Assembly: GCF_013366925.1 (NCBI RefSeq) | Contig: NZ_JAALDK010000001.1 | Location: forward strand, 2,549,089-2,613,088 | DNA length: 64,000 nt | DNA from: Paraburkholderia youngii | Lineage (GTDB): Bacteria; Pseudomonadota; Gammaproteobacteria; Burkholderiales; Burkholderiaceae | Direction: 5' to 3' | In this document: piece by piece, positions 1-64,000 of the stretch | Layout of the letters: every line of letters begins with the position of its first letter | How positions within the stretch are numbered: the stretch's first letter is position 1 | Made by a program: the position numbers and the translations under genes | Notes under the pieces: generated by a model | The model's input: the letters and a program-made list of their open reading frames with translations, nothing else | Database searches by the model: none | Told to the model about the DNA's origin: nothing

Positions 1-857
1 TCGTTCGCGAAGGTCGCGCGCAACGTGATGGTGCCGGTCGCGGTCGCCATCTGGTTGCTGACCGCGTACAGCGTGCCGGTTGCGATCTCGCGCGAGTTGT
101 CGCTCGAATACGCGGTGACCGGCAGCTTCGCGCCGGTGGACAGACGCTGCACGATCGACGCGAGCGAATCCTGCGGCACCGTGAACTGCACCGTGGTCGG
201 CTTCACGGTCGTAATGACGACGATTCCGGTCGTCGACGACGCGGTCACGTAGTTGCCCGGATCGACGAGCCGCAAGCCGACCTTGCCCGCGATCGGCGCG
301 GTGATGCGGCAATACGCGAGGTCGAGATCGAATTGGGCGATGTTGGCGAGATCGACCTTCACCGCCGCTTCGTCCTGCTGCACGAGAAACTGCTGATCCG
401 CGTAGGTCTGCTGCGCGATCGACTTGCGCTCGTTCAGCTGGGTATAGCGCTCGAGATCGGCGCGCGCCTGCGCGAGCAAAGCGCGGTCTTTCGCGAGCGT
501 CGCCTCCGCCTGCTGCTTGCTGATCTGATACTGGCGCGGATCGATCTGCGCGAGGAACTGTCCTTTTTGCACCTCCTGGCCTTCGTGATAGCCGACCTCG
601 GTCAGATAGCCGCTCAGCTGCGGCAGCACGGTCACGGTCGCGATCGGAATGACGGTGCCGAGCTCGCTCAGCGTGACCGGCATCGAACCGAGCGTCGCCT
701 GCGCAACGGTGACGACGATCGCCGCGTTCTCGCGCGCTGGCTTCTTGCGCGTCAGCAGATGAACCACGACGAGCGCGACCAGCACGAGCAGGACAACCGC
801 GAAGATGATGAGCCCGCGTCGCGAGCGCTTTGGCGGCGGGGACACGGTTTCGCTCAT
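1..857 (-). CDS. RND efflux periplasmic adaptor subunit (MdtA/HlyD type), partial
   Basis: This is the N-terminal ~285 residues of a membrane fusion protein; the gene continues past the left edge. The ATG is at 857. It opens with a short basic segment and one membrane anchor (about residues 13-33, rich in V/L/I), then the biotinyl-lipoyl half-motif region, a long alpha-hairpin rich in A/Q/R (around residues 100-165) and the return beta-barrel strand with the family phrase 'ITAPIAGKVGLR'. Proteins of this family bridge an inner-membrane RND pump and an outer-membrane channel and export drugs, metals or aromatics. The pump gene would be expected downstream on the minus strand, outside the window, so the substrate cannot be inferred. 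Confidence 0.88.
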   Translation of the reverse strand, partial: MSETVSPPPKRSRRGLIIFAVVLLVLVALVVVHLLTRKKPARENAAIVVTVAQATLGSMPVTLSELGTVIPIATVTVLPQLSGYLTEVGYHEGQEVQKGQFLAQIDPRQYQISKQQAEATLAKDRALLAQARADLERYTQLNERKSIAQQTYADQQFLVQQDEAAVKVDLANIAQFDLDLAYCRITAPIAGKVGLRLVDPGNYVTASSTTGIVVITTVKPTTVQFTVPQDSLASIVQRLSTGAKLPVTAYSSDNSREIATGTLYAVSNQMATATGTITLRATFAN

Positions 858-1293
858 GTTGATCTCCGGGAACGGATATTGATGTCAAGATTCGGCTGGA
901 AGCTCGTCCTCTGACGGGACTGCGCAAAAGTGACACGGTTCGCGCGCGTTGTCATCAGTCGAAGCCCTCGGTACTGTTGTTATGAAGACGTAAGAAAGCG
1001 GGGCGCGACTTTGGTGTGGGGCATGCGTGAATCTAGCCGGCTTGCGCAGGGCTTGAGTTACAGGGGTGCAACATGTTGGCGGGTGAAAGGGTTGGGGTAT
1101 CGATCAGGCGGCGCGCGGGCGGCGGACATCCGCATGGGTCGAGTTTTGAGCGCGGCGGGACATCGCAACATGCGGTAACAGACGACAGCCAAATGAAAAC
1201 CGGGCCGTCCGTCCAGAGTCGTCACATTCGTCCGATATCATCGCGAGCCAGCGTCGCGCCGCGACTGTCACGACACCCCACAAGCTCGCCCCG
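858..1293. other. Intergenic region between divergent genes
   Basis: These 436 bp separate the start of the efflux adaptor (minus) from the start of the oxygenase (plus), so promoters for both are expected here. I see no convincing reading frame, repeat or strong consensus promoter. Confidence 0.5.
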
Positions 1294-2184
1294 ATGTCCA
1301 TCACCGTCAATTTCCCCGCCGAAGTCCGCGACTGGATCGCCGCCAATCTTTCGCGCGGCGTCGCGCCGCAAGCGATCGTCAACGAACTGGTGAGCCGCAA
1401 CAACGCGGCCGAGCTGGCCGCGGCGATGGTCGAGGCGGTCGCGTCGGCGTTCCTGTACGGCATGGCGCTGCCCGGCGACAAGCTCGAAGTCGGCGGCGCG
1501 CCGCTCAGCTATCAGCCCGAGCCGCTGCGCGTGCCCGAAGGTCCTCTGATCCAGCTCGGCGAGCGCAAGGTGCGCGTGCTGTCGCGGCTGCAACGACCGG
1601 CCGCCGTGCACCTCGCCAACTTCCTGAGTGCCGACGAATGCGAGCAGCTGATCGCGCTGGCACAGCCGCGGCTGGACCGCTCGGCCGTCGTCGATCCGGT
1701 GACCGGCCGCGATGTGATCGCCGCTCATCGCAGCAGTCACGGGATGTTTTTCCGTTTGGGCGAGACGCCGCTGATCGCGCGCATCGAGGCGCGCATCGCG
1801 GAACTGACGGCGACGCCGGTCGAGAACGGCGAAGGCCTGCAAATGCTTCACTACGAGGAAGGCGCGGAGTCGACGCCGCACGTCGACTATCTGATGACGG
1901 GCAACGCAGCGAATCGCGAGTCGATTGGCCGCAGCGGCCAGCGCATGGGCACGCTGCTGATGTATCTGAAAGACGTGGAAGGCGGCGGTGAGACGGTGTT
2001 TCCGCAGCTCGGCTGGTCGGTCGTGCCGCAGCGCGGGCATGCGCTCTACTTCGAATACGGCAACCGCTACGGGATGTGCGATCCGAGCTCGCTGCACGCG
2101 AGCACGCCGCTGCGCACCGGCGACAAGTGGGTGGCGACCAAATGGATTCGCACGCGGCGCTTCGTGCCGCGCATTCAGGCTTGA
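1294..2184 (+). CDS. 2-oxoglutarate/Fe(II) oxygenase, prolyl 4-hydroxylase alpha-subunit type
   Basis: A 296-residue cytoplasmic protein with a C-terminal P4Hc double-stranded beta-helix domain. The iron-binding triad is visible as H196-x-D198 in 'TPHVDYLM' and H268 in 'SSLHAST'. K278, ten residues after the distal histidine, is the expected 2-oxoglutarate carboxylate anchor. The N-terminal ~100 residues are helical and of unknown role. Family members hydroxylate proline or related residues in proteins or peptides; the substrate here is unknown. The gene is convergent with the phc-like operon and stands alone. The ATG at 1294 precedes the conserved N-terminus; no strong Shine-Dalgarno sequence is evident. 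Confidence 0.85.
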   Translation: MSITVNFPAEVRDWIAANLSRGVAPQAIVNELVSRNNAAELAAAMVEAVASAFLYGMALPGDKLEVGGAPLSYQPEPLRVPEGPLIQLGERKVRVLSRLQRPAAVHLANFLSADECEQLIALAQPRLDRSAVVDPVTGRDVIAAHRSSHGMFFRLGETPLIARIEARIAELTATPVENGEGLQMLHYEEGAESTPHVDYLMTGNAANRESIGRSGQRMGTLLMYLKDVEGGGETVFPQLGWSVVPQRGHALYFEYGNRYGMCDPSSLHASTPLRTGDKWVATKWIRTRRFVPRIQA

Positions 2185-2315
2185 GAATGATCGACCGAAG
2201 CGGGGACGGCTCGTGCGAGCCTTGGTCAGCTTCGCGCTGCTAGCCGAGGCGGGCTGCGGCGCGAAGCCAGTGTGAGTAGGGGCGCGTCAGACGCCGCGCC
2301 CTCTAAGCAAACTGA

Positions 2316-3323
2316 TCAGAACTGCTCGATCCACGTGGCGAGGCGGTCAGCGGCGAACTCGTTACCGCGCTGCGCCGGCCGGAACGCGATCGCATTGCCT
2401 TCGCGTGCCGGCTGCAATGCACCGTCAGTGCCGTCGAGCCACAGCAGGCTCGCCAGCCATGCCGCGTGGCCGCTCGACACCGCGTTGTTGCCCGGCTCCG
2501 CGAGAAACTCCGCGAGCGTGGCCGGCTGGTCGCACACGAGACCATCGCCTGCGCGGCGCACATTGATGCCAGCCTCGGAAAACGCCCCGGCCAGCGCCGT
2601 CAGCGCGTCACTCGCCGTCACGCTCGCGCCGCCGTGCCGGTTGCGCAGCGTGGCGAGATGCGCCGCGACCGCATGACCGAACGCGCCGCTGCGGGCACTC
2701 TCGGCCGCGATCAGGTCGGAGTAGTCCTGCAGCAGCCAGTCCGGCTCGGAGTTCGGCACTTCGGCGAGCACCGCCGCCGCAAGATACGTCTCGACCGGCT
2801 GGAAGCGCTCGGGCCCGATCAGCGTAGCCGACAGCGAACGCACCAGACCAATGCGGGTGGCGACCACCTGCTTTTGCAGCACGCCCAGCTTCTCGCGCAC
2901 CAGCGTGTCGCGCTCCTTGCGCAGCTCGGCCAGTTCGAGCGCCTGCTTCAACTCCATGCGCAGCGCCGTGATGTCCCAAGGCTTCTTGATGTAGCGATGG
3001 ATATGGCCGAGGTTGACGGCCGCGACGGTCTGATCGATTTCCGAATACGCGGTGGTCAGAATCCGCACGACATGCGGAAAGCGCTCGCTCGCGTAGCGCA
3101 GCAGCTCGTTGCCGAACTCGCCCGGCATGCGCTGGTCGGAGACGAGAACGCCGACCCTGTCGCCGTGCTCGTCGAGCAGCGCCTTGCCCTCTTCCACCGA
3201 GCCGCCAGTCAGGACCGGCGCCAGGCTTCCGATGGCACGCTGGAAGTACTTTACGGCGGTAGCTTCGTCATCGACGAAGATGATCGCCGGCGCCAACTCC
3301 TCTGTGGCTTTTGCTTCGTTCAT
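2316..3323 (-). CDS. phcQ: PhcQ-like response regulator
   Basis: A 335-residue protein with an N-terminal receiver domain and a C-terminal region I cannot assign to a DNA-binding family. Receiver landmarks are the acidic pair in 'FVDDE', the phospho-acceptor D63 in 'VSDQRMPG', the switch threonines in 'ILTTAYSE' and the lysine in 'YIKKPWD'. A coiled-coil segment rich in E/L/R (about 125-155) follows. The ATG at 3323 overlaps the stop of the upstream kinase by one base (TGATG), so the two are translationally coupled. By order and architecture this is the last gene of a phcB-phcS-phcR-phcQ operon; in Ralstonia PhcQ takes part in quorum-sensing output through PhcA. The longer open frame upstream belongs to the preceding gene. 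Confidence 0.8.
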   Translation of the reverse strand: MNEAKATEELAPAIIFVDDEATAVKYFQRAIGSLAPVLTGGSVEEGKALLDEHGDRVGVLVSDQRMPGEFGNELLRYASERFPHVVRILTTAYSEIDQTVAAVNLGHIHRYIKKPWDITALRMELKQALELAELRKERDTLVREKLGVLQKQVVATRIGLVRSLSATLIGPERFQPVETYLAAAVLAEVPNSEPDWLLQDYSDLIAAESARSGAFGHAVAAHLATLRNRHGGASVTASDALTALAGAFSEAGINVRRAGDGLVCDQPATLAEFLAEPGNNAVSSGHAAWLASLLWLDGTDGALQPAREGNAIAFRPAQRGNEFAADRLATWIEQF

Positions 3324-4447
3324 CAACAACTCCTGTGCGTTTGACCTTTGATATGGGGGAAATCCAGCACTACGGTGGTGCCTCCCCCCGACGTGGACTC
3401 GATCCTGAGTCCGCCGCCACAGGACTGCATGACACGGTTGCATAGAATCAGGCCCAAGCCGTTCCCCCCGGATTTCGCGTGCGTTGTAATTGGGTCCGTC
3501 AACAGGCGGTCTTTGATCTCGGGCGGAATTCCGGGCCCGTTGTCGCAGATGCCGATGCTCGGGTGGGGTTCCGTCGTTACGGTAAAGCGCACCGACGGCG
3601 ACGGCACATCCGCGAGCGCGCGCAACGCGTTGGACAACAGCGACGACAGCACGAGCGCCACGCAGTTCGGCTGCGTGAGCACCGCAAAGTCGCTTTCGAC
3701 ATCGACATGCACCCACGAGCGCTGCGCGGTCGTAAACGGATACGTATCGAGCAACGCCGAGATCAGCCCATGCGCGGTGCTCTCGATACGCGCCTCGTCG
3801 CCCTCCTGTTGCCGGCGCCGCCCGTTGTGCACCGAGCGCCAGAACGACGACACCACCGCCATGCAGTACTGCGCACTCTCGCGCATCGATTTCGCGGCGC
3901 CGAGAATTTCGCCTTCGGCATCGCGCTCCGCGTCGGTCCGATCTTCGATGCTGTGCGCGTTCAACGCGATCGCCGCGAGCGGCGTGTTCAGTTCGTGCGC
4001 GATGAACGCGAGGGTTTCGTCGATCGCGATCAGACGCTGATTCTGCATCGCGCGTTCGTGGTAGCGGTCAAATGCCAGTTGCAGCGTATCGCGCACCGCC
4101 GCCGGCTTCAGCGGCTTTTCGAGGATGCGGAACACCTCGCCGGTGTTGACCGTCTGCAACAGCATCTCGACGTCTGCGTAAGCAGTGACCAGAATCCGCA
4201 CGATGTGCGGATACTCCAGCGCCACCTGGCGCAGCAGGTCGCCGCCGTCGCGCCCCGGCATGCGGAAGTCCGTGACCAGCACCGCGATCCGGGCACTGTC
4301 CTGCTCGAGGATAGCGATGGCCTCGTCGCTGCTCGTCGCGAGCAGGACCTCGTAATCGGCACCGACGGTGCGCGCGAAATATTTGCACGCCAACTCTTCG
4401 TCATCGACGTAGAGAAGAGTGGGCTGTGTCTGACGGATGTCATTCAT
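3323..4447 (-). CDS. phcR: PhcR-like hybrid: receiver domain plus histidine kinase
   Basis: A 374-residue soluble protein with the unusual receiver-then-kinase order known for PhcR. The receiver carries D60 in 'VTDFRMPG' and K111 in 'ILEKPLKP'. The dimerisation/H-box follows as H151 in 'FIAHELNTPLA'. The ATPase domain shows an N-box ('LLSNALRAL'), G1 box ('DNGPGIP') and G2 box ('GGNGLGL'). It starts at ATG 4447, eight bases after the stop of the upstream sensor kinase, and ends overlapping the next regulator. It should accept phosphate from the membrane kinase upstream and relay or reverse the signal. An out-of-frame upstream extension is a shadow of the sensor kinase gene. Confidence 0.85.
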   Translation of the reverse strand: MNDIRQTQPTLLYVDDEELACKYFARTVGADYEVLLATSSDEAIAILEQDSARIAVLVTDFRMPGRDGGDLLRQVALEYPHIVRILVTAYADVEMLLQTVNTGEVFRILEKPLKPAAVRDTLQLAFDRYHERAMQNQRLIAIDETLAFIAHELNTPLAAIALNAHSIEDRTDAERDAEGEILGAAKSMRESAQYCMAVVSSFWRSVHNGRRRQQEGDEARIESTAHGLISALLDTYPFTTAQRSWVHVDVESDFAVLTQPNCVALVLSSLLSNALRALADVPSPSVRFTVTTEPHPSIGICDNGPGIPPEIKDRLLTDPITTHAKSGGNGLGLILCNRVMQSCGGGLRIESTSGGGTTVVLDFPHIKGQTHRSC

Positions 4448-4455
4448 GGTGTTTC

Positions 4456-5811
4456 TCAGGGTGCGGGCGACAGATCGAAACTGAACGCCGCCCAACTTCC
4501 CAGCTCGCTCTCGGCAAACAGCAGGCCGCCGTGGCGCTCGATCACCGCATAGCTGATCGACAGTCCGAGGCCCAGGCCCTGTCCCACTTCGCGGGTGGTA
4601 AAGAACGGTTCGAACACGCGCGCGATATTCTCCGGCGCGATGCCCGGCCCATTGTCTTTCACCGTCACGTGCAGGCGCTCTTCCGTCCATCTGACGTTGA
4701 CGTGGATCGCCGGCGCGGGCGTGCCCGCCTTGCGCATCGCCAGCACCGCGTTCGACAGCAGGTTGATCAGCACGCCGATGATGGCCGCCTCGTCGCCCTG
4801 CACCAGCGTATCCGCGGGCAGCTCGCGCGTCACGGTGACGCCGCGCAATTCATGCCCGACGAGCCGGATCGCCGAATCGAGCGCCTTTTCGAACAGGAAC
4901 GGCGTGCCCAGCTCCGCCTCGGCGCCGGGCTTGCGATACGCGAACGTCTTCAGGTCCGACACGATGTGCTGGATCCGCTGCATGCCCTGCCGCGCATCGA
5001 CCAGACATTCCTGCAGCGTCGGCTCCTTCTTCGAGATCGGCTCCTCCAGAGCGACCTCGATCGCCATCAGGCAGAAGTTCACCGGGTTGTTCACTTCATG
5101 CAGCAGGCCCGCCGCGAGCGTACCGATCGCCGCCATTTTTTCCTGCTGCAGCAGTTGGCCCTTGATGTCGAGCAACTGCCGATTGATCACTTCGAGCTCG
5201 GCGTTCTTCGCGGAGACCTCCGCGTTTTTCTCGGACACCTCGGCCTTCAGGCGAAACAGCATGAAGCGCACGCGTTCATTGAAGAACGTGTAGACCGCAC
5301 TCGCGGCCGCGGCGAACAGAAGCAGCAGAACATTGACGGTCAACGTGCCGAGCGGCAAGCCGTCATGCGGAGGCAACAGGCAGGCCAGCAGATACAGAAG
5401 GCACGACAACACGCCAAACACGAGGTTTTGCCACAAGCCGAACGGCAAGGCAATGCCGGACGCGAAGATGGCCAGATTCAGCCCCATATAGTAAGGCGAC
5501 AGAACGCCATCGGTGCGCCAGATCATCCATGAAATCATCACCTGCGGCAGCAGCAGCCAGGACAGCGTCAGCCATGGAGTAAGCCGTCGTCCCATGTCGG
5601 TGTCGAGCAAGGCGACGATACCGCCGATCATCAACGACACGAGCAGCCGCGCGAGCGCGAACGACGTCTGATACTGCGGATACTGCGCGTAATCCAGCCC
5701 CACGCCGAGCAGCACGAGCGCAATCGCGGTGCACGCGCCGCCCCGGCTGAACGTGACGCGAAAGTCGGCCAGCTCGGTTTGATAGCCGCTCTGCAGGGGA
5801 CTGGTAGTCAT
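4456..5811 (-). CDS. phcS: PhcS-like membrane sensor histidine kinase
   Basis: A 451-residue sensor kinase with about six membrane segments in the first 175 residues, almost no periplasmic loops, a coiled coil with 'EKNAEVSAKNAELE' (about 193-206), H-box H238 in 'GLLHEVNNPVNF', N-box 'LLSNAVLAM', G1 'DNGPGIAPE' and G2 'GLGLGLS'. A membrane-embedded sensor with no extracellular domain suits a hydrophobic fatty-acid methyl ester ligand, as for PhcS in Ralstonia. The start was set at ATG 5811, which leaves a 22-bp gap after the methyltransferase stop. An upstream start at 5862 would overlap that gene and lengthens a region without conserved character. Confidence 0.82.
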   Translation of the reverse strand: MTTSPLQSGYQTELADFRVTFSRGGACTAIALVLLGVGLDYAQYPQYQTSFALARLLVSLMIGGIVALLDTDMGRRLTPWLTLSWLLLPQVMISWMIWRTDGVLSPYYMGLNLAIFASGIALPFGLWQNLVFGVLSCLLYLLACLLPPHDGLPLGTLTVNVLLLLFAAAASAVYTFFNERVRFMLFRLKAEVSEKNAEVSAKNAELEVINRQLLDIKGQLLQQEKMAAIGTLAAGLLHEVNNPVNFCLMAIEVALEEPISKKEPTLQECLVDARQGMQRIQHIVSDLKTFAYRKPGAEAELGTPFLFEKALDSAIRLVGHELRGVTVTRELPADTLVQGDEAAIIGVLINLLSNAVLAMRKAGTPAPAIHVNVRWTEERLHVTVKDNGPGIAPENIARVFEPFFTTREVGQGLGLGLSISYAVIERHGGLLFAESELGSWAAFSFDLSPAP

Positions 5812-5833
5812 GGACAGGGATGTCGACACGGTT

Positions 5834-7225
5834 TCAGAGGATCGTTGCTTCCGCGAACACATTCACCCCGGTCTCGTCGACGTAGAGCTTCTGGTCAGTG
5901 GAGTTGGGGGGAAGCAGCGAGCTCATGCCGCTCTCGTTCCGATAGATCAGGTACCACTCGAGCAGATGCTCCATCCCGTACTTCTCCGGATTCGCGGAAT
6001 GGACGTTGGTGACCAGCAAGTGGCCGCCGGGTCGGGTGCGAGCGGCGAAGTAACTGAGCAGACGTGCGCAGACCTTGTCCGACAGATAGTCGAACAGACC
6101 GGCGCAGTACACCGCGTCGAATTCGCGCGCGGAGGGGTCCGTGGAAATCTTACGCTTGAGCAGGTCGTGCACCGACTGATGCACCATTTGCACTGAGGCT
6201 TTATGGCCCGCGGCGTGCGCCGAGCTCTCGATCGCGTCCTTCGTAAACGCCAGCGTTTCCTCGCTGAAGTCGACCAGCTCGAACGACAGCAGCTCCGGAT
6301 GCGGATATTCACGCACGAACCGCTGGATCTCGAAAGCGGGCCCGCAACCGACGTTGAGGATGCGGAACGGCCTGCCGGCCGCGCGCGCCGCCTCGGCCTG
6401 CCGCGTCAGAAAGTCGATCAGCAGCGTGATGCGGTTGCGGTGCGCGGTCGCGACCGCCGCCTGCAGGAACGCGGTATTGACGATCTGGAAGTAAGTGGTC
6501 GGCCCCTGCTGCGGATCGCTGAGGATCTGATTGACCATCTCGTAGTCGCCGGCATAGCCGAGCGGCTTGGTGAACGTGCGGTAGACGAACGGCGCGCGCA
6601 GCAGCAACGGATGCAGCGCCGATTGCGCATAGGTGCGATGCACGGGTGCGATCTCCGCGTCGACGCGCTCGGCTTCTTCCTCGAGACGGTCGAGGTAGGA
6701 CTTGATCTTGAGCATGATCGGCGTGGCAAGCTCGTAGAACAGGTCCTCGCGCAGCCGGCCGCCTTCGGTCTTCGGCAAGCTCTCGGTCAGATCGACCTGC
6801 TCCACCCAGCGCGACACTTCCGACAGGAACGCGCGCATCTCGTTCACGACGATCTGATAGTCGCGGCGGATATTGAAGCGCGCGTCCCAGTCGCTAATAA
6901 AGAGTTCTGCTTCCCGCCCGACCGACTTCGCTTCATTGGGCAGAACGCTAAGCTCGCGCCATTCGTCGATGAGTGCCAGTGAAACCACCGCGGTCAGACC
7001 GGTGTTCACCAGACTCACCACCACCGCCTTGCCGAGATAGGCATTCTTGGTGCCCATGCGCACGCTCAGCTCGCTTAAGACCTCGCTGACCTGCACGATG
7101 GAATAGGGGTTATAGACCTCCATGACCAAAGACTTTCTCTGGAGGTTAATGATCGTCCCACGCACATGCTCGCGCTGCGAGTTGCGGAAGCTGACCACCG
7201 GGTCGATTTGCGTTTGAGAGTACAC
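5834..7225 (-). CDS. phcB: PhcB-like SAM methyltransferase (fatty-acid methyl ester autoinducer synthase)
   Basis: A protein of ~463 residues. Residues ~10-95 look like a PilZ-type beta-barrel ('NSQREHVRGTIINLQR', then a 'VVVSLVNTGLTAVVSLAL' strand pair). A helical linker follows, then a class I methyltransferase core with motif I 'ILNVGCGPAFE' near residue 289. In Ralstonia, PhcB makes 3-hydroxy fatty acid methyl esters that PhcS senses; first position in a four-gene minus-strand operon supports the same role. No ATG is available before residue 35. I chose GTG 7225, about 10 bases after a CAGG; a TTG at 7330 would give 498 residues. Function is inferred from architecture and gene order; fatty acid chain length cannot be predicted. 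Confidence 0.78.
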   Translation of the reverse strand: MYSQTQIDPVVSFRNSQREHVRGTIINLQRKSLVMEVYNPYSIVQVSEVLSELSVRMGTKNAYLGKAVVVSLVNTGLTAVVSLALIDEWRELSVLPNEAKSVGREAELFISDWDARFNIRRDYQIVVNEMRAFLSEVSRWVEQVDLTESLPKTEGGRLREDLFYELATPIMLKIKSYLDRLEEEAERVDAEIAPVHRTYAQSALHPLLLRAPFVYRTFTKPLGYAGDYEMVNQILSDPQQGPTTYFQIVNTAFLQAAVATAHRNRITLLIDFLTRQAEAARAAGRPFRILNVGCGPAFEIQRFVREYPHPELLSFELVDFSEETLAFTKDAIESSAHAAGHKASVQMVHQSVHDLLKRKISTDPSAREFDAVYCAGLFDYLSDKVCARLLSYFAARTRPGGHLLVTNVHSANPEKYGMEHLLEWYLIYRNESGMSSLLPPNSTDQKLYVDETGVNVFAEATIL

Positions 7226-7838
7226 GGTATTAGTACCTGAGGAATCCGGGAACGCAGCAGGGTGTTGGAGAAGTCCAGTGAATGGCTGCCGCACGCACGA
7301 CACCAGCGACAAGTCGTGGACGCGTTTCAAACCACAGTTGAGCTGGAAACACCAAAGCCCTTTGCCAGAATGGCTCCAGCGGCTTGCAGTGTAACATCAA
7401 CAGATTCAATTCTGAATGAGGTTCAATTTAGGTTGAAACGTATACGCAAGGTTTTCTCGCGAGCATGTCCATGCTATAGAAAGCCGTTTTTGCAAAGAAT
7501 AATTTGAAACGAGTTGGCGACCGCGTTGGCGCAATCGCCGACAATTCGTTTCCCGACAAAGACTTGCAATCGCATTGCCACGACGGCGACACGCTCCGCT
7601 ATAGAGGAGGTGCGTTACTTGTGCCTTTCCGATCTATGCCCGTTGGATAGACCGGCGCTTTGACGCAATACCGTTTCGAGAGTCGAAACGATGTGAAATG
7701 AAGCGGCAATTGATGCCTCGTGCATTCGCCGAATAAGCTTTTTTGTTTTAACGCAATTCAGGTCCGGCGCGGCAAACGCTTTTTTTTAGCTTCGGCGCGA
7801 GTGCCGTCGACAATCGAGCGGCTCGCGCACTCGTCGAC
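7226..7838. other. Promoter-proximal region of the phc-like operon
   Basis: This ~610-bp stretch without a gene is clearly more AT-rich than its surroundings (about 7380-7560), as expected for a regulated promoter region upstream of the phcB-like gene. It contains two AGGTT-type repeats near 7420-7437 and the perfect hairpin at 7672-7690. No open frame with coding character was found. Confidence 0.5.
7672..7690. repeat. Perfect 8-bp inverted repeat with 3-base spacer
   Basis: CGTTTCGA and TCGAAACG flank GAG. There is no adjoining T-run on either strand, so it is not a standard terminator. It lies between the end of the DUF2000 gene and the phcB-like start and could be a protein-binding site or transcript hairpin. 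Confidence 0.4.
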
Positions 7839-8246
7839 TCACTCGTGCAAGGCCAAACCTTTCACGGCCTTGTCGACGGCTTTCTTCGGTCCGTGCAGCG
7901 CGAGACCAACGAGGTCGAGATTGGCCGCGTCCTCGGCGCGAAACACTGCGCGGTTCGCCGCGTCATGCCCCGTCGAAAACATCGCGTGCACATACGGCAC
8001 GATTCTGAGCTCGCGCGACAGCGCCTGCCGATGCGCACCCTGCAGACCGGAGCGGTCGGCGGCGAACACCATCATCGGCTGGCCGAGCATGCGGCCGTAG
8101 CGGTGCCCGGCGGCATCCTCGTAGGGCTCGCCCAGCGCATCGGGCGCCGCGGCCGCGACGCCGGTCGCGAGAAACGCGACCACATTGAGCTTCTGCCAGA
8201 CCGCGAGATCGCTGCGCACGATCAGCGCCACTTTGGTATCGAACAT
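7839..8246 (-). CDS. DUF2000 family protein
   Basis: A 135-residue protein that resembles the DUF2000 family ('KVALIVRSDLAVWQKLNVVAFL' region at the start, 'MVFAAD' in the middle and 'HDAANRAV' later), with no membrane segments. The biochemical role of the family is unknown. ATG 8246 has a good GGAG ribosome site. The gene follows the AraC regulator by 45 bp on the same strand, an arrangement that suggests co-transcription and perhaps a shared small-molecule response. Confidence 0.75.
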   Translation of the reverse strand: MFDTKVALIVRSDLAVWQKLNVVAFLATGVAAAAPDALGEPYEDAAGHRYGRMLGQPMMVFAADRSGLQGAHRQALSRELRIVPYVHAMFSTGHDAANRAVFRAEDAANLDLVGLALHGPKKAVDKAVKGLALHE

Positions 8247-8291
8247 GACGACTCCTTCGTTGAGCCGCTCATGATCGACGATGCCGCGCGA

Positions 8292-9137
8292 TCAGTCTGG
8301 AACGTTTGTGCACATCTGCCGGTACGCGGCTGGCGTCATCCGGTACGCGCGACGAAACCAGCGGCCGAGATGGCTCTGGTCGGAGAAGCCGACTTCGGCC
8401 GCGACCTGCGCGGGCGTGCGGCCGGCCGCGAGCAGGCGCCGCGCGGCGCGCAGGCGCAAGCGCACCAGATACGCGTGCGGCGACGTGCCGAACGCGCGCT
8501 GGAACAGACGCGTCAGCCTGAATCGGTCGATGCCGGCAACTTCGGCGAGTTCGTCGAGCCCGGGACTGCCGTCCATCTGTTCGTGCAGCAGATCGCGCAC
8601 CCGCGCGATCGCGGGCGACGCGGCGGGGTCGCCGGCGAGCGGCGCGTCGCGCAACTGTGCGCCGAGTCGCAGCAGCAGACGATCGAGCGTCTGGTCGCGC
8701 GCGAGCCGGCCCTCGTTGCCATGAATCGCGACGAACGCCTGGCGGATCGCATCGACGAGAGCATGGTCGTCGACGAGCGTGTGGCCGAACACCGCCTCGA
8801 CGCCGGCCAGTCCCGGCAGGTCGAGCCGGCGCGCCGCGCGCTCGACCCAGGCTTGCGGCAGATACAGCATCGCGTACGTGAAGCCGCCCGCCTCGGGCGC
8901 GTGACCGTCGTGCAGCGCGCCGGGCTCGATCAGGATCGCGCGGCCCGGCACGCTGGTGTGCAACGACCGATGACACTGGAAGCGTTGCACGCCCTGCTCC
9001 GTGTAGCCGATCAGCATGTCGTCGTGATCGTGCGGATCGTAGGCGTGGCCGCTGAAATGCGCGCGCAGGCTTTCGATGCCGGTTTCGGCATCGCGGCGGG
9101 CGGTTAGCCAGTTGGCGGGATCGAGTGGAGTGGGCAT
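8292..9137 (-). CDS. AraC family transcriptional regulator with N-terminal cupin sensor
   Basis: A 281-residue regulator. Residues ~15-110 form a cupin-like arabinose-binding type domain with 'HAYDPHDHDDMLIGY' histidines. Residues ~175-275 hold the double helix-turn-helix of AraC/XylS proteins, including 'GIDRFRLTRLFQRAFG' and a second helix in 'VAAEVGFSDQSHLGRWFRR'. It probably controls the DUF2000 gene 45 bp downstream and perhaps itself. The ligand is unknown. ATG 9137 is the natural start; the upstream ribosome site is weak. Confidence 0.88.
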   Translation of the reverse strand: MPTPLDPANWLTARRDAETGIESLRAHFSGHAYDPHDHDDMLIGYTEQGVQRFQCHRSLHTSVPGRAILIEPGALHDGHAPEAGGFTYAMLYLPQAWVERAARRLDLPGLAGVEAVFGHTLVDDHALVDAIRQAFVAIHGNEGRLARDQTLDRLLLRLGAQLRDAPLAGDPAASPAIARVRDLLHEQMDGSPGLDELAEVAGIDRFRLTRLFQRAFGTSPHAYLVRLRLRAARRLLAAGRTPAQVAAEVGFSDQSHLGRWFRRAYRMTPAAYRQMCTNVPD

Positions 9138-9254
9138 GGGTGGGAGCTGACGGCCCGCGGGCGATGCGGCCAGCGGATAGTGTACGGCAGCGTGGGAATC
9201 GGGATCTGCGGGGACGCCAGCGCCTGGCGCATGCGAAGCGAGCCGCGACCGGGG

Positions 9255-9770
9255 TCACGGTTTCTTCGAGCGCGGCGGCCGGGCGTTGACGAACGGGTTA
9301 TAGCCGTGCGGGTTCGCCGGCCGATCGTGTTGTTGGTTCGCGCGGCGGCGCTTGCCGGGTGGTTCGTTGCCGGACAATTGCGCAAGCAGTTCTTGCGATT
9401 CCGTTTCCGTTTCCGCTTCCGCTTCCGCTTCCGTTTTGTCCGCCGGCGCTACGGCTGTTCTACCGCGTCTCGCGGGCTTCGGTTCGGCTTGAGAGGCGAC
9501 GCCCGCGATGTGTTCGATCACGGACATGAAGGATGCCGATGCCGATCGAAGCGGCTGTCCGGGCAGCATCGTCAGCGCGACGATTTCGTGCAGTGAACGG
9601 CCATCTACCGAACGGCCCTGCACGGTGCTATGCCAGTCGACATTCGCTTGTGCGAAAGCGCCGACGACACGTTCAAGCACCGCCGGCGACAGCACCCCGC
9701 CGTCGTACAAGCGGATGACGACGCTCTCGAAAATCTGAAACGAGCTGATGTCCGTTGCTTTCGGCGCCAC
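9255..9770 (-). CDS. Hypothetical protein with an E/A-E/T dipeptide repeat
   Basis: A 171-residue protein I do not recognise. The first ~90 residues look folded ('FQIFESVVIRLYDGGVLSP', then 'VDWHSTVQGRSVDGRSLHE'). The rest is low complexity: a basic patch, an alternating acidic EAEAEAETETE run encoded by a hexanucleotide repeat (9399-9434), and an Arg/Pro-rich tail. The start appears to be GTG 9770 with an AGG upstream. No membrane segment or signal peptide is seen. It may be a lineage-restricted protein. Confidence 0.6.
   Translation of the reverse strand: MAPKATDISSFQIFESVVIRLYDGGVLSPAVLERVVGAFAQANVDWHSTVQGRSVDGRSLHEIVALTMLPGQPLRSASASFMSVIEHIAGVASQAEPKPARRGRTAVAPADKTEAEAEAETETESQELLAQLSGNEPPGKRRRANQQHDRPANPHGYNPFVNARPPRSKKP
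9399..9434. repeat. In-frame hexanucleotide tandem repeat (TTCCGY x6)
   Basis: Six consecutive TTCCGT/TTCCGC units lie inside the coding sequence of the hypothetical protein at 9255-9770. They encode alternating Glu-Ala/Glu-Thr on the minus strand, so gain or loss of a unit would change the protein by two residues without a frameshift. Confidence 0.85.
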
Positions 9771-9854
9771 GGTTTGTCGCCTGGTGAGTTTGTCTTCCGG
9801 TTTCAGTCAGCAAATGGCATGCCGAGGCTAACGGGTCGAGTCGTCGGTATCGGT

Positions 9855-10451
9855 CTATGTGAGCAGTAGCAACGCGTCCGCCAGTGACAGCACCGTCGTG
9901 CGTGAATCGAACGCCGTCGCAAACAGATGTTCATGGACCACCTGGTCCGGGTCGTAACAGCAATCCTTGACCGTGTACAGGCGAAAGTCCGCGTCGCTCG
10001 CGTACGCGACCGAGGAGAGCACGACTCCGGTCGACGCGATGCCGACCATCATCAGCGAATCGATACCTTGCGCGGAGAGTCGCGCCTCCAGATCGGTGCC
10101 GAAGAACACGCTCGCACGATGCGCGATGAGGAGTGGTTCGTTGGCCTGCTGGCCCAACTCGGGCGCGGTCCGGTCTTCGCGGAAGAGGCCAAGTTTTTTG
10201 ATTCCCTGCCCGTTCCTGTTTAACGGGCTGACTTCCGGATAGCCCGGACTGAACCGGAGATTGGCGAAATAGACGCTGACGCCTTTGGCCCGGGCCGCGT
10301 CGCATAACCTGCGCGTATTGGCGAGCAACGCCGGCGCGACCGATGGAAACAGTCCGAGAATGTCGGTCTGGTAGTGCATCACGATGAGCGCGGTTCGCGA
10401 TGGTGTGATGGCCTCGTTCGCGATGTCGTCAGAACCTGCGTTGGTTGTCAT
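9855..10451 (-). CDS. Isochorismatase-fold protein lacking the catalytic triad
   Basis: A 198-residue protein of the isochorismatase/cysteine hydrolase superfamily (Rossmann-like core, 'SLMMVGIASTGVVLSSVAY', 'YTVKDCCYDPD'). ATG 10451 follows a good AAGGTGG site; the longer upstream frame has no coding support. By alignment to the family pattern, all three catalytic positions differ: the Asp of 'DxQ' is H26 ('VMHYQTDIL'), the Lys is H111 ('IAHRASVF') and the nucleophilic Cys is V143 ('STGVV'). It is therefore probably not a normal amidohydrolase and could be a binding protein or a different enzyme. It is divergent from the aldo/keto reductase at 10614. Confidence 0.8.
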   Translation of the reverse strand: MTTNAGSDDIANEAITPSRTALIVMHYQTDILGLFPSVAPALLANTRRLCDAARAKGVSVYFANLRFSPGYPEVSPLNRNGQGIKKLGLFREDRTAPELGQQANEPLLIAHRASVFFGTDLEARLSAQGIDSLMMVGIASTGVVLSSVAYASDADFRLYTVKDCCYDPDQVVHEHLFATAFDSRTTVLSLADALLLLT

Positions 10452-10613
10452 TGCGCCACCTTTATCCCGGTTCCACTTCCTGTTGTCAGAGCGGCCGTTC
10501 CGATGCCGTGGCAATCATACGCCCCCGCCCGCTTGCTACACTACGTACCAAGGTCGCCGGCACTCCCGCAAGGGTAATGAAGCACCTGCGACGCTACTTC
10601 GCAAAAACAGAGG

Positions 10614-11621
10614 ATGAACATCCAAATGACGCTTTCGACGAGAAAATTTGGTCGTACCGGCTGGAATGTGTCGGAAATCGGTTTTGGGGCATGGGCGATC
10701 GGCGGCTCGTGGGGCAGTGTTGCGGAAGATGACGCCAAGGCAGCGCTGAACGCCGCGCTCGATAACGGTGTGACGTTCATCGACACGGCCGATGTCTACG
10801 GCGACGGTCGCTCCGAACGGATCATCCGGGACGTGCTGCGGCAACGAGGCGGCGAACGTCCCATCGTCGCCACGAAGCTCGGGCGCCGACTCGACCCGCA
10901 TGTGACCAGCGGCTATCTGAACAGGCGCGAGCTCGAAGCGTTCATCGACCGGAGCCGCTCCAACCTCGGCGTCGACACGCTCGACCTGGTGCAGCTGCAT
11001 TGCCCGCCGACCGAGGTGTACTACCGTCCCGAAGTGTTCGACGCAATGGACGACTTCGTCGCCGCCGGCAAGATCCGCTATTACGGCGTGTCGGTCGAAA
11101 AGGTGGAAGAAGCGCTGAAGGCGATCGAATATCCGAATGTGGTTTCGGTCCAGATCATCTACAACATGTTCCGTCAGCGTCCCGCCGATCTGTTCTTCAG
11201 GCAGGCGCAAAAGAAAGACGTTGCGGTCATCGCGCGAGTGCCTCTGGCGAGCGGCATGCTCACGGGAAAGCTGTCCGCGGAATCGGTTTTCGCGTCGGAC
11301 GATCATCGCGCATTCAATCGGCATGGCGAGGCGTTCGATGTCGGCGAAACGTTCTCCGGCGTGCCCTACGACATCGCGTTGAAGGCGGTCGACGAACTGC
11401 GCGGCCTCGTACCCGCGGACGCCTCGATGGCGCAACTGGCCCTGCGCTGGATCCTGATGGAGGATGCCGTCTCCGTCATCATCCCTGGCAGTAAAAACGC
11501 CGCCCAGGCGGCGTCGAACGTATCGGCCGCGAGCCTCGCGCCGCTGTCCGACGAGCTCATGCAGCGGGTCCGGGAAATCTATCAGCACCATATCGCGCCC
11601 CACGTCCACCAGCGCTGGTAA
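10614..11621 (+). CDS. Aldo/keto reductase
   Basis: A 335-residue NADPH-dependent oxidoreductase with a TIM barrel. The catalytic tetrad is visible: Asp and Tyr in 'IDTADVYGDG', Lys in 'IVATKLGRR' and His in 'DLVQLHCPP'. The C-terminal NADPH phosphate site is in 'IIPGSKNAAQAASNV'. It reduces aldehydes or ketones; the substrate cannot be told. ATG 10614 is directly preceded by AGAGG, which is tight for a ribosome site, so the second ATG at 10626 is a possible real start. It is divergent from the degenerate isochorismatase. Confidence 0.85.
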   Translation: MNIQMTLSTRKFGRTGWNVSEIGFGAWAIGGSWGSVAEDDAKAALNAALDNGVTFIDTADVYGDGRSERIIRDVLRQRGGERPIVATKLGRRLDPHVTSGYLNRRELEAFIDRSRSNLGVDTLDLVQLHCPPTEVYYRPEVFDAMDDFVAAGKIRYYGVSVEKVEEALKAIEYPNVVSVQIIYNMFRQRPADLFFRQAQKKDVAVIARVPLASGMLTGKLSAESVFASDDHRAFNRHGEAFDVGETFSGVPYDIALKAVDELRGLVPADASMAQLALRWILMEDAVSVIIPGSKNAAQAASNVSAASLAPLSDELMQRVREIYQHHIAPHVHQRW

Positions 11622-11714
11622 AGGCAACGCGGTGGCGGCTTCGCCGCGGGCGCATTCGACATGCAGGGAGCACTCGGAGTAAATTGTGCTGGCACCTCGA
11701 CTCTGGAGAACCTC

Positions 11715-12113
11715 ATGACGGACATCGCACTTGCACGCAAAGATGCTTGCCTCGCAGTGGTTCATGCGGTACTGACGGACTTGAGCGACGACACCAATCT
11801 GATCGGCGCGGCGCTACGTGTTGCGGATTACCTCGTCGATGATCTCGAAGGCAAGATCACCGAGACCGACGCGATCCTGCTCGCCGTCACCGCGCTAACC
11901 AAGATCAATCGCGCGATTCGCGAGTGGAACGACGTGGACGGCAACGCGATGGACGCGATGAGAGTCGCGGACTTCGTCATCGATGAACAAATGAACGGGT
12001 ACGACAGCGCAACCATTCCGCATCAGCCTACTTCGTCCGCGGAAAGAATCGAGGCGCGAGCGGCCGCGGTGATACGCCCGACGGGGTCGCCGGTACGGCC
12101 CGTTCACCACTGA
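11715..12113 (+). CDS. Hypothetical protein, 132 aa
   Basis: I do not recognise this protein. It is acidic and helical through residue ~100 ('VVHAVLTDLSDDTNLIGAAL', 'VADYLVDDLEGKITETDAIL') with a polar tail, and has no membrane segment or cysteine pair. ATG 11715 sits after CTGGAGAA, a usable ribosome site. It stands 93 bp after the aldo/keto reductase and is convergent with the MFS transporter, whose end lies 10 bp away. Confidence 0.6.
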   Translation: MTDIALARKDACLAVVHAVLTDLSDDTNLIGAALRVADYLVDDLEGKITETDAILLAVTALTKINRAIREWNDVDGNAMDAMRVADFVIDEQMNGYDSATIPHQPTSSAERIEARAAAVIRPTGSPVRPVHH

Positions 12114-12123
12114 GTTTCGACTC

Positions 12124-13743
12124 TCACTGTGGGCGCGCTACCGCCGCCCGATTCAGCGGCTGGAGGGTCGCCATCGCCAGCCCCGCTCCAGCGAACGCAC
12201 ACGCGGCGCAGACGAGCGCGACGGCGCGCAGCGCGTCGGTCATCGAATCGGCTTGCGCGCGCGCCACGGCTGTGTCGCGCGGCGCAGGCGAGGCGCTTGC
12301 TGCCGCTCCCCCTTGCTCGACCGGCGCCAGCAGTTGCCCGCTCTGGCGCACATCTTGCGGTACGTGCAGTTCGTCGAGGCGCGCCGATAGCGCCGCGTGA
12401 TGCGACCACAGGAAGACGATGCCGAGCACCGCAATCGCCAGCAGGCCCGCCACGCGCGCAACCGCGTTGTTGATGCCGGACGCTACGCCTGTGCGGTCGC
12501 TAGGCACCGCGCTCATCACGGTCGTGGTGAGCGGCGCGACGGTGATCGTCATGCCGAGCCCGAGCACGACGAGCGCGGGGAAAAACCCAGTCAAGTAGCT
12601 GCCGCGCACGAACGGCAGCGCCAGCAGCGTGAAGCCGATTCCGGCGACGCCCGGGCCAACGGTCAGCAGCGCGCGCGAACCGAAGCGGCTCGTCAGACCG
12701 CCGGTGAAGCGCGATAGCAGACCGATGATGAAAGGCACCGGCAACAGCGCCGCGCCCGCTTGGGTCGCGCTGAAGCCATGCGCGCGGATCAGCGTGAACG
12801 GCAGGAAGAAGAACGCGCCGCCAAGGCCAAAGTAAAGCAGCAGGGTGACGAGATTGGCACCGGTGAAGTCGCGCGAGCGAAACAGATCGAGCGGCACCAT
12901 CGGGTTAGGGCTGCGCGCCTCAACGATCACGAATGCCGCGAGTATCAGCACGCCGGCGCCAATCGCACCGAACACGAGCGGATGCGCGAAGCCACGCGCC
13001 GATGCTTCGGTCAGGCCGAACGTCAGCGCGGCCAGTCCCGTGGCCGCGCTCAGTGCGCCGGGCCAGTCGATCTGTCGCGGTGCATCGGCGCGGTGGCTGT
13101 TGGGCACCGCCAATATCGCGAGCGCGATCGTCAGCGCCGCGAGGGGAACGTTCAGGAAGAAGATCGCGCGCCACGACCACGCATCGACGAGCCAGCCGCC
13201 CGCCACCGGCCCCACGGCCGACGTGATCGCGCCGACGCCCGCCCAGGTGCCGATCGCCCGTCCGCGCGCGGCGTCGTCGAACACCGCGCCGATGATCGCG
13301 AGACTGCTGGGCACGAGCAGCGACGCGCCGATGCCCTGAACCGCGCGCGCGGCGACCAGCGCAGACGCATTCGGTGCAAACCCGCAAGCGGCCGACGCCA
13401 GCGTGAAAAGCCCGACGCCCGCAATGAACACCGTGCGTCGGCCGAGTTTGTCGCCCATCGATCCGCCGACCAGCACGAGGGAGCCGAGAAACAGCAGATA
13501 CGCGTTGACGACCCACTGCATCGCCGCGACGCTCGCGCCGAGTTCGCTCTGAATGGACGGCAGCGCGACGTTGACGACGGAGCCATCGATGAACGCCATG
13601 CTCGAACCAGCGATGGTCGCGGCGAGCGCGAGCCGCTTGCGCCGGCATGGGCGGTCAATCGTGAGGGGCTGTGTGCGGATGACGAGCTCGTCGCACGGAC
13701 TCGCCTGCGCGGCAATGATGCGCGCCGTATTCGGCTTGGCCAC
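12124..13743 (-). CDS. MFS drug/multidrug exporter, DHA2 (EmrB/QacA) 14-TM type
   Basis: A 539-residue inner-membrane proton antiporter. Motif D1 appears near the start ('[19 protein letters not shown]'), motif A as '[13 protein letters not shown]', motif C as '[18 protein letters not shown]', and about 14 hydrophobic segments are present. A loop of ~50 residues near the C-terminus precedes the last helix, as is typical for DHA2 pumps. It exports hydrophobic toxic compounds; no regulator or outer-membrane partner is adjacent. I chose GTG 13743 because GGAGG lies four bases upstream; the 13791 alternative has no ribosome site. Confidence 0.88.
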
Positions 13744-13946
13744 GTTTCCTCCAGTGCTGGTCGATGGAGACTTAGAGCCTGTGCGTGCCACCGAGGCTAG
13801 TCAACCCCGCAGCGCAACATCGCGGAGCGCGTTTTGCACCATTCGGAAAGCCCGGCGCCGCCGGGCGGGACGCCAAGGACTTCGCCGGCGGACGGTTACA
13901 GGCGATAATCGGTCGGAAGCAATCGATCTGAAAAGGCGGAGAAGGA

Positions 13947-15188
13947 ATGGACAAGCAAGGTTTCACCACTGGCATCGTTCACGGCGACAGAACCGCGGGC
14001 ACTGAGCACGGCGCCTTGCGTCAGCCAGTTCATACGTCCGTGCAATATGGTTTCGAGCGCGTCGAGGACCTGATCGGCGTGTTCCAGGGCACGAAGAAAG
14101 GCGGCTTCAATTACGCACGGCAAGGCACCCCCACCACCGCCGCGCTCGAGCGCAAGATCACCAGCCTCGAAGAAGGCGTCGGCACGGTCTGCTTCAGCAC
14201 CGGCATGGCCGGCATCACCGCGACGTTCCTCACGCTGCTGCGCGCGGGCGATCATCTCGTGTCGAGCCGTTACGTGTTCGGCAACACCAACAGTCTGTTC
14301 GGCACATTGCGGGCGCTCGGCGTCGAAGTGACGACCGTCGACGCGTGCAACCTCGACGACGTGGAGAACGCAATCCGGCCGAATACGCGCATGGTGTTCG
14401 TCGAAACCATCGCGAATCCGGGCACGCAGATTCCGGACCTGCAAGGTATCGGTGACGTGTGCCGCGAGCGCGGCATCGCGTACGTGGTCGACAACACGAT
14501 CACCTCGCCTGCCTTGTTCAAGCCAAAGGCGGTCGGCGCGAGCCTCGTCATCAACTCGCTGACCAAGACCATCGCGGGTCATGGCGCCGCGCTCGGTGGC
14601 GCGGTGACGGATACGGGCCTGTTCGACTGGAGCGCGTATCCGAATATCGCCGACGACTATCGGCGCTCGGCGGCGAAGGATCAGGGGCTTCTGCAGATCC
14701 GCAAGAAGGGCTTGCGAGACATGGGGGCGTCATTGTCGTCCGAGCAGGCGCACTCGATCGCGATGGGCGCGGAAACGCTCGCCTTGCGTGTGAAACAAAG
14801 CAGCGACAATGCGCTCGCGCTCGCGCAGTTTCTCGAAGGGCACGAAGCGATCGGCAAAGTGTTCTATCCTGGCCTGAAAAGCCATCCGCAATACGAGATC
14901 GCTCAGACGCTGTTCAAGGGCGCCTCGTGGCTGTTGTCGTTTGAATTGCTCAACGCGGATCGCATGGTCGAAGTCGTCAACGCGCTCAAGCTGCCGGTCA
15001 AGGCGACCGGTCTCGGCGACACGCGCACGCTGATCATTCCCGTTGCGCCGACGATCTTTTTCGAAGCCGGGCCGGAAACGCGCAAGGCGATGGGGATTTC
15101 CGACGGCATGCTGCGGCTCTCGGCGGGCATCGAGGACACCGACGACCTGATTGCCGATTTTGAGCAGGCGCTGAAGTTGGCGGCGTAG
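13947..15188 (+). CDS. Cys/Met metabolism PLP-dependent enzyme (cystathionine gamma-lyase/synthase family)
   Basis: A 413-residue fold-type I PLP enzyme. The Schiff-base lysine is K207 in 'VINSLTKTIAGHG', the PLP phosphate region is 'CFSTGMAGITAT', and the substrate arginine is probably in 'LRLSAGIEDTDDL'. Family members are cystathionine gamma-synthases or lyases, O-acetylhomoserine sulfhydrylases and methionine gamma-lyases; sequence alone does not separate these. AGAAGG lies just before ATG 13947. The gene is alone, divergent from the MFS exporter across a 203-bp gap. Confidence 0.85.
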   Translation: MDKQGFTTGIVHGDRTAGTEHGALRQPVHTSVQYGFERVEDLIGVFQGTKKGGFNYARQGTPTTAALERKITSLEEGVGTVCFSTGMAGITATFLTLLRAGDHLVSSRYVFGNTNSLFGTLRALGVEVTTVDACNLDDVENAIRPNTRMVFVETIANPGTQIPDLQGIGDVCRERGIAYVVDNTITSPALFKPKAVGASLVINSLTKTIAGHGAALGGAVTDTGLFDWSAYPNIADDYRRSAAKDQGLLQIRKKGLRDMGASLSSEQAHSIAMGAETLALRVKQSSDNALALAQFLEGHEAIGKVFYPGLKSHPQYEIAQTLFKGASWLLSFELLNADRMVEVVNALKLPVKATGLGDTRTLIIPVAPTIFFEAGPETRKAMGISDGMLRLSAGIEDTDDLIADFEQALKLAA

Positions 15189-15254
15189 TTGGCGGGACTT
15201 TGAAATTGGAGCGAGACTGGTGCGCCGGTCTCGCTCGTCCCACTGCTGGCAGTG

Positions 15255-15623
15255 CTACTTTCTGCGCCGCTGATTCATCAGCTTCACGATATCGGTTGTC
15301 GGCCCGGTGGTCACGAGGCGAGGAATGTCATCCAGGTGAAACCAGCGACACCTGGATATTTCGTTACTCGGGCGAGCTTTGGCGCGATTCGGAATTTCGC
15401 AGGAAAACACGTGATGGTGCTTCTGCTTGCCGCGGAAGTCGAAAAGGTGCTTGGCTGACTTCCCGGAGAGTTGTGTTTCTTCCTTGAGTTCCCGAAGTGC
15501 GGCGTCGGTGCGGTGTTCGCCGCGCTTGAGAATCCCGCCCGGCAAAGCCCACTTTGATGCACTACGTGCGACCAGAAGGATTCGCTTACCTCTGCGACAG
15601 ATCACGGTGGCGCGTTTCTTCAA
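15255..15623 (-). CDS. Nudix hydrolase
   Basis: A 122-residue single-domain protein. The Nudix box is complete: 'GGILKRGEH' followed by 'ALRELKEETQL', giving the G-x5-E-x7-R-E-x2-E-E pattern that binds Mg2+ for pyrophosphate hydrolysis of NDP-X compounds. The substrate is unknown. The start is TTG 15623, with GGGAG about six bases upstream; there is no in-frame ATG close by. It is convergent with the PLP enzyme. Confidence 0.82.
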   Translation of the reverse strand: MKKRATVICRRGKRILLVARSASKWALPGGILKRGEHRTDAALRELKEETQLSGKSAKHLFDFRGKQKHHHVFSCEIPNRAKARPSNEISRCRWFHLDDIPRLVTTGPTTDIVKLMNQRRRK

Positions 15624-15863
15624 ACCGGACTCCCACTTATGCCCTGGATGCTCTCAAGACGCTCACGACGCGGCGGCGTATCGGGCGTTATCAGACATAG
15701 TTGAGCATGCTAATACAGAACCGCAGAATGCGGTGATGTTTTCGAAGCGCGGACCATGAACGCGCGGCACGGCAAAGCCTGTCATCAGCGCGTCACAATC
15801 GCGGCGGTCGATGCTCCCTGTGGTAAGGTCTCGGCAGTATATTTTTTCCGATTCGAGGCTGCA

Positions 15864-16775
15864 ATGGATATGGATGGTGACTGGTCCTTGCCACGGCCAA
15901 ATGCGCTCTTCAAGGTCAACCGCCGGACGGCCGGTTCATCACTGTCTAAATCGAGTTCCATTGCCAGTACCTTCTCGTCGCTCGCGGCGCCGGTGGTGGC
16001 TGAAGCCGTGCAAAGGGCAAAAGAGCTATCCACGCAGAGCGACGCCGAAGGGTTTCATCAGCTTCGCGTTGCTTTCAGAAAGCTTCGGGCTTTGTACTGG
16101 GCGTACTCCCCATACCTCGGAGACGAATCGACCGCCCAAGTCACAGAAGAATTCAAGCGTCTTGCGGCCGTCGCAGGCGGAACGCGTGACTGGGACATAG
16201 CAGGCGATCTGCTGAAAGCCGCCCAGCAGTCCGGCGCCTCGATCGAACCGCTGGTGGCCGCGGCGCGCGAGAGGCGAGCGCAGGCGGTCGTGCATAGTCA
16301 GACGATGATCAAAAGCGACGATGTCGAGGCGTTCCTGAACGATGCCCTGCTTCGCGCGCAAACCACACTGCTGTCGCGCTGCGACGGTCTAGCCATTCGG
16401 GCGTTCGCCGAAAAGCGTGTCCGTTTAGCGCAACGCGCACTTCAAAAGCGCAGCAAACGCGCTGCACGTAGCGTGGACCCCCACGAGGAGGAGCTCCACG
16501 ATGTCAGAAAAGCAGGCAAAAAACTGAGGTACCTGCTGGAGTTTTTTCAACCCGTTATCAAAGGCGGACACGGTCGCACCATCAAGGAACTGACATCCGT
16601 GCAGAACAAGCTGGGGCAGTTCAACGACATTGCCGCAAGCGAGGCGCTGATTCGCAACGCGTCCTTCAACGAAGTTCCACCCGAGGTCGTGCAGGAATCG
16701 CTGCAATGGTTGGAAAAACAGAAGTCCCTACGGATGCAGGCGGCATCGCGACAGGTTCGAGCCATCTCTAGCTGA
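15864..16775 (+). CDS. CHAD domain protein
   Basis: A 303-residue basic helical protein matching the CHAD domain: conserved 'GFHQLRVAFRKLRALYWAYSP', 'RDWDIAGDLL' and 'ELHDVRKAGKKLRYLLEFFQP' carry the histidines and clusters of Lys/Arg that bind polyphosphate in this family. In Ralstonia and relatives, CHAD proteins localise to polyphosphate granules. No CYTH domain or polyphosphate kinase is beside it. ATG 15864 follows GAGG; an upstream 36-residue extension has no support. Confidence 0.82.
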   Translation: MDMDGDWSLPRPNALFKVNRRTAGSSLSKSSSIASTFSSLAAPVVAEAVQRAKELSTQSDAEGFHQLRVAFRKLRALYWAYSPYLGDESTAQVTEEFKRLAAVAGGTRDWDIAGDLLKAAQQSGASIEPLVAAARERRAQAVVHSQTMIKSDDVEAFLNDALLRAQTTLLSRCDGLAIRAFAEKRVRLAQRALQKRSKRAARSVDPHEEELHDVRKAGKKLRYLLEFFQPVIKGGHGRTIKELTSVQNKLGQFNDIAASEALIRNASFNEVPPEVVQESLQWLEKQKSLRMQAASRQVRAISS

Positions 16776-16859
16776 GACGGGCCGGATCAGTTCGTTGATG
16801 CTCGCTTTGCGTCATCTCCCGAATAGCTTCTTTTGCGCCACGCTGCAAATCCGTCTTTG

Positions 16860-17030
16860 ATGTGGGCATTGCCAGCAAACATCATCGACGATGTGATCGG
16901 CAGCGACGTGCTGGTGACCGTCAATCAGGGCGTGATCGCGACTAATAACGGTCTGAATTACACGATTACGATCACAAATCCCGGTTCGCGTCCGGTTCCG
17001 CACAATCTGAATATCCAGGACTGGAACTGA
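16860..17030 (+). CDS. Small hypothetical protein, first of a pair
   Basis: A 56-residue frame from ATG 16860 (TTG 16833 would give 65 residues). The sequence is beta-prone with alternating V/I/T ('SDVLVTVNQGVIATNNGL', 'NYTITITNPGSRPVPHN'). No ribosome site is clear. It ends one base before the next small gene's ATG, which suggests a two-gene unit. I do not recognise it. Confidence 0.4.
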   Translation: MWALPANIIDDVIGSDVLVTVNQGVIATNNGLNYTITITNPGSRPVPHNLNIQDWN

Positions 17031-17031
17031 A

Positions 17032-17247
17032 ATGTCGAAAATCGCTGTCATCAGCCAAAATGGCAAATTGGTAGGAACCTGGATACCGCCGCAGAACGCA
17101 AGATCTCGGGTGCCGATTTCAGTCCCCGTAGCCGGGCCCAATCAGACTCTTCACGAAATCGACATTGAGGACCCAGAATCGTTCGTGCGCCGGAAGGCTC
17201 TTCCCGAGTTGCACAGCTTGGTCAGACAGCGTTTGGGGCTCAAATAG
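17032..17247 (+). CDS. Small hypothetical protein, second of a pair
   Basis: A 71-residue frame beginning one base after the preceding stop. It has a beta-like start ('SKIAVISQNGKLVGTWIPP') and an amphipathic helical end ('ALPELHSLVRQRLGLK'), with neither signal peptide nor membrane segment. Close spacing to the previous frame supports co-translation. No family was recognised. Confidence 0.5.
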   Translation: MSKIAVISQNGKLVGTWIPPQNARSRVPISVPVAGPNQTLHEIDIEDPESFVRRKALPELHSLVRQRLGLK

Positions 17248-17357
17248 ATCGGTGCCACTCGACAGTGGTCTTCAGCTAGCAGACCCGCCGCAGTCCTGCA
17301 GAACAATGACGACCCATTCTGTCGCTTGAGCAATAGAGAGGATCACGCGCTAGACGC

Positions 17358-19013
17358 CTACTTCTTCATTACCATCATCTCGTCGAAGTTCACGGGACAA
17401 CTCGAATTGGCCGGATGCCTTCCCGCCGCAACAACCACGAGACGGTCGTCGCGCAAATCCGCTTCCCAATTCATCTCCGAAGATGCTAGCAATATTGGTT
17501 CTTCACCGCACATGGTGCGCACTGCAGCCACCTGGTTTTTGTAGTGCGTTTCCTTCAGCAGGAGGTAGCCGGTAACGCTTGCCGCAGCGAGAACCGAATT
17601 CGCGATGGCGACGGCGACTACCACATGGAATAGTTTCCGAGCGGATGAAAAGCCCGCAATGACCAGAAAAGGGACCATATAAAACATCGGGACGTAGCGG
17701 GCCCACCACGATTGCGGATGTAGCAGGACGCTCGCTAACGTCGCGAGAAGAAATATCTTCGCAATCTCACCGCCGCCTCTCCTCCTCCAGAACAAAGAAG
17801 CGATGCACGCAATAAACATAACCCCGAAGAAGGGTCCGAATGCGCCAAAACGCGTAGCAGCCGTGTGCAGCGCGATAAACGCGTCGCGCAAGTGCGCGTA
17901 TGACGGGACGAAGGTAGGCTCCGCGTTCTCGCACGGCCTGCAATCCAGCGGCAGCGAGAAATACGAGAGGAATATCCTTTGCAAAGGATTCATTGCAAGA
18001 AAGTCTGCTGACACTCTTCCACCGATGATATCGATCTTGTCGCTGCCCAGCACGGGGTAGAAAAGGTGTTTTCCAGCGACTATGTTCTCCACGTACGGCG
18101 AATAGCCGATCACTACGACAGCAACAAAAGACCAGATGACCAGCTCTCCGATAACTCCCCGGTTCTGAGTCAGAAAGCGTCTCTTTTCGCCGCCAATAAA
18201 CGCCGCTGTGAAGAGAACAGCGATCGAGATAGCGGCGAAGGCCGGTCCTGTCAGCTTCGAGCCGATCAGAAGCACGAGTGCGATACCTAGTTGAACTCTG
18301 GAATAAGGCCTACGCTTGAGGGCGAAAAGCAAATGGACCGAAAAGATGACCCAGCAGAAGTAATGCGCAGCGTCGACATAAAAACTCGTCACCTGGCCGA
18401 GCACCACCGGGTTATAAACGCAGCAAGCCGAAGCAATCAGTGAAGCTCTGGCAGATATTCCCGCTGACTGGAGCACACGCATTAGAGCAACACAGGCAGG
18501 AACACTGAGCAATAGCGTAAATGACTTTCCACTATTGAATCGTGAAGCCAGAACCTTGGCCGTGTATGCAAAATATTCAAATGCCTTGGGGTAGTGTTCG
18601 GCCCAGAAGCTTCCGCCCAGTGCATCGGTATCGGCAATGCCGTTCAGGGTGTGATCTATCGATAGCGGTGTCGCGACGTGGTAGTTCAAGCCGTCGAAAC
18701 TGAATTCCCGCAGGAATCCGAACGCAAACAACACCACCGCGATGAATAGTACCGTAACGATCGTGGTGCGCCATTCGAAACGGGAAACATAGCCATAGAT
18801 GACGACGGCTACAACGATCGCGAACGCCCAGATTCCCGCCAGCACGCCGCTATTGATGTCGAAGTTGTAGAGGATTGCGGCATATAGCGACGAGCCGAAT
18901 ACGAAAATGAGGATCTGGTCGCACAGCTGCGTCCAGTTCACACGCTCGAGGGCGGCTTGCATCCTCATCGATTTCCGCGTGGAGTTCACGCGCTGAGTGG
19001 CGTCTTTCGTCAT
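17358..19013 (-). CDS. Polytopic membrane protein, probable GT-C-type glycosyltransferase
   Basis: A 551-residue protein with about 11-13 hydrophobic helices and a C-terminal soluble tail of ~60 residues. After the third helix a periplasmic loop carries acidic and aromatic residues ('REFSFDGLNYHVATPL', 'WAEHYPKAFEYF'), the usual place for the catalytic Asp of GT-C enzymes that use polyprenyl-phosphate sugars. A Cys pair ('CRPCENAEP') sits in another loop. The start is ATG 19013 (MTKDATQ...). It is divergent from a HAD-UbiA fusion that could make its lipid-linked donor. The family assignment is by topology only. Confidence 0.6.
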   Translation of the reverse strand: MTKDATQRVNSTRKSMRMQAALERVNWTQLCDQILIFVFGSSLYAAILYNFDINSGVLAGIWAFAIVVAVVIYGYVSRFEWRTTIVTVLFIAVVLFAFGFLREFSFDGLNYHVATPLSIDHTLNGIADTDALGGSFWAEHYPKAFEYFAYTAKVLASRFNSGKSFTLLLSVPACVALMRVLQSAGISARASLIASACCVYNPVVLGQVTSFYVDAAHYFCWVIFSVHLLFALKRRPYSRVQLGIALVLLIGSKLTGPAFAAISIAVLFTAAFIGGEKRRFLTQNRGVIGELVIWSFVAVVVIGYSPYVENIVAGKHLFYPVLGSDKIDIIGGRVSADFLAMNPLQRIFLSYFSLPLDCRPCENAEPTFVPSYAHLRDAFIALHTAATRFGAFGPFFGVMFIACIASLFWRRRGGGEIAKIFLLATLASVLLHPQSWWARYVPMFYMVPFLVIAGFSSARKLFHVVVAVAIANSVLAAASVTGYLLLKETHYKNQVAAVRTMCGEEPILLASSEMNWEADLRDDRLVVVAAGRHPANSSCPVNFDEMMVMKK

Positions 19014-19787
19014 CGTGGAAATGCGGGCCTTCTCTGGTTGATGGAGCCCCCCCGTCCGTCGACGCATGCCCGCCCTCTATCAGGTCACCGCTCTGACCAT
19101 CGAAGCATGCCCACGACAACACAACGCACGGCCGGGGTTGGGATGAACGAAGTAGAAGAGGAACGATAGCGATGTCGAACACTGCCGATTATGTGCATTT
19201 GTGTGGCGTTGCACAAGCTCGCATTGCGCGAACCGCCAAGGCACTTTTCTGCTGTCGGAGCGCCGCACAAATAACGCGGCTCGATGGGGGTGCCTCGAAA
19301 GTCGAGGCGTGCACCCTGACGTGGTGAGTGTTCAACGTTATCGGCCAATATCACCACATTCCGAGCCCCTGTCACACCGCTTAGAGCCGGCAGGTCTATG
19401 CTCGCTTCAGGTTCTAACGTTTCGCTGCTGCGCAGCGAACAGGCAATAGCCAGCGATTGGCTTCATTGTCCGCGCACGAATCTGTGGTGCTACCCCTATC
19501 GACAGATCGATGCGGTCAGACAAGGGTCGAGTGCATGACGATCACGATCTTCATGCAGGGAGCGTGCGCGCACCCTTCACTGCAGCATGGCGCGTTCCAG
19601 CCGCAGTTGCGCTTCTCAAGTAGAAAAATTCACTGGAATCAGTAGATGAACCCGACCGAGCCGACGACGCAGAAATGGGTCGCGGCAGCGGCGCGTGCGC
19701 TCGCGGGCTGATCCAGCGGCTCAATGTGGCTTTGCATTGCTCAAACTTTGGAAGGTTTGATGACGATTCAGGTACATCGAGGTCACT
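19014..19787. other. Long intergenic region between GT-C-like and HAD-UbiA genes
   Basis: These 774 bp lie between divergent starts. Several short frames exist, but none has a ribosome site plus coding character; a ~20-codon frame at about 19646-19711 ends in a stop. The stretch may hold decayed sequence, but I could not identify a source. Promoters for both flanking genes must lie here. Confidence 0.5.
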
Positions 19788-21203
19788 ATGGCTGCCATTC
19801 CACTTTGCGTTGATCTGGATGGGACACTGACGTCCAGCGATCTTCTGATCGAGTCGTTTTTCGCCCTCGTCAAGCGAAATCCGCTCTATCTGCTCTATTG
19901 TCTGGAATGGTTGCTGCGCGGAAAGGGTTATCTCAAAGCGCAGATAGCCGAACGGGCCGCAATCGACGTGTCACTGCTGCCATACAACGGACGCCTGATC
20001 GACTTCCTGAAGAAAGAGAGCGCGGCCGGCCGCGACCTCTATCTCTGCACTGCGGGGAATCAACGGTTTGCCGAACAGATCGCGCGTCACCTCGGATTCT
20101 TCAAAGGGGTGATGTCGAGCAACGAGTCGGTCAATCTGTCAGGCACGAACAAGGCGTCGGTTTTAACGGCGGAGTTTGGCGTGCAAGGGTTCGACTATTG
20201 CGGAAACGCGCGAGCCGATCTGCCGGTGTGGAAGCAGGCGCGCACGGCGATCGTCGTTGGAGGAACGAGCATCCAGGCGGCCGCGCGGAAGGTGAATCAA
20301 ACCACGGTCATCTTCGATAACAAACGGTCTCTCTTCAGACTGGCCGTACGGGAAATGCGCGTCTATCAGTGGGTGAAAAACCTGTTGATCTTCGTGCCGC
20401 TTCTTGCGTCGCATCGCTTTACAAATATCGATGCACTGAAGGTTGCCGGGATCGCATTTCTTTCGTTCTGCTTGTGTGCGTCTTCGGTATATATATTGAA
20501 TGACATGCTCGATCTCGACGCGGACAGGCGCCATAGTCGCAAGTGCAAACGTCCGTTTGCGTCAGGCGAGTTGCCGCTAGTTAGCGGCATTGGCATGTTG
20601 TTCGTCCTGTTGCTGGCGTCGGCGAGCCTGGCGGTTTTCCTGCCGCCGGCGTTTCAGCTCGTGCTAGCGTGTTACGTCGCAATGACACTCGCTTATTCCT
20701 TCCACCTGAAGCGGGTGATGCTCGTAGATGTCTTCACGCTGGCTGCGCTCTATACCACCCGCATCGTGGCCGGGGGCGCGGCGGTCGATGTCGTGCCGTC
20801 AGACTGGCTAATCATGTTCTCGGTGATGATATTCCTCAGTCTCGCGTTGGTGAAGCGCTATACCGAACTCGACAAAATGCAGCGGGAGGGCAAGGACTCC
20901 ACGTCTGGCCGAGGTTATCTAACGGCGGACATGAGCATCGTGCGCTCGTTTGGACCCGCTGCGGGCTATGTCGCGGTGCTCGTTCTTGCGCTCTACATGA
21001 ATTCTGCTGCCGTCACGGGGTTGTATCGTCATCCCCACAGGCTTTGGATCTTCTTTGTTCTCGTGCTGTACTGGATCAGCCGCGTCTGGATGGTAGCGTT
21101 CCGAGGCCAGATGCATGACGACCCGATCGTATATGCGTTCAGGAACCGTTCTAGCCTGGTCATCATGATGCTTTGCGTAGCCGCAGTCCTTTTTGCGATT
21201 TGA
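19788..21203 (+). CDS. HAD phosphatase-UbiA prenyltransferase fusion (lipid-phosphate phosphoribosyltransferase type)
   Basis: A 471-residue fusion. Residues 1-~180 are a HAD phosphatase with nucleophile D9 and acid D11 in 'CVDLDGTLT', then 'YLCTAGNQRF' (motif II Thr). Residues ~190-471 form a UbiA membrane domain of about nine helices; the Asp-rich motif is 'NDMLDLDADRRH' with following 'KCKRPFASGE', and the second is 'LVDVFTLAALYTTRIVAGG'. Stand-alone UbiA relatives such as decaprenyl-phosphate phosphoribosyltransferase add 5-phosphoribose to a polyprenyl phosphate, and the HAD half would remove the 5'-phosphate. That would give a lipid-linked pentose for the neighbouring GT-C-like protein; this link is an inference. 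Confidence 0.78.
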   Translation: MAAIPLCVDLDGTLTSSDLLIESFFALVKRNPLYLLYCLEWLLRGKGYLKAQIAERAAIDVSLLPYNGRLIDFLKKESAAGRDLYLCTAGNQRFAEQIARHLGFFKGVMSSNESVNLSGTNKASVLTAEFGVQGFDYCGNARADLPVWKQARTAIVVGGTSIQAAARKVNQTTVIFDNKRSLFRLAVREMRVYQWVKNLLIFVPLLASHRFTNIDALKVAGIAFLSFCLCASSVYILNDMLDLDADRRHSRKCKRPFASGELPLVSGIGMLFVLLLASASLAVFLPPAFQLVLACYVAMTLAYSFHLKRVMLVDVFTLAALYTTRIVAGGAAVDVVPSDWLIMFSVMIFLSLALVKRYTELDKMQREGKDSTSGRGYLTADMSIVRSFGPAAGYVAVLVLALYMNSAAVTGLYRHPHRLWIFFVLVLYWISRVWMVAFRGQMHDDPIVYAFRNRSSLVIMMLCVAAVLFAI

Positions 21204-21323
21204 TCAAACGCTAGCTCTTTTTTCTGCGCCCAGCCATGCATGCACAGAACCACGGTCCGCTGCGACTGTCACCTGGTGAAGGCGAACACCGTTTGCGGTG
21301 GCTCGCTTGTGAGTAAGCATGCT

Positions 21324-21740
21324 CTACGGCGTGACGACGAGCGCCGTGTGCATTCCCGCTGCATAGTGTCCCGCCTTGTTGCAGATTAACGCGTAGTGGC
21401 CAGGCGCAAGCTTGAACGACACGCGCTTGCTCTTGCCCGGCGCGATGTCTTCCACTTCGCCGATCTTTTTCAGTCTGCGCTCCAGCACCTGTCCTCTGCT
21501 GACGGGCAGTGCATCGTCCGAGAGATCTGTCTTGAGCACCACGAGTTCGTGTTCCATGTTGTTGTCCGCAGCATTCTTGACTTCAAGCGTGATGGGACCC
21601 GCCTTGACGGTGTGCGTCCCGAGCTGGATCGAGTTCGATAGCAATGTTGCATCAACGGTTTGCTCCGCCCAGCCTGAATGCGATGTCATCCCGAGCGCGA
21701 TCACAGCCGCGAGGATGGCGATTCTGTAAGTGCCATACAT
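21324..21740 (-). CDS. Secreted cupredoxin (type 1 copper site)
   Basis: A 138-residue protein with a signal peptide ending near 'GWAEQ'. A blue-copper ligand set is visible: H64 ('MEHELVVL'), C120, H125 and M130 in 'LICNKAGHYAAGMH'. Such small periplasmic proteins carry electrons or buffer copper. The gene is alone; ATG 21740 lies about eight bases after an AGGAGGG-like site. Confidence 0.82.
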   Translation of the reverse strand: MYGTYRIAILAAVIALGMTSHSGWAEQTVDATLLSNSIQLGTHTVKAGPITLEVKNAADNNMEHELVVLKTDLSDDALPVSRGQVLERRLKKIGEVEDIAPGKSKRVSFKLAPGHYALICNKAGHYAAGMHTALVVTP

Positions 21741-22064
21741 GGCGCCCTCCTTTGAATCGACATATCGCGCGTGTCTGGCGTCGAGCGATTGCCGCGGCCA
21801 ATTTATCGGACAAGCAGATACCCCTGCCTGTGCGATGGCATGAGCGCTTTGCGCATTGCGCGATACGTGCAGTAAACGTGCGCGGCGGAAGGCTTATTCC
21901 GTAAGTCCGCTGAGGCGCGGCATATCGCTTTGCTCGCCGCGCCCCGTGAATAGTGTGGTTCGTTTATTACCTGCCATGTAATTGGCGGGACTCGCGCCTC
22001 TGACTAATCTGTGCATGTCGCCCGAACGTACCCAGCGATATCCCCCGAACCTCAAGGAAATACC
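21741..22064. other. Intergenic region between divergent genes
   Basis: These 324 bp hold the promoters of the cupredoxin and carboxymuconolactone decarboxylase-like genes. No repeat or further gene is evident. Confidence 0.4.
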
Positions 22065-22613
22065 ATGGCCAACTTTCCCACCTATACGCTCGAATCCGCA
22101 CCCGAACAATCGAAGCCCGCGCTGAACAGCCTCGCCGAGATCTTCGGTATGGTGCCCAATATGCCTGCCAAAATGGCGGGCTCACCGAGACTGATCACTG
22201 CCCTCGTGGGTGTGTTCAATCAGGCGCACGGCGGCAACCTCGACGAACAGCAGATGCAGGTACTGCTGCTCACGAATGCGGTGACCAATGGCTCCGCCTG
22301 GCCGGTCGCATTCCACTCATTCCTCGGGCTTAAGGAGGGTCTGACCGAGACCGACGTGCAGGCGATCCGCGAACGCCGCTTCCCGCAGGACGCCAAGCTT
22401 GCGGCGCTGTCACGCCTCGCACGCACGCTGATCGAAAAGCGCGGCCGCATCGACGACCACGACATCGCTGCGTTCACCGAGGCCGGCTTCGATCAGGCGC
22501 TGGTGCTTGATGTCGTCCTCGTGGTCGCCGCCTCGACGATGACGAACTACACCGCGAACGTCACCCAGCCGCCGCTCGAAGAACTCTTGCAGCCCTACGA
22601 ATGGAAGGCTTGA
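22065..22613 (+). CDS. Carboxymuconolactone decarboxylase (CMD/AhpD-like) family protein without the CxxC motif
   Basis: A 182-residue helical protein of the CMD superfamily ('LTNAVTNGSAWPVAFHSFL', 'LSRLARTLIEKRGRI', 'DVVLVVAASTMTNYTANV'). In AhpD-type peroxidases the first segment reads CxxC-x3-H; here both cysteines are absent (A and V, with the histidine retained), so a disulfide-based peroxidase reaction is unlikely. It is closer to the uncharacterised CMD proteins. ATG 22065 follows AAGGA; a strong terminator lies 58 bp after the stop. Confidence 0.8.
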   Translation: MANFPTYTLESAPEQSKPALNSLAEIFGMVPNMPAKMAGSPRLITALVGVFNQAHGGNLDEQQMQVLLLTNAVTNGSAWPVAFHSFLGLKEGLTETDVQAIRERRFPQDAKLAALSRLARTLIEKRGRIDDHDIAAFTEAGFDQALVLDVVLVVAASTMTNYTANVTQPPLEELLQPYEWKA

Positions 22614-22671
22614 TGCAAGTTGGGGCGGCGTGAATAGCAATAGAGCCCGCTGCCGCGGAATGCCTGATAAA

Positions 22672-22700
22672 GCCCTTTCCTCACGGGGAAAGGGCCTTTT
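22672..22700 (+). terminator. Rho-independent terminator
   Basis: A 9-bp perfect stem (GCCCTTTCC / GGAAAGGGC) with a 6-base loop is followed by CTTTT. It lies just downstream of the CMD-family gene. Confidence 0.8.
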
Positions 22701-22743
22701 CTCCTGCATGCCTGTTCGGTCAGGCACATGAACCGATTTCTGC

Positions 22744-23460
22744 CTAAGACACGACAACGGTAAATTCGACCCCCGATTCAAAGTTCAGCGTCGTGGTGGA
22801 AAAGCGCGAATCGCCGTCGAGATAGCGCTTGTATGGCCGAACGGCGTCCTCGGCTGTGTACATATTGTCGGCGAGAACGATCGACCCCGGCCGCAGCAGC
22901 CGCTCGATCCCCTTGAACAGATTCAGATAGCTGTCGGCCCATACGTCGATAAACACCATGTCGAAAGTACCGTCCAACTCGGCAACGGTTTCGAACACAT
23001 CGCCCTCCCGCACGTCGACATAAGCGTCTACGCCCGCCATTCCGACGTGGGCCCGAAGTTGCGCGCACTTGCCGGCATCGAGTTCAGTCGCGACAACCAT
23101 GCCACTGCCTAACATGCGAAGAGCCTCGGCGAAATACAGCGTGGACACCCCGCACGAACTGCCGAGTTCGAGGATTCGAGCTGGTTTGTTCGAAAGCACC
23201 ATGTTGCGCAAAAACCTTCCCGTTTCCGCCGACACCGCCAACGATAAAGGCGGGCCTTGCGACGATTCGAAATCTTCGCTGGATAGTCCGAGCGTTTCGA
23301 GAAACCGTCCACGGAGTCGCGGCGCGAGGGTTTCGTAATCCTCCGAAAGAGTCAGAAACTCCTCACTCGATCCCTGGAATTGCGCGCGTGCGCGGGCTAT
23401 CACCTCGGTCTGACTCTGTTCGTGAAGCCGTCGCAGAAGATCCGTGGTTGACGAAGCCAT
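22744..23460 (-). CDS. Class I SAM-dependent O-methyltransferase (type 3 small-molecule)
   Basis: A 238-residue soluble methyltransferase. Motif I is 'ILELGSSCGVSTLYFAE', followed by the acidic ribose-binding 'VVATELDAGKC', motif II 'FDMVFIDVWADSY' and 'GSIVLADNMY', all features of the caffeoyl-CoA/catechol O-methyltransferase-like group. The acceptor is unknown. ATG 23460 has AGGAGC six bases upstream, which excludes the longer upstream frame. Confidence 0.85.
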   Translation of the reverse strand: MASSTTDLLRRLHEQSQTEVIARARAQFQGSSEEFLTLSEDYETLAPRLRGRFLETLGLSSEDFESSQGPPLSLAVSAETGRFLRNMVLSNKPARILELGSSCGVSTLYFAEALRMLGSGMVVATELDAGKCAQLRAHVGMAGVDAYVDVREGDVFETVAELDGTFDMVFIDVWADSYLNLFKGIERLLRPGSIVLADNMYTAEDAVRPYKRYLDGDSRFSTTTLNFESGVEFTVVVS

Positions 23461-23600
23461 ATGCGCTCCTTGACGTGTACCGCTATGCCGTTCCGGCGAG
23501 CTTGATCGCGCCTTCGGGGCACGCCCACACAAAGACCGCACGACAGGCGCAATCACGCCCGACCGCTGTTTGCAGTCGACCGTCGATTCCTCGCGCACGT

Positions 23601-23909
23601 TCAATCTCCGTCGCGCCGGTCGCGGTCCGATCGCCATGCCGCCCGAAAATGCTCGCGCTCTTCAGGCGTCATCGCTTCCCATTTTCGCCAGTGACGCCGT
23701 CCGCGCCAGCCGCCATGTCCGCGGAATCCGCCAAACAGGATGCGGCTCAAAACCAGTAAGCCCAACGCATGCGCGAAGTCGATCGCGCGGGCGCCGACGA
23801 ATAGCGCCGGCATCACCCAATTCCATAACGTCATCACCACCAACCCGAGCACGGCTATCGCGATCACCACGAGCAGCGCTTTACCCACGCATCTGATTCG
23901 AAACTTCAT
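23601..23909 (-). CDS. Small membrane protein co-transcribed with an ECF sigma factor
   Basis: A 102-residue protein with two hydrophobic helices (about 11-32 and 37-58) and a strongly basic, Trp/Gly/Arg-rich cytoplasmic tail ('GFRGHGGWRGRRHWRKW') ending in acidic residues. It begins 12 bp after the sigma factor stop with a perfect GAGGAG site, so it belongs to the same operon. A membrane protein in this position may act as an anti-sigma or effector, but it has no zinc-binding anti-sigma motif. Confidence 0.7.
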   Translation of the reverse strand: MKFRIRCVGKALLVVIAIAVLGLVVMTLWNWVMPALFVGARAIDFAHALGLLVLSRILFGGFRGHGGWRGRRHWRKWEAMTPEEREHFRAAWRSDRDRRDGD

Positions 23910-23921
23910 CCGTCGACTCCT

Positions 23922-24503
23922 CTAAATATCCAGTTCGTCGTAAATGGCCTGCAGTCGGGCGCGCAGATGCAAGACCGCATAGCGCTTGCGCGCGAGCAGC
24001 GTGTTGAGCGCGACGCCGCTTTCCGCCACCATGTCTTTGAAGGACCGCCCCTCCAGTTCGTGCGCAATAAATACCTCACGTTGATTCGGCGGCAATTCAT
24101 CGAGCGCATCCTGCAGAGCCTTGAGCAATACAGCGCGAGCGTAGAGGGCTTCGGGACCGGCATCGTGCGCCGGCAGCGCGAGGTCGAGGCGATACTCGCC
24201 GCTGGCGTCGTCCTCGGCCTCGGACAAATCGGCCAGCGGTTGCTCTTTCTTCTTGCGAAAACGATCGATGATGCGATTGCGCGCCGCGCGAAAAAGCCAC
24301 GCGCTCGCCTGTTCGATCGGAGCCGGAAGCCGGTAAGCCTGCACGAATTCGTGGAACACATCCTGCAGGATGTCCTCGGCATCGTCCGGGTCGCGTATCC
24401 GACGCCGGATAAAATTGACGAGCCTCGTGCGCTCGCGCACCACGGTCGCGGTGATGTCGCTGTCTCGGTCGGTCATCGGGTGCGAGGTGGGTGGCGGTTC
24501 CAT
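23922..24503 (-). CDS. ECF-type RNA polymerase sigma factor
   Basis: A 193-residue sigma-70 family protein. Region 2 is seen in 'LVNFIRRRIRDPDDAEDILQ' followed by 'DVFHEFVQAY' and 'ASAWLFRAARNRIIDRFRKK'. Region 4 is in 'LPPNQREVFIAHELEGRSF' and the following 'VALNTLLARKRYAVLHLR' helix-turn-helix. ATG 24503 has AGG five bases upstream. The downstream small membrane protein is its only obvious partner. The inducing signal cannot be read from the sequence. Confidence 0.86.
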   Translation of the reverse strand: MEPPPTSHPMTDRDSDITATVVRERTRLVNFIRRRIRDPDDAEDILQDVFHEFVQAYRLPAPIEQASAWLFRAARNRIIDRFRKKKEQPLADLSEAEDDASGEYRLDLALPAHDAGPEALYARAVLLKALQDALDELPPNQREVFIAHELEGRSFKDMVAESGVALNTLLARKRYAVLHLRARLQAIYDELDI

Positions 24504-24639
24504 GCGCCTGAAGACGTTTCAGCAGCGCGAATTGTGGCGAGCGCGAAAATTTTTTCCCTGAGAAACTGCCGATTCGCGCGATGCAATGCGTAGCAGGTTT
24601 GCGACCATTACGTAACGGCAAGAAGTGGGAGACCCAGCC

Positions 24640-25377
24640 ATGAAGGTCACGATTGCGTACATCGAAGAGCCCCCGTTCGGTTGGATGGAAACAGATGGTA
24701 CTGCCACCGGTGCCGACATCGCTCTGGCCGACACGGTGCTTCGGGCGATCGGTGCCACCCGGATCGAGCACCATCTGACATCGTTTAGTGAACTCCTGCC
24801 CGGCGTCGAAGCAGGCAGATGGGATATGAACGTTCCGCTGTTCGTCACGCGAGAACGCGCCGATAGGGTCGCGTTCAGCGTCCCCGTATGGGGGATCGCA
24901 GACGGTTTTCTGGTTCGGACTGGAAACCCCAAAGCGCTCGACAGCTACGCGTCACTCGCCAAACGCGCTGATGCGCGCGTTGGCATCATAGCCGGACAGG
25001 TTCAGCACGACTCAGCGAGAGCATCTGGCGTAAGCGAGGATCAGATTACCGTCTTCGAGCATCAGGCCGATGCTATCGAAGCGGTGCTCTCCGGCGCCAT
25101 CGATGCCTATGCGAGCACGGCCTTGGGGAATCGGATAGTGGCGAGCCGGATCGGAGGCTCAATGCTCGAGGCCGTCGAGCACGAACCGGGAACGAAGAGC
25201 CAGCAGCAGAAGCCGCCGCTCGGGGCATTCTCGTTCAATAGAAGTAACAGCAATCTGATCCAGGCGGTAAACCAGGCCCTTCGTTCATATCTGGGCTCAC
25301 CGGATCATCGTGCTCGCATGGCGGCTTTCGGCCTGACACACAACGAGATCGATCCCGCTATCGCGGGTCGAGGATAA
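24640..25377 (+). CDS. Solute-binding protein family 3 domain protein without a signal peptide
   Basis: A 245-residue periplasmic-binding-protein fold ('VTIAYIEEPPFGWMETDG', 'VEAGRWDMNVPLFVTRERAD', 'VLSGAIDAYASTALGNRIV') of the amino-acid ABC transporter type. An in-frame stop at 24613 lies only nine codons upstream, so no secretion signal can precede ATG 24640, which has GGGAG in front of it. No permease or ATPase is nearby. It may be cytoplasmic, use another route, or have lost its leader. Confidence 0.72.
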   Translation: MKVTIAYIEEPPFGWMETDGTATGADIALADTVLRAIGATRIEHHLTSFSELLPGVEAGRWDMNVPLFVTRERADRVAFSVPVWGIADGFLVRTGNPKALDSYASLAKRADARVGIIAGQVQHDSARASGVSEDQITVFEHQADAIEAVLSGAIDAYASTALGNRIVASRIGGSMLEAVEHEPGTKSQQQKPPLGAFSFNRSNSNLIQAVNQALRSYLGSPDHRARMAAFGLTHNEIDPAIAGRG

Positions 25378-25385
25378 AGAAATCC

Positions 25386-25410
25386 CGCCGCTCTCGCATC
25401 AAGAGCGGCG
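25386..25410 (-). terminator. Hairpin terminator between convergent genes
   Basis: A 9-bp perfect stem CGCCGCTCT/AGAGCGGCG has a 7-base loop. Read on the minus strand it is followed by GGATTTCTTTA, so it best serves the TIGR03118-type gene; on the plus strand the T-run is poor. Confidence 0.65.
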
Positions 25411-25432
25411 CTTGTCCATTACGCGCTTGGCG

Positions 25433-26632
25433 CTACATTCCAACGCTCATCCCTCCGCCCGCGCTTGTGCCCGTGCCCGTGCCCGGGGTCGTGGTCGTGG
25501 TCGTGCCCGAGCTCGACGTTGCCGTATTCAGATCGATTCTTCCGTAGACGCCATCTGCTTCGTCATTCGGGCCCGCCGCGAAGAAGAGCGTGCTGGAAGG
25601 CTGATTGCTGAGGTCGTTGCCGAACGCGATGCCCCATATGCCGTGTTCGACGATCGGGCTGTTGTTCGGTCCACTGATCGGTCCCATCGACTGCCCGCTC
25701 GATGCGTTGAACGCATTGATCATGCCATCACCGAAATTGCCGATTATGATTGCGCCGCTCATCGAGCCGAAACTCGCGGGCGCCTGCGCAATACCCCACG
25801 GCGCGTTCAGCGAACCGCCTGTTGCGAAGCGTTGCTTCAGATTGCCCCCGGTGTCGTACACATCGACCATGCCGAGCCCCGCGCCCGGGACATCGTCGTG
25901 TTTGGCTGCGTCCTGCATTGCATAGGTGACGAACAGATTCGAGCCGATCGCCTGAATGCCGAACGGCGCGAAGCCCGCCGGCATCGCCGGGTCCGTGAAG
26001 GCGCCGGGCATCGAGACCTTCGTGAACGAGCTATCGAAGACGTCGATCTTGTTGTTATGGAAGTCCGTCGCGTAGAGGAAGTTGCCATTGTTCATGGCGG
26101 CGAGCGCAAGGCCCTTATAGACGGCACCACCGGCACCATCGTCGTACATGACGAACGCATTGGTCGGCCCGACGGCGGGCGCCCAGGCGGTGATGGTGCC
26201 GCCTTCGCCCGTGAAGATGAATGCAGCGACTCCGGACTTGCCGTTTTCCGTGACGAGGAAGCTTTGTGTTCCGTTGAACACGATGCCCGTCGGCGATGCG
26301 GAGCCGTTCTTGCCATCGGGTATCGTGACGACCAGCGATTGCGGCACGCCATTGCCGTCATAGAGCGTCGCGACATTGGTGCCATTGTCCGCGACCCAGG
26401 CGAAACCATTGGGATTGAAGGCGACGCCCCAAGGGTTTTTCAGATTTGCGTCGGTGTGTGCGGCCGGCACCGCGCCATCGGATACGAGCGCCGTCGCTGT
26501 GAACGACGACTGAACCGGCGGGCTCGTGCTGCTCGAATTCGAGCTACCGCCGCCCCCGCCGCCGCATGACACAAGAGTCGCGACGGCCGCGCCGCATGCA
26601 ACGACGCCGAATATAGCGAGTAGAGACTTCAT
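25433..26632 (-). CDS. TIGR03118-type beta-propeller lipoprotein
   Basis: A 399-residue secreted protein with a lipobox at 'LVSCGGGGGG', a Ser-rich linker and repeated NHL/propeller-like blades ('NLKNPWGVAFNPNGFAWVAD', 'GIVFNGTQSFLVTENG', 'LNAPWGIAQAPASFGSMSG'). This matches the family of unknown function called TIGR03118. The C-terminal tail is a Thr/Gly/Pro low-complexity stretch coded by short GTGCCC and GTCGTG repeats (about 25463-25506). ATG 26632 has AAGGAG upstream. The role is unknown. Confidence 0.8.
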   Translation of the reverse strand: MKSLLAIFGVVACGAAVATLVSCGGGGGGSSNSSSTSPPVQSSFTATALVSDGAVPAAHTDANLKNPWGVAFNPNGFAWVADNGTNVATLYDGNGVPQSLVVTIPDGKNGSASPTGIVFNGTQSFLVTENGKSGVAAFIFTGEGGTITAWAPAVGPTNAFVMYDDGAGGAVYKGLALAAMNNGNFLYATDFHNNKIDVFDSSFTKVSMPGAFTDPAMPAGFAPFGIQAIGSNLFVTYAMQDAAKHDDVPGAGLGMVDVYDTGGNLKQRFATGGSLNAPWGIAQAPASFGSMSGAIIIGNFGDGMINAFNASSGQSMGPISGPNNSPIVEHGIWGIAFGNDLSNQPSSTLFFAAGPNDEADGVYGRIDLNTATSSSGTTTTTTPGTGTGTSAGGGMSVGM

Positions 26633-26964
26633 GACCGCACTCCTTGTTCTGCCCCAAAGGACCTAACGCTCAATGAACGAGCACGGCATCGGGTTTATTC
26701 CGGCGGAGCGGCTGATTTCGCGGCAGATCCCGTGCGATCGCAATGGTCGAGTTCGTCCAGACAAAAGCGATTGGTACGCAACGAACACGGGGCGTGACTA
26801 TTCCATGCGTGCGGCCAAAACTTGTATCGAGCCGTCACTGCGTGAAATTCAACCGTCGATTCAGCACCTGAGAAAACGCGCGGCACGCTGATTGCGACAT
26901 TTCCTGTAGCGCAGGCGACAACTGTCTGCGTCAATCTTCCAGTCCAATCAAGGAGGGGCGGATC
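26633..26964. other. Intergenic region
   Basis: These 332 bp separate divergent starts. A 72-codon frame on the plus strand has no ribosome site and no recognisable character, so I treat the stretch as non-coding promoter DNA. Confidence 0.45.
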
Positions 26965-27297
26965 ATGAGCAAGGCAACCATCACACTAGTCGCGGCCGTC
27001 GCCGCACTCTCGCTGTCGGGAGGCGCTTTTGCGCAGATGGCCGGAGGTCAGAGCGGCAGCGGTTCGACCGGAAACGCAGGCAGCACCGCCAGTCCGTCGA
27101 ATCAGATGAACGGCACAACGTCAGGCGGCTACGGCATGCCAGGCAACACCAACTCGGACAGCGGCATGGGCGCCAAGGCGCCGAACTCGGGCCTGCCGAG
27201 CAACGACACCGGCTCGACGACCGCCACCCCCGCGCCCAAGACCAACAACACGCTGGCGACCCCGAGCGTGGTATCGCCAGCCGCTACCGGCCATTAA
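26965..27297 (+). CDS. Small secreted Gly/Ser/Asn-rich protein
   Basis: A 110-residue protein with a clear Sec signal peptide (cleavage near 'GGAFA-QM'). The mature part is low complexity, rich in G, S, N, T and Met, without cysteine. The ribosome site AAGGAGGGG is very strong, which suggests high expression. Proteins of this kind are common in Burkholderia and of unknown function. Confidence 0.75.
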   Translation: MSKATITLVAAVAALSLSGGAFAQMAGGQSGSGSTGNAGSTASPSNQMNGTTSGGYGMPGNTNSDSGMGAKAPNSGLPSNDTGSTTATPAPKTNNTLATPSVVSPAATGH

Positions 27298-27458
27298 CAG
27301 CTGGCAAAAATGACCGTCGGCTGCGATCCACGGCGGCACAAACGCTCCGTCCGCAGCGGCGTAGGTGTAATTGCGACCGGCGCCCAGTTTGTCGAATAGC
27401 AGAGGCATGGCCGTCGCACGCGGCCAACCGCCTGGCTATCGAAGCGTCACGGACAGGC

Positions 27459-28676
27459 TCAAAGCCACGTGCCCCCTTGCCGGTCGCTCGGCTCCTGCGC
27501 GAGCGCATCGAAGTCGTGAATCCAGTCGAGGTGATGCAGCATGCTATCGCGCGCCCCAAGCCGCGCGTTGCGTTCCTGCGCGGCGGGGCCGTCCGGCAGA
27601 TGCAGCACGTCCGCGGTACTGATCGACGCGTATTGCACCTTGCGCGTGCGGCCCCGGCGCAGACGCTCGTAGCCCTCCTGCGCTTCCCGCCAGTTGCCTG
27701 GGCCCGCCTTGGCCAGTTGTGCGGCCAGCACCACGGCATCTTCGATCGATTGATTGGCGCCCTGGCCGTGATGCGGCACGAGCGCATGCGCGGCATCGCC
27801 GATCAGCGTCACGCGACCCTTGCTCCAGCGGCCGAGCGGCGGACGGTGAAACAGGCCCCAGCGCTGACTGATCGGCACCGCCGTGATCATCTGCACGACG
27901 GCCGGATGCCAGTCCTTGAAGAGGCGCAGTTGTTCGCCTTCGGTCGACGGCATGACCCAGTCGCGCGACGGCCACGGCGACGGATGACGCTCGACCAGCA
28001 GGAAGTTCTGATCGCCGTTGTCGCCGATCGGATAATGCAGCAGATGGCCGCCGGGCCCGACCCAGAACTGGATCGTCTCCGGATCGGGCAACAGGTCCAT
28101 GCGCTCGGCCGGTACGATGCCACGAAAGCCCGAGCAACCGGAATACAGCACGTCGTCGTAGCCGAGCATCCAGCGTCGCGTGATCGAGCGTGCGCCGTCG
28201 GCACCGATCACGAGATCGGCATCGATACGCCGACCGTTGTCGAACGCGAGGCTCACACGATCGGGATGCTGCACGAGATCGACCAGCCGATGACTGAGCT
28301 CGATGTGCTCGAGACCGACCGCCTTCGACAGCACCGCCTGCAGATCGGCGCGATGGACGCCCCAGTAGGAGCCACCGAACTGCTCGCGATAGCTGGGCAT
28401 GCCGCGATGATGGCCAATCACGCTGCCGCTGCGGCCGTCACGATAGATGAGCCCGGGTACTTCGGCGCACACGTCGTCGAACGCGGAGCGTAGTCCCATG
28501 CGCTCGTAAAAGCGCGTCGCGTTGGCCGACAGCGCGACGGCCGCGCCCACTTCGCGCAACTCGTCGGTCTGCTCATAGAGTTGCGCATCGATGCCATGCT
28601 CGCGTAGTGCGAGCGCCAGCGTAAGGCCGCCGATGCCGGCGCCGACGATCGCGATGCTCAGGTCCATCCGGGTCAT
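27459..28676 (-). CDS. FAD-dependent aromatic monooxygenase (salicylate/3-hydroxybenzoate hydroxylase type)
   Basis: A 405-residue group A flavoprotein hydroxylase. It shows the FAD dinucleotide site 'IAIVGAGIGGLTLALAL', the middle 'DG' motif 'DLVIGADGARSITRR', and the second FAD motif 'GRVTLIGDAAHALVPHHGQG'. Such enzymes use NAD(P)H and O2 to hydroxylate phenolic acids. ATG 28676 has GGAG eight bases upstream. It is divergent from a LysR regulator with paired repeats between them, so it is probably the regulated target. The exact substrate is not predictable. Confidence 0.87.
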   Translation of the reverse strand: MTRMDLSIAIVGAGIGGLTLALALREHGIDAQLYEQTDELREVGAAVALSANATRFYERMGLRSAFDDVCAEVPGLIYRDGRSGSVIGHHRGMPSYREQFGGSYWGVHRADLQAVLSKAVGLEHIELSHRLVDLVQHPDRVSLAFDNGRRIDADLVIGADGARSITRRWMLGYDDVLYSGCSGFRGIVPAERMDLLPDPETIQFWVGPGGHLLHYPIGDNGDQNFLLVERHPSPWPSRDWVMPSTEGEQLRLFKDWHPAVVQMITAVPISQRWGLFHRPPLGRWSKGRVTLIGDAAHALVPHHGQGANQSIEDAVVLAAQLAKAGPGNWREAQEGYERLRRGRTRKVQYASISTADVLHLPDGPAAQERNARLGARDSMLHHLDWIHDFDALAQEPSDRQGGTWL

Positions 28677-28747
28677 GATTGTGTCTCCGATATGCGGGTT
28701 TATCGTGTCGGTATTTTCAGCACTAGACCGTCATTGCTCAATAAGAT

Positions 28748-28778
28748 GAAATGAATCTCCTTCATCACCGAAATGAAT
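28748..28778. promoter_or_regulatory. Candidate LysR operator: two GAAATGAAT repeats
   Basis: GAAATGAAT occurs at 28748-28756 and again at 28770-28778, exactly 22 bp apart (two helical turns), with GATGAA/TTCATC in inverted orientation between. The site lies 24-54 bp upstream of the LysR start, in the divergent promoter region. Confidence 0.55.
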
Positions 28779-28801
28779 GATCTTTAAGTCATGCCGAAGC
28801 C

Positions 28802-29746
28802 ATGGAACTGAGCGATCTCGACCTCAACCTGCTGCTGCTATTCCAGCGGCTGATGCAGGAGCGGCGCGTGGCGAGCGTCGCCGAGCAAATGAACATGAGC
28901 CAGCCGGGCGTCAGCAATGCGCTCGCGAAGCTGCGCCGCCTGCTGGGTGATCCGCTGTTCGTGCGCGCGCCGGGCGGTGTGGTGCCTACCCCGTTCGCGC
29001 TGCGTCTCGCGGAACCGGTCTCGCAGGCGCTCGCCACCTTGCACGCCGCGCTCAATCCGGTGACGGGCTTCGATCCGCTGCGCGCAATGCGAACGATGAC
29101 GATCGGTATGACCGACATCGGCGAAGTCGTGTTTTTGCCGGCATTGCTGGAACGATTGTCGCGCGTCGCGCCAGGCGTCGCGATGAATACGGTCCGCAAT
29201 ACGAGCGTCAATCTGAGCAAGGAGATGGGCGACGGCCGCGTCGATCTGGCGATCGGACTGTTGCCGCAGTTGAAGGGCGGTTTCTATCAGCGGCGTCTGT
29301 TCGATCAGCGCTACGTCTGTCTGTTCAGACGCGGCCACCCACTCGAAGAGGCGCCGCTCACGCTTTCCGCGTGGCGCGAAGCCGAGCATCTGGTGGTGGT
29401 GTCGGCCGGCACCGGCCACGGTCAGGTGGACGAGTGGCTGAAACGGCGCGGCGTGCGGCGTCAGGTGCGACTGACGGTGCCGCACTTCATGAGCGTAGGC
29501 TACATCCTGCAACGTACCGACCTGATCGCCACGGTGCCAGAGCGTCTCGCACTGGAGTTGGCCACGCCGTTCTCGCTCAGCCTGCGCGCGCTGCCGATGA
29601 CGCTGCCCGCCGCGCCGATCCATTTGTTGTGGCACGAACGGGTCCATCACGACGAAGGCAATCGCTGGCTGCGCGAGGTCGTGATCGACCTGTTCGCGGA
29701 TACGGCGACGAGTGGCAGGCGAGCGCGGGACGTGAGGAAGAAATAG
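28802..29746 (+). CDS. LysR family transcriptional regulator
   Basis: A 314-residue regulator of the NodD/LinR-like branch. The N-terminal winged helix-turn-helix reads 'DLNLLLLFQRLMQERRVASV', then 'MNMSQPGVSNALAKLRRLLG'. The C-terminal ~220 residues form the co-inducer domain ('MTIGMTDIGEVVFLPALLER'). It is divergent from the flavoprotein monooxygenase, the usual arrangement for activation by that enzyme's substrate. Confidence 0.88.
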   Translation: MELSDLDLNLLLLFQRLMQERRVASVAEQMNMSQPGVSNALAKLRRLLGDPLFVRAPGGVVPTPFALRLAEPVSQALATLHAALNPVTGFDPLRAMRTMTIGMTDIGEVVFLPALLERLSRVAPGVAMNTVRNTSVNLSKEMGDGRVDLAIGLLPQLKGGFYQRRLFDQRYVCLFRRGHPLEEAPLTLSAWREAEHLVVVSAGTGHGQVDEWLKRRGVRRQVRLTVPHFMSVGYILQRTDLIATVPERLALELATPFSLSLRALPMTLPAAPIHLLWHERVHHDEGNRWLREVVIDLFADTATSGRRARDVRKK

Positions 29747-29785
29747 GGCTTTTTTTGTAAACGTCGATCCTCCGAAGCTTCACGT

Positions 29786-30403
29786 CTACTCGAACACTCC
29801 GGTTCGCACCTCGCCATTGCGCGTGTAGCGCGTGATCAGCACGCCGCCGGGCGTGCTCGTCGCGTGTTCCAGCGTGAAGGCCGACGCTTGTGCGTCGTTG
29901 CCGAACAGACGTTTGCCGTGCCCGAGTATGACGGGGTAAATCAGAAGCCGAAGCTCATCCACGAGGCCCGCCGCCAGCAGTTGGCGCACCATGTCGCCGC
30001 TGCCGAACGTCAATAGATCGGCACCGTCCTGAAGTTGCAGCGCGCGTATCGCGTCGGCAAGGTCGCCGTTCAGCGGGTGGCTGTTGTGCCAATCGAGCGT
30101 ATCGGATCGATGCGTGGCCACGTGCTTGCGGACCTGATTGAACTGGTCGGCCATGCCGCGGCTGCGTGAATCGGCCGGGACATGGGGCCAATAAGACGCG
30201 AATATGTCATACGTGCAACGCCCGAGCAGCAACTCGAACGGCTGAGCGAGCAGCTCGTGCACACTCACGCCGATCGCTTCGTCGGCGTAAGGGACGATCC
30301 AGCCGCCCAGGCGAAAGTTGCCACTGGCATCCTCCTCGGGCGCGCCGGGGGATTGAGTGACGCCATCCAGGCTGAGGAACATGGAAACGATGTGCTTGCG
30401 CAT
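29786..30403 (-). CDS. Dihydrofolate reductase-like protein (RibD C-terminal domain)
   Basis: A 205-residue protein with the RibD_C/DHFR fold: 'KHIVSMFLSLDGVTQSPG' at the start, 'FELLLGRCTYDIFASYWP' in the middle, 'LLTFGSGDMVRQLLAAGLVD' as the nucleotide-binding strand and 'LLIYPVILGHGKRLF' after it. Stand-alone members of this family reduce unknown substrates. ATG 30403 with AGGAG is well supported, and the long upstream extension is not. Confidence 0.85.
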   Translation of the reverse strand: MRKHIVSMFLSLDGVTQSPGAPEEDASGNFRLGGWIVPYADEAIGVSVHELLAQPFELLLGRCTYDIFASYWPHVPADSRSRGMADQFNQVRKHVATHRSDTLDWHNSHPLNGDLADAIRALQLQDGADLLTFGSGDMVRQLLAAGLVDELRLLIYPVILGHGKRLFGNDAQASAFTLEHATSTPGGVLITRYTRNGEVRTGVFE

Positions 30404-30741
30404 GATGGGCTCCTGGTCGATGAAGCTGATCGGTTTATCTCTACGACGAACGACTCGCACGCGGATCGACAATCGGCGTGCGGACTGCGTGAAGCCGCGC
30501 AAGCGGGCATCGCGCGATCGGCGCAGAATGATTGGACCACGGGTGCCTGCGACGCAGGTGTGAAGGTGCGCACCACTCGCCAGCGTATGGTCGGAAGATC
30601 GCCCGACACAGTGATGCGCACATAGCAGCCGGCGTAACGTCCGGTCGCCCGTGGCCTTTCGCGCAATGGCCGATGAGTGTTCGCGGCCCGAATTCGCGTC
30701 GACGTTCGACGCATGGCTAGACGCGAGGCAGCCGCTCCTCC

Positions 30742-30770
30742 CTGACATTACAATTGCATTTGCGTATAAT
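30742..30770 (+). promoter_or_regulatory. Near-consensus sigma-70 promoter of the EamA transporter
   Basis: CTGACA (-35, 30742-30747) is separated by exactly 17 bp from TATAAT (-10, 30765-30770), so transcription should begin near 30777, about 100 bases before the coding start. Confidence 0.8.
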
Positions 30771-30785
30771 TTCGCGAAGCCTTCA

Positions 30786-30821
30786 TGCGGTATCACTGAA
30801 AAGCAAATTAGCGATACCGCA
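30786..30821 (+). promoter_or_regulatory. Leader hairpin upstream of the EamA transporter
   Basis: TGCGGTATC and GATACCGCA form a perfect 9-bp stem around an 18-base loop, directly after the predicted transcription start. It is followed by ATAAAAAAG, not a T-run, so it is either an operator or an RNA structure rather than a terminator. Confidence 0.6.
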
Positions 30822-30880
30822 ATAAAAAAGCACTGCTGTGGCCTGCCCACATAGTGCACAAAGACAACATCACCCGAAAA

Positions 30881-31885
30881 ATGTCCGTGCCTTCAGCCAC
30901 AACCGGATCGCGCGATTCCGCGCGGTTTTTCACCCAACCGAAAGTGCTCGTCATCGTGGCGACGCTATGCTGCCTGCTTTGGGGCAGTTCATACCCGGCA
31001 ATTAAAATTGGCTACGCGTTGCTCGGAATCACACAAAACGATATTCCTTCGAAGCTGATCTTCGCGGGCTACCGGTTCGTGCTCGCGGGACTGTTGTTGT
31101 TGATTCTTGCTGCCTTTTCAAAGAAGCCTGTTTTCGAATTGAATCGACGCAATAGCGGACAGCTGATGCTATTGGGTTTCACGCAAACGGCCATTCAATA
31201 TGTTTTCTTCTATATCGGTCTCGCCTACACGACCGGCGTTCGCGGTTCGATTCTGAACTCGACGACGACCTTCTTCAGCGTGCTGCTTGCTCATTTCATC
31301 TACAAGAACGATAAGCTGTCGCCACGCAAAGCGCTTGGATGTCTGCTGGGATTCGTCGGCGTGATGGTCGTCAATTTCGGCGACGGTCTGTTTGAATTTG
31401 CATTCACCTTGCTCGGCGAAGGCTTTATCGTGATTGCCGCATTCGTGCTATCCGCTGCATCGATTTACGGAAAGCGCATTTCGCAGAGTATGGACGTCAT
31501 GGTCATGACCGGTTATCAACTCGGGTTTGGCGGCGTCGTTCTGCTGGCGGCGGGGTACGCGACCGGTGGTTCGTTGCACGCGTTCACGCTGGGATCGATG
31601 GCTTTGCTGGCCTACCTGGCGTTGCTGTCTGCAGCGGCCTTCACGTTGTGGAGTCTTCTGCTCAAATATAACCAGGTCGGCAAAGTTACCGTTTTCAATT
31701 TCCTGGTGCCCGTGTTCGGTACCGTGCTGTCCGCGTTTTGCCTGAACGAGAACATCATGGAATTGAAGAATCTCGTCGCGCTGGTGCTGGTATGCGGAGG
31801 AATCTGGCTGGTTACGCGCTCGGCGCAACGGAGCGCTGGCTATTCGAAGGCTGGTGTCGCCGTGGGCCCTCAGGGTCGCGGCTGA
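30881..31885 (+). CDS. EamA/DMT family transporter
   Basis: A ten-helix inner-membrane transporter of 334 residues with two EamA repeats ('LLWGSSYPAIKIGYALLG' opening the first; 'FNFLVPVFGTVLSAFCL' in the second). Family members export amino acids, metabolites or drugs. ATG 30881 is used; GTG 30854 would add nine polar residues, and neither has a clear Shine-Dalgarno sequence. The strong promoter and leader hairpin imply its own regulation. The base composition of this gene is visibly less GC-rich than its neighbours, perhaps a sign of transfer. Confidence 0.83.
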   Translation: MSVPSATTGSRDSARFFTQPKVLVIVATLCCLLWGSSYPAIKIGYALLGITQNDIPSKLIFAGYRFVLAGLLLLILAAFSKKPVFELNRRNSGQLMLLGFTQTAIQYVFFYIGLAYTTGVRGSILNSTTTFFSVLLAHFIYKNDKLSPRKALGCLLGFVGVMVVNFGDGLFEFAFTLLGEGFIVIAAFVLSAASIYGKRISQSMDVMVMTGYQLGFGGVVLLAAGYATGGSLHAFTLGSMALLAYLALLSAAAFTLWSLLLKYNQVGKVTVFNFLVPVFGTVLSAFCLNENIMELKNLVALVLVCGGIWLVTRSAQRSAGYSKAGVAVGPQGRG

Positions 31886-31916
31886 GTTCGCGGGGTTCCG
31901 TAGCGTCGGCTTCCCG

Positions 31917-32990
31917 TCAAACGCTGTCCGACGCAACCGGCAACCCCTCCGTCCGCCACCGCAGCATCCCACCGGCAAGATTCGCCACCTTGCCGAACCC
32001 AGCCTTCGTCAACAATACGCTCGCCTGCGCCGAGCGCACGCCGGACCGGCACACCGCGACCACCGGCCGCTCGCGATCCAGTTCTTCGAGCCGCGCTGTC
32101 AATTGCGACAGCGGCACCAGCTTCGCGTCCGGCAGATGACCCAGACGATCGATGAACTCCGGCGCCTCGCGTACATCGACGATCTGAAATTTCGCGCCAT
32201 GCTCGAGCAGCGCCATCGGCTCGATTTCCCACACGCCGCTAAAGCGCAGCGTCAACGGTGCCCAATCCGGTGTTTCGGTCGCAACTTCGGCGCCGCCTTC
32301 CGGCTGCCCGCAACGCATGTTCGCGGGCACCGCGACCGCCATCTGCTTCGGATGCGGCAAATTCAAGTTGTTCATGTACCCGGCAAAATCGCCGACGTCG
32401 ACGTCGCCGCCCAGACGCGGATTGAAGCGCCGCTCCTCGGTCACGCTCGTCACCGTGATGCCGCGATAATCGTGCGCGGGATAGAGGAGGCAGCCGTCCG
32501 GCAGCGACAGGATCTGCTCGCGCACGGACGCGAACAACTGCTGCGGACTGCCCTGCTGGAAATCGGTGCGGCCGCAGCCGCGAATCAGCAGGCTGTCGCC
32601 GGTAAAGGCCATGCTCTGATCGTCGAGCACGTAGGTCAGGCAGCCATTCGTATGGCCAGGCGTCGCGCGCACGGTCAGGTGACGCGTGCCGAAGTCGATC
32701 CGATCGCCATGCGCGAGCGGCCGCGTCACGCCTTTCGCCCCCACGACCGCGGCAAGCCCGATCTCGCTGCCGCAACGCAAACGCATGCGCCATGCGCCGG
32801 TTACGTGATCGGCGTGCACGTGGGTATCGAGCGTAGTAAGCAGCCAGAGGCCCAGCTCGCGCAGCAGTGCCTGATCGCGCGGCACCTGCTCGTAGACGGG
32901 GTCGATCAGCACCGCCTCGCCGCTGTCACCGAGCAGGTACGTGTAGGTCGACGAAACAGGATCGAACAGCTGACGAAAAATCATCTGCAT
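31917..32990 (-). CDS. Persulfide dioxygenase-rhodanese fusion (ETHE1-like plus sulfurtransferase)
   Basis: A 357-residue fusion. Residues 1-~230 are a metallo-beta-lactamase fold with H57-x-H59-x-D61-H62 in 'THVHADHV', H113 in 'TPGHTNG' and D132 in 'FTGDSLL', the mononuclear iron site of ETHE1-type persulfide dioxygenases. Residues ~255-350 are a rhodanese domain with active C314 in 'AVCRSGVRS'. A fusion of this type is known from Burkholderia phytofirmans and turns glutathione persulfide into sulfite and thiosulfate. It sits 51 bp after a peroxiredoxin gene on the same strand. Confidence 0.88.
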
Positions 32991-33041
32991 CTCTCAAGAA
33001 GATCGGCGAGGCGGCCGCGAACGGCCGCCATGCCGCATCTG

Positions 33042-33698
33042 TCAGCGCGGTTGCTTGGTGGTGCGCAGATACGGTTTGATGGTCTTGAAGCCAGGGAACA
33101 CCTGCTGCGCCTCTTCGTTGCTGACCGCCGACGTGATGATCACGTCTTCGCCCTGCTTCCAGTTGACCGGCGTCGCGACCCTATGTTTGGCGGTCAGTTG
33201 GATCGAATCGAGCACGCGCAGGATTTCGTCGAAGTTGCGGCCGGTGCTCATCGGGTAGGTCAGCGTCAGCTTGATCTTCTTGTCGGGACCGATGATGAAA
33301 ACCGAGCGCACGGTCGCGTTGGTCGCTGCGGTGCGGCCCTCGCTGGTATCGCCCGCGTCGGCCGGCAGCATGTTGTACATCTTGGCGACTGCGAGGTCGG
33401 TGTCGCCGATCATCGGGTACTTGACGGCGGCGCCCTGCGTTTCCTCGATGTCCTTGGCCCATTTTTCGTGGTCTTCGACCGGATCGACCGATAGCCCGAT
33501 CAGCTTCGCGTTGCGCTTGGTGAACTCCGGCTCGATCTTCGCCATGTAGCCCAGTTCAGTCGTGCAAACCGGCGTGAAGTCTTTCGGGTGAGAAAACAGG
33601 ATCGCCCATTGGTCGCCGATCCAGTCGTGGAAATCGATGGTGCCCTGCGTGGTCCGCGCGGTGAAATTGGGCGCGGTGTCATTGATACGAAGTGACAT
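33042..33698 (-). CDS. 1-Cys peroxiredoxin (Prx6 type)
   Basis: A 218-residue thiol peroxidase. The peroxidatic C45 lies in 'HPKDFTPVCTTELG', and the Prx6-type C-terminal extension is present ('YPMSTGRNFDEILRVLDSIQ', 'PVNWKQGEDVIITSAVSNEE'). No resolving cysteine is visible. It reduces H2O2 and organic or sulfur peroxides. ATG 33698 has AGGACGG upstream. It is the first gene of a probable two-gene unit with the persulfide dioxygenase fusion. Confidence 0.9.
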   Translation of the reverse strand: MSLRINDTAPNFTARTTQGTIDFHDWIGDQWAILFSHPKDFTPVCTTELGYMAKIEPEFTKRNAKLIGLSVDPVEDHEKWAKDIEETQGAAVKYPMIGDTDLAVAKMYNMLPADAGDTSEGRTAATNATVRSVFIIGPDKKIKLTLTYPMSTGRNFDEILRVLDSIQLTAKHRVATPVNWKQGEDVIITSAVSNEEAQQVFPGFKTIKPYLRTTKQPR

Positions 33699-34075
33699 AT
33701 TGCCGTCCTGTGAAGTCGTGGTTAAGCGGAAGACCCGAGCGAGGCCTGTCTGCAACGGTCCAACACGAGCCCGGTTAATCTCGGGGATTGAAAATCACCA
33801 AGGCTCACAACGATAGATGAAGCTTTCGCGGCGCATACTCGCGCGGCAAGTAGCGCATCGCCGCATCGCGCAGTGAGAATTCAAATATAGCGCGTTACGC
33901 GCAGGCCCATGCTGACACCCATCGAAATCTGTCCGGCTGGCCACTCCGGAATGGCTGAGAGGAATGGCGTTGATCGGTAAATCATGGACATTCGATGCGC
34001 CGGCGTGTGTGCGATAGCGCACAGATTTACCGGGCCCTGCTTTGACCAGACCGTGCCGTCGTCCAATGGGCGGCG
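33699..34075. other. Intergenic region between peroxiredoxin and galU
   Basis: This ~375-bp stretch has no gene. It should hold the peroxiredoxin promoter and the end of the galU transcript. A small hairpin TGTGCG-ATAG-CGCACA is near 34007-34022. Confidence 0.45.
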
Positions 34076-34975
34076 CTAATGCGTGGTGCCCGGCGCGGCC
34101 GTCTCGCCGTCGACCCGCTTGCGCAACCAGGCACCGAATGCATCGTGCACTTCGTTATGCCGCAGCGCGAAGTCGACGGTCGCCTGCAGATAACCGAGCT
34201 TGGTCCCGCAGTCGTAGCGTTTGCCGATGAATTCATACGCGAGCACCTGCTCTTCCTCGAGCATCGAATGAATGGCGGGTGTCAGTTGAATCTCGCCGTG
34301 AGGGCCGGGCCGCTGCGCGCGCAAGTGGTCGAATATCGCTGGCATCAACACATAGCGCCCCGCGACGCCGAAGCACGAAGGCGCTTTTTCCGGCGCGGGC
34401 TTTTCGACGATGCTCGACACGTTGATCACGCGCTCGTCCCAATGTCGTCCGCCGACCACGCCATGCGAGCAAGCGCCGTGCGCTTCGAATTCCTCGACCC
34501 CGATTACCGACGAATCGTAATGGCTGAAGATGTGCACCATCTGCTCGAGAACGGGCGGCTGACCCTCGAGCAGATCGTCGGCGAGAACGACCGCGAACGG
34601 CTCGTCGCCGATCAGCTTTTGCGCGCACAACACCGCATGCCCGAGTCCGAGCGGCTCGGCTTGCCGAACATAGATGCAGTTGACGTTGGGTGGTTTGATG
34701 CTTTGCACGAGTTCGGCGAGGTTTTGCAGCCCGCGCGCCCGCAGCACGTGTTCGACTTCGTAGGATCTGTCGAAATGATCTTCGATCACGCGCTTACCGC
34801 GGCCCGTGACGAAGATCAGCTCGGTGATACCCGCGGCAACCGCTTCTTCGACCGCATATTGAATCAGCGGTTTGTCGATGACCGGCAGCATCTCCTTCGG
34901 ACTCGCCTTCGTGGCCGGCAGAAAGCGCGTGTCGATTCCCGCGACCGGAAACACCGCCTTGTGAACTGCGAGCAT
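34076..34975 (-). CDS. galU: UTP-glucose-1-phosphate uridylyltransferase
   Basis: A 299-residue nucleotidyltransferase making UDP-glucose from UTP and glucose-1-phosphate, a precursor for the EPS locus that follows. The signature 'FLPATKASPKEMLPVIDKP' is intact, as are 'YVRQAEPLGLGHAVLCAQ', 'FAVVLADDLL' and 'PHGEIQLTPAI'. The usual Gly-Leu-Gly-Thr-Arg loop reads Gly-Ile-Asp-Thr-Arg, with D15 in place of the second glycine. ATG 34975 follows GAGGAG. Because of the altered loop, activity or nucleotide preference might differ; a second galU may exist elsewhere. Confidence 0.88.
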   Translation of the reverse strand: MLAVHKAVFPVAGIDTRFLPATKASPKEMLPVIDKPLIQYAVEEAVAAGITELIFVTGRGKRVIEDHFDRSYEVEHVLRARGLQNLAELVQSIKPPNVNCIYVRQAEPLGLGHAVLCAQKLIGDEPFAVVLADDLLEGQPPVLEQMVHIFSHYDSSVIGVEEFEAHGACSHGVVGGRHWDERVINVSSIVEKPAPEKAPSCFGVAGRYVLMPAIFDHLRAQRPGPHGEIQLTPAIHSMLEEEQVLAYEFIGKRYDCGTKLGYLQATVDFALRHNEVHDAFGAWLRKRVDGETAAPGTTH

Positions 34976-35463
34976 GATGAACTCCTCGTCCGGCTGGTAG
35001 ACGGAGCAGCACGGCTGTAGAGCATGGCCGGATGCCGCCGGCTGGGCGTCCCGCTTCGGCTGGCCAGTGCTGCGCGTCGGAGCGTGCGGTACCGATGAAG
35101 CGCTTGCAACAAACGTGGCTTCCGTCCGCTCGCAAACATCTGCTGAATGCTCGCGCCATGATGGCACGGTTTGCCGGCGGATGTGGATATTCGCCGTTGC
35201 GGGGCGTCAGTCAGCAGCGCCGGGCGACTCGGGGGGAACCCGGGTCGTCAAGGGGACAGGCTCGGGATAAGCGGCTTTTAAGCTTGCAGGGCGTAACTTC
35301 ACACCCACGCTGAATGCCGGGCGCCCCGTCGATCGCTGCCTGGCCGCGATCCATCTAAGCGTCCCCGTGAGCGCTCGACATTCCGCACAAGCGCGTTTCG
35401 ATACTCACGCACGCCTGACTCCCTGTTCACATGCGGACGTCGCACGTCCGATCCGACTTTGAT
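34976..35463. other. Intergenic region upstream of galU
   Basis: This ~490-bp stretch has no supported gene. A perfect palindrome CGGACGT-CGC-ACGTCCG lies at 35434-35450, 14 bp before the 35-codon frame at 35464. Confidence 0.45.
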
Positions 35464-35571
35464 ATGAAAAAGCTAGCGCGCTCGATTGACTTCATTCTGT
35501 TGACCGCCGCGTCGGTGGGCCTCGTCATGTTTGTCGTCTGGCGAGTGGCGACGGTAAAGGGTTGGCTTTAG
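35464..35571 (+). CDS. Possible 35-residue single-span membrane peptide
   Basis: The frame runs from ATG 35464 to TAG 35571 and encodes a basic start ('MKKLARSIDF'), one hydrophobic span ('ILLTAASVGLVMFVVW') and a short basic end. It has the shape of a small membrane protein, but the ribosome site is weak and I know no family. A palindrome just upstream might regulate it. Confidence 0.4.
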   Translation: MKKLARSIDFILLTAASVGLVMFVVWRVATVKGWL

Positions 35572-35704
35572 GGGTTGGCTTTCCCCCTCTCTGCGCTCAG
35601 ACGTCTGCGATGCATGTCCCCTTGCCTGAAAATAGGTCGCAACAATGCCGTAATAATTCATCCGCACAATTCGACGCCACCAACAACGACAAGAAAGTCT
35701 CGTG

Positions 35705-37687
35705 ATGACTCATCTTCGCGTCTCTCTTCCGCTGCGCCTCACTATTCTCGCAAGCGTGGCGGCACTAGCCGCGTGCGGTGGCAGCAATGACTCTTCTACG
35801 CCGACGTCCTCGAATACTTCGACGACAACGACGACGGCCTCGATCCCGGCTCCGCCTGCCGACCCTGGTTTTGTCGACAACGCCGCAATCCCCGACGTGC
35901 CCGCGTTCGTCGACACGATTGCGACCAACCAGCGCGGCGACGCTCGATATGCGACGCTCGCCACGAATGCGGGCGTGCGTGTCGTCTCGCGATTCCTCGA
36001 TATCTGGCAACCGTTGACCGAGATCGTCGATGCGGGCGTATCCGCCCCCGCCAATGGTTCCTTTCCGGCTGTCGTGCAATCCACGTGGACCGGACTACCC
36101 AATGACGGTACGCCGGGTGGGGCGGTCGTGAATAGCGCCGTCCATGCCGCAAACATTCAATTCGTGGTCACCGAGACGACCAACCGAACCCAGGCACAGG
36201 CCGATGCAGCCTACTACGACGACCGGCGCGGCAAAGGCTACAGCGTGACCGACGGCATGGGCCCGCTCACCAACGCGTGGCGCACGGCGGCGCAGCAGAC
36301 GACGACGATCACGTCGATCCCGGCGGATGCGACGACCGTGCTGTACAACGACGCCGGCAACAACATCGGCGTCGGCAGCAGTGGCGGCAATAGCAATTTC
36401 GGCCAGGTTGTCGATCTGCTCAGCAACATGGGCAACAACGCATCGACCGAGCCGGCCAAGCGCTTCTACAAATACGCGCGGCCATACCGCTGGAGCACGA
36501 GTGTCGTGGTAGCTCCGACTCTGGTGCCGGCCGAGAGCACCACGCCTTCGACCGATGGCGGATATATCAGCGGTCACGAGGCGGAGGCGATGCGCGACGC
36601 GATGACAATGGCCTACGTGCTGCCGGAGCGGTTCCAGGAGATGGCGAGCCGCGGCCTCGAACTTGGCGAAAACCGCATTTTTGCCGGTATGCATTCGCCG
36701 CTCGACGTCATTGCTGGTCGAATGTTTGCACTTGCGGCGACTGCTGCGAATCTCTCCGATCCCAGCAACGCCACCTTGAAGGGCGCCGCATTTAGTCAGG
36801 CGCACGCAGCCCTGATGCAGTCGACCAACACCAATTCGACGAACTTCGCCGCTTTCGCCCACTCCGGCACGGCAGCGACGGACCGCTTCGCCGACTATGC
36901 AACGAACAAAGCAGACTTCACCCGCCGTATGACGTTCGGCTTTGCTCCGATCGAATCGACCGATGCGCCTCCCGTCGTGCCGAAGGGTGCGGAAGTATTG
37001 CTGGAGACGCGCTTTCCGTATCTGAGCGCAGCCCAGCGCCGCGTGGTGCTCAAGACGACCGAGCTTCCTTCCGGCTATCCGGTCATGGATGACGCGGAAG
37101 GATGGGGCCGCCTCAACATGTTTGCGGCCGGCGACGGATATGGTGCGTTCAATGGCAGCGTCATCGTTTCGATGGATGCGTCCCAAGGCGGATTCAACGC
37201 GTCGGATCTGTGGCGCAACGACATTTCCGGCGCGGGGAAGTTGACGCTGCAGGGTAGCGGTACGTTGAAGCTCGGTGGCAACAACACCTGGTCGGGCGGT
37301 TCCCAGGTAAGCGGCGGTGTGCTCGAGGCGGATTCTCCGAATGCGTTCGGCACGGGCGACGTGTATTTGGGTGCGGGCGGCGTCACCATCGCGGCGACTT
37401 CGCCCGTGTCCATCGTCGGCAAGTACACGCAGCTCGCCGGCACGACGCTCGAACTCGACATCGACGGCAAAGGCGCCGGCCAATTGCACGTTGGCAATCA
37501 ACTCACCATCGCAGGCGGCACGCTGCACGTGAAGTTCGTGAACGGCTTTGCGCCCAAGGTCGGCGACACCATCGATCTGATCGATGGCAATGGGGCGAAC
37601 AAGCAGTTCACGACGATCACGGTCGACGGCCACATGGCGACACCCGTTTATTCGGCGAACGGGGTGTCGGTGCACATCGATTCGTAA
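35705..37687 (+). CDS. Surface PAP2-type acid phosphatase lipoprotein with autotransporter-type beta-repeat
   Basis: A 660-residue protein. A lipoprotein signal ends at 'LAALAACGGSN'; a Ser/Thr linker follows. The vanadium haloperoxidase/PAP2 motifs are 'KRFYKYARPYRW', 'GGYISGHEAEAMRD' and 'ENRIFAGMHSPLDVIAGR', the usual acid phosphatase triad of regions with Ser in place of the PSGH proline-serine step. Residues ~490-600 contain a passenger-type beta-solenoid repeat ('GAGKLTLQGSGTLKLGGNNT', 'GGVLEADSPNAFGTGDVYL'). It is likely surface-bound and releases phosphate. ATG 35705 is preferred over the adjoining GTG. Confidence 0.8.
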   Translation: MTHLRVSLPLRLTILASVAALAACGGSNDSSTPTSSNTSTTTTTASIPAPPADPGFVDNAAIPDVPAFVDTIATNQRGDARYATLATNAGVRVVSRFLDIWQPLTEIVDAGVSAPANGSFPAVVQSTWTGLPNDGTPGGAVVNSAVHAANIQFVVTETTNRTQAQADAAYYDDRRGKGYSVTDGMGPLTNAWRTAAQQTTTITSIPADATTVLYNDAGNNIGVGSSGGNSNFGQVVDLLSNMGNNASTEPAKRFYKYARPYRWSTSVVVAPTLVPAESTTPSTDGGYISGHEAEAMRDAMTMAYVLPERFQEMASRGLELGENRIFAGMHSPLDVIAGRMFALAATAANLSDPSNATLKGAAFSQAHAALMQSTNTNSTNFAAFAHSGTAATDRFADYATNKADFTRRMTFGFAPIESTDAPPVVPKGAEVLLETRFPYLSAAQRRVVLKTTELPSGYPVMDDAEGWGRLNMFAAGDGYGAFNGSVIVSMDASQGGFNASDLWRNDISGAGKLTLQGSGTLKLGGNNTWSGGSQVSGGVLEADSPNAFGTGDVYLGAGGVTIAATSPVSIVGKYTQLAGTTLELDIDGKGAGQLHVGNQLTIAGGTLHVKFVNGFAPKVGDTIDLIDGNGANKQFTTITVDGHMATPVYSANGVSVHIDS

Positions 37688-37768
37688 TCCGGCCGGATGC
37701 CGCGTGGGATCGCGCTGCGCGTCAACCGTGAGGTACGGACCGCGCAACGCGAGACACGATCGCGAAAT

Positions 37769-38947
37769 TTACAACTCGAAAAAACAAAGCAACTTCCAGA
37801 GCAGGAAATTTCGTGTGCGGAAAGCGCAATCGAGCCTATCGACCTTGTCGCTGCTTATGCCACCGCTGCATTCCCTTCGCAACGCTTCCAGTTGAAGGCA
37901 GCATAGATAGAAGACTGCGCGCTTTACCTCATTGTCGAAATTGGCAAGCCTCCCGTAGAGCAGTGCGCCGAAATGACTCTTAACCTGCCCGAGGACCCGG
38001 TTGTCAGTCGGCAGGCCCAATGAACGTCTGTCCGACAGAAGCTTCAATACAATCCAATAGGCATCCAGTGTCTTTGGATCCCTGGTCAAGACAGCCGTCA
38101 GGCCGCGCGGGTTCTCGCGATAAAAGTAGACCGGCTGACTGAGGCTCACATAGCCATTGGCCAGCGGAAGCAGGACCAGCGTGACGACCGAATCTTCATA
38201 CGCCATGCCCTCCGGAAACTGCACGCTTTTGAAAAGATCGCGCTTGATGACTTTTCCCCACGGATACCCCGACAGATCGAAGACATCGGGATCAGCGCGA
38301 GTCGCGACCGAATCGTCGAAGACCTGCGTCCTATGTATTTTGTCCGTCACGTCGACGACCCAGTAACTGCCTTGCACGATATCGACGTCGTGTCGAAGTG
38401 CGGGAGCGAGTAGGGTCTCGACGCAGTCCGGCGGTAGGTAGTCGTCCGCGTCGACGAACATCACGTATTTGCCTTTTGCGTGTCTGAGACCTTCGTTGCG
38501 GGCCAGCGCCACGCCGCTGTTCGCGATGTGCACCACGGTTACGCGGGGGCGGTTCGCGTAGCAATCGAGAATGGCCGAAGAATCGTCCGTCGATCCATCA
38601 TCGACGGCAATCAGTTCGTAGGCGAGTGCGGTGTTCTGGGTCAGAACCGAGTCAATGCACTTCAGCAGATAGGCTTGCGCGTTGTACACGGGCACGATGA
38701 TGGAAAGCCATAGGCCCGTGTCCTCATTCATGCAGGCCAACTGCTGAGAAACTGATGGCCGATACGGTCTCAGTTTCTGTATGCGTGCCTCCAATGCCAT
38801 TTTGTCCATTGGCTTCTTTCTGCCGTCGGCTGTCAGCTTGAGGGCCGTGGCGACACAGGAAAGAGGGAATCGAGAGACCGCATCGAGGCTCCTGGCAACG
38901 GCGTCCGAGCCGGTAGCCCTGGAGACGTACCTATAGACCTTGCTCAT
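37769..38947 (-). CDS. Family 2 glycosyltransferase
   Basis: A 392-residue GT-A fold transferase. After an ~80-residue N-terminal extension come 'LSIIVPVYNAQAYLLKCIDS', 'LIAVDDGSTDDS', the DXD-like 'YVMFVDADDYLPPDC' and a distal acidic 'EGMAYEDSVVTLVLL' (the ED catalytic base). It adds a sugar to the EPS repeat unit; specificity is unknown. ATG 38947 has a perfect GGAGG site. It is the last gene of the left half-operon, 51 bp after the family 4 transferase. Confidence 0.86.
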   Translation of the reverse strand: MSKVYRYVSRATGSDAVARSLDAVSRFPLSCVATALKLTADGRKKPMDKMALEARIQKLRPYRPSVSQQLACMNEDTGLWLSIIVPVYNAQAYLLKCIDSVLTQNTALAYELIAVDDGSTDDSSAILDCYANRPRVTVVHIANSGVALARNEGLRHAKGKYVMFVDADDYLPPDCVETLLAPALRHDVDIVQGSYWVVDVTDKIHRTQVFDDSVATRADPDVFDLSGYPWGKVIKRDLFKSVQFPEGMAYEDSVVTLVLLPLANGYVSLSQPVYFYRENPRGLTAVLTRDPKTLDAYWIVLKLLSDRRSLGLPTDNRVLGQVKSHFGALLYGRLANFDNEVKRAVFYLCCLQLEALRRECSGGISSDKVDRLDCAFRTRNFLLWKLLCFFEL

Positions 38948-38998
38948 CCGTCCTCCGAGTCAAACAGTGCCTGATACAGCCGTCGAGACCGATTTCAT

Positions 38999-40138
38999 TC
39001 ATCGGCATCTTCGTGCTCCAGCAAAACCCTTCAACCCTGGCAGCTGACCGAACAGGCGATCCCAGATCGTCAGAATATGGGCAACGGAATAGCGATCCCG
39101 GATCGAGCGCGCGCCCCTGACGCCGAGCTCTTCGCGCAGCGCCTGGTCCGACAGCATGCGCCGCAGTCCGGCGGCGAGCGCTGTTGCATCGCCCGGTGGG
39201 ATCAGCAGACCGTCCTGCCCGTCGCGCATCAACTCGCGCGGCCCGCTCGGGCAGTCGAACGAGACCGCCGGCACACCGAGCGCCATGCTCTCCATCAGCG
39301 CCACCGGCATCCCTTCAAAGCGGGACGACAGTACGAAAGCGTCCGCGGCGGCCATCTCATCCCATGCAGCCTGCGTGCTGCCCGGCAGAAATACCCGCCT
39401 GGACAGATTGAGCTCTGCAATCCTGCGGGTGAGCATCGGCCGCTCAGGGCCTTCGCCCCAGATCCACAGATCCCAATCCTCGAAATCGTGCGCGACCTTC
39501 GCAAAGGTTTCGATCAGCAGCTCGTAGTGCTTCTGGGGGTTCAGACGACCCACTGAAATCAGGCGCTTTCTGCCTTCCACGCGCTGCGGCCTCGTCATGC
39601 TGAAAAGCTCGTCCGGAATCGGATTCGGCATCACGGCAATGTGAGGCGTGTCTCCCGAGCGCATCTTCTCGAACGGCGTTGCCATCGATTGGGAAAGGAA
39701 CGTGAGCGCGGTGGCCCGCGGGTAGGTGAGCCGGCAAAGCAGCTTCCACAGAAACGGGCGGCCATCGGCCACCGGATCGTTGTGCTCGCAGGCGATCACC
39801 GGAATGCGCAGGCCCCGTGAAGCCAGGATCACGTTGATGTTCACGTTGGTCAAAAACGACACGATGACGTCGGGCTGTTCTTCCACGAATAGCTTGCGCA
39901 ACTCCGCCAGTCTCGCGATGTAGTTGACCCGTCGCAGCGGGCTATGCTTGACGCGGTCGGCCAGATAGATCATCCGCACCTTCTCGTCGATGGGAAAAAA
40001 ACATCCACCATGTTTGCTGTAGGTCGGCACGAGCGTAACGGTGTCATTGCGCTGGGCCCACGCGGCCGACAGCACCGCGGCGACCCGTTCGGCGCCGCCC
40101 GGCTCACCCATTGAATTGACGACAAGAACAATTTTCAC
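38999..40138 (-). CDS. Family 4 glycosyltransferase, copy A
   Basis: A 379-residue GT-B fold retaining transferase: 'KIVLVVNSMGEPGGAERVAA' donor/acceptor start, C-terminal 'LISVGRLNPQKHYELLIETF', and 'LSSRFEGMPVALMESMALG' with the E-x7-E motif for the nucleotide-sugar ribose and phosphate. The start is GTG 40138 (aligned to copy B). The coding region is almost identical to 45699-46808; the last ~11 residues differ because copy B stops earlier. It sits 29 bp after the flippase gene. Confidence 0.86.
   Translation of the reverse strand: MKIVLVVNSMGEPGGAERVAAVLSAAWAQRNDTVTLVPTYSKHGGCFFPIDEKVRMIYLADRVKHSPLRRVNYIARLAELRKLFVEEQPDVIVSFLTNVNINVILASRGLRIPVIACEHNDPVADGRPFLWKLLCRLTYPRATALTFLSQSMATPFEKMRSGDTPHIAVMPNPIPDELFSMTRPQRVEGRKRLISVGRLNPQKHYELLIETFAKVAHDFEDWDLWIWGEGPERPMLTRRIAELNLSRRVFLPGSTQAAWDEMAAADAFVLSSRFEGMPVALMESMALGVPAVSFDCPSGPRELMRDGQDGLLIPPGDATALAAGLRRMLSDQALREELGVRGARSIRDRYSVAHILTIWDRLFGQLPGLKGFAGARRCR
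39049..40138. repeat. Long direct repeat, copy A
   Basis: These ~1,090 bases match 45719-46808 at a constant offset of 6,670. From 39049 to ~40010 I count six mismatches; from 40010 to 40138 there are about eight, and beyond both ends similarity falls sharply. Confidence 0.9.
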
Positions 40139-40167
40139 GTTTCGTAGTCTCTTGAACGGTCGAGGGC

Positions 40168-41547
40168 TCAGCGCATTTCGCTGTCGTGCCGCGAAGTTGA
40201 ACTGCTCCGCAGCATGCTGATCGCAAGCACGAATGCGGTTACGTACATCAAAGCAAGTGAAATCTGCACACCCGCGACTCCGAATAAGTGAACTAGCACG
40301 AAGCTGGCCCCTACCTTCACCGCGAACGCCAGCAAGGAGATGTTTGTCACTAGTCTGAAGCGTCCTTCGCTGGCAAAGAGTTGCCACACGACCATCAACG
40401 CAAAATAGAACGGTACTTGCAAAAGTCCCCAACGAAATGCGCTTGCCACTCTCACCGTATCTTCTGGCGTGAACGCACCTCGCTCGAACAGAACGGCGAT
40501 CGCAGTCGGAGCGAGGAACCACGACACCAGCGCACAAACGAGACCAGCAGCGAGCGTGGCGAGCGCCCAGAAAAGCGCCGTTCGGCGCGCACGCCGCGCA
40601 TCACCCTGCCTGCGGATGTCGGAGAAGATGGGCAGCGTGGCGCGCGCGGCAGCCATCGCCCCTACACTGAGCAACAACGCGAGTACGCGGTTCGCGTAGC
40701 CAAGCGTGCTATTCGATCCCGCTTCGAGATTCGCGACCAGGTATTGGTCGAGCGGTCCGGCGAAACAGACGGCGACCTGGCCGACCATGAGGGTGCGCAT
40801 GGACAGCCATGCTTCGCCCAGATGCGGAGAGCGCATGGAGAGCCTGACCCGGCTCGACACGCCGTCGGTGCGTCCGGCAAGCCACCTGAGGCAAAGCATC
40901 TGCAGCGCCAGGCCGACCACAGTTCCGAAGACGATCGACACGAGGCCCGCGTCGGGCGAAGCCACGAGTACGCTCACGAGAATCACCGCGGCAGGCAGCC
41001 CCTCGAGCAATGTATTCACATGCTTTTCGTTGGCCTGCAGCCGCGCGGCATAAATCCCCGCGCCGAGCGTCAGTACACCTGTGGGCGCGAGCCAGTACAT
41101 CATTTCGCGGGACAAGTCGCGCGTCGTCGACGGCGCATCCGGCCCAAGGTGCTGCATCACGAACGGCCAGCCGACGTATAGGACGATAGCAACCAGAAGA
41201 CCGCTCACTAGCGCGGCCCCTTCGAGCTCGCCGACGAACTGCGCCACGTCTTCCTTCTTTTGCGCGCGCAGGTTGACGAACATCGGCACGAGCACCACAC
41301 CTGCCACGGACAGCAATGTGGTTGGCAACCAGTTCACCATCGAAAACGTGAACTGATACGCATCGACAATGCTGCTGACTCCATACTTGTACGCAATCGC
41401 CATTTCCTTCAGCGCTCCGGCACATTTCCCGATGAGCACGAACGCAGAGACGCGCGCCAGGCTCCGTGCGATGCGTGCATGGTCAGGATGCGTACTGAGC
41501 ACCCGCTCGCGCCAGCGAGTCAGTTGGAACATCAGTGCGCTCACCAT
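40168..41547 (-). CDS. MurJ/MVIN-type polysaccharide flippase (Wzx role)
   Basis: A 459-residue inner-membrane protein with ~12-14 helices of the MOP superfamily, MVIN branch ('YKYGVSSIVDAYQFTFSMVN', 'AGVVLVPMFVNLRAQKKEDV', 'VLFERGAFTPEDT', 'LLQVPFYFALMVVWQLF'). It should flip the undecaprenyl-linked EPS repeat across the membrane. ATG 41547 is chosen; a small upstream frame (41541-41657) ends overlapping this start. The upstream open frame is in large part that remnant in another phase. Its close but broken relative lies at 46840-47031. Confidence 0.85.
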   Translation of the reverse strand: MVSALMFQLTRWRERVLSTHPDHARIARSLARVSAFVLIGKCAGALKEMAIAYKYGVSSIVDAYQFTFSMVNWLPTTLLSVAGVVLVPMFVNLRAQKKEDVAQFVGELEGAALVSGLLVAIVLYVGWPFVMQHLGPDAPSTTRDLSREMMYWLAPTGVLTLGAGIYAARLQANEKHVNTLLEGLPAAVILVSVLVASPDAGLVSIVFGTVVGLALQMLCLRWLAGRTDGVSSRVRLSMRSPHLGEAWLSMRTLMVGQVAVCFAGPLDQYLVANLEAGSNSTLGYANRVLALLLSVGAMAAARATLPIFSDIRRQGDARRARRTALFWALATLAAGLVCALVSWFLAPTAIAVLFERGAFTPEDTVRVASAFRWGLLQVPFYFALMVVWQLFASEGRFRLVTNISLLAFAVKVGASFVLVHLFGVAGVQISLALMYVTAFVLAISMLRSSSTSRHDSEMR

Positions 41548-41657
41548 CGTCTGAACCGTCCAAATTCCTGTGCGGCAAACTTCGCAGTGGCGAGTATTTC
41601 CGCTGGCGCTCGGTTGCGCGGCGCCGACGACGCCAGGGACACCTTCCTTTCGCTCAT
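41541..41657 (-). pseudogene. Remnant of a second wzc gene, now a 38-codon leader frame
   Basis: Starting at ATG 41657, the frame begins 'MSERKVSLASSAP', which aligns with the start of the intact Wzc-like protein at 49270 ('MNEKQISMPSSAR'), and shares AAATACTCG about 20 codons in. The 5' flank is also similar (CATGGAG and CACATGCTTCGC at matching spacing). Nearly all of the ~2.2-kb gene is deleted. The frame stops at TGA 41541-41543, overlapping the flippase ATG 41547, so ribosomes could pass from the remnant to the flippase. Confidence 0.7.
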
Positions 41658-41810
41658 GGAGTTCCTCAGGGCGCGGAGACCGAAGCCCACATGCTTCGCA
41701 CACGTAGGAGTCTTCCGTATCGCAGGGTTTAGACCGCGGCGTGGCACGCATCCGGCCACGCAAAACGTCGGTAAAACATAGCAGTCACTGCGTCCCTATT
41801 AATGTTTGAC

Positions 41811-41837
41811 AACGCACATTGACAGGTACCTATTTCC
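41811..41837. promoter_or_regulatory. Conserved upstream box, copy A
   Basis: A 27-bp block centred on GGTACC matches 23 of 27 bases of the block at 49427-49453. Both lie about 155 bp upstream of the (former or present) wzc start, in the gap between divergent EPS genes. It is probably part of a regulated promoter. Confidence 0.55.
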
Positions 41838-41931
41838 TCTACATTCACCGGGGTGCGCAGAAAGTACCGGAATAACGAATAGTTGAATCAAAGGCCTGGT
41901 CCAACTATTTGCTTAGCAGAGAAGCCATAGC

Positions 41932-43209
41932 ATGAGTACACAAATAACGATGCGGTCGACCGCAATTCATCGCAGCGCGATGTTCGTCGCGCTGCTGCTG
42001 TGCTCACTGACGAGCCATGGACCATATGTCGTGATGACAGGCATTCTGCTGCTTATGGCAGTGTGCATGAGCGACGCGAAGGTCCGCGAGGCGTTGTTCA
42101 GTATTCGATGCGTGGCTCTTGTGTCGCTTTCGGCGACTGTCATTACCGCGTGCTATCTGTGGTTTCTCGCAGTACCACACGGGAACGCTTCGTACAATCT
42201 CGAGAAATCCGCGACGAACAACTACATTTTCTTCTTGCTTGACATCGGCTTTCTTGCGTCATTCGCTGCGTTGATTTCAACACGCATCGGCGAAGTCACG
42301 ACAGCTGTCTCGAGGTTGCTAGTCCTCAATTGCTCCGTCCTGTTCCTGCAGACAGCAACGCTGCTCATCAGCGGCCAGTACATCGACTTTACCAGGCCGA
42401 TTACGGGTGACGCGTCGCGGTACCAGAATTGGGAGTCCGTGCATCCCGTTTTCGCATTCCGGCCGACGGGTCTGTATATAGAACCTTCGACGTTCGCCGC
42501 GGCCGTGGGAACCATGGCAATCGGCTATATCCTGCTTTCCAGGGCGAGAGGAAAGACGCCGGCTACGCTGCCCATCGCTCTGACCGTGCTATCCATGCTC
42601 ATCACGCAGTCAGCTGCGGCGGTTGTACAGGCGGTGGTGTTGATTGCAGCATTGATGGTCACGCACTCGCGCCGCATGAGAGCGTGGGCGACGGCAATAT
42701 TCACATTGATCGCCTTGGCCTCGCCGGGATTGATTGCGGCTTACGTCAATAGCTTCATGCTCAAAATCGATGCGGATTCAGGACTGCGCTTGCGGCTGCT
42801 GTCGTACGTCTATGAAGTGCGCCATGGATGGGATTTTCTGTTCGGCTACGGCCCCTTCTCCGTCGAATACGACCTGTTCGATGTCTCGGAACACACGTCG
42901 ACCTTTGTTGCATCACTTAACGACGCAGGATTGCTCAATTTTTTCGTCGTGCAACTTGGCATCGTAGGACTTGCAATTCCCATCGGCATATTCCTGGTCA
43001 TGAAAAAGGACATTGCCAATCTGTGCTTTTTCGGGCTGCTGATGTCATCAAAGCTGTCGTACACGTCGCCGCTTCTCTACTTCGGGCTCCTGCCCCTGGT
43101 GATGCGGCTGGGGGTATCGCGGGACAATACCCATTCGGCTGCCGGCTATCGGGGTGTCGATGTTGAGGGTAGAGAACCGGATTTGCTAGTTGCGCCGCGC
43201 TCGCCCTAA
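41932..43209 (+). CDS. Wzy-like EPS polymerase
   Basis: A 425-residue protein with about ten to eleven hydrophobic segments and a large periplasmic loop ('SGQYIDFTRPITGDASRYQN', 'FRPTGLYIEPSTFAAAVGTM'), the pattern of O-antigen/EPS polymerases. These proteins share little sequence, so the call rests on topology and on its place next to a flippase and Wzc. It is divergent from the flippase and may use the same regulatory region. ATG 41932 has GAGAAG upstream. Confidence 0.7.
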   Translation: MSTQITMRSTAIHRSAMFVALLLCSLTSHGPYVVMTGILLLMAVCMSDAKVREALFSIRCVALVSLSATVITACYLWFLAVPHGNASYNLEKSATNNYIFFLLDIGFLASFAALISTRIGEVTTAVSRLLVLNCSVLFLQTATLLISGQYIDFTRPITGDASRYQNWESVHPVFAFRPTGLYIEPSTFAAAVGTMAIGYILLSRARGKTPATLPIALTVLSMLITQSAAAVVQAVVLIAALMVTHSRRMRAWATAIFTLIALASPGLIAAYVNSFMLKIDADSGLRLRLLSYVYEVRHGWDFLFGYGPFSVEYDLFDVSEHTSTFVASLNDAGLLNFFVVQLGIVGLAIPIGIFLVMKKDIANLCFFGLLMSSKLSYTSPLLYFGLLPLVMRLGVSRDNTHSAAGYRGVDVEGREPDLLVAPRSP

Positions 43210-43271
43210 GTTTCGATCTGCGGCCGGTACTCGATCCTCTCATGTCCCGGCCTGCGAGGTTTGTGTTGCCC

Positions 43272-44459
43272 TCACGTGCGATCAATACCGAACCCGAACG
43301 CCTGGTCGCGCGTCGAATAGACGTGCCGGTAGCTTGCCCAGCAGCGCTCGATTGAAAAGCGTGTTGCCATTCGCGTGCGCGCCAGCTTGCCGAGCTGTTC
43401 GCGTCCCTCGCGGTCGAGCGAAAGCAGGCTAACGATACCAGCGGCGAGCGCGTCCGGATCGCCGCTCGGAACCAGACGGCCGGTTTCTCCCATCAATGCC
43501 GCGGTATCGCCTACATCGGTCGCCACGCAGGGGACACCGCATGCCATCGCTTCGCCAACCACCGTCGGCAGTCCCTCGCTTCGTGACGATAGACAGAAGA
43601 CGTCCAAAGCGGACATCAGCAGGTGCACGTCATTGCTTGCGCCCGTAAGTCGACAAACGTCCCTGATGCCCGCGCGGTCGATCATCGCCGTGAGTTCCCG
43701 ATTGCTCTCGTCAAGGCCCCGGCCAATCATGACGAAGCGGCAGTCCGGCTCCATTGCAGACACCCTCGCTACGGCGTTGATGAAAGTGCCATAGTCCTTG
43801 GCAGGGTCGTAGCGGCCGACTATGCCGACAATCTTCGTCGCAGGGTCCAGTCCGAGCGCCTTGCGCAACGGATCGCTGTCGCGCCGGCGCGGCTTGAACA
43901 AGTCGAGATCGAAGCCGTTGAAAATCACCTGCATTCGCGTACTGCAATAGCCGCCTCGGACGTGCGAGATGCGCGCCGCGTCAGCGCAGCAGATGATCAC
44001 GTCGGGCAGGCGCGTTGACAGCCACGCACAGAACTTCGCGACGATTGCCAGCTTCGTGCCCGAACGCAGCGATGGGAACTCGGTCTGATGCACACCCCAG
44101 GCGAGCCTCAAGGTACCGCCTCGTCGTTCGCCCCGTCCCGCGACGATCCGGGCGATGCGCGCGGCGATTCCGCCAAACAGATCCGCGTGATACATCCAGG
44201 TTTGCACAACGTCAGGACGCAGTTCGATCAGCCAGCGCACGAGGCGAAACAGCATGAGCGGATTGGGCAAACTCCGCGACATGCCGAGTATCCGCACTTC
44301 GACACCGAGCGATCGTATGCGCTCGCTCATCGTGTCGAGTGACGACATGGAGATCACCGTGTGCTGGACACCATCGCGCTGCGACGCCTGGATCAGCCGA
44401 TAGAGCATCATTTCGGCCCCGCCTACCCGCAGCCCGGAGATGACATGGACGATTCTCAT
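43272..44459 (-). CDS. Family 4 glycosyltransferase
   Basis: A 395-residue GT-B transferase: 'RIVHVISGLRVGGAEMMLYR', 'VIFNGFDLDLFKPRR', 'IVGRYDPAKDYGTFINAVAR' and 'SRSEGLPTVVGEAMACGVPC'. ATG 44459 overlaps the stop of the upstream transferase by four bases, so they are coupled. It is the last gene of the right half-operon and convergent with the polymerase gene. Confidence 0.87.
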   Translation of the reverse strand: MRIVHVISGLRVGGAEMMLYRLIQASQRDGVQHTVISMSSLDTMSERIRSLGVEVRILGMSRSLPNPLMLFRLVRWLIELRPDVVQTWMYHADLFGGIAARIARIVAGRGERRGGTLRLAWGVHQTEFPSLRSGTKLAIVAKFCAWLSTRLPDVIICCADAARISHVRGGYCSTRMQVIFNGFDLDLFKPRRRDSDPLRKALGLDPATKIVGIVGRYDPAKDYGTFINAVARVSAMEPDCRFVMIGRGLDESNRELTAMIDRAGIRDVCRLTGASNDVHLLMSALDVFCLSSRSEGLPTVVGEAMACGVPCVATDVGDTAALMGETGRLVPSGDPDALAAGIVSLLSLDREGREQLGKLARTRMATRFSIERCWASYRHVYSTRDQAFGFGIDRT

Positions 44460-45676
44460 GGCGATGTCCCCTCCGGCGGTGTTGCCACCAAGCCTGCGAC
44501 CGGCACCGGCACCGTCGCCGGGACCGGCGACGCGGCGCCCAACTCCTGATAGATCGACAGCAACTTGGCGAGCACGATGTTCTCGTCGAACTCGGTTTGC
44601 ACCTTCGCTCTCGCGGCAAGGCCCAGCTTGGCGCCGAGCGCGCGATCGTCGTCGAGCATGCGGATCGCGTCGGCGAGCGCTTTGGGGTCTCGCGCCGGAA
44701 TGAGGATGCCATCGTCGCCGTTGCGGCTCACCACTTCGCGGCAGCCGGGCGCATCGGTCGTGATCAGCGGTAGCGCGCAGGCTGCGCCCTCGATCAGCGT
44801 CGTCGGCAAACCTTCCCGATAGTAGCTCGGCAACACGACCACATCGACCTCCGAAAGCAAGGCGGGCATATCACTGACGTGCCCCAGCCAGGTAAGCAGG
44901 TTGTCGCGGTCCCATTCCTCGATCTTGCTGCGCTGAATCGCGGCTGGATTGCCCTCGTCGGGAGAGCCCGCCAGCAGGAAAATCACCGAACGGCCTTCGC
45001 TCTTCAGTATCCGAGACGCTTCGACGAATTCGCCGATACCCTTTTCCCAGATCAGCCTCGCCGCCAGCACGATGCGCAACGGCGCACCTTTTTTCGTCTC
45101 GGCCGGCTCGCGCGGCCGGTAGCGTGTCAGGTTCACCCCCGCGCCTCTCACGAGCCGCACCGCCCGGTCCGCAGCGATGCGAGACCGCTTGAAGAGCGCG
45201 ACGTCCGACGAATTCTGCAGAACGACGGCGGAGCGTTCCCCATTGAAGGCGAAGCGCATGAGATTGCTCACCACGGGACGCAGCATGCGGGCGCGCAGTT
45301 CATCGCTCGTGAACACGTAACCGAGGCCATCGATGCCGTTGACGCGAATCGGCACGCCGGCCAGCCGCGCCGCGAGCGAGCTATAGACTGCGCCCTTGAT
45401 CGTAAAGCCGTGGACGAGCAGCGGACGCTCGCGTCTGAAAACGCGTGCGAGCCATAGAATGAGGCCGACCTCGCGCCATGGGTTGAGGCTGCGCCGTTCC
45501 ATCGGAATCGCCTCCCAGGTAAAACCGAGAGCTCGAAGCTTCGGCCCATAACTGCCGTCGGGCGATAGCAGGATCACCTCGAACCCGCGCTCTCGTAGGG
45601 TTTGTGCGAGCGACAAGCGGAAGTTGAAGAGATACCAGTCCGTGTTCGCGAGAAGAATGACTTTATTCGTCGGCAC
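44456..45676 (-). CDS. Family 4 glycosyltransferase with Pro/Val-rich tail
   Basis: A 406-residue GT-B transferase similar to PglA/amylovoran-type enzymes ('VILLANTDWYLFNFRLSLAQ', 'VLAARLIWEKGIGEFVEASR', 'SYYREGLPTTLIEGAACALP'). The last ~25 residues are a 'PVPATVPVPVAGL' low-complexity tail outside the fold. The start is GTG 45676 with GGAGG upstream. It begins 22 bp after the copy-B transferase. Confidence 0.86.
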   Translation of the reverse strand: MPTNKVILLANTDWYLFNFRLSLAQTLRERGFEVILLSPDGSYGPKLRALGFTWEAIPMERRSLNPWREVGLILWLARVFRRERPLLVHGFTIKGAVYSSLAARLAGVPIRVNGIDGLGYVFTSDELRARMLRPVVSNLMRFAFNGERSAVVLQNSSDVALFKRSRIAADRAVRLVRGAGVNLTRYRPREPAETKKGAPLRIVLAARLIWEKGIGEFVEASRILKSEGRSVIFLLAGSPDEGNPAAIQRSKIEEWDRDNLLTWLGHVSDMPALLSEVDVVVLPSYYREGLPTTLIEGAACALPLITTDAPGCREVVSRNGDDGILIPARDPKALADAIRMLDDDRALGAKLGLAARAKVQTEFDENIVLAKLLSIYQELGAASPVPATVPVPVAGLVATPPEGTSP

Positions 45677-45698
45677 TATCGTCCTCCGGAAAAACTGA

Positions 45699-46808
45699 TT
45701 AACCCAGGCGCAACTGGGCGAACAGGCGATCCCAGATCGTCAGAATATGGGCAACGGAATAGCGATCCCGGATCGAGCGCGCGCCCCTGACGCCGAGCTC
45801 TTCGCGCAGCGCCTGGTCCGACAGCATGCGCCGCAGTCCGGCGGCGAGCGCTGTTGCATCGCCCGGTGGGATCAGCAGACCGTCCTGCCCGTCGCGCATC
45901 AACTCGCGCGGCCCGCTCGGGCAGTCGAACGAGACCGCCGGCACACCGAGCGCCATGCTCTCCATCAACGCCACCGGCATCCCTTCAAAGCGGGACGACA
46001 GTATGAAAGCGTCCGCGGCGGCCATCTCATCCCATGCAGCCTGCGTGCTGCCCGGCAGAAATACCCGCCTGGACAGATTGAGCTCTGCAATCCTGCGGGT
46101 GAGCATCGGCCGCTCAGGGCCTTCGCCCCAGATCCACAGATCCCAATCCTCGAAATCGTGCGCGACCTTCGCAAAGGTTTCGATCAGCAGCTCGTAGTGC
46201 TTCTGGGGGTTCAGACGACCCACTGAAATAAGGCGCTTTCTGCCTTCCACGCGCTGCGGCCTCGTCATGCTGAAAAGCTCGTCCGGAATCGGATTCGGCA
46301 TCACGGCAATGTGAGGCGTGTCTCCCGAGCGCATCTTCTCGAACGGCGTTGCCATCGATTGGGAAAGGAACGTGAGCGCGGTGGCCCGCGGGTAGGTGAG
46401 CCGGCAAAGCAGCTTCCACAGAAACGGGCGGCCATCGGCCACCGGATCGTTGTGCTCGCAGGCGATCACCGGAATGCGCAGGCCCCGTGAAGCCAGGATC
46501 ACGTTGATGTTCACGTTGGTCAAAAACGACACGATGACGTCGGGCTGCTCTTCCACGAATAGCTTGCGCAACTCCGCCAGTCTCGCGATGTAGTTGACCC
46601 GTCGCAGCGGGCTATGCCTGACGCGGTCGGCCAGATAGATCATCCGCACCTTCTCGTCGATGGGAAAAAAACATCCACCGTGTTTGCTGTAGGTCGGCAC
46701 GAGCGTAACGGTGTCGTTGCGTTGGGCCCACGCGGCCGACAGCACCGCGGCAACCCGTTCGGCGCCGCCCGGTCCTCCCATTGAATTGACGACAAGAACA
46801 ATCTTCAC
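45699..46808 (-). CDS. Family 4 glycosyltransferase, copy B
   Basis: A 369-residue near-twin of the transferase at 38999-40138, with the same GTG start. It ends 'FAQLRLG' rather than the longer tail of copy A, and differs near the N-terminus (Gly for Glu in 'NSMGGPGGAERV'). Both copies are full-length with intact 'SSRFEGMPVALMESM' catalytic region. A fused upstream frame is not part of this protein but derives from the flippase remnant. Confidence 0.86.
   Translation of the reverse strand: MKIVLVVNSMGGPGGAERVAAVLSAAWAQRNDTVTLVPTYSKHGGCFFPIDEKVRMIYLADRVRHSPLRRVNYIARLAELRKLFVEEQPDVIVSFLTNVNINVILASRGLRIPVIACEHNDPVADGRPFLWKLLCRLTYPRATALTFLSQSMATPFEKMRSGDTPHIAVMPNPIPDELFSMTRPQRVEGRKRLISVGRLNPQKHYELLIETFAKVAHDFEDWDLWIWGEGPERPMLTRRIAELNLSRRVFLPGSTQAAWDEMAAADAFILSSRFEGMPVALMESMALGVPAVSFDCPSGPRELMRDGQDGLLIPPGDATALAAGLRRMLSDQALREELGVRGARSIRDRYSVAHILTIWDRLFAQLRLG
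45719..46808. repeat. Long direct repeat, copy B
   Basis: This is the partner of 39049-40138, in the same orientation. Direct repeats of this length 6.7 kb apart could recombine and delete the flippase, polymerase and two transferase genes between them. Confidence 0.9.
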
Positions 46809-46839
46809 GTTTCGTTGTCTCCCCGGAACGGCCAAAGGC

Positions 46840-47031
46840 TCAGCGTGTTTCGCGGTTGAAAACTGCACACCAACTGGCCCGAATTGGCGGGCCAGCACGA
46901 AGTCGCGCGCCACTATTACGGCGAACGGCAGTAACGAGATGTTTGTGCACGAGCACGACACCGGCTAAAGAAAGCAACGTCGCGAATAGCCGGTTCTCCG
47001 TCGTGAAGTCGAACTGATACGCGTCGACGAT
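46840..47031 (-). pseudogene. Internally deleted flippase remnant
   Basis: On the minus strand, 47031 downward encodes 'IVDAYQFDF' and 'TLLSLAGVVLV', matching 'IVDAYQFTF' and 'TLLSVAGVVLV' of the intact flippase. After a junction and a frame change comes 'TNISLLPFAVIVARDFVL', matching 'TNISLLAFAVKVGASFVL', then 'GVQFS' for 'GVQIS'. The segment ends with Glu-Thr-Arg-stop for Glu-Met-Arg-stop. About 1 kb of the middle is missing and at least one frameshift is present. It lies directly between the wzc stop and the copy-B transferase, the position of the flippase in the other half-operon. Confidence 0.85.
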
Positions 47032-47032
47032 G

Positions 47033-49270
47033 TCAGTTCATGCGGTCAGTGTGCTGGCTCGTCGCATAGATGTGGCTGCCGTAGCGCCCCGGATGCAGGT
47101 ACTTCACGCTGCGTACCGAGAAGCCGTTAAGCATCACGCCGTGTATCCGGGTGCCGACCTGGGCAAAGCGCCTTGCCGTTTCCTCGATTTCCGCAAGACG
47201 GGTTTCCGAGAACCGTGCCACCAGAAAGACCGATCCTGCGTGCGGCGCGACAATGCCGGCGTCCGAGACGGCGAGCGCCGGCGCCGAATCGAGCAGTACG
47301 ATGTCGTATCGCGCCGACGCATTACTCATCAAGCTGTCGAAAGCGACGCTATTGAGCAATTCGGCCGGATTGGCGGGATAGTCACCACACGGCAAGATGT
47401 CGAGATTCGGTAAAACCTCTCGTGTTGCAAGCTCGACAGTCAGTGACGGGTCCGCGAGAACTTCCGCGAGTCCCAGGCCGGACGGAAGTCCAAAACTGCG
47501 ATGCAGGGCGCCCCTGCGCAAGTCACAGTCGACGAGCAGCACGCGTTTTCCGGTCATCGCCAGGATCACCGCAAGGTTCGCGGCGACGAACGACTTTCCG
47601 ACCTGTGGCATCGGACCCGCCACCATGACGATGTTGTTGCGCGCACTCGCCAACATGTATTGCAGGGCCGAGCGGAACGAACGCAGGCTTTCCGCGGCCG
47701 GATCGGACGGGTGCCGGCAGGCGAGAATCAGGTCGCGCGCGTCGGTAGCGTTCGCTTTGGTCTGAAGCTCGTCCTGCTTTGCGCTATGAGGCACCATTCC
47801 GTACACCATCAGACCGGTGCGAGCTTCGACTTGTTCAGGCTCGGTCACCCCAGCGAAAAGCAGCTCGCGGACAAACGAAATCGCGACACCCGCAAGTAGT
47901 CCGAGTAACAACGACGCGGCGAGCACGAGTGACCGCACGGGCCGCACCGGATGTTCGGGTACGATTGCGGGATCGATGATCTGCGCGAAACCCGCTTTGC
48001 TCGCCTGAATGAGCCGAAGTTGCTCGACATTGTTCCGCGCCGCCGTGTAAAGGTCGGTCGTCATTCTCACGTCGCGCATCAGGGCGAGCGCGTCTTGTTG
48101 CTCCGTCGGCATGGCATTGACGCGCGCTCTCCCGGCTTCAAGATACTGCTTCGTCATCGCGATCTGCGCATCGAGCGACGCTACGGCCGGATACGACGGC
48201 GCGTATCGCGCTGCCAGATCGGCACGGGTGCGCTGCAGCGTGAGCAGCTGTGCCTCAGCATCGGAGACTCTCTGCAGATTTAGCCGCCCTTCTTCAGTCG
48301 CATCGACGAGACCGAGCGAATTGCGATATGCGGTGTAGCGGTGCTCGGCCGCCACCATTTGCGCTTGCATAGCGGGTAACTGACTCTCCAGGAACCTCAG
48401 CGAATTTGCTGCGATGGTCGCATTGCGATCGTTATTTTCACGCACGTATTGCGCGCCGAGCGCGTTCAACGTCTGGCTAAGCATCTCCGGATCGCTACCC
48501 CGCATGGAGACGCTCACGACGTTCGACTTCTCGCCTTGCTCAGTGATCTGCAGATGCTTCTGCATATCGTCAATCACGTCCTGGCGCGACAAGCGCTTCA
48601 GATTGAACCGGATACCGGGCCCCGCCACGATCGTGTCGATGCGCAACGTCACATCGCCTTTGGTGGTCGCGATCGTTTCGGTCCGACCGACGCTGCCGAC
48701 GAAGGGCCTGTCAAGCTCACTACCGCTCAGCTCGTATCGATCCTCGGACAGCGCCGTCAATGTCAGCTGGCGGTCTTCCAGCTCGCGTGGAACTTTGAAT
48801 GCACCAACCTTGATCTGTTCCTTGCCCCACGCGTAGCCGCCAATGGCGCCAAAGACCGACTTCGAGAGATCACTTGCATGACTCGCGAGCCACGCTCCGA
48901 TGACAGGAAAGCGACGCGGGCCTGAAACAACGTCGAGCTCGAGCTCATCGACCACATGTGCGACGGTCTGGCGCGACTGGATTACCTGCATCTCTCCCGT
49001 CGTCTTCGACCTTGCATCGAACGCAGGCGAAACCATCGACATCAGTTCCGGACGCGAGGAGGGCTGCGCTTCAGGCAACTGATCGATCTTGACGAGAATG
49101 TTCGACTGGTAGACCGGCGACGTGAGCGCGACGACGCCACCCACAACGAGGCAGACCACCGTTGTGACTGCAATCGTCAGCCGGCGCCGCGAAATCACAT
49201 CGAGTATTTGCGAAAGATTGCCGTGGCTGGACCGCGCCGACGACGGCATCGATATCTGCTTTTCGTTCAT
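47033..49270 (-). CDS. Wzc-like chain-length determinant and tyrosine autokinase
   Basis: A 745-residue polysaccharide co-polymerase. A Wzz domain lies between helix ~31-51 and helix ~447-466, with long periplasmic coiled coils. The cytoplasmic BY-kinase has Walker A at 552-560 ('GPMPQVGKS', Gln where Gly is usual), Walker A' D581/D583 ('LLVDCDLRRG') and Walker B 'IVLLDSAP'. The C-terminus has only three tyrosines ('VKYLHPGRYGSHIYATS'), fewer than in E. coli Wzc. It controls EPS length and export with a Wza channel not found in the window. ATG 49270. Confidence 0.9.
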   Translation of the reverse strand: MNEKQISMPSSARSSHGNLSQILDVISRRRLTIAVTTVVCLVVGGVVALTSPVYQSNILVKIDQLPEAQPSSRPELMSMVSPAFDARSKTTGEMQVIQSRQTVAHVVDELELDVVSGPRRFPVIGAWLASHASDLSKSVFGAIGGYAWGKEQIKVGAFKVPRELEDRQLTLTALSEDRYELSGSELDRPFVGSVGRTETIATTKGDVTLRIDTIVAGPGIRFNLKRLSRQDVIDDMQKHLQITEQGEKSNVVSVSMRGSDPEMLSQTLNALGAQYVRENNDRNATIAANSLRFLESQLPAMQAQMVAAEHRYTAYRNSLGLVDATEEGRLNLQRVSDAEAQLLTLQRTRADLAARYAPSYPAVASLDAQIAMTKQYLEAGRARVNAMPTEQQDALALMRDVRMTTDLYTAARNNVEQLRLIQASKAGFAQIIDPAIVPEHPVRPVRSLVLAASLLLGLLAGVAISFVRELLFAGVTEPEQVEARTGLMVYGMVPHSAKQDELQTKANATDARDLILACRHPSDPAAESLRSFRSALQYMLASARNNIVMVAGPMPQVGKSFVAANLAVILAMTGKRVLLVDCDLRRGALHRSFGLPSGLGLAEVLADPSLTVELATREVLPNLDILPCGDYPANPAELLNSVAFDSLMSNASARYDIVLLDSAPALAVSDAGIVAPHAGSVFLVARFSETRLAEIEETARRFAQVGTRIHGVMLNGFSVRSVKYLHPGRYGSHIYATSQHTDRMN

Positions 49271-49592
49271 GGAGATCCCCAGGACAAACAGAACCCGTAA
49301 GTCACATGCTTCGCGAAGAAACGCTCCGTCCGTTGTGAAGCATCAGATCAGTCGCGCAGCAGGCCTACAGTAGCCAAAATCATTTCGGTAGAACGTACCA
49401 GCGGGCCGGCCCCGTTTGTGTATGGAAACGAACATTGATGGGTACCTTTTTCCCGTACCTTCTGTACCCGTCGGTAGCAAATGCCGAATTAATAAAAAGG
49501 CTGCTCGCCACACAAATGGCTTTAATCGTCGTGGAATTCGCGTTTTGTGTGTGAGAGACAGTTATCAGGTCAACACCATCGAGGCGAGAGAG
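49271..49592. other. Divergent promoter region of the EPS locus
   Basis: These 322 bp lie between the wzc-like and WecA-like starts. They are rich in GTACC pentamers (near 49394, 49442, 49455 and 49464) and include the conserved box at 49427-49453. No gene is supported. Confidence 0.55.
49427..49453. promoter_or_regulatory. Conserved upstream box, copy B
   Basis: This is the partner of 41811-41837, with 23 of 27 identical positions around a GGTACC core. It lies ~157 bp before the wzc ATG, almost the same distance as in copy A. Confidence 0.55.
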
Positions 49593-50756
49593 ATGCCGAA
49601 CTTAATATTTGGCCTATTAGCATGCTTTCTGATTACTTTTATCGTTGTCAAAAGCGCTCGGCTCGGTGGCGGCATTGGACTCGACAATCAACTCGATGGC
49701 GTACAAAAGATGCACGCTACGGCCGTGCCCCGTGTAGGTGGCATCGCGGTCGCGCTCGCGGTGGCGCTAACACTCGCGCTCGGTGCATTACTCGGCAGTA
49801 ATCCGCGCATGGAGGTTTTCAAATTGCTTCTGTGCGCGTTGCCAGTTTTCCTCGGCGGGATCATCGAGGACTTCACCAAGCAGGTGAGTCCAGCGGCGAG
49901 GTTGCTATGTGCAATCGTTTCTGCGGCGATCGGCGATTTTGCGCTAGGGGCCGTCGTCGATCGTGTGGATCTTCCGCTGATAGATTCCCTTCTTGTCTAT
50001 TCGCCAATCGCGCTGGGCCTCACTTTGCTCATGGTGTCCGGCTTGACCAACGCGTTCAATCTGATCGACGGCTTCAACGGATTGGCCGGCGGAGTGGCAG
50101 TTCTGATGCTGGCCTCGATTGGTTTCGTCGCACATCAGGTGGACGACTGGCTGATTCTCAGCGTGTCCCTGACGATGATCGGCGCCATCGTGGGCTTCCT
50201 CGTGTGGAACTACCCATCCGCGGCGATTTTCCTCGGCGACGGGGGTGCGTACTTCATCGGCTTTACGATTGCCGAACTCGTCGTCCTCCTTATAGCGCGC
50301 CATCCGAATGTCTCTGCCTGGTACGCTGTCGTCGTGACGATCTATCCGATCTTCGAAACCGTCTTCACGATCTACCGGCGGCGCATTGTGCGCGGCTGCG
50401 CGGCAGGCGAGCCTGACGGCATCCATTTGCACACGTTGATCTTCAGGCGGATGGTGCGCCGCGCAGCTCATCCCGAGACGACACGCCAGCGCACGAGGCG
50501 CAACGCGAGGACGTCGCCATACCTTTGGACGATCAGCCTCATCAGTATCGTGCCGGCGACGTTCCTTTGGAATAACGAAGTGGCGCTCTTTGCGACCGCG
50601 ATGACTTTCATGGCGGTCTACGTTTGGCTGTATGTATCGATCGTCAAATTCAGGGCACCGCGCTGGCTCGTGATTTACATGCCCCGCGATTCGTTGCCCG
50701 CTCCGAGCGAAACACCGGCTAACCACACCGCTGAGCAGCCATCCCAGGCGGAATGA
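49593..50756 (+). CDS. WecA/MraY-type undecaprenyl-phosphate sugar-1-phosphate transferase
   Basis: A 387-residue inner-membrane enzyme with about ten to eleven helices that primes EPS synthesis on undecaprenyl phosphate. Conserved parts are 'HATAVPRVGGIAVALAV', the Mg2+ site 'TNAFNLIDGFNGLAGG', 'AAIFLGDGGAYFIGFTIAEL' and the cytoplasmic 'GIHLHTLIFRRMVRR' loop. The C-terminal tail is polar. ATG 49593 follows GAGGCGAGAG; a 59-codon upstream extension runs through the promoter box and is rejected. The sugar is probably a HexNAc. Confidence 0.88.
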   Translation: MPNLIFGLLACFLITFIVVKSARLGGGIGLDNQLDGVQKMHATAVPRVGGIAVALAVALTLALGALLGSNPRMEVFKLLLCALPVFLGGIIEDFTKQVSPAARLLCAIVSAAIGDFALGAVVDRVDLPLIDSLLVYSPIALGLTLLMVSGLTNAFNLIDGFNGLAGGVAVLMLASIGFVAHQVDDWLILSVSLTMIGAIVGFLVWNYPSAAIFLGDGGAYFIGFTIAELVVLLIARHPNVSAWYAVVVTIYPIFETVFTIYRRRIVRGCAAGEPDGIHLHTLIFRRMVRRAAHPETTRQRTRRNARTSPYLWTISLISIVPATFLWNNEVALFATAMTFMAVYVWLYVSIVKFRAPRWLVIYMPRDSLPAPSETPANHTAEQPSQAE

Positions 50757-50899
50757 ATTCGCATATCAGCTGGACAGAGCGGACCAATCTTCCATCAAAA
50801 AAAATCTCATTGCAGTCGGCTATGCACTCCTCGTCGTGCAAGGCCGAACGTGCAAATGACCCAGGCATTCTTATGTAGGCAATCGTACCCGGAGCGATT

Positions 50900-52102
50900 A
50901 TGGCGCGTATGGATTCACGCAGTGCAAACGTCAGCGCAGTAGTGGTTGGCGGCGAATTGAACGGCCTTGGCGTCGTCAGGTCGCTCGCTCGGCAAGGAAT
51001 TCGGACCTTGACTGTCGATATGGAAAGCAGGGCTGCCTTTTGGTCTCGTCACACGCAGGGCCGGCTAATCAGAAATCTCGAAGGAAGAGAATTCATCGAC
51101 GACATGATCGAAATCGGCAGGGGAATGAGCGAGCCGCCGGTTCTGATATTGACGGCCGAACCAGCGGTTCATGCTGTCTCCGAAAACATCGACGAAATAT
51201 CGAAGTGGTTCCGCATTCGGATTCCGACCGACGAGAAGATAAAGCTCCTGAGCAGTAAGGCGAGTTTCCACGTGTTCGCACAAGTAAATGATTTTGAGGT
51301 TCCGCGTACTGTCGTTCTTGAAAGTGGCTCCGATATGGCACTGCTGGGTATGCTGCAGTTCCCATGCGTGATGAAACCCGATGACAAGCGAAGTGCGTTA
51401 ACCGGAAAAAAAGAACGCGCGCTTCGTATCGAAACGCTAAAAGAGGCCCGCGAGCAAGCAGCCGTCATGCTTGAGACTCCTGGAGGAATCGTGGTGCAGG
51501 AGTGGATAGAAGGGGCGGATAGCAACATCTATTTCACGCTCTTTTATCGTGGTGCGGATGGACGGCCAATCGCAACCTTCACCGGACGCAAGCTCTCCTG
51601 CTATCCCCGCAACGTAGGTAGCACAGCGGTATGTGTTGCGGCGCCCGACGCGCACAAAGTACTCGAGCCCATCACGTTGGCTTTCGCGGAATGCGCGAGC
51701 ATGGACGGCATGGGCAGCATGGAATACAAGTGGGACGATCATCGCCGGAAGTTCGTGATGATCGAACCCACCGTTGGAAGAACGGACTGGCAGGAAGAAA
51801 TCGCTACCTTGTGTGGGACGAATATCCCAGTCGCGGCCTATCAGCACGAGCTAGGACTACCTGTGACGACGGCCACGGCAAACCGTGTGAGCGTCGCGTG
51901 GCGGGCGTCAATCGCCGACAAGCCGCCACCTCAACTGCTGACGGGCATCACGGAGATCGTGGACGGCTATTTTCGCATCGAGGACCCGTTTCCCGCTTTA
52001 AGACAGTACTGCATGGGAAATCCGTTGCGCCGACTGCGGCAGATGATGCAGAGAGATGTGCTCACAAATCGACCCGAAAATCTGTTAAGTGGGAGGAACT
52101 AA
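50900..52102 (+). CDS. ATP-grasp ligase of the EPS locus
   Basis: A 400-residue protein with a Rossmann-like N-terminus ('AVVVGGELNGLGVVRSLARQ') and an ATP-grasp core ('FPCVMKPDD', 'GGIVVQEWIEGADSNIYFTL', 'MGSMEYKWDDHRRKFVMIEP' with the metal-binding Glu residues). ATP-grasp enzymes activate a carboxylate as acyl phosphate and join it to an amine. The final TAA overlaps the ATG of the next gene (TAATG). It may attach an amino acid or acid to a sugar or lipid; the substrate is unknown. Confidence 0.82.
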   Translation: MARMDSRSANVSAVVVGGELNGLGVVRSLARQGIRTLTVDMESRAAFWSRHTQGRLIRNLEGREFIDDMIEIGRGMSEPPVLILTAEPAVHAVSENIDEISKWFRIRIPTDEKIKLLSSKASFHVFAQVNDFEVPRTVVLESGSDMALLGMLQFPCVMKPDDKRSALTGKKERALRIETLKEAREQAAVMLETPGGIVVQEWIEGADSNIYFTLFYRGADGRPIATFTGRKLSCYPRNVGSTAVCVAAPDAHKVLEPITLAFAECASMDGMGSMEYKWDDHRRKFVMIEPTVGRTDWQEEIATLCGTNIPVAAYQHELGLPVTTATANRVSVAWRASIADKPPPQLLTGITEIVDGYFRIEDPFPALRQYCMGNPLRRLRQMMQRDVLTNRPENLLSGRN

Positions 52103-53364
52103 TGGCAACGACCGATACCGCAATCATTGGTGCAGGACCTTATGGCTTGTCTCTCGCGGCTCACCTGGATGCGGCGGGCGTGCCTCATCAGGTTTTAGGC
52201 ACGCCTATGGAAGGCTGGCGAAACTTCGCGCCACCGGGCATGCTGATGCGCTCTGACGGCTGGTCCACGAGTCTCTATGCACCGCAGCGCGGTTATGCGC
52301 TTCAGGACTATTGTGCGCTGAGGGGCATTCGCTACCAGCCGATCGGCATGCGCCTGACACGCGAAACGTTCATTGATTATGGACTGTGGTTTCAACAACA
52401 GCTCGTCGACGATTTAAGGCAGGTCGATGTTGTCGATATGCGCCGCGTGGACGGGATGTTCCATCTGTCGCTGAGTGACGGCACTTCCGTCGTCGCGCGC
52501 CGCGTGGTGCTGGCGCTGGGGCTCAAGGGTTTCGAAAAGACGCCTCCGGTTCTGCAAGGGCTGCCACGAGAATTCGTCTCCCATTCCTGCGAGTACGGAA
52601 ATCTCGAATGGGTGCGAGGAAAGGATATCGTTATCGTGGGTGGCGGACAGTCGGCACTCGGCCTCGCCGCGCTCATGAACGAAAACGGTGGTCGTATCCG
52701 CGTGCTCGCGCGTGAACCTGTCGTGACGTGGAACAACAAACCGCAGAACAACCGGAGCCTTGTATCGAGGCTGATCAGGCCGGATGGGCGAATCGGCCCG
52801 GGTTGGCGCGCCCATATCATCGCGGAATGGCCGTTCGTGTTTCGCGCATTTGGCGCACAGCGCCGAAAGCAGGTCGTAAATTCCACGTGGGGCCCGTCTG
52901 GCGCCTGGTGGCTGCGCGATCGCGTCGTCGACCAAGTCGACGTGTCGGTCGGCAGCCAGATACGTCACGCGACCGTTGATAAAAATCGCATTGTCTTGCA
53001 GGTCTCCACGAAAGACCAGCAATCGCAGTTAGAGGCCGACCACGTCATTGCGGCGACCGGGTTCAAAACCGACCTCAGTCGACATGCATTTCTTTCAAGG
53101 GAAATCGTCCAGTCGATGTCCCTTGAAGACGGTGTGCCGGAACTCACGCGCCATTTCGAGACCGGTGTTCCCGGTCTCTATGTGATTGGACCCGCATCCG
53201 CATACAGCTTTGGTCCTGTGATGCGATTCATCTATGGAGCGAAATACGCAGCGCCGCAGGTTGCACGGCATATCGTGAAGCGTTATTGGCACGATAGCCC
53301 CGCGCCGCGAACGACGCCCGCCGCAGCAACTACGGAAGCAGTTGCGAATCAGGCGGATCATTAA
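52102..53364 (+). CDS. FAD/NADPH-dependent monooxygenase coupled to the ATP-grasp gene
   Basis: A 420-residue flavoprotein with two dinucleotide sites: 'DTAIIGAGPYGLSLAAHLDA' at the N-terminus for FAD and 'DIVIVGGGQSALGLAALMNE' near residue 175 for NADPH. An 'ATGFKTDLSRH' motif matches the ATGY segment of N-hydroxylases and Baeyer-Villiger-like enzymes. GGGAGG precedes ATG 52102, and the start overlaps the ATP-grasp stop by one base, so the two act together in all likelihood. The long open frame upstream lies inside the ATP-grasp gene. Confidence 0.83.
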   Translation: MATTDTAIIGAGPYGLSLAAHLDAAGVPHQVLGTPMEGWRNFAPPGMLMRSDGWSTSLYAPQRGYALQDYCALRGIRYQPIGMRLTRETFIDYGLWFQQQLVDDLRQVDVVDMRRVDGMFHLSLSDGTSVVARRVVLALGLKGFEKTPPVLQGLPREFVSHSCEYGNLEWVRGKDIVIVGGGQSALGLAALMNENGGRIRVLAREPVVTWNNKPQNNRSLVSRLIRPDGRIGPGWRAHIIAEWPFVFRAFGAQRRKQVVNSTWGPSGAWWLRDRVVDQVDVSVGSQIRHATVDKNRIVLQVSTKDQQSQLEADHVIAATGFKTDLSRHAFLSREIVQSMSLEDGVPELTRHFETGVPGLYVIGPASAYSFGPVMRFIYGAKYAAPQVARHIVKRYWHDSPAPRTTPAAATTEAVANQADH

Positions 53365-53436
53365 GCGCCATCCATGCGGATCGTGTCGAGTTCAGGTTCA
53401 TCGATACGCCAACTGTCTACTCAGTGAGTGTGCCCA

Positions 53437-54324
53437 ATGATGATTCCCCAGCGAAACAGCGCCGTGAAAGAAATCATGGCTCGCTGCTTGTCCTTTTCCG
53501 GTATGACGTGGCTAACGCGAACTTTGCTATGGCGTGACAGAGTCGCGATCCTGCTGTATCACGATCCGGACCCTGCAACGCTCGATGTGCATCTGACCCA
53601 TTTGCGGAAGATCTGCGACGTGATCCCTCTCGCGGCTCTCAATGAGCCCAGCAAAGGGCGGCCTCGCGCAGTCGTTACTTTTGACGATGGCCACGCAGGC
53701 AATGCTGATCTTCTGCCGGTTTTCATCAAACATAAGGTTCGCCCGACCATTTTCCTATGCAGTCGAATCGTCGCGCGCCGGCGCAGGCATTGGTGGTTGC
53801 ATCCGTCAGCGGAACAGGCCGGTATCGAACGGCTGAAGCGACTAGGCAATTCACGTCGGCTGGCCGAACTCGAGGTGAGAGGATTTGCGCAGGACGGCGA
53901 AGACAAGCCGTCGGGCCTCACCCATGAGCAGATCCAAACGATGAAGCCTTACGTGGACTTTCAGGCGCACACGCGGTTTCATCCGATCTTGACGCGCTGC
54001 GAGGCATCCGAATGTGAGGAGGAAATCGCGGCTTCACGACACGAGGTTGGCGCTTTACTGAATAGCGAGTGCACTCACTTCGCGTATCCGAACGGCAACT
54101 ACGGCGCGCGGGAGATCGAATACGTGAAGGCGGCGGGATTCAAGACCGCGCGCACCTGCGACGTTGGCTGGAACGATAGCCAAACCGATCCTTACCGTTT
54201 GCGCACGATCATCATTACCGACGACGCTTCGCCCACCTGGTTCGCCGCCCAATTGACAGGCATTCCGGTTTTTCTGCGCTACTTGCGAGGTGGCTCGTGG
54301 GATGGACGCTTTCCGCAGTTCTAG
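53437..54324 (+). CDS. Polysaccharide deacetylase (NodB/CE4 type)
   Basis: A 295-residue protein with the NodB signature: D83/D84 in 'VVTFDDGHAGNADLLP' and the metal histidines in 'FQAHTRFHPIL', then 'FAYPNGNYGAREIEYVKAAG'. It probably N-deacetylates a HexNAc of the EPS or its intermediates. No signal peptide is present, so it may act on the cytoplasmic side or on a lipid-linked unit. ATG 53437 (second codon also Met); the ribosome site is weak. Confidence 0.85.
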   Translation: MMIPQRNSAVKEIMARCLSFSGMTWLTRTLLWRDRVAILLYHDPDPATLDVHLTHLRKICDVIPLAALNEPSKGRPRAVVTFDDGHAGNADLLPVFIKHKVRPTIFLCSRIVARRRRHWWLHPSAEQAGIERLKRLGNSRRLAELEVRGFAQDGEDKPSGLTHEQIQTMKPYVDFQAHTRFHPILTRCEASECEEEIAASRHEVGALLNSECTHFAYPNGNYGAREIEYVKAAGFKTARTCDVGWNDSQTDPYRLRTIIITDDASPTWFAAQLTGIPVFLRYLRGGSWDGRFPQF

Positions 54325-54395
54325 TTGGCGAAGGCCGGATGTCCGTCCGGCTGTAACCCTGTTGCGCTATTAAACGAACGCTGGAGTCAATTTTC

Positions 54396-55424
54396 ATGAG
54401 GTTCGCTTACTGGGCCTGCGGCCTGTTGCTCAGCGGGCTCATTGCCGCGCTGTCATTGCGGCTACTCGCGGATCGCGGCGATGCGGCAGCCAGGGTGCCG
54501 CCAGCCAGCGGTCTGCTGGGTACGCCCCCGGCTGAGCGCACTATCGTCGCACCAGCCCTTGTTGACCCAGTGAATCCCGTTGACTTTGGCGCCAAGTGCG
54601 ATGGCGTGTCGGACGATTCGTCAGCATTTCAGGCCGCGCTGGATGCCGGCGACGTACGGGTGCCGGCTGGGACCTGCGTGATCGACCACACGGTCAAAAT
54701 CACGGTCAGCCATCGGCACATGGAATGTGCGAAAGGCACGACGCTCAGGCAGACCAAGCCGGTATTCAGCATGTTTTCCGTCGTCGCACCGGGGGGGAAA
54801 ACGCTGACCGGCGACAGCATCGCCAATTGCGTATTCGAAGGAACCAATTCCACTGCTCCACGCTTTATTCTCGACGACGATGCGCTGCACTACAACATTC
54901 CCGTCGAGACGCGGGACAGGGTCAGCGACTTCATGCTTGTCGGCAACACCTTCAGGCGATTTTTTGGCCAGGCGATGTTTCAGACCTACGGGGAAGTGGA
55001 CGGCGGCAGCGGCGACGTGATTGCATACAACCGTTTCGAGAGCTGCGGATACTACGGCGCCGTATTCGTCGCGCATCGACACGGGTACATTGGACATAAT
55101 GTTCTGATAGATTGCGCGGTAGGTGTCGAGAATGACAATGCGCAGCAACTGGGCGGCGATAACGTGATCGAATACAACGACGTCAGGGCAATTCACGGCT
55201 ATGGAGCGCCCGATATGGGCGCTTCGGTGCTGCTGACAGGTGGCACCGCCGGCGACGCAGACTACTCGACCAACATCGTGCGTTACAACACCGTAATGGG
55301 GGTAAGCGAAAAGGCGTACTATTCGTTCGCAACACGGCCAGGTATCATATGGCAAAAGGCGAGCGGCGGCGCCGCACAGTATCGGCAAAACACCTGCGTG
55401 AGAGGATGCAAAGTCGTTCAGTAA
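54396..55424 (+). CDS. Exported pectate-lyase-like right-handed beta-helix protein
   Basis: A 342-residue protein with an N-terminal signal/anchor (about 5-25), the start motif of the pectate lyase superfamily ('VDFGAKCDGVSDDSSAFQAA'), and parallel beta-helix rungs ('NCVFEGTNSTA', 'FMLVGNTFRR', 'VIAYNRFESCGYYGAVF', 'NVLIDCAVGVENDNAQ'). In EPS loci such proteins are lyases, hydrolases or epimerases that trim or edit polymer in the periplasm. GGAG precedes ATG 54396. It lies 71 bp after the deacetylase. Confidence 0.8.
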   Translation: MRFAYWACGLLLSGLIAALSLRLLADRGDAAARVPPASGLLGTPPAERTIVAPALVDPVNPVDFGAKCDGVSDDSSAFQAALDAGDVRVPAGTCVIDHTVKITVSHRHMECAKGTTLRQTKPVFSMFSVVAPGGKTLTGDSIANCVFEGTNSTAPRFILDDDALHYNIPVETRDRVSDFMLVGNTFRRFFGQAMFQTYGEVDGGSGDVIAYNRFESCGYYGAVFVAHRHGYIGHNVLIDCAVGVENDNAQQLGGDNVIEYNDVRAIHGYGAPDMGASVLLTGGTAGDADYSTNIVRYNTVMGVSEKAYYSFATRPGIIWQKASGGAAQYRQNTCVRGCKVVQ

Positions 55425-55539
55425 GCGCAACTGTGCTGCATTGACCGGAGGTGCGCGGCCGGGAGTTGGGAATCCCGACTGATGGATCGGTTTTCCAATC
55501 GAGCCAACTGAGGTCGCGTTACTTAAGTGAGGGTTCAAG

Positions 55540-55746
55540 ATGACGACTCTTATACGAATAATCGGTACGATCGCGTTTCTATTCGTGGTCTACCTTGCTC
55601 TCAGAGCCGTCGCGGACGTCCTGTTTTCGAATACGTCGAAGAATGGCCGGCTCCGCCAGCGGCGCTTGCGCTCCTTGAGCAGCGCCGATCGAGCGGGAAA
55701 TATTGAAAGTCAGCAGAACGCGGCGGATCACAACGGCCGCGGCTAG
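55540..55746 (+). CDS. Small single-span membrane protein
   Basis: A 68-residue frame with one hydrophobic helix ('IIGTIAFLFVVYLALRAVAD') and a basic, polar tail. It follows the beta-helix gene by 115 bp, with GAGGG upstream of ATG 55540. It may close the EPS operon or be independent; no family recognised. Confidence 0.5.
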   Translation: MTTLIRIIGTIAFLFVVYLALRAVADVLFSNTSKNGRLRQRRLRSLSSADRAGNIESQQNAADHNGRG

Positions 55747-55812
55747 CGAGCCGCAGATGCGCTGCACCTACCTCGCGGTCCGACAACGGATCTTTACGAT
55801 CCCTCGCCAGCA

Positions 55813-56811
55813 TTAGTCCGTCTCGATCCCCAACGCGGTAATCAATCGTTCGCGCCGCGATAGCGCCTGCAAAGACCGCTTCCCGAGATGCGTCGCGACC
55901 AGATTGAGCAGGCCTTCGCAAAAGATCAGATACGCGCCCATGCTATTGCTGAAGAAACTGCTGTCATGCGGAATCAGGAACGCGTGGCGCGCGGGCGGCA
56001 CCAGTGGAGACGCGAGCGTATCCGTGATCGCGATGACCGTCATACCCGCCTCGGCCGCTGCCTTCGCAGCTTCAGCGACGCTGCGCGTATAAGGCGAGAC
56101 GCTCGTGACGACCACCACATCGCCCGGTTGCAACTGCGCGAGTCCTTCAGCCACGCCGAGCCCTTGTGCATCGAGCAACGCGACGTCGGTACGGATCATC
56201 CCGAGCCCATAGCAAAGAAAGCTGGCGAGGGCGCTGAACTGCCGCAAGCCGTGCACGCGCACGCGCGGCGCCCCCGCCAATAGCGCGGCCGCGCCACGCA
56301 GATCGTCAGCCGATAGCCGCGCGAGAAACGTCTCCACATTGACGATCGATTCGTGCGCGAGTTGCACGACGACCTCGACTTCGGGCGACGTTCCGCTATT
56401 GACGGGCGTGTGCGCACGCTGCTTTTTCCCTGCAACGAGCCGCTCCGCCTGATTCGTATAGAAATGCCGGTGACGCTCCGCCAGCGAATCGCGAAACACG
56501 CTCTGAAAATCCGCGAACCCTGTATAGCCGAGCTTCGTGCTGAGCCGCGTCAGCGTCGACGCATTGACGTCGAGTGCCGTCGCCAGATCGGTGATGGTCC
56601 GCACGGCCACTTCCTCCGGCCGTTCGAGCAGCCACGCCAGCACGGCGTGCGCCTTACCGCCGAGCGACAGGCCCGCCTCGTCGCGACCGATGCGCACCAC
56701 CAGTTCGCGCAGCGCATCGACGCTGCGCGGCGCGCCAGCGACGGCTTCAGGCGCGCTCGCCTCGTCCTTGTTCGCCGGCTTGCGGCGCTTCGTGCGTAGG
56801 TTTGTGTCCAT
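55813..56811 (-). CDS. RpiR family transcriptional regulator
   Basis: A 332-residue regulator: an N-terminal RpiR helix-turn-helix ('TITDLATALDVNASTLTRLS' then 'KLGYTGFADFQSVF') and a C-terminal SIS domain ('PRVRVHGLRQFSALASFL', 'VTSVSPYTRSVAEAAKAA') that usually binds a phosphosugar or amino sugar. ATG 56811 lies inside the preceding gene, giving a 65-bp overlap in another frame; no alternative start is better. It is the distal gene of the glnHPQ/C45 operon and probably regulates it. Confidence 0.85.
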   Translation of the reverse strand: MDTNLRTKRRKPANKDEASAPEAVAGAPRSVDALRELVVRIGRDEAGLSLGGKAHAVLAWLLERPEEVAVRTITDLATALDVNASTLTRLSTKLGYTGFADFQSVFRDSLAERHRHFYTNQAERLVAGKKQRAHTPVNSGTSPEVEVVVQLAHESIVNVETFLARLSADDLRGAAALLAGAPRVRVHGLRQFSALASFLCYGLGMIRTDVALLDAQGLGVAEGLAQLQPGDVVVVTSVSPYTRSVAEAAKAAAEAGMTVIAITDTLASPLVPPARHAFLIPHDSSFFSNSMGAYLIFCEGLLNLVATHLGKRSLQALSRRERLITALGIETD

Positions 56812-57832
56812 TGATCAATCGATATCGCGGCGGCGTCCCTGGTTGTTCATAAACGTCCCATTCTATGTGAGACGCCCTGATCACGATATCAGCGGTTGCG
56901 AGCGTGTTTTCGTCGTCGGGATCGGCGGGATCGGTGCGGTAGATCGGCAGCGATTCGTCGTGCGTGTCGGCGAGGATCGCGAGCGGCTCAGGCGCATGCC
57001 CCGCTTCGCTTGCGTCCCGCAGCATCCGGTCGCCGCGCGCCTGCCGACTACGCGATGAATCGGTCACGACCTGAGCGAGGCCGTGCATCGGCGGATGAAT
57101 CGCGTGATTCGCATGCAATGACGGCTGCGTGATCTCCTGCACGGAACAACCGTGCGCGCTGTACTCGACGCTCAGCAACGGCGCGCTCGCCTGATGCGCA
57201 AGCGTCAGATGGAAGCCGCCCGCGCGGGGGTTGTCGCGCACCACGGCAACGGCCGCATCGAGATCGCGCGCATCCAGCAAGGCGCGCGTGAGCACCATGC
57301 GCGGCACGCCCGCCTCGGTCTCGCGCACCCGCAGGTTGTTCACGGTGACGGCAAGACCCGCGTCCGTCACGGCGAACGTATGGCCCGGCAGCGAGCCCGG
57401 ATACACGAACGCCGCAAAGCCCGGACTGCCTTCGATCCGACACGCGGCAATCGCGCAATGCCCCGCGAAGCCGGGGTCGCCGTCTTCGTTGTGACTGATG
57501 CGCTTGCCATCAACCGATGGCAATTGAACCGTCGTGCAACCGTCGGGCGACGCAGCCCACAGGTCGCCGCGGCAGTTCCACAGGAACACATCGTCGAAGG
57601 GCAGTCCGAGGCCGTTGGCAAGCCCCTGCAATTCCGCCCAGATTCGCGGAAAGCGCTGCCGCGTATGTGCGGAAAGCGCGGCCGCGAGCGGCGTGCCACG
57701 CCATTGCATGACGTCGCGCCAGGCGGCTGATTGCACCAGGTGGCGATGCACGGCCAACGCGCCGAAGCGGCCTAACGCCTCGCCCGCGTCGAACGGCGAG
57801 CCGGAGATTTCGATGAATCCAATTGCAGACAT
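56747..57832 (-). CDS. C45 family peptidase/acyltransferase-like hydrolase
   Basis: A 361-residue Ntn-type hydrolase similar to isopenicillin N acyltransferase. The candidate nucleophile is C99 in 'ASPDGCTTVQL', followed by 'RISHNEDGDPGFAGH' and 'FAVTDAGLAVTVNNL', the usual C45 layout. Such enzymes cleave or form amide bonds of acylated amines. It lies 10 bp after the glnQ-like gene, so it probably processes an imported N-acyl amino acid or supplies a product for import. No secretion signal is seen. Confidence 0.8.
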   Translation of the reverse strand: MSAIGFIEISGSPFDAGEALGRFGALAVHRHLVQSAAWRDVMQWRGTPLAAALSAHTRQRFPRIWAELQGLANGLGLPFDDVFLWNCRGDLWAASPDGCTTVQLPSVDGKRISHNEDGDPGFAGHCAIAACRIEGSPGFAAFVYPGSLPGHTFAVTDAGLAVTVNNLRVRETEAGVPRMVLTRALLDARDLDAAVAVVRDNPRAGGFHLTLAHQASAPLLSVEYSAHGCSVQEITQPSLHANHAIHPPMHGLAQVVTDSSRSRQARGDRMLRDASEAGHAPEPLAILADTHDESLPIYRTDPADPDDENTLATADIVIRASHIEWDVYEQPGTPPRYRLINGHKPTHEAPQAGEQGRGERA

Positions 57833-57842
57833 GAGTTCGAGA

Positions 57843-58580
57843 TCATTCGACGTGTTGAAGGAAATCGCGCAGGCGCTGATTCGGCGGATTGTCGAGCAAC
57901 TGCGCGGGCGGCCCGTCGACCGTGATGTGGCCGTGCTCCATGAAGATAAGACGCGTGCCGACCTTGCGCGCGAACGTCATTTCGTGCGTCACGACGACCA
58001 TCGTCATGCCCTCTTCCGCCAGCGACTGCATCACCCGCAGCACTTCCTGCCGCAGTTCGGGATCGAGCGCCGAAGTCGGCTCGTCGAACAGCATCAGCTT
58101 CGGCTTGACGGCCAGCGCACGCGCAATCGCGACGCGTTGCTGCTGACCGCCCGACAACTCGCTTGCATAGTGCCCGACGCGGCCCGCCAGGCCGACTTTC
58201 GTGAGCAGCTCGTGCGCGAGCGTTTCCGCGTCGGACTTGCTCATGCCGCGCACCTGACGCGGACCGAACGCGACGTTTTCGAGCGCCGTCAGTTGCGGGA
58301 ATAGGTTGAACTGCTGAAACACCATGCCCGCTTCGCGGCGAATCTCGCGCACCTTCTTCGAGCCGCCGTGCACGCTGATGCCATCGACGATCAGATCGCC
58401 GCCGTCGATATGCTCCAGCGCATTGATACAACGCAGCAGCGTCGATTTGCCCGAACCCGACGGACCGATCAGCACCACGACTTCGCCCGCGCGAATGTTC
58501 AGATCGACGCCGTCCAGCACGGTGGTCTGCCCGAAGCGCTTCGTGACCTGCTTGAACTGCACCATATCGAGCGCGCTCAT
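57843..58580 (-). CDS. glnQ: Polar amino-acid ABC transporter ATPase
   Basis: A 245-residue ABC ATPase: Walker A 'GPSGSGKST', Q-loop 'VFQQFNLFPQL', signature 'ELSGGQQQRVAIARAL', Walker B 'LMLFDEPTSALD' and H-loop 'VTHEM'. It is of the GlnQ/HisP group. Its ATG at 58580 overlaps the permease stop by four bases. It energises uptake of the amino acid bound by the glnH-like protein. Confidence 0.9.
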   Translation of the reverse strand: MSALDMVQFKQVTKRFGQTTVLDGVDLNIRAGEVVVLIGPSGSGKSTLLRCINALEHIDGGDLIVDGISVHGGSKKVREIRREAGMVFQQFNLFPQLTALENVAFGPRQVRGMSKSDAETLAHELLTKVGLAGRVGHYASELSGGQQQRVAIARALAVKPKLMLFDEPTSALDPELRQEVLRVMQSLAEEGMTMVVVTHEMTFARKVGTRLIFMEHGHITVDGPPAQLLDNPPNQRLRDFLQHVE

Positions 58581-59233
58581 AGTATCCGCATCCTCTTTTC
58601 CATCGTGCGCAGACAGAACGTCAGCACACCGATCATGCACAGATAGATTGCGGCCACGGCCGTCCAGATTTCAACGGCCCGAAAATTCGCCGCCATGATT
58701 TCCTGACCCTGACGCGTGAGTTCACCGACGCCGATCACGATGAACAGCGACGTATCCTTCAGGCTCACGATGAACTGGTTGCCAAGCGCAGGCGTCATGC
58801 GGCGAATCGCAACGGGCCCGACGACGAACCCTAGCACGCGCCACATCGGCATGCCCAGCGCGAGTCCCGCTTCCTTCAATCCGCGCGGCACCGACAGGAA
58901 CGAGCCGCGCACGATCTCGGCGATATACGCGCCCGAATTGACGATGATCGACACGATCGCGGCCGTCAACGCATCGACGCGCACGTTAAGCAGCACGGGC
59001 AGAGCGAAGTAGATGAACATCACCTGCACGACGATCGGCGTGCCGCGCACGAACTCGACGTACGCGAACGCGATCTTCTGCATGAAGGCGTTCCCGTACG
59101 CCCGCATCAAGCCGAACAGAAAGCCGACCGCCAGGCCTCCCGCAAGGCCCGCGATGGTGATGAGCACCGTCAGCTTCGCGCCCTGCAATAGTGCCGGTAA
59201 CGCATCGACGACGACTGACAGATCGAACTGCAT
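58577..59233 (-). CDS. glnP: Polar amino-acid ABC transporter permease
   Basis: A 218-residue permease with five membrane segments and the EAA loop ('LKEAGLALGMPMWRVLGFVV' followed by 'VGPVAIRRMTPALGN'). It is of the HisMQ/GlnP type. It sits 27 bp after the binding-protein gene and overlaps the ATPase gene. Confidence 0.9.
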   Translation of the reverse strand: MQFDLSVVVDALPALLQGAKLTVLITIAGLAGGLAVGFLFGLMRAYGNAFMQKIAFAYVEFVRGTPIVVQVMFIYFALPVLLNVRVDALTAAIVSIIVNSGAYIAEIVRGSFLSVPRGLKEAGLALGMPMWRVLGFVVGPVAIRRMTPALGNQFIVSLKDTSLFIVIGVGELTRQGQEIMAANFRAVEIWTAVAAIYLCMIGVLTFCLRTMEKRMRIL

Positions 59234-59260
59234 GACTTGCCTCCCGCAGCCGTTGCGTTA

Positions 59261-60007
59261 TCAGGACTTCGTCGGCTCGGCGCCGAACCACTTCTTGTAG
59301 ATCGCCGCATAGCGACCGTCAGCCTTGATCTTCGCGAGCGCCGCATTGACCTTCGGCACGAGCGGGCTGCCCTTCGGAAAGCCGATGCCGTATTGCTGCG
59401 CCATCATCTGCGGACCGACCGCCTTCACATGGCCCTTGCCGGCCGTGTTGATGTAGTAGAGAACGTTCGGCGTGTCGTGCATCGCTGCATCGACCCGTCC
59501 TGTCTGCAACTCCAGATACGCGTTGTCGATGTTCGGGAACTGGCGCAGATCGGTACCCGCGAAGTGCATCTTCGCGTAATCCGCCGCCGACGTCCCCGTC
59601 TTGATGGCGAGCGACTTGCCCTTCAGGTCGTCCGGGCCCTTGATCGCGCTGGTGGCCGGCACCATCAGCGTGAAGCCGCTGTCGTAGTAGCCATCGGAGA
59701 AGTCGATCACTTTCTTGCGCTCGTCCTTGATCGTGATGCCCGCGAGCGCGACGTCGACGTTATGGGTTTGCAGCGCCGGCAGGATGCCGCTGAAATCCAT
59801 CGGCTGCAGCTTGTAGTCGAGCTTCAGGTCCTTCGCGATGGCTTCCCACAGGTCGATATCGAAGCCGACGTATTTGTCGCCCTGTTTGAATTCGAACGGC
59901 ACGAACGCCGTGTCGCAGGCGACCAGCAAGGTCTCGGCCCGCGCGGCATGACCGAGGACGGAAACGGCGACGAGTGCAGCCGCGGCGAGCTTTGCTACGA
60001 GTTTCAT
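59261..60007 (-). CDS. glnH: Glutamine-binding periplasmic protein
   Basis: A 248-residue secreted binding protein with a signal peptide ending near 'HAARAE'. It is very close to E. coli GlnH along its length ('[20 protein letters not shown]', '[16 protein letters not shown]', '[18 protein letters not shown]', '[10 protein letters not shown]'), so glutamine is the likely ligand. ATG 60007 opens the operon glnH-glnP-glnQ-C45-rpiR. Paired repeats upstream are a probable operator. Confidence 0.9.
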
Positions 60008-60410
60008 GATGACCTCTTCGAGGTGGGGTTGAGGAACGACAGCAAACCGATTTGCGATGAGTATCTTTCTGCAAATTTATTTGCGCAATAGCTTGGCGCG
60101 CAAATTTGCTTGCGAATCGGGTATACCCCGATAGGAGATGTCGGACGGAAGGCGCTGGGTGCCGAAGCATGTCTTTGCGCCGAAGCGCTTGTGCCCGGCG
60201 CAATAGGGCATGCCGGATGCTGCGAATCCCCTGCGGCGGGACGGCTTTCGCGCGCGCTGTGTGTCGGTATTGAAAGTCGATTGCAAGGGAAAAATCTTCA
60301 CGCGCGACGGAATAACGGTCAATCGATCGCGTTAGCCCTTGTGTTGCAGATGGCAGCCTGACGGTCGGAGCGCGATTCGGTGTCGACCGGCTTGCCCCCG
60401 CGCTACTGGA
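60008..60410. other. Divergent regulatory region between glnH and cytochrome genes
   Basis: This is a ~400-bp non-coding stretch. Its glnH-proximal ~110 bp are AT-rich and contain the paired operator-like repeats; I see nothing coding in the rest. Confidence 0.5.
60071..60114. promoter_or_regulatory. Candidate operator: two GCAAATTT..TTGCG repeats
   Basis: GCAAATTTATTTGCG (60071-60085) and GCAAATTTGCTTGCG (60100-60114) lie 29 bp apart, 64-107 bp upstream of the glnH start. The first is nearly a perfect palindrome (GCAAAT-TT-ATTTGC). The RpiR protein of the same operon is a natural candidate to bind them. Confidence 0.55.
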
Positions 60411-61031
60411 ATGAATGCCACCGAATCTGGAGTGATTTTGAGTCACAACATGGTTCAACCCGGCTGGGTACGGATCACACACTGGATCAATGCTGTCGCG
60501 GTCGTGCTGATGGTCATGAGCGGCTGGCAGATTTACGATGCGTCGCCAATCTTTCCAGCCATTCAGTTTCCACCTTCGATCACACTTGGCGGTTGGCTCG
60601 CCGGCGCGCTGCTATGGCATTTCGCCGTGATGTGGCTGCTGGTCGCCAATTTTCTGGTCTATCTCGCGCTGAATCTGGCGTCCGGGCGCTTGCGACGCAA
60701 ACTGCTGCCCATCAGGCCGAAACAGCTGGCCGCCGACCTGGTCGCCGCACTGCGCGGGCGCCTGAAACACGACGACCTCGCGCACTACAACTCGGTGCAG
60801 AAGCTCGCCTATCTCGTCGTGATCGCCGACATCGTGCTGATCGTGTTGTCGGGGCTCGTCATATGGAAGTCGGTGCAGTTCCCGCTGCTGCGCACGCTGA
60901 TGGGCGGATATGACAATGCGCGCGTCGTGCACTTCGTATGCATGAGCGTCCTGGTGGCGTTTTTCATCGTTCACGTCGCGATGGCCGCGCTCGTGCCGCG
61001 CTCGTTACTGTTGATGATACGGGGACGGTAA
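60411..61031 (+). CDS. Cytochrome b561-type membrane subunit
   Basis: A 206-residue protein with four main membrane helices and heme-ligand histidines: H24 in 'RITHWINAVAVVLMVMSGWQ', one in 'LLWHFAVMWLLVANFLVYL', and two in 'ARVVHFVCMSVLVAFFIVHV'. It should pass quinol electrons to the molybdopterin enzyme encoded four bases downstream. ATG 60411 is used; a second ATG at 60450 is possible. Confidence 0.83.
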   Translation: MNATESGVILSHNMVQPGWVRITHWINAVAVVLMVMSGWQIYDASPIFPAIQFPPSITLGGWLAGALLWHFAVMWLLVANFLVYLALNLASGRLRRKLLPIRPKQLAADLVAALRGRLKHDDLAHYNSVQKLAYLVVIADIVLIVLSGLVIWKSVQFPLLRTLMGGYDNARVVHFVCMSVLVAFFIVHVAMAALVPRSLLLMIRGR

Positions 61032-61034
61032 ATC

Positions 61035-61829
61035 GTGACGATCCGAAAACGCACCGCGCAAAAAGGCAGTTTTCTCGCGACGCATGCCGAATCGATCATC
61101 CGCGACGCACAGCGCGAACTCAAATCGCCCGCGCGCCGCCTGTTCGGCCGGCGGCTGCTGACCCTGGGCGGCATCGCGATGCTCTCCGGTTGCGATCTGA
61201 CCAACGACAAGGCGGTGAACACCGCGCTGCGCCGCATCTCGTTCTTCAACGACCGCGTGCAGGCGCTGCTGTTCGATCCGAACAAGCTGGCGCCCACGTA
61301 TCCGGAATCGATGATCACGCGGCCGTTTCCGTTCAACGCGTTCTATGAGATCGACGACGTACCCGAGATCGATGCCGCGACCTACCGTCTGCAGGTCACC
61401 GGCCTCGCGCATGGCAAGCGCACCTGGTCGCTCGACGAACTGCATGCGCTGCCGCAGGAAAGCCAGATCACGCGTCTTGTCTGCGTCGAAGGATGGAGCG
61501 CGATCGGCCGCTGGGGCGGCGTTCGCTTTTCCGACTTCCTGCGTCGCGCGGGTGCGGACACGACTGCAAAGTACGTGTCGCTGCATTGCGCGGACTACAA
61601 CTACTGGACCAGCATCGACATGCCGACGGCGCTCCACCCGCAGACGCTGCTCACGCTGACTTACGACGGTGACGTGCTGCCGCCGAAGTATGGCTTCCCG
61701 ATGAAGCTGCGCGTGCCGACCAAGCTCGGCTTCAAGAATCCCAAGCATGTCGTCGCAATCGAAATCACCAACCAGTATCCGGGCGGCTATTGGGAGAACC
61801 AGGGCTACAACTGGTTCAGCGGCTCGTGA
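61035..61829 (+). CDS. Molybdopterin-dependent oxidoreductase (sulfite oxidase/MsrP-like fold)
   Basis: A 264-residue enzyme of the sulfite oxidase family. The Mo-ligand is C150 in 'TRLVCVEGWSAIGRWGGV'. An N-terminal 'SPARRLFGRRLLTLGG' with Arg pairs followed by 'MLSGC' (C53) suggests Tat export and a lipid anchor. Substrate may be a sulfoxide or other oxo-anion. GTG 61035 has GGGGACGG upstream. With the cytochrome b gene it forms a two-component respiratory reductase resembling MsrPQ, though the cytochrome is not clearly MsrQ. Confidence 0.84.
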   Translation: MTIRKRTAQKGSFLATHAESIIRDAQRELKSPARRLFGRRLLTLGGIAMLSGCDLTNDKAVNTALRRISFFNDRVQALLFDPNKLAPTYPESMITRPFPFNAFYEIDDVPEIDAATYRLQVTGLAHGKRTWSLDELHALPQESQITRLVCVEGWSAIGRWGGVRFSDFLRRAGADTTAKYVSLHCADYNYWTSIDMPTALHPQTLLTLTYDGDVLPPKYGFPMKLRVPTKLGFKNPKHVVAIEITNQYPGGYWENQGYNWFSGS

Positions 61830-61878
61830 AGCAATGATGTCTTTCCCCCGTCCTTCAACCATCCAGTTGGGAGGTTCT

Positions 61879-62493
61879 ATGACACTCCGCATCAAACTTG
61901 GCGCAGCCTTTATGGCTGCCGCGCTCGCGAGCGCTGCTTTCGCGCAGGCGCCCGCCACGACGCCCACGCGCATCCGTGGCGAAATCGTGTCGCAAAACGG
62001 TGACACGCTCAAGGTCCATCGCCGCAGCGGCGATACCGTGTCGGTCGATGTGAAGCCGGATGTGCGTGTCTCGGCTGTGAAAACGATGCAGCTATCGGAT
62101 ATCAAGCCGGGTACGTTCATTGGCACGGCTGCAACCACGGGCACCGACGGCAAGCTGACGGCAACGGAAGTGGTGGTGTTCCCCGAGTCCGCGCGCGGCA
62201 CGGGCGAAGGGCATTACCCGTGGGACCTGGGCCCGAAAAGCTCGATGACCAACGCGAACGTCGACTCCGTCGTGCAGAGCACTAACGGACGCGACCTGAA
62301 GCTGTCGTACAAGGGCGGCAGCAATGTGGTGACGGTGCCGCCAAACGTGCCCGTCGTCACGTTCACGCCCGCGGAGCACAGCGATCTTACGGCCGGCAAG
62401 AAGGTGTTCATCGTCGCAACGCCTGCGTCGCAGGGAAGTTACGTTGCGCAACGCGTCGTGGTCGAAAAGGACGGCGTGGTACCGCCGATGTGA
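61879..62493 (+). CDS. DUF5666-domain periplasmic protein
   Basis: A 204-residue protein with a signal peptide ('AAALASAAFA-Q') and two repeats of an OB-like fold ('RIRGEIVSQNGDTLKVHRRS' and 'VVQSTNGRDLKLSYKGGSNV') typical of DUF5666. The function is unknown. GGGAGG precedes ATG 61879, and it lies 49 bp after the molybdoenzyme gene, so it is likely the third gene of that operon. Confidence 0.78.
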   Translation: MTLRIKLGAAFMAAALASAAFAQAPATTPTRIRGEIVSQNGDTLKVHRRSGDTVSVDVKPDVRVSAVKTMQLSDIKPGTFIGTAATTGTDGKLTATEVVVFPESARGTGEGHYPWDLGPKSSMTNANVDSVVQSTNGRDLKLSYKGGSNVVTVPPNVPVVTFTPAEHSDLTAGKKVFIVATPASQGSYVAQRVVVEKDGVVPPM

Positions 62494-62593
62494 GCGCTGA
62501 CCTTCGCCTCGGCGAGCGCCACGCACGGCGTCATGTGTCGACGCCGCGCGTGCCGACGCATCGTCACGATTGATTTGCCTGGATGGGGTGCAT

Positions 62594-63895
62594 TCATCTC
62601 GCTGCCCGCCGACCGCGCAGCCGCACGAGCATCGTCTGCGGATTCATGCGGGTCTGTTGCAGGAACACGGCGACGACGATGATCACCCCCTTCAGCACCA
62701 GTTGCGTATTGCTGTCGATGTTGTTGAGCAGCAGGATGTTGCCGAGAAATCCGAAGATCAGCACGCCCGCCACCGTGCCCGCGATCCGTCCGACGCCGCC
62801 CATCAGGCTCGTTCCGCCGATCACCACCGCCGCGATCGCATCGAGTTCCCAACCGACGCCGGCATCGACTTTCCCTTGCCGGTACTGCGCGGCATACAAC
62901 ACACCGACGAGCGCCGCGAGCATGCCCGAGATCGCATACGCGGCGATCTTGTGGCGGTCGACGTTGAGCCCCGAAATGCGCGCGCACTTTTCGTTGCCGC
63001 CGATCGCATACAGGTACTTGCCGAACACCGTGCGATTGAGCACGAAGTCCGCGATCAGCGCGATCACGATGAAAAAGAGCGCGGGAACGGGCACCACGCC
63101 GAACAGCAATGCACGCAGGTTGTCGATGTCGGTCGTCGCGTTGCTACCGCTATAGATTGAATACACGGCCGTATCCTGCCCGGCAACGAGCCGCGCCACG
63201 CCCATCATGCCGACCATCGCCGCGAGCGTCACGATGAACGGCTGCATGCGCCCGCGGGTGATGATGAGGCCATTGAGCGCGCCGATCGCGAGGCCCGCGA
63301 GCGGCACCATCCAGAGCACCATCAGGAGCGACACTTTCTGCGGCAGTCGATGCCACACGACGCCGCAAGCAAGCAGTGCGGCGAGCGCGGCAAGCGCCAC
63401 GCGAACCGCGCGATGCCGCTTGCCAGACGCCTTGCCGCCGACGCCCGCAGTGCCCGCCGTTACCTTCGCGCCGCCCATGCGCCGCGCGAACATCCCGCCC
63501 GCCCCATAGACGATCGCGAACACACTCACGGCGTCGAGCGCGAGCGATGTCCACGAGGCCGCGTTGCTGCTGGGCGTCGTCAGCAGGATGGCGGTGAGCA
63601 CGCTGCCGAAGCCCATCACCGAGCCGACGGACAGGTCGATGCCCGCCGTGATGATGACGAGCGTCATCCCAACCGACATCACGCCCACGTTCGCCACCTG
63701 GCGGAATACATCCGAGAAATTCGCCGACGACAGAAAGATGTTGCTGCCGTCCGCCGCGTGCGGCGACGTGAGCGCGCCGAGCGCGAGCAGCACGATCAGT
63801 CCAAGGTAGTACTTCACGTTCGTCAGCCACGCGCGCAATCGCTGCTGCCGCGTATCAGGCATCGCATCCATCGCCTGTTGATCGATCTTCAGCAT
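62594..63895 (-). CDS. RbsC-type sugar ABC transporter permease
   Basis: A 433-residue inner-membrane permease of the ribose/xylose/galactofuranose class ('VIITAGIDLSVGSVMGFGSV', 'IGALNGLIITRGRMQPFIVT', 'YAIGGNEKCARISGLNVDRH', 'VVIGGTSLMGGVGRIAGTVA'). It is longer than usual (about 330 residues) because of an extra ~70 residues around positions 113-185 with a Gly/Ala/Lys-rich linker. ATG 63895 lies 19 bp after an ATPase gene that runs off the window. Confidence 0.87.
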   Translation of the reverse strand: MLKIDQQAMDAMPDTRQQRLRAWLTNVKYYLGLIVLLALGALTSPHAADGSNIFLSSANFSDVFRQVANVGVMSVGMTLVIITAGIDLSVGSVMGFGSVLTAILLTTPSSNAASWTSLALDAVSVFAIVYGAGGMFARRMGGAKVTAGTAGVGGKASGKRHRAVRVALAALAALLACGVVWHRLPQKVSLLMVLWMVPLAGLAIGALNGLIITRGRMQPFIVTLAAMVGMMGVARLVAGQDTAVYSIYSGSNATTDIDNLRALLFGVVPVPALFFIVIALIADFVLNRTVFGKYLYAIGGNEKCARISGLNVDRHKIAAYAISGMLAALVGVLYAAQYRQGKVDAGVGWELDAIAAVVIGGTSLMGGVGRIAGTVAGVLIFGFLGNILLLNNIDSNTQLVLKGVIIVVAVFLQQTRMNPQTMLVRLRGRRAAR

Positions 63896-63914
63896 GTTCG
63901 GGGCTCCATCGGCA

Positions 63915-64000
63915 TCAAGGCGACGCCAGCTTTATGAGTTCATCTGCGGAAAATGCTTCGCGTTCGAGCACGCCTCGCCCGCGCCCTTCGCACAGCACGA
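63915..64000 (-). CDS. Sugar ABC transporter ATPase, C-terminal end (partial)
   Basis: The last 28 codons of a gene entering from the right edge: '...CEGRGRGVLEREAFSADEL' then a short tail and TGA 63915-63917. The sequence matches the C-terminus of RbsA/XylG-type double ATPases and fits the permease that follows 19 bp later. Confidence 0.65.
   Translation of the reverse strand, partial: VLCEGRGRGVLEREAFSADELIKLASP

Follow-up and report, generated by a model that had tools for sequence, protein, structure and literature searches.

A polysaccharide locus of Paraburkholderia youngii probably shaped by tandem duplication and reciprocal gene loss

Results

Gene content of the two halves

The window (the whole stretch of 64,000 nucleotides from P. 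youngii that was analyzed) carries a polysaccharide locus in two halves, a left one at 37769 to 43209 and a right one at 43272 to 50756. On the minus strand of the left half lie a GT2 glycosyltransferase (37769 to 38947, PF00535), an intact GT4 glycosyltransferase (GT4L, 39020 to 40138, PF00534), and the retained, intact copy of a MurJ-type (MVF) flippase (40168 to 41547; start ATGGTGAGC), whose only Pfam match is PF03023; wzy (41932 to 43209) follows on the plus strand. The right half has, again on the minus strand, the glycosyltransferases GT4b (43272 to 44459, PF13692/PF00534, the only copy), GT4c (44456 to 45676, PF13692, the only intact copy), and GT4R (45699 to 46808, PF00534, intact) and the only intact gene of the locus for a Wzc-type tyrosine autokinase/co-polymerase (47033 to 49270; PF23607, PF13807, PF13614, and PF02706). 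Its plus strand carries the only intact gene of the locus for a WecA-type polyprenyl-phosphate sugar-phosphate transferase (49593 to 50756, PF00953; the best NCBIfam, TIGR02380, scores under its cut-off). The right flank (50900 to 55424, plus strand) consists of ATP-grasp-like, FAD-dependent oxidoreductase, polysaccharide deacetylase, and pectate-lyase-like genes, which are also found beyond wzy in genome G192 (presumed Trinickia violacea), the pectate-lyase-like gene being at a different place there.

Wzy, present in one copy, has no Pfam match of its own at E 1e-3 and was assigned as a polymerase through its relatives and its place next to wecA in G192 and G446; among the matches listed, 3 of 19 Wzy relatives contain PF04932 and one is named "O-antigen ligase family." With the polymerase recognized by relatives only, the Wzx/Wzy-type set of initiating transferase, flippase, polymerase, co-polymerase/kinase, and glycosyltransferases is present. 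The outer membrane component Wza (PF02563) is not encoded in the window and was found in the genome only at C1:5768962 and C1:4589110.

Homology between the halves

A comparison of the two halves gave five colinear, same-strand homologous blocks, with E-values of 1e-8 to 5e-7 for the blocks that contain remnants of wzc and of the flippase (a prime marks the remnant or the place of a lost copy, and the left copy of the upstream region). As controls, the reversed right half gave no match to the left half, and five of six other stretches of the same genome were without match, the sixth giving a 27-base minus-strand match at E 0.004. Local alignment scores were furthermore compared with those of 500 dinucleotide shuffles each: flippase' and wzc' reached 55 to 59 against shuffle maxima of 29 to 34, and flippase', wzc', the start of GT4c', the upstream region P', and a wecA' 3' fragment of the sister species Paraburkholderia atlantica all exceeded every shuffle. 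The remnants are short (51 to 193 bases), and outside GT4, paralogous copies are 65 to 79% identical.

The gene order equals two head-to-tail copies minus one copy of each gene, except that GT4 is still double and GT2 is extra. The left half keeps GT4, flippase, and wzy, and the right half keeps GT4b, GT4c, GT4, wzc, and wecA; the inferred junction of the duplication (43210 to 43271) lies between the 3' ends of wzy and GT4b, as judged from the gene order of G192 and G446. An earlier note on this DNA had described a reciprocal loss of wzc and the flippase, which is indeed seen and is too narrow a description, since wecA, wzy, GT4b, and GT4c are single in the locus as well. That note was silent on wzy (41932) and wecA (49593) as part of the reciprocal pattern.

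Remnants of the lost genes

The flippase remnant that had been read at 47031 to 46840 is real. It occupies 46840 to 47032 on the minus strand and consists of a 3' end that directly adjoins a 5' piece: 46857 to 46946 aligns to flippase positions 40258 to 40347 (71%) and the adjoining 46947 to 47032 to 41286 to 41371 (72%), in unchanged order and strand, with the last codons (46840 to 46856) falling in the alignment linked to GT4. The 938 bases missing between the two pieces shift the frame. P. atlantica has the identical internal junction and retains more of the flippase' 3' end. The deletion is common to both species and older than their split. Over the same 187 columns the two species are 86.6% identical in flippase' and 95.2% in the functional flippase, so the remnant decays faster than the functional gene.

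The wzc remnant, placed by the earlier note at 41657 to 41541 (minus strand), was borne out in part. Homology covers the 5' untranslated region and about the first 12 codons (41621 to 41699 versus 49234 to 49314, 74%), and the rest is without detectable wzc homology; the coding part alone scores lower (34, shuffle maximum 31). These codons belong to an open frame of 38 codons, and its stop overlaps the start of the flippase gene. The frame has the same length in P. atlantica, and 14 of 117 bases differ, 5 of the 14 at third positions. A conserved leader peptide in this frame was considered and is unsupported, the differences showing no third-position preference.

At 38991 to 39041 (minus strand, with an orthologous flank in the sister) lies the start of the left GT4c', including the start-codon context. 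It scores 35 against a shuffle maximum of 29; blastn at E 0.1 gave no match, and the piece is seen by the local-alignment test only. No block and no fossil of GT4b' was found in the comparison of the halves. The expected place of left GT4c' and GT4b' is occupied by GT2, which is 93% identical in P. atlantica, has no tblastn match at E 1e-8 in 54 kb of G192, and has a 26% match in G446. Its presence at the left 3' end is unexplained by the block duplication model.

The place of the lost left wecA' (41847 to 41931, plus strand) holds nothing recognizable in the window. A wecA' remnant had been named beforehand as a target of the search at this place and was then detected there in P. atlantica, which keeps about 112 more bases at this place, including a wecA 3' fragment (score 42, shuffle maximum 30; blastn 78% over 50 columns). 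A 5' piece in the sister is marginal (27 bases, 85% to G192), its score being reached by 1 of 500 shuffles with the wecA of G192 and by 88 of 500 with that of the window; we count the 3' piece alone as demonstrated. For wzy', no remnant was detected at 50757 to 50899 (plus strand) or in the sister equivalent (score reached by 86 of 500 shuffles), and in six further tests the scores were reached by 33, 33, 37, 39, 136, and 6 of 300 shuffles.

Divergent upstream regions and the GT4 pair

Both halves have a divergent upstream region, each a presumed promoter. P (49385 to 49462) matches the same place in G192 over 46 bases (78%), and P' (41768 to 41846) is 70.9% identical to P (score 41, shuffle maximum 29). 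A 27-base core derived from the two copies is found in the genome at these two places only; a sigma-70 consensus scan of 38000 to 51000 gave no promoter-like site. The earlier note was silent on the doubling of this region.

The doubled upstream region, the doubled GT4, wzc', flippase', and the wecA' of the sister need two copies of the block. They thus argue against a simple rearrangement, in which transposition or inversion moved flippase and wzy within a single locus and the remnants are chance or unrelated. Genes have indeed moved in more distant relatives (wzy, flippase, and GT4b in G057; GT4 and wzy in G364), which speaks for such events in general. Yet wzc', flippase', wecA', and P' all score above 500 shuffles, and we give this explanation almost no probability.

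GT4 is the only gene of the locus that is still double. GT4L and GT4R are 96.4% identical over 1198 columns and 98% within the compared core parts, with 6 differences in 997 bases of the GT4L core (about 39049 to 40045). Among the four copies of P. youngii and P. atlantica, core sites group 14 times by species, 2 times by position, and 8 times otherwise, and flank sites 1, 39, and 8 times, respectively. This pattern points to gene conversion, by which the core would have been homogenized inside each species. In the assembly of the sister, contigs break inside both GT4 copies, and the GT4 identity there therefore partly rests on contig ends. The near-identity of the two transferases, called A and B by the earlier note, went unmentioned there.

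Relatives and gene trees

An undoubled locus is present in G192 and G446 and reads GT4b-GT4c-GT4-flippase-wzc, divergent region, wecA-wzy, with the flippase adjoining wzc and wzy adjoining wecA. The fossils (wzc', flippase', and the GT4c' start in the window, the wecA' fragment in P. atlantica) lie where this order predicts them, in agreement with the statement of the earlier note that the remnants are in their expected positions. Of the two kinds of locus that a comparison of related strains might yield, the ancestral single copy is found in G192 and G446; a relative with both full copies is absent from 19 related genomes and records, among which G136 carries a further flippase, located on a different contig, and G057 a second wzc relative (36%). 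A scan of genome contigs with the flippase retrieved the contig of the sister (97%); all other relatives that it gave were at 46% or lower.

In G136, G034, and G110, genes for a UDP-sugar dehydrogenase (TviB-like) and an epimerase (TviC-like) sit between wzc and flippase; G364 has only the TviB-like dehydrogenase there, and G057 has both genes beside wzc, with the flippase elsewhere. Neither gene has a match in the examined stretches of G192 and G446, and this difference is therefore older than the duplication event. The possibility that the double decay had removed these genes was considered and dropped, as these stretches lack them too. In G000 and G010, the dehydrogenase query gave no match at E 1e-20 in a search without positive control, and the epimerase query gave only a 29% relative in each.

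The earlier note had left the choice between a duplication and a merger. A merger of two related, separately evolved loci, for example by recombination with the locus of another strain, followed by decay, would fit the low identity of the paralogous remnants (65 to 79%), by which the copies are old; two strains of one lineage merging would moreover be invisible to trees. Against it, six gene trees from the left (flippase, wzy) and right (wzc, wecA, GT4c, GT4b) halves agree around window, sister, and G192. Since the genes of both halves give one tree, duplication is favored over a merger of unlike loci. The halves are also similarly close to a 22.9-kb JGI contig (flippase and wzy 80 and 77%, right half 80%), and they lie head to tail, as predicted for a tandem duplication. 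Over 83 flippase codons, compared to time the duplication against the lineage of this contig, the left copies of window and sister agree with each other and differ from JGI at 25; at those 25, the remnant of the sister equals JGI at 10 and the left copy at 3. With G192 as outgroup, the informative sites of the same table split about 2:1:1, as read by eye. We regard a merger as improbable. Tandem duplication with complementary decay, the simplest reading of the earlier note, is upheld by the undoubled loci, the remnants in place, and the flippase' deletion common to P. atlantica.

Selection on the retained genes

Compared with P. atlantica, the seven genes that the halves carry only once (among them GT2, with GT4 left aside) have dN/dS values of 0.07 to 0.17 (flippase, 0.07; wecA, 0.08; wzc, 0.09; GT4b, 0.13; GT4c, 0.14; wzy, 0.15; GT2, 0.17), which indicates purifying selection. 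GT4b and GT4c are 76.5% and 78.2% identical to their G192 counterparts.

Each half could also make a polymer of its own, with missing parts borrowed from other exopolysaccharide loci and no composite pathway. The left half has its own GT2, and the genome encodes two Wza proteins and five further Wzc homologues (E 1e-100 or better), by which the loss of the left wzc could be covered. However, G192 and G446 have together in one block the genes that are here divided between the halves, neither flippase nor wzy has a second match in its own genome at E 1e-40, and all seven single-copy genes are under purifying selection in the comparison of P. youngii with P. atlantica. Two separate polymers are therefore unlikely, if somewhat less so than a merger.

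Discussion

In sum, our data very probably reflect a tandem duplication of the whole block and subsequent reciprocal loss, with both halves presumably making one polymer. In our model, the ancestor had a seven-gene Wzx/Wzy-type block, with GT4b, GT4c, GT4, flippase, and wzc on the minus strand, the divergent upstream region, and wecA and wzy on the plus strand. This block would have been duplicated in tandem, presumably in place; the left copy would then have lost wzc, wecA, GT4c, and GT4b and the right copy flippase and wzy, while GT4 alone would have stayed double, its copies kept near-identical by gene conversion. Gene content and purifying selection suggest one composite pathway, in which WecA would start the lipid-linked repeat, the glycosyltransferases extend it, the MurJ-type flippase turn it over, and Wzy polymerize it, with Wzc controlling length and export and Wza borrowed from elsewhere in the genome. 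If the halves form one pathway, both divergent regions would be needed.

Recombination between the two directly repeated GT4 genes would remove the flippase, wzy, GT4b, and GT4c, and hence the duplication could no longer collapse without loss. A tandem duplication, which is normally reversible, can in this way be made permanent by reciprocal loss. No genome carrying such a deletion was seen among the relatives. It is imaginable, although we offer this tentatively, that the repeats recombine and delete the 6.7-kb segment as a built-in off-switch, the polymer being lost in one step and control being split over two sites. Such a loss would be comparable to the recombination-mediated capsule loss in Haemophilus influenzae type b that was reportedly described by Kroll in 1988.

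In our view, duplication and random loss are difficult to demonstrate as the cause of a changed bacterial gene order once the intermediates have disappeared. In the present case, relatives with an ancestor-like locus can be read side by side with a sister species and with the remains of four lost genes, of which wecA' lies in the sister and the other three in the window. This makes it possible to trace the direction of the change and the decay as it continues. Annotated alone, each half would resemble a broken locus. Copying and loss may be a route to reshuffled bacterial gene order. In meningococcal cps, the genes for biosynthesis and export are, to our knowledge, not themselves split.

In the literature, with partial coverage, no matching case was found, and the accessible part of one source (PMC12190745) does not discuss duplication-random loss. 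Tandem duplication-random loss is known for animal mitochondrial gene order; there, as here, a block is copied in tandem, one copy of each gene is lost, and a new order with pseudogene remnants in place results (PMC5745709). Unlike the mitochondrial case, the present one concerns a biosynthetic locus on a bacterial chromosome, its operons are divergent, one gene is still double and homogenized, and the decay is common to two species and ongoing. The GT4 copies resemble the paralogues of prokaryotic concerted evolution, which are described as more alike within a species than orthologues between species (PMC6053082), but here a single GT4 pair is concerned, within a duplication that has diverged everywhere else. 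Likewise, the cps locus of Neisseria meningitidis has in its regions D and D' a repeated segment of a polysaccharide locus with one intact and one truncated galE, although the loss described is one-sided, with the remnant in D' (PMC5349592). The cap-b locus of H. influenzae is also a tandemly doubled surface-polysaccharide locus, its copies flanked by IS1016 and an export gene, bexA, truncated in one of them (PMC6535587); set against this single truncation, the locus of P. youngii has reciprocal losses over six genes and copies that are 65 to 79% identical outside GT4, and an IS element did not come to notice there. We therefore class the locus as tandem duplication-random loss, with cap-b/bexA and meningococcal region D' as its nearest bacterial analogues.

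Results

The genome studied here (9.49 Mb in 4 contigs) is Paraburkholderia-like and lies near P. atlantica CNPSo 3155, which is taken as the sister genome. From 37.7 kb of the window, the locus carries GT2, the left GT4 copy (GT4L), the flippase and a wzc remnant in this order on the minus strand, then a divergent upstream region (P', 41768-41846) and wzy on the plus strand. It continues with GT4b, GT4c, the right GT4 copy (GT4R), a flippase remnant and wzc, again on the minus strand, and a second divergent region (P, 49385-49462), followed by wecA on the plus strand, extends it to 50.8 kb. The flippase is a MurJ-family member (PF03023). The wzy product had no Pfam match at E 1e-3; among its listed relatives, 3 of 19 contain PF04932 and one bears the name O-antigen ligase family protein, and we infer from sequence that wzy is the polymerase gene. 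The locus is flanked by a gene (35702-37687) for a PAP2-domain protein that carries an autotransporter-type passenger repeat (PF12951). Elsewhere in the window, a direct repeat (69%; 3046-3194 versus 4179-4327) is shared by two adjacent genes whose putative products resemble two-component regulators.

An earlier note had recognized the flippase and wzc remnants and proposed a nucleotide alignment of the two halves. Indeed, blastn of the left half (37700-43240) against the right half (43241-51000) at E 0.01 gave five colinear blocks on one strand: GT4 plus flanks (96.4%), the flippase in two pieces (71 and 72%), the beginning of wzc together with its 5' UTR (74%) and, lastly, the divergent upstream region (71%). 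A gap of 938 bases separates the flippase pieces in the intact gene, and in the right half they adjoin. No match was obtained with the right half reversed, and of six control stretches taken from other parts of the genome, one gave a single 27-base minus-strand match. Every remnant counted in the analysis scored above all 500 dinucleotide shuffles in every test, and both remnants were thereby upheld. The weakest score came from the wzc remnant when only its coding part was aligned (34 versus a shuffle maximum of 31, n = 500). In both species, the stop codon of a 38-codon frame in the wzc remnant overlaps the flippase start (ATGGTGA, 41541-41547); translational coupling of this frame to the flippase is possible.

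Comparison with relatives, also proposed earlier, revealed the single-copy arrangement. By tblastn, we mapped the locus in 19 related genomes or records. These were 13 genomes from within the genus, 3 named contigs, and G192 (presumably Trinickia violacea), G446 and G364; the last three were the only additions made from a set of 43 genomes, among 398 of the family, that have a flippase relative at E 1e-100. G136, G057, G034 and G110, which belong to the 13, were re-examined alongside these three. Relatives of wzc and the flippase both lay within the examined stretch in 16 of the 19; stretches L012, L013 and L014 contained no wzc at E 1e-15. None of the 19 has the split arrangement, and two, G192 and G446, have an undoubled GT4b-GT4c-GT4-flippase-wzc, divergent, wecA-wzy order. 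G057 carries a second wzc relative (36%). In G136, an additional flippase relative (48%) is found on a separate contig (C63; L118, 3231-4514), next to a tyrosinase-like gene and a partial match to the epimerase. Genes for a TviB-like dehydrogenase and a TviC-like epimerase occur within the locus of more distant relatives (G136, L119; G110, L117; G034, L122; G057, L111; G364, L167/L168); both lie between wzc and the flippase in G136, G034 and G110, and the dehydrogenase alone in G364. In our genome and its sister, the dehydrogenase had no match at E 1e-20, and the only match to the epimerase was a 29% relative in each. The comparison suggests a change of the repeat-unit sugar relative to these more distant relatives.

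Two head-to-tail copies of a G192-type block, minus losses, would yield the arrangement in the window: the left copy would keep GT4, the flippase and wzy, and the right copy GT4b, GT4c, GT4, wzc and wecA. The expectation, set before testing, was that pieces of a lost wecA could lie between P' and wzy and pieces of a lost GT4c beside GT4L. The sister has ~112 bases between P' and wzy that are absent from the window, and this segment matches the wecA 3' end (78% over 50 columns; score 42 versus a shuffle maximum of 30). A second sister piece of 27 bases, like the 5' part of G192 wecA, is marginal (its score was reached by 1 of 500 shuffles there, and by 88 of 500 when the window's own wecA was the target). 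The GT4c start plus context at 38991-39041 scored 35 versus a shuffle maximum of 29 and was not listed by blastn. No remnant of a second wzy was found by shuffle-tested alignment, and none of a second GT4b by blastn of the left versus the right half. Both species share the same internal deletion in the flippase remnant, and the sister retains more of the 3' end; hence, decay started before the species split and continued thereafter. Over 187 shared columns, between-species identity is 86.6% for the flippase remnants and 95.2% for the functional genes. With undoubled relatives and remnants in the expected places, the duplication and complementary decay put forward in the earlier note are supported. 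In the sister (contig L011, ~4249-4289), the stretch from P' to wzy contains an inverted repeat (GCAAATAGTTGAATC...GATTCAACTATTTGC) that is nearly perfect; its counterpart in the window (~41878-41912) is degenerate.

Within the core (39049-40045), GT4L and GT4R show 6 differences; identity of their flanks is 33-66% on the 3' side and drops from 84% to 48% on the 5' side. The four copies of both species are comparable at the 3' end only. There, core sites (344 columns) group the copies by species, by position or otherwise in 14, 2 and 8 cases (8, 2 and 6 in the 217 columns left without the last 127, a possible assembly overlap), versus 1, 39 and 8 for flank sites (105 columns). From these groupings, we read the core as homogenized by gene conversion inside each species. 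Contig breaks fall in both GT4 copies of the P. atlantica assembly, as would be anticipated for a long repeat, and the middle of the left copy is unreadable there.

Discussion

The joining of unlike loci would be another route to two halves. Trees built for flippase and wzy from the left half and for wzc, wecA, GT4c and GT4b from the right half all group the window with the sister, then the JGI contig (a 22.9-kb record that entered just the flippase, wzy and wzc trees), then G192, with lower support at some nodes for wzy and GT4b. Protein identities to the JGI contig are similar (flippase, 80%; wzy, 77% with 89% covered; wzc, 80%). Trees and identities thus speak against unlike loci; a merger inside one lineage is unopposed by them.

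As to function, we infer that both halves make one polymer. Most likely, each would contribute part of a single Wzx/Wzy-type assembly line, which would be driven from P and P'. A 27-base core pattern, built from P and P', has no other occurrence in the genome when up to 3 mismatches are allowed. dN/dS versus the sister is 0.07 for flippase, 0.15 for wzy, 0.13 for GT4b, 0.14 for GT4c, 0.09 for wzc, 0.08 for wecA and 0.17 for GT2. Five more Wzc relatives are encoded elsewhere in the genome (E 1e-100). There is no wza (PF02563) within 34000-56000 of the window and the two genomic copies are far off (C1:5768962 and C1:4589110), and therefore, export would need Wza in trans. A C-terminal tyrosine cluster is a hallmark of Wzc; the C-terminus encoded here (47033-47110) is poorer in tyrosines than that of the relative in L119.

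Since the GT4 repeats are direct, a crossover between them would delete flippase, wzy, GT4b and GT4c. It follows from the gene order that, after reciprocal loss, the duplication could no longer be reversed without losing function.

One-sided decay is known in bacterial polysaccharide loci, as described for the duplicated cap-b locus with truncated bexA (PMC6535587) and for meningococcal regions D and D' (PMC5349592). In contrast to these, loss in our locus is reciprocal across the whole block. Among the literature matches listed, we found no case of reciprocal loss over a whole block. The process itself matches the duplication-random loss model known from mitochondrial genomes (PMC5745709).
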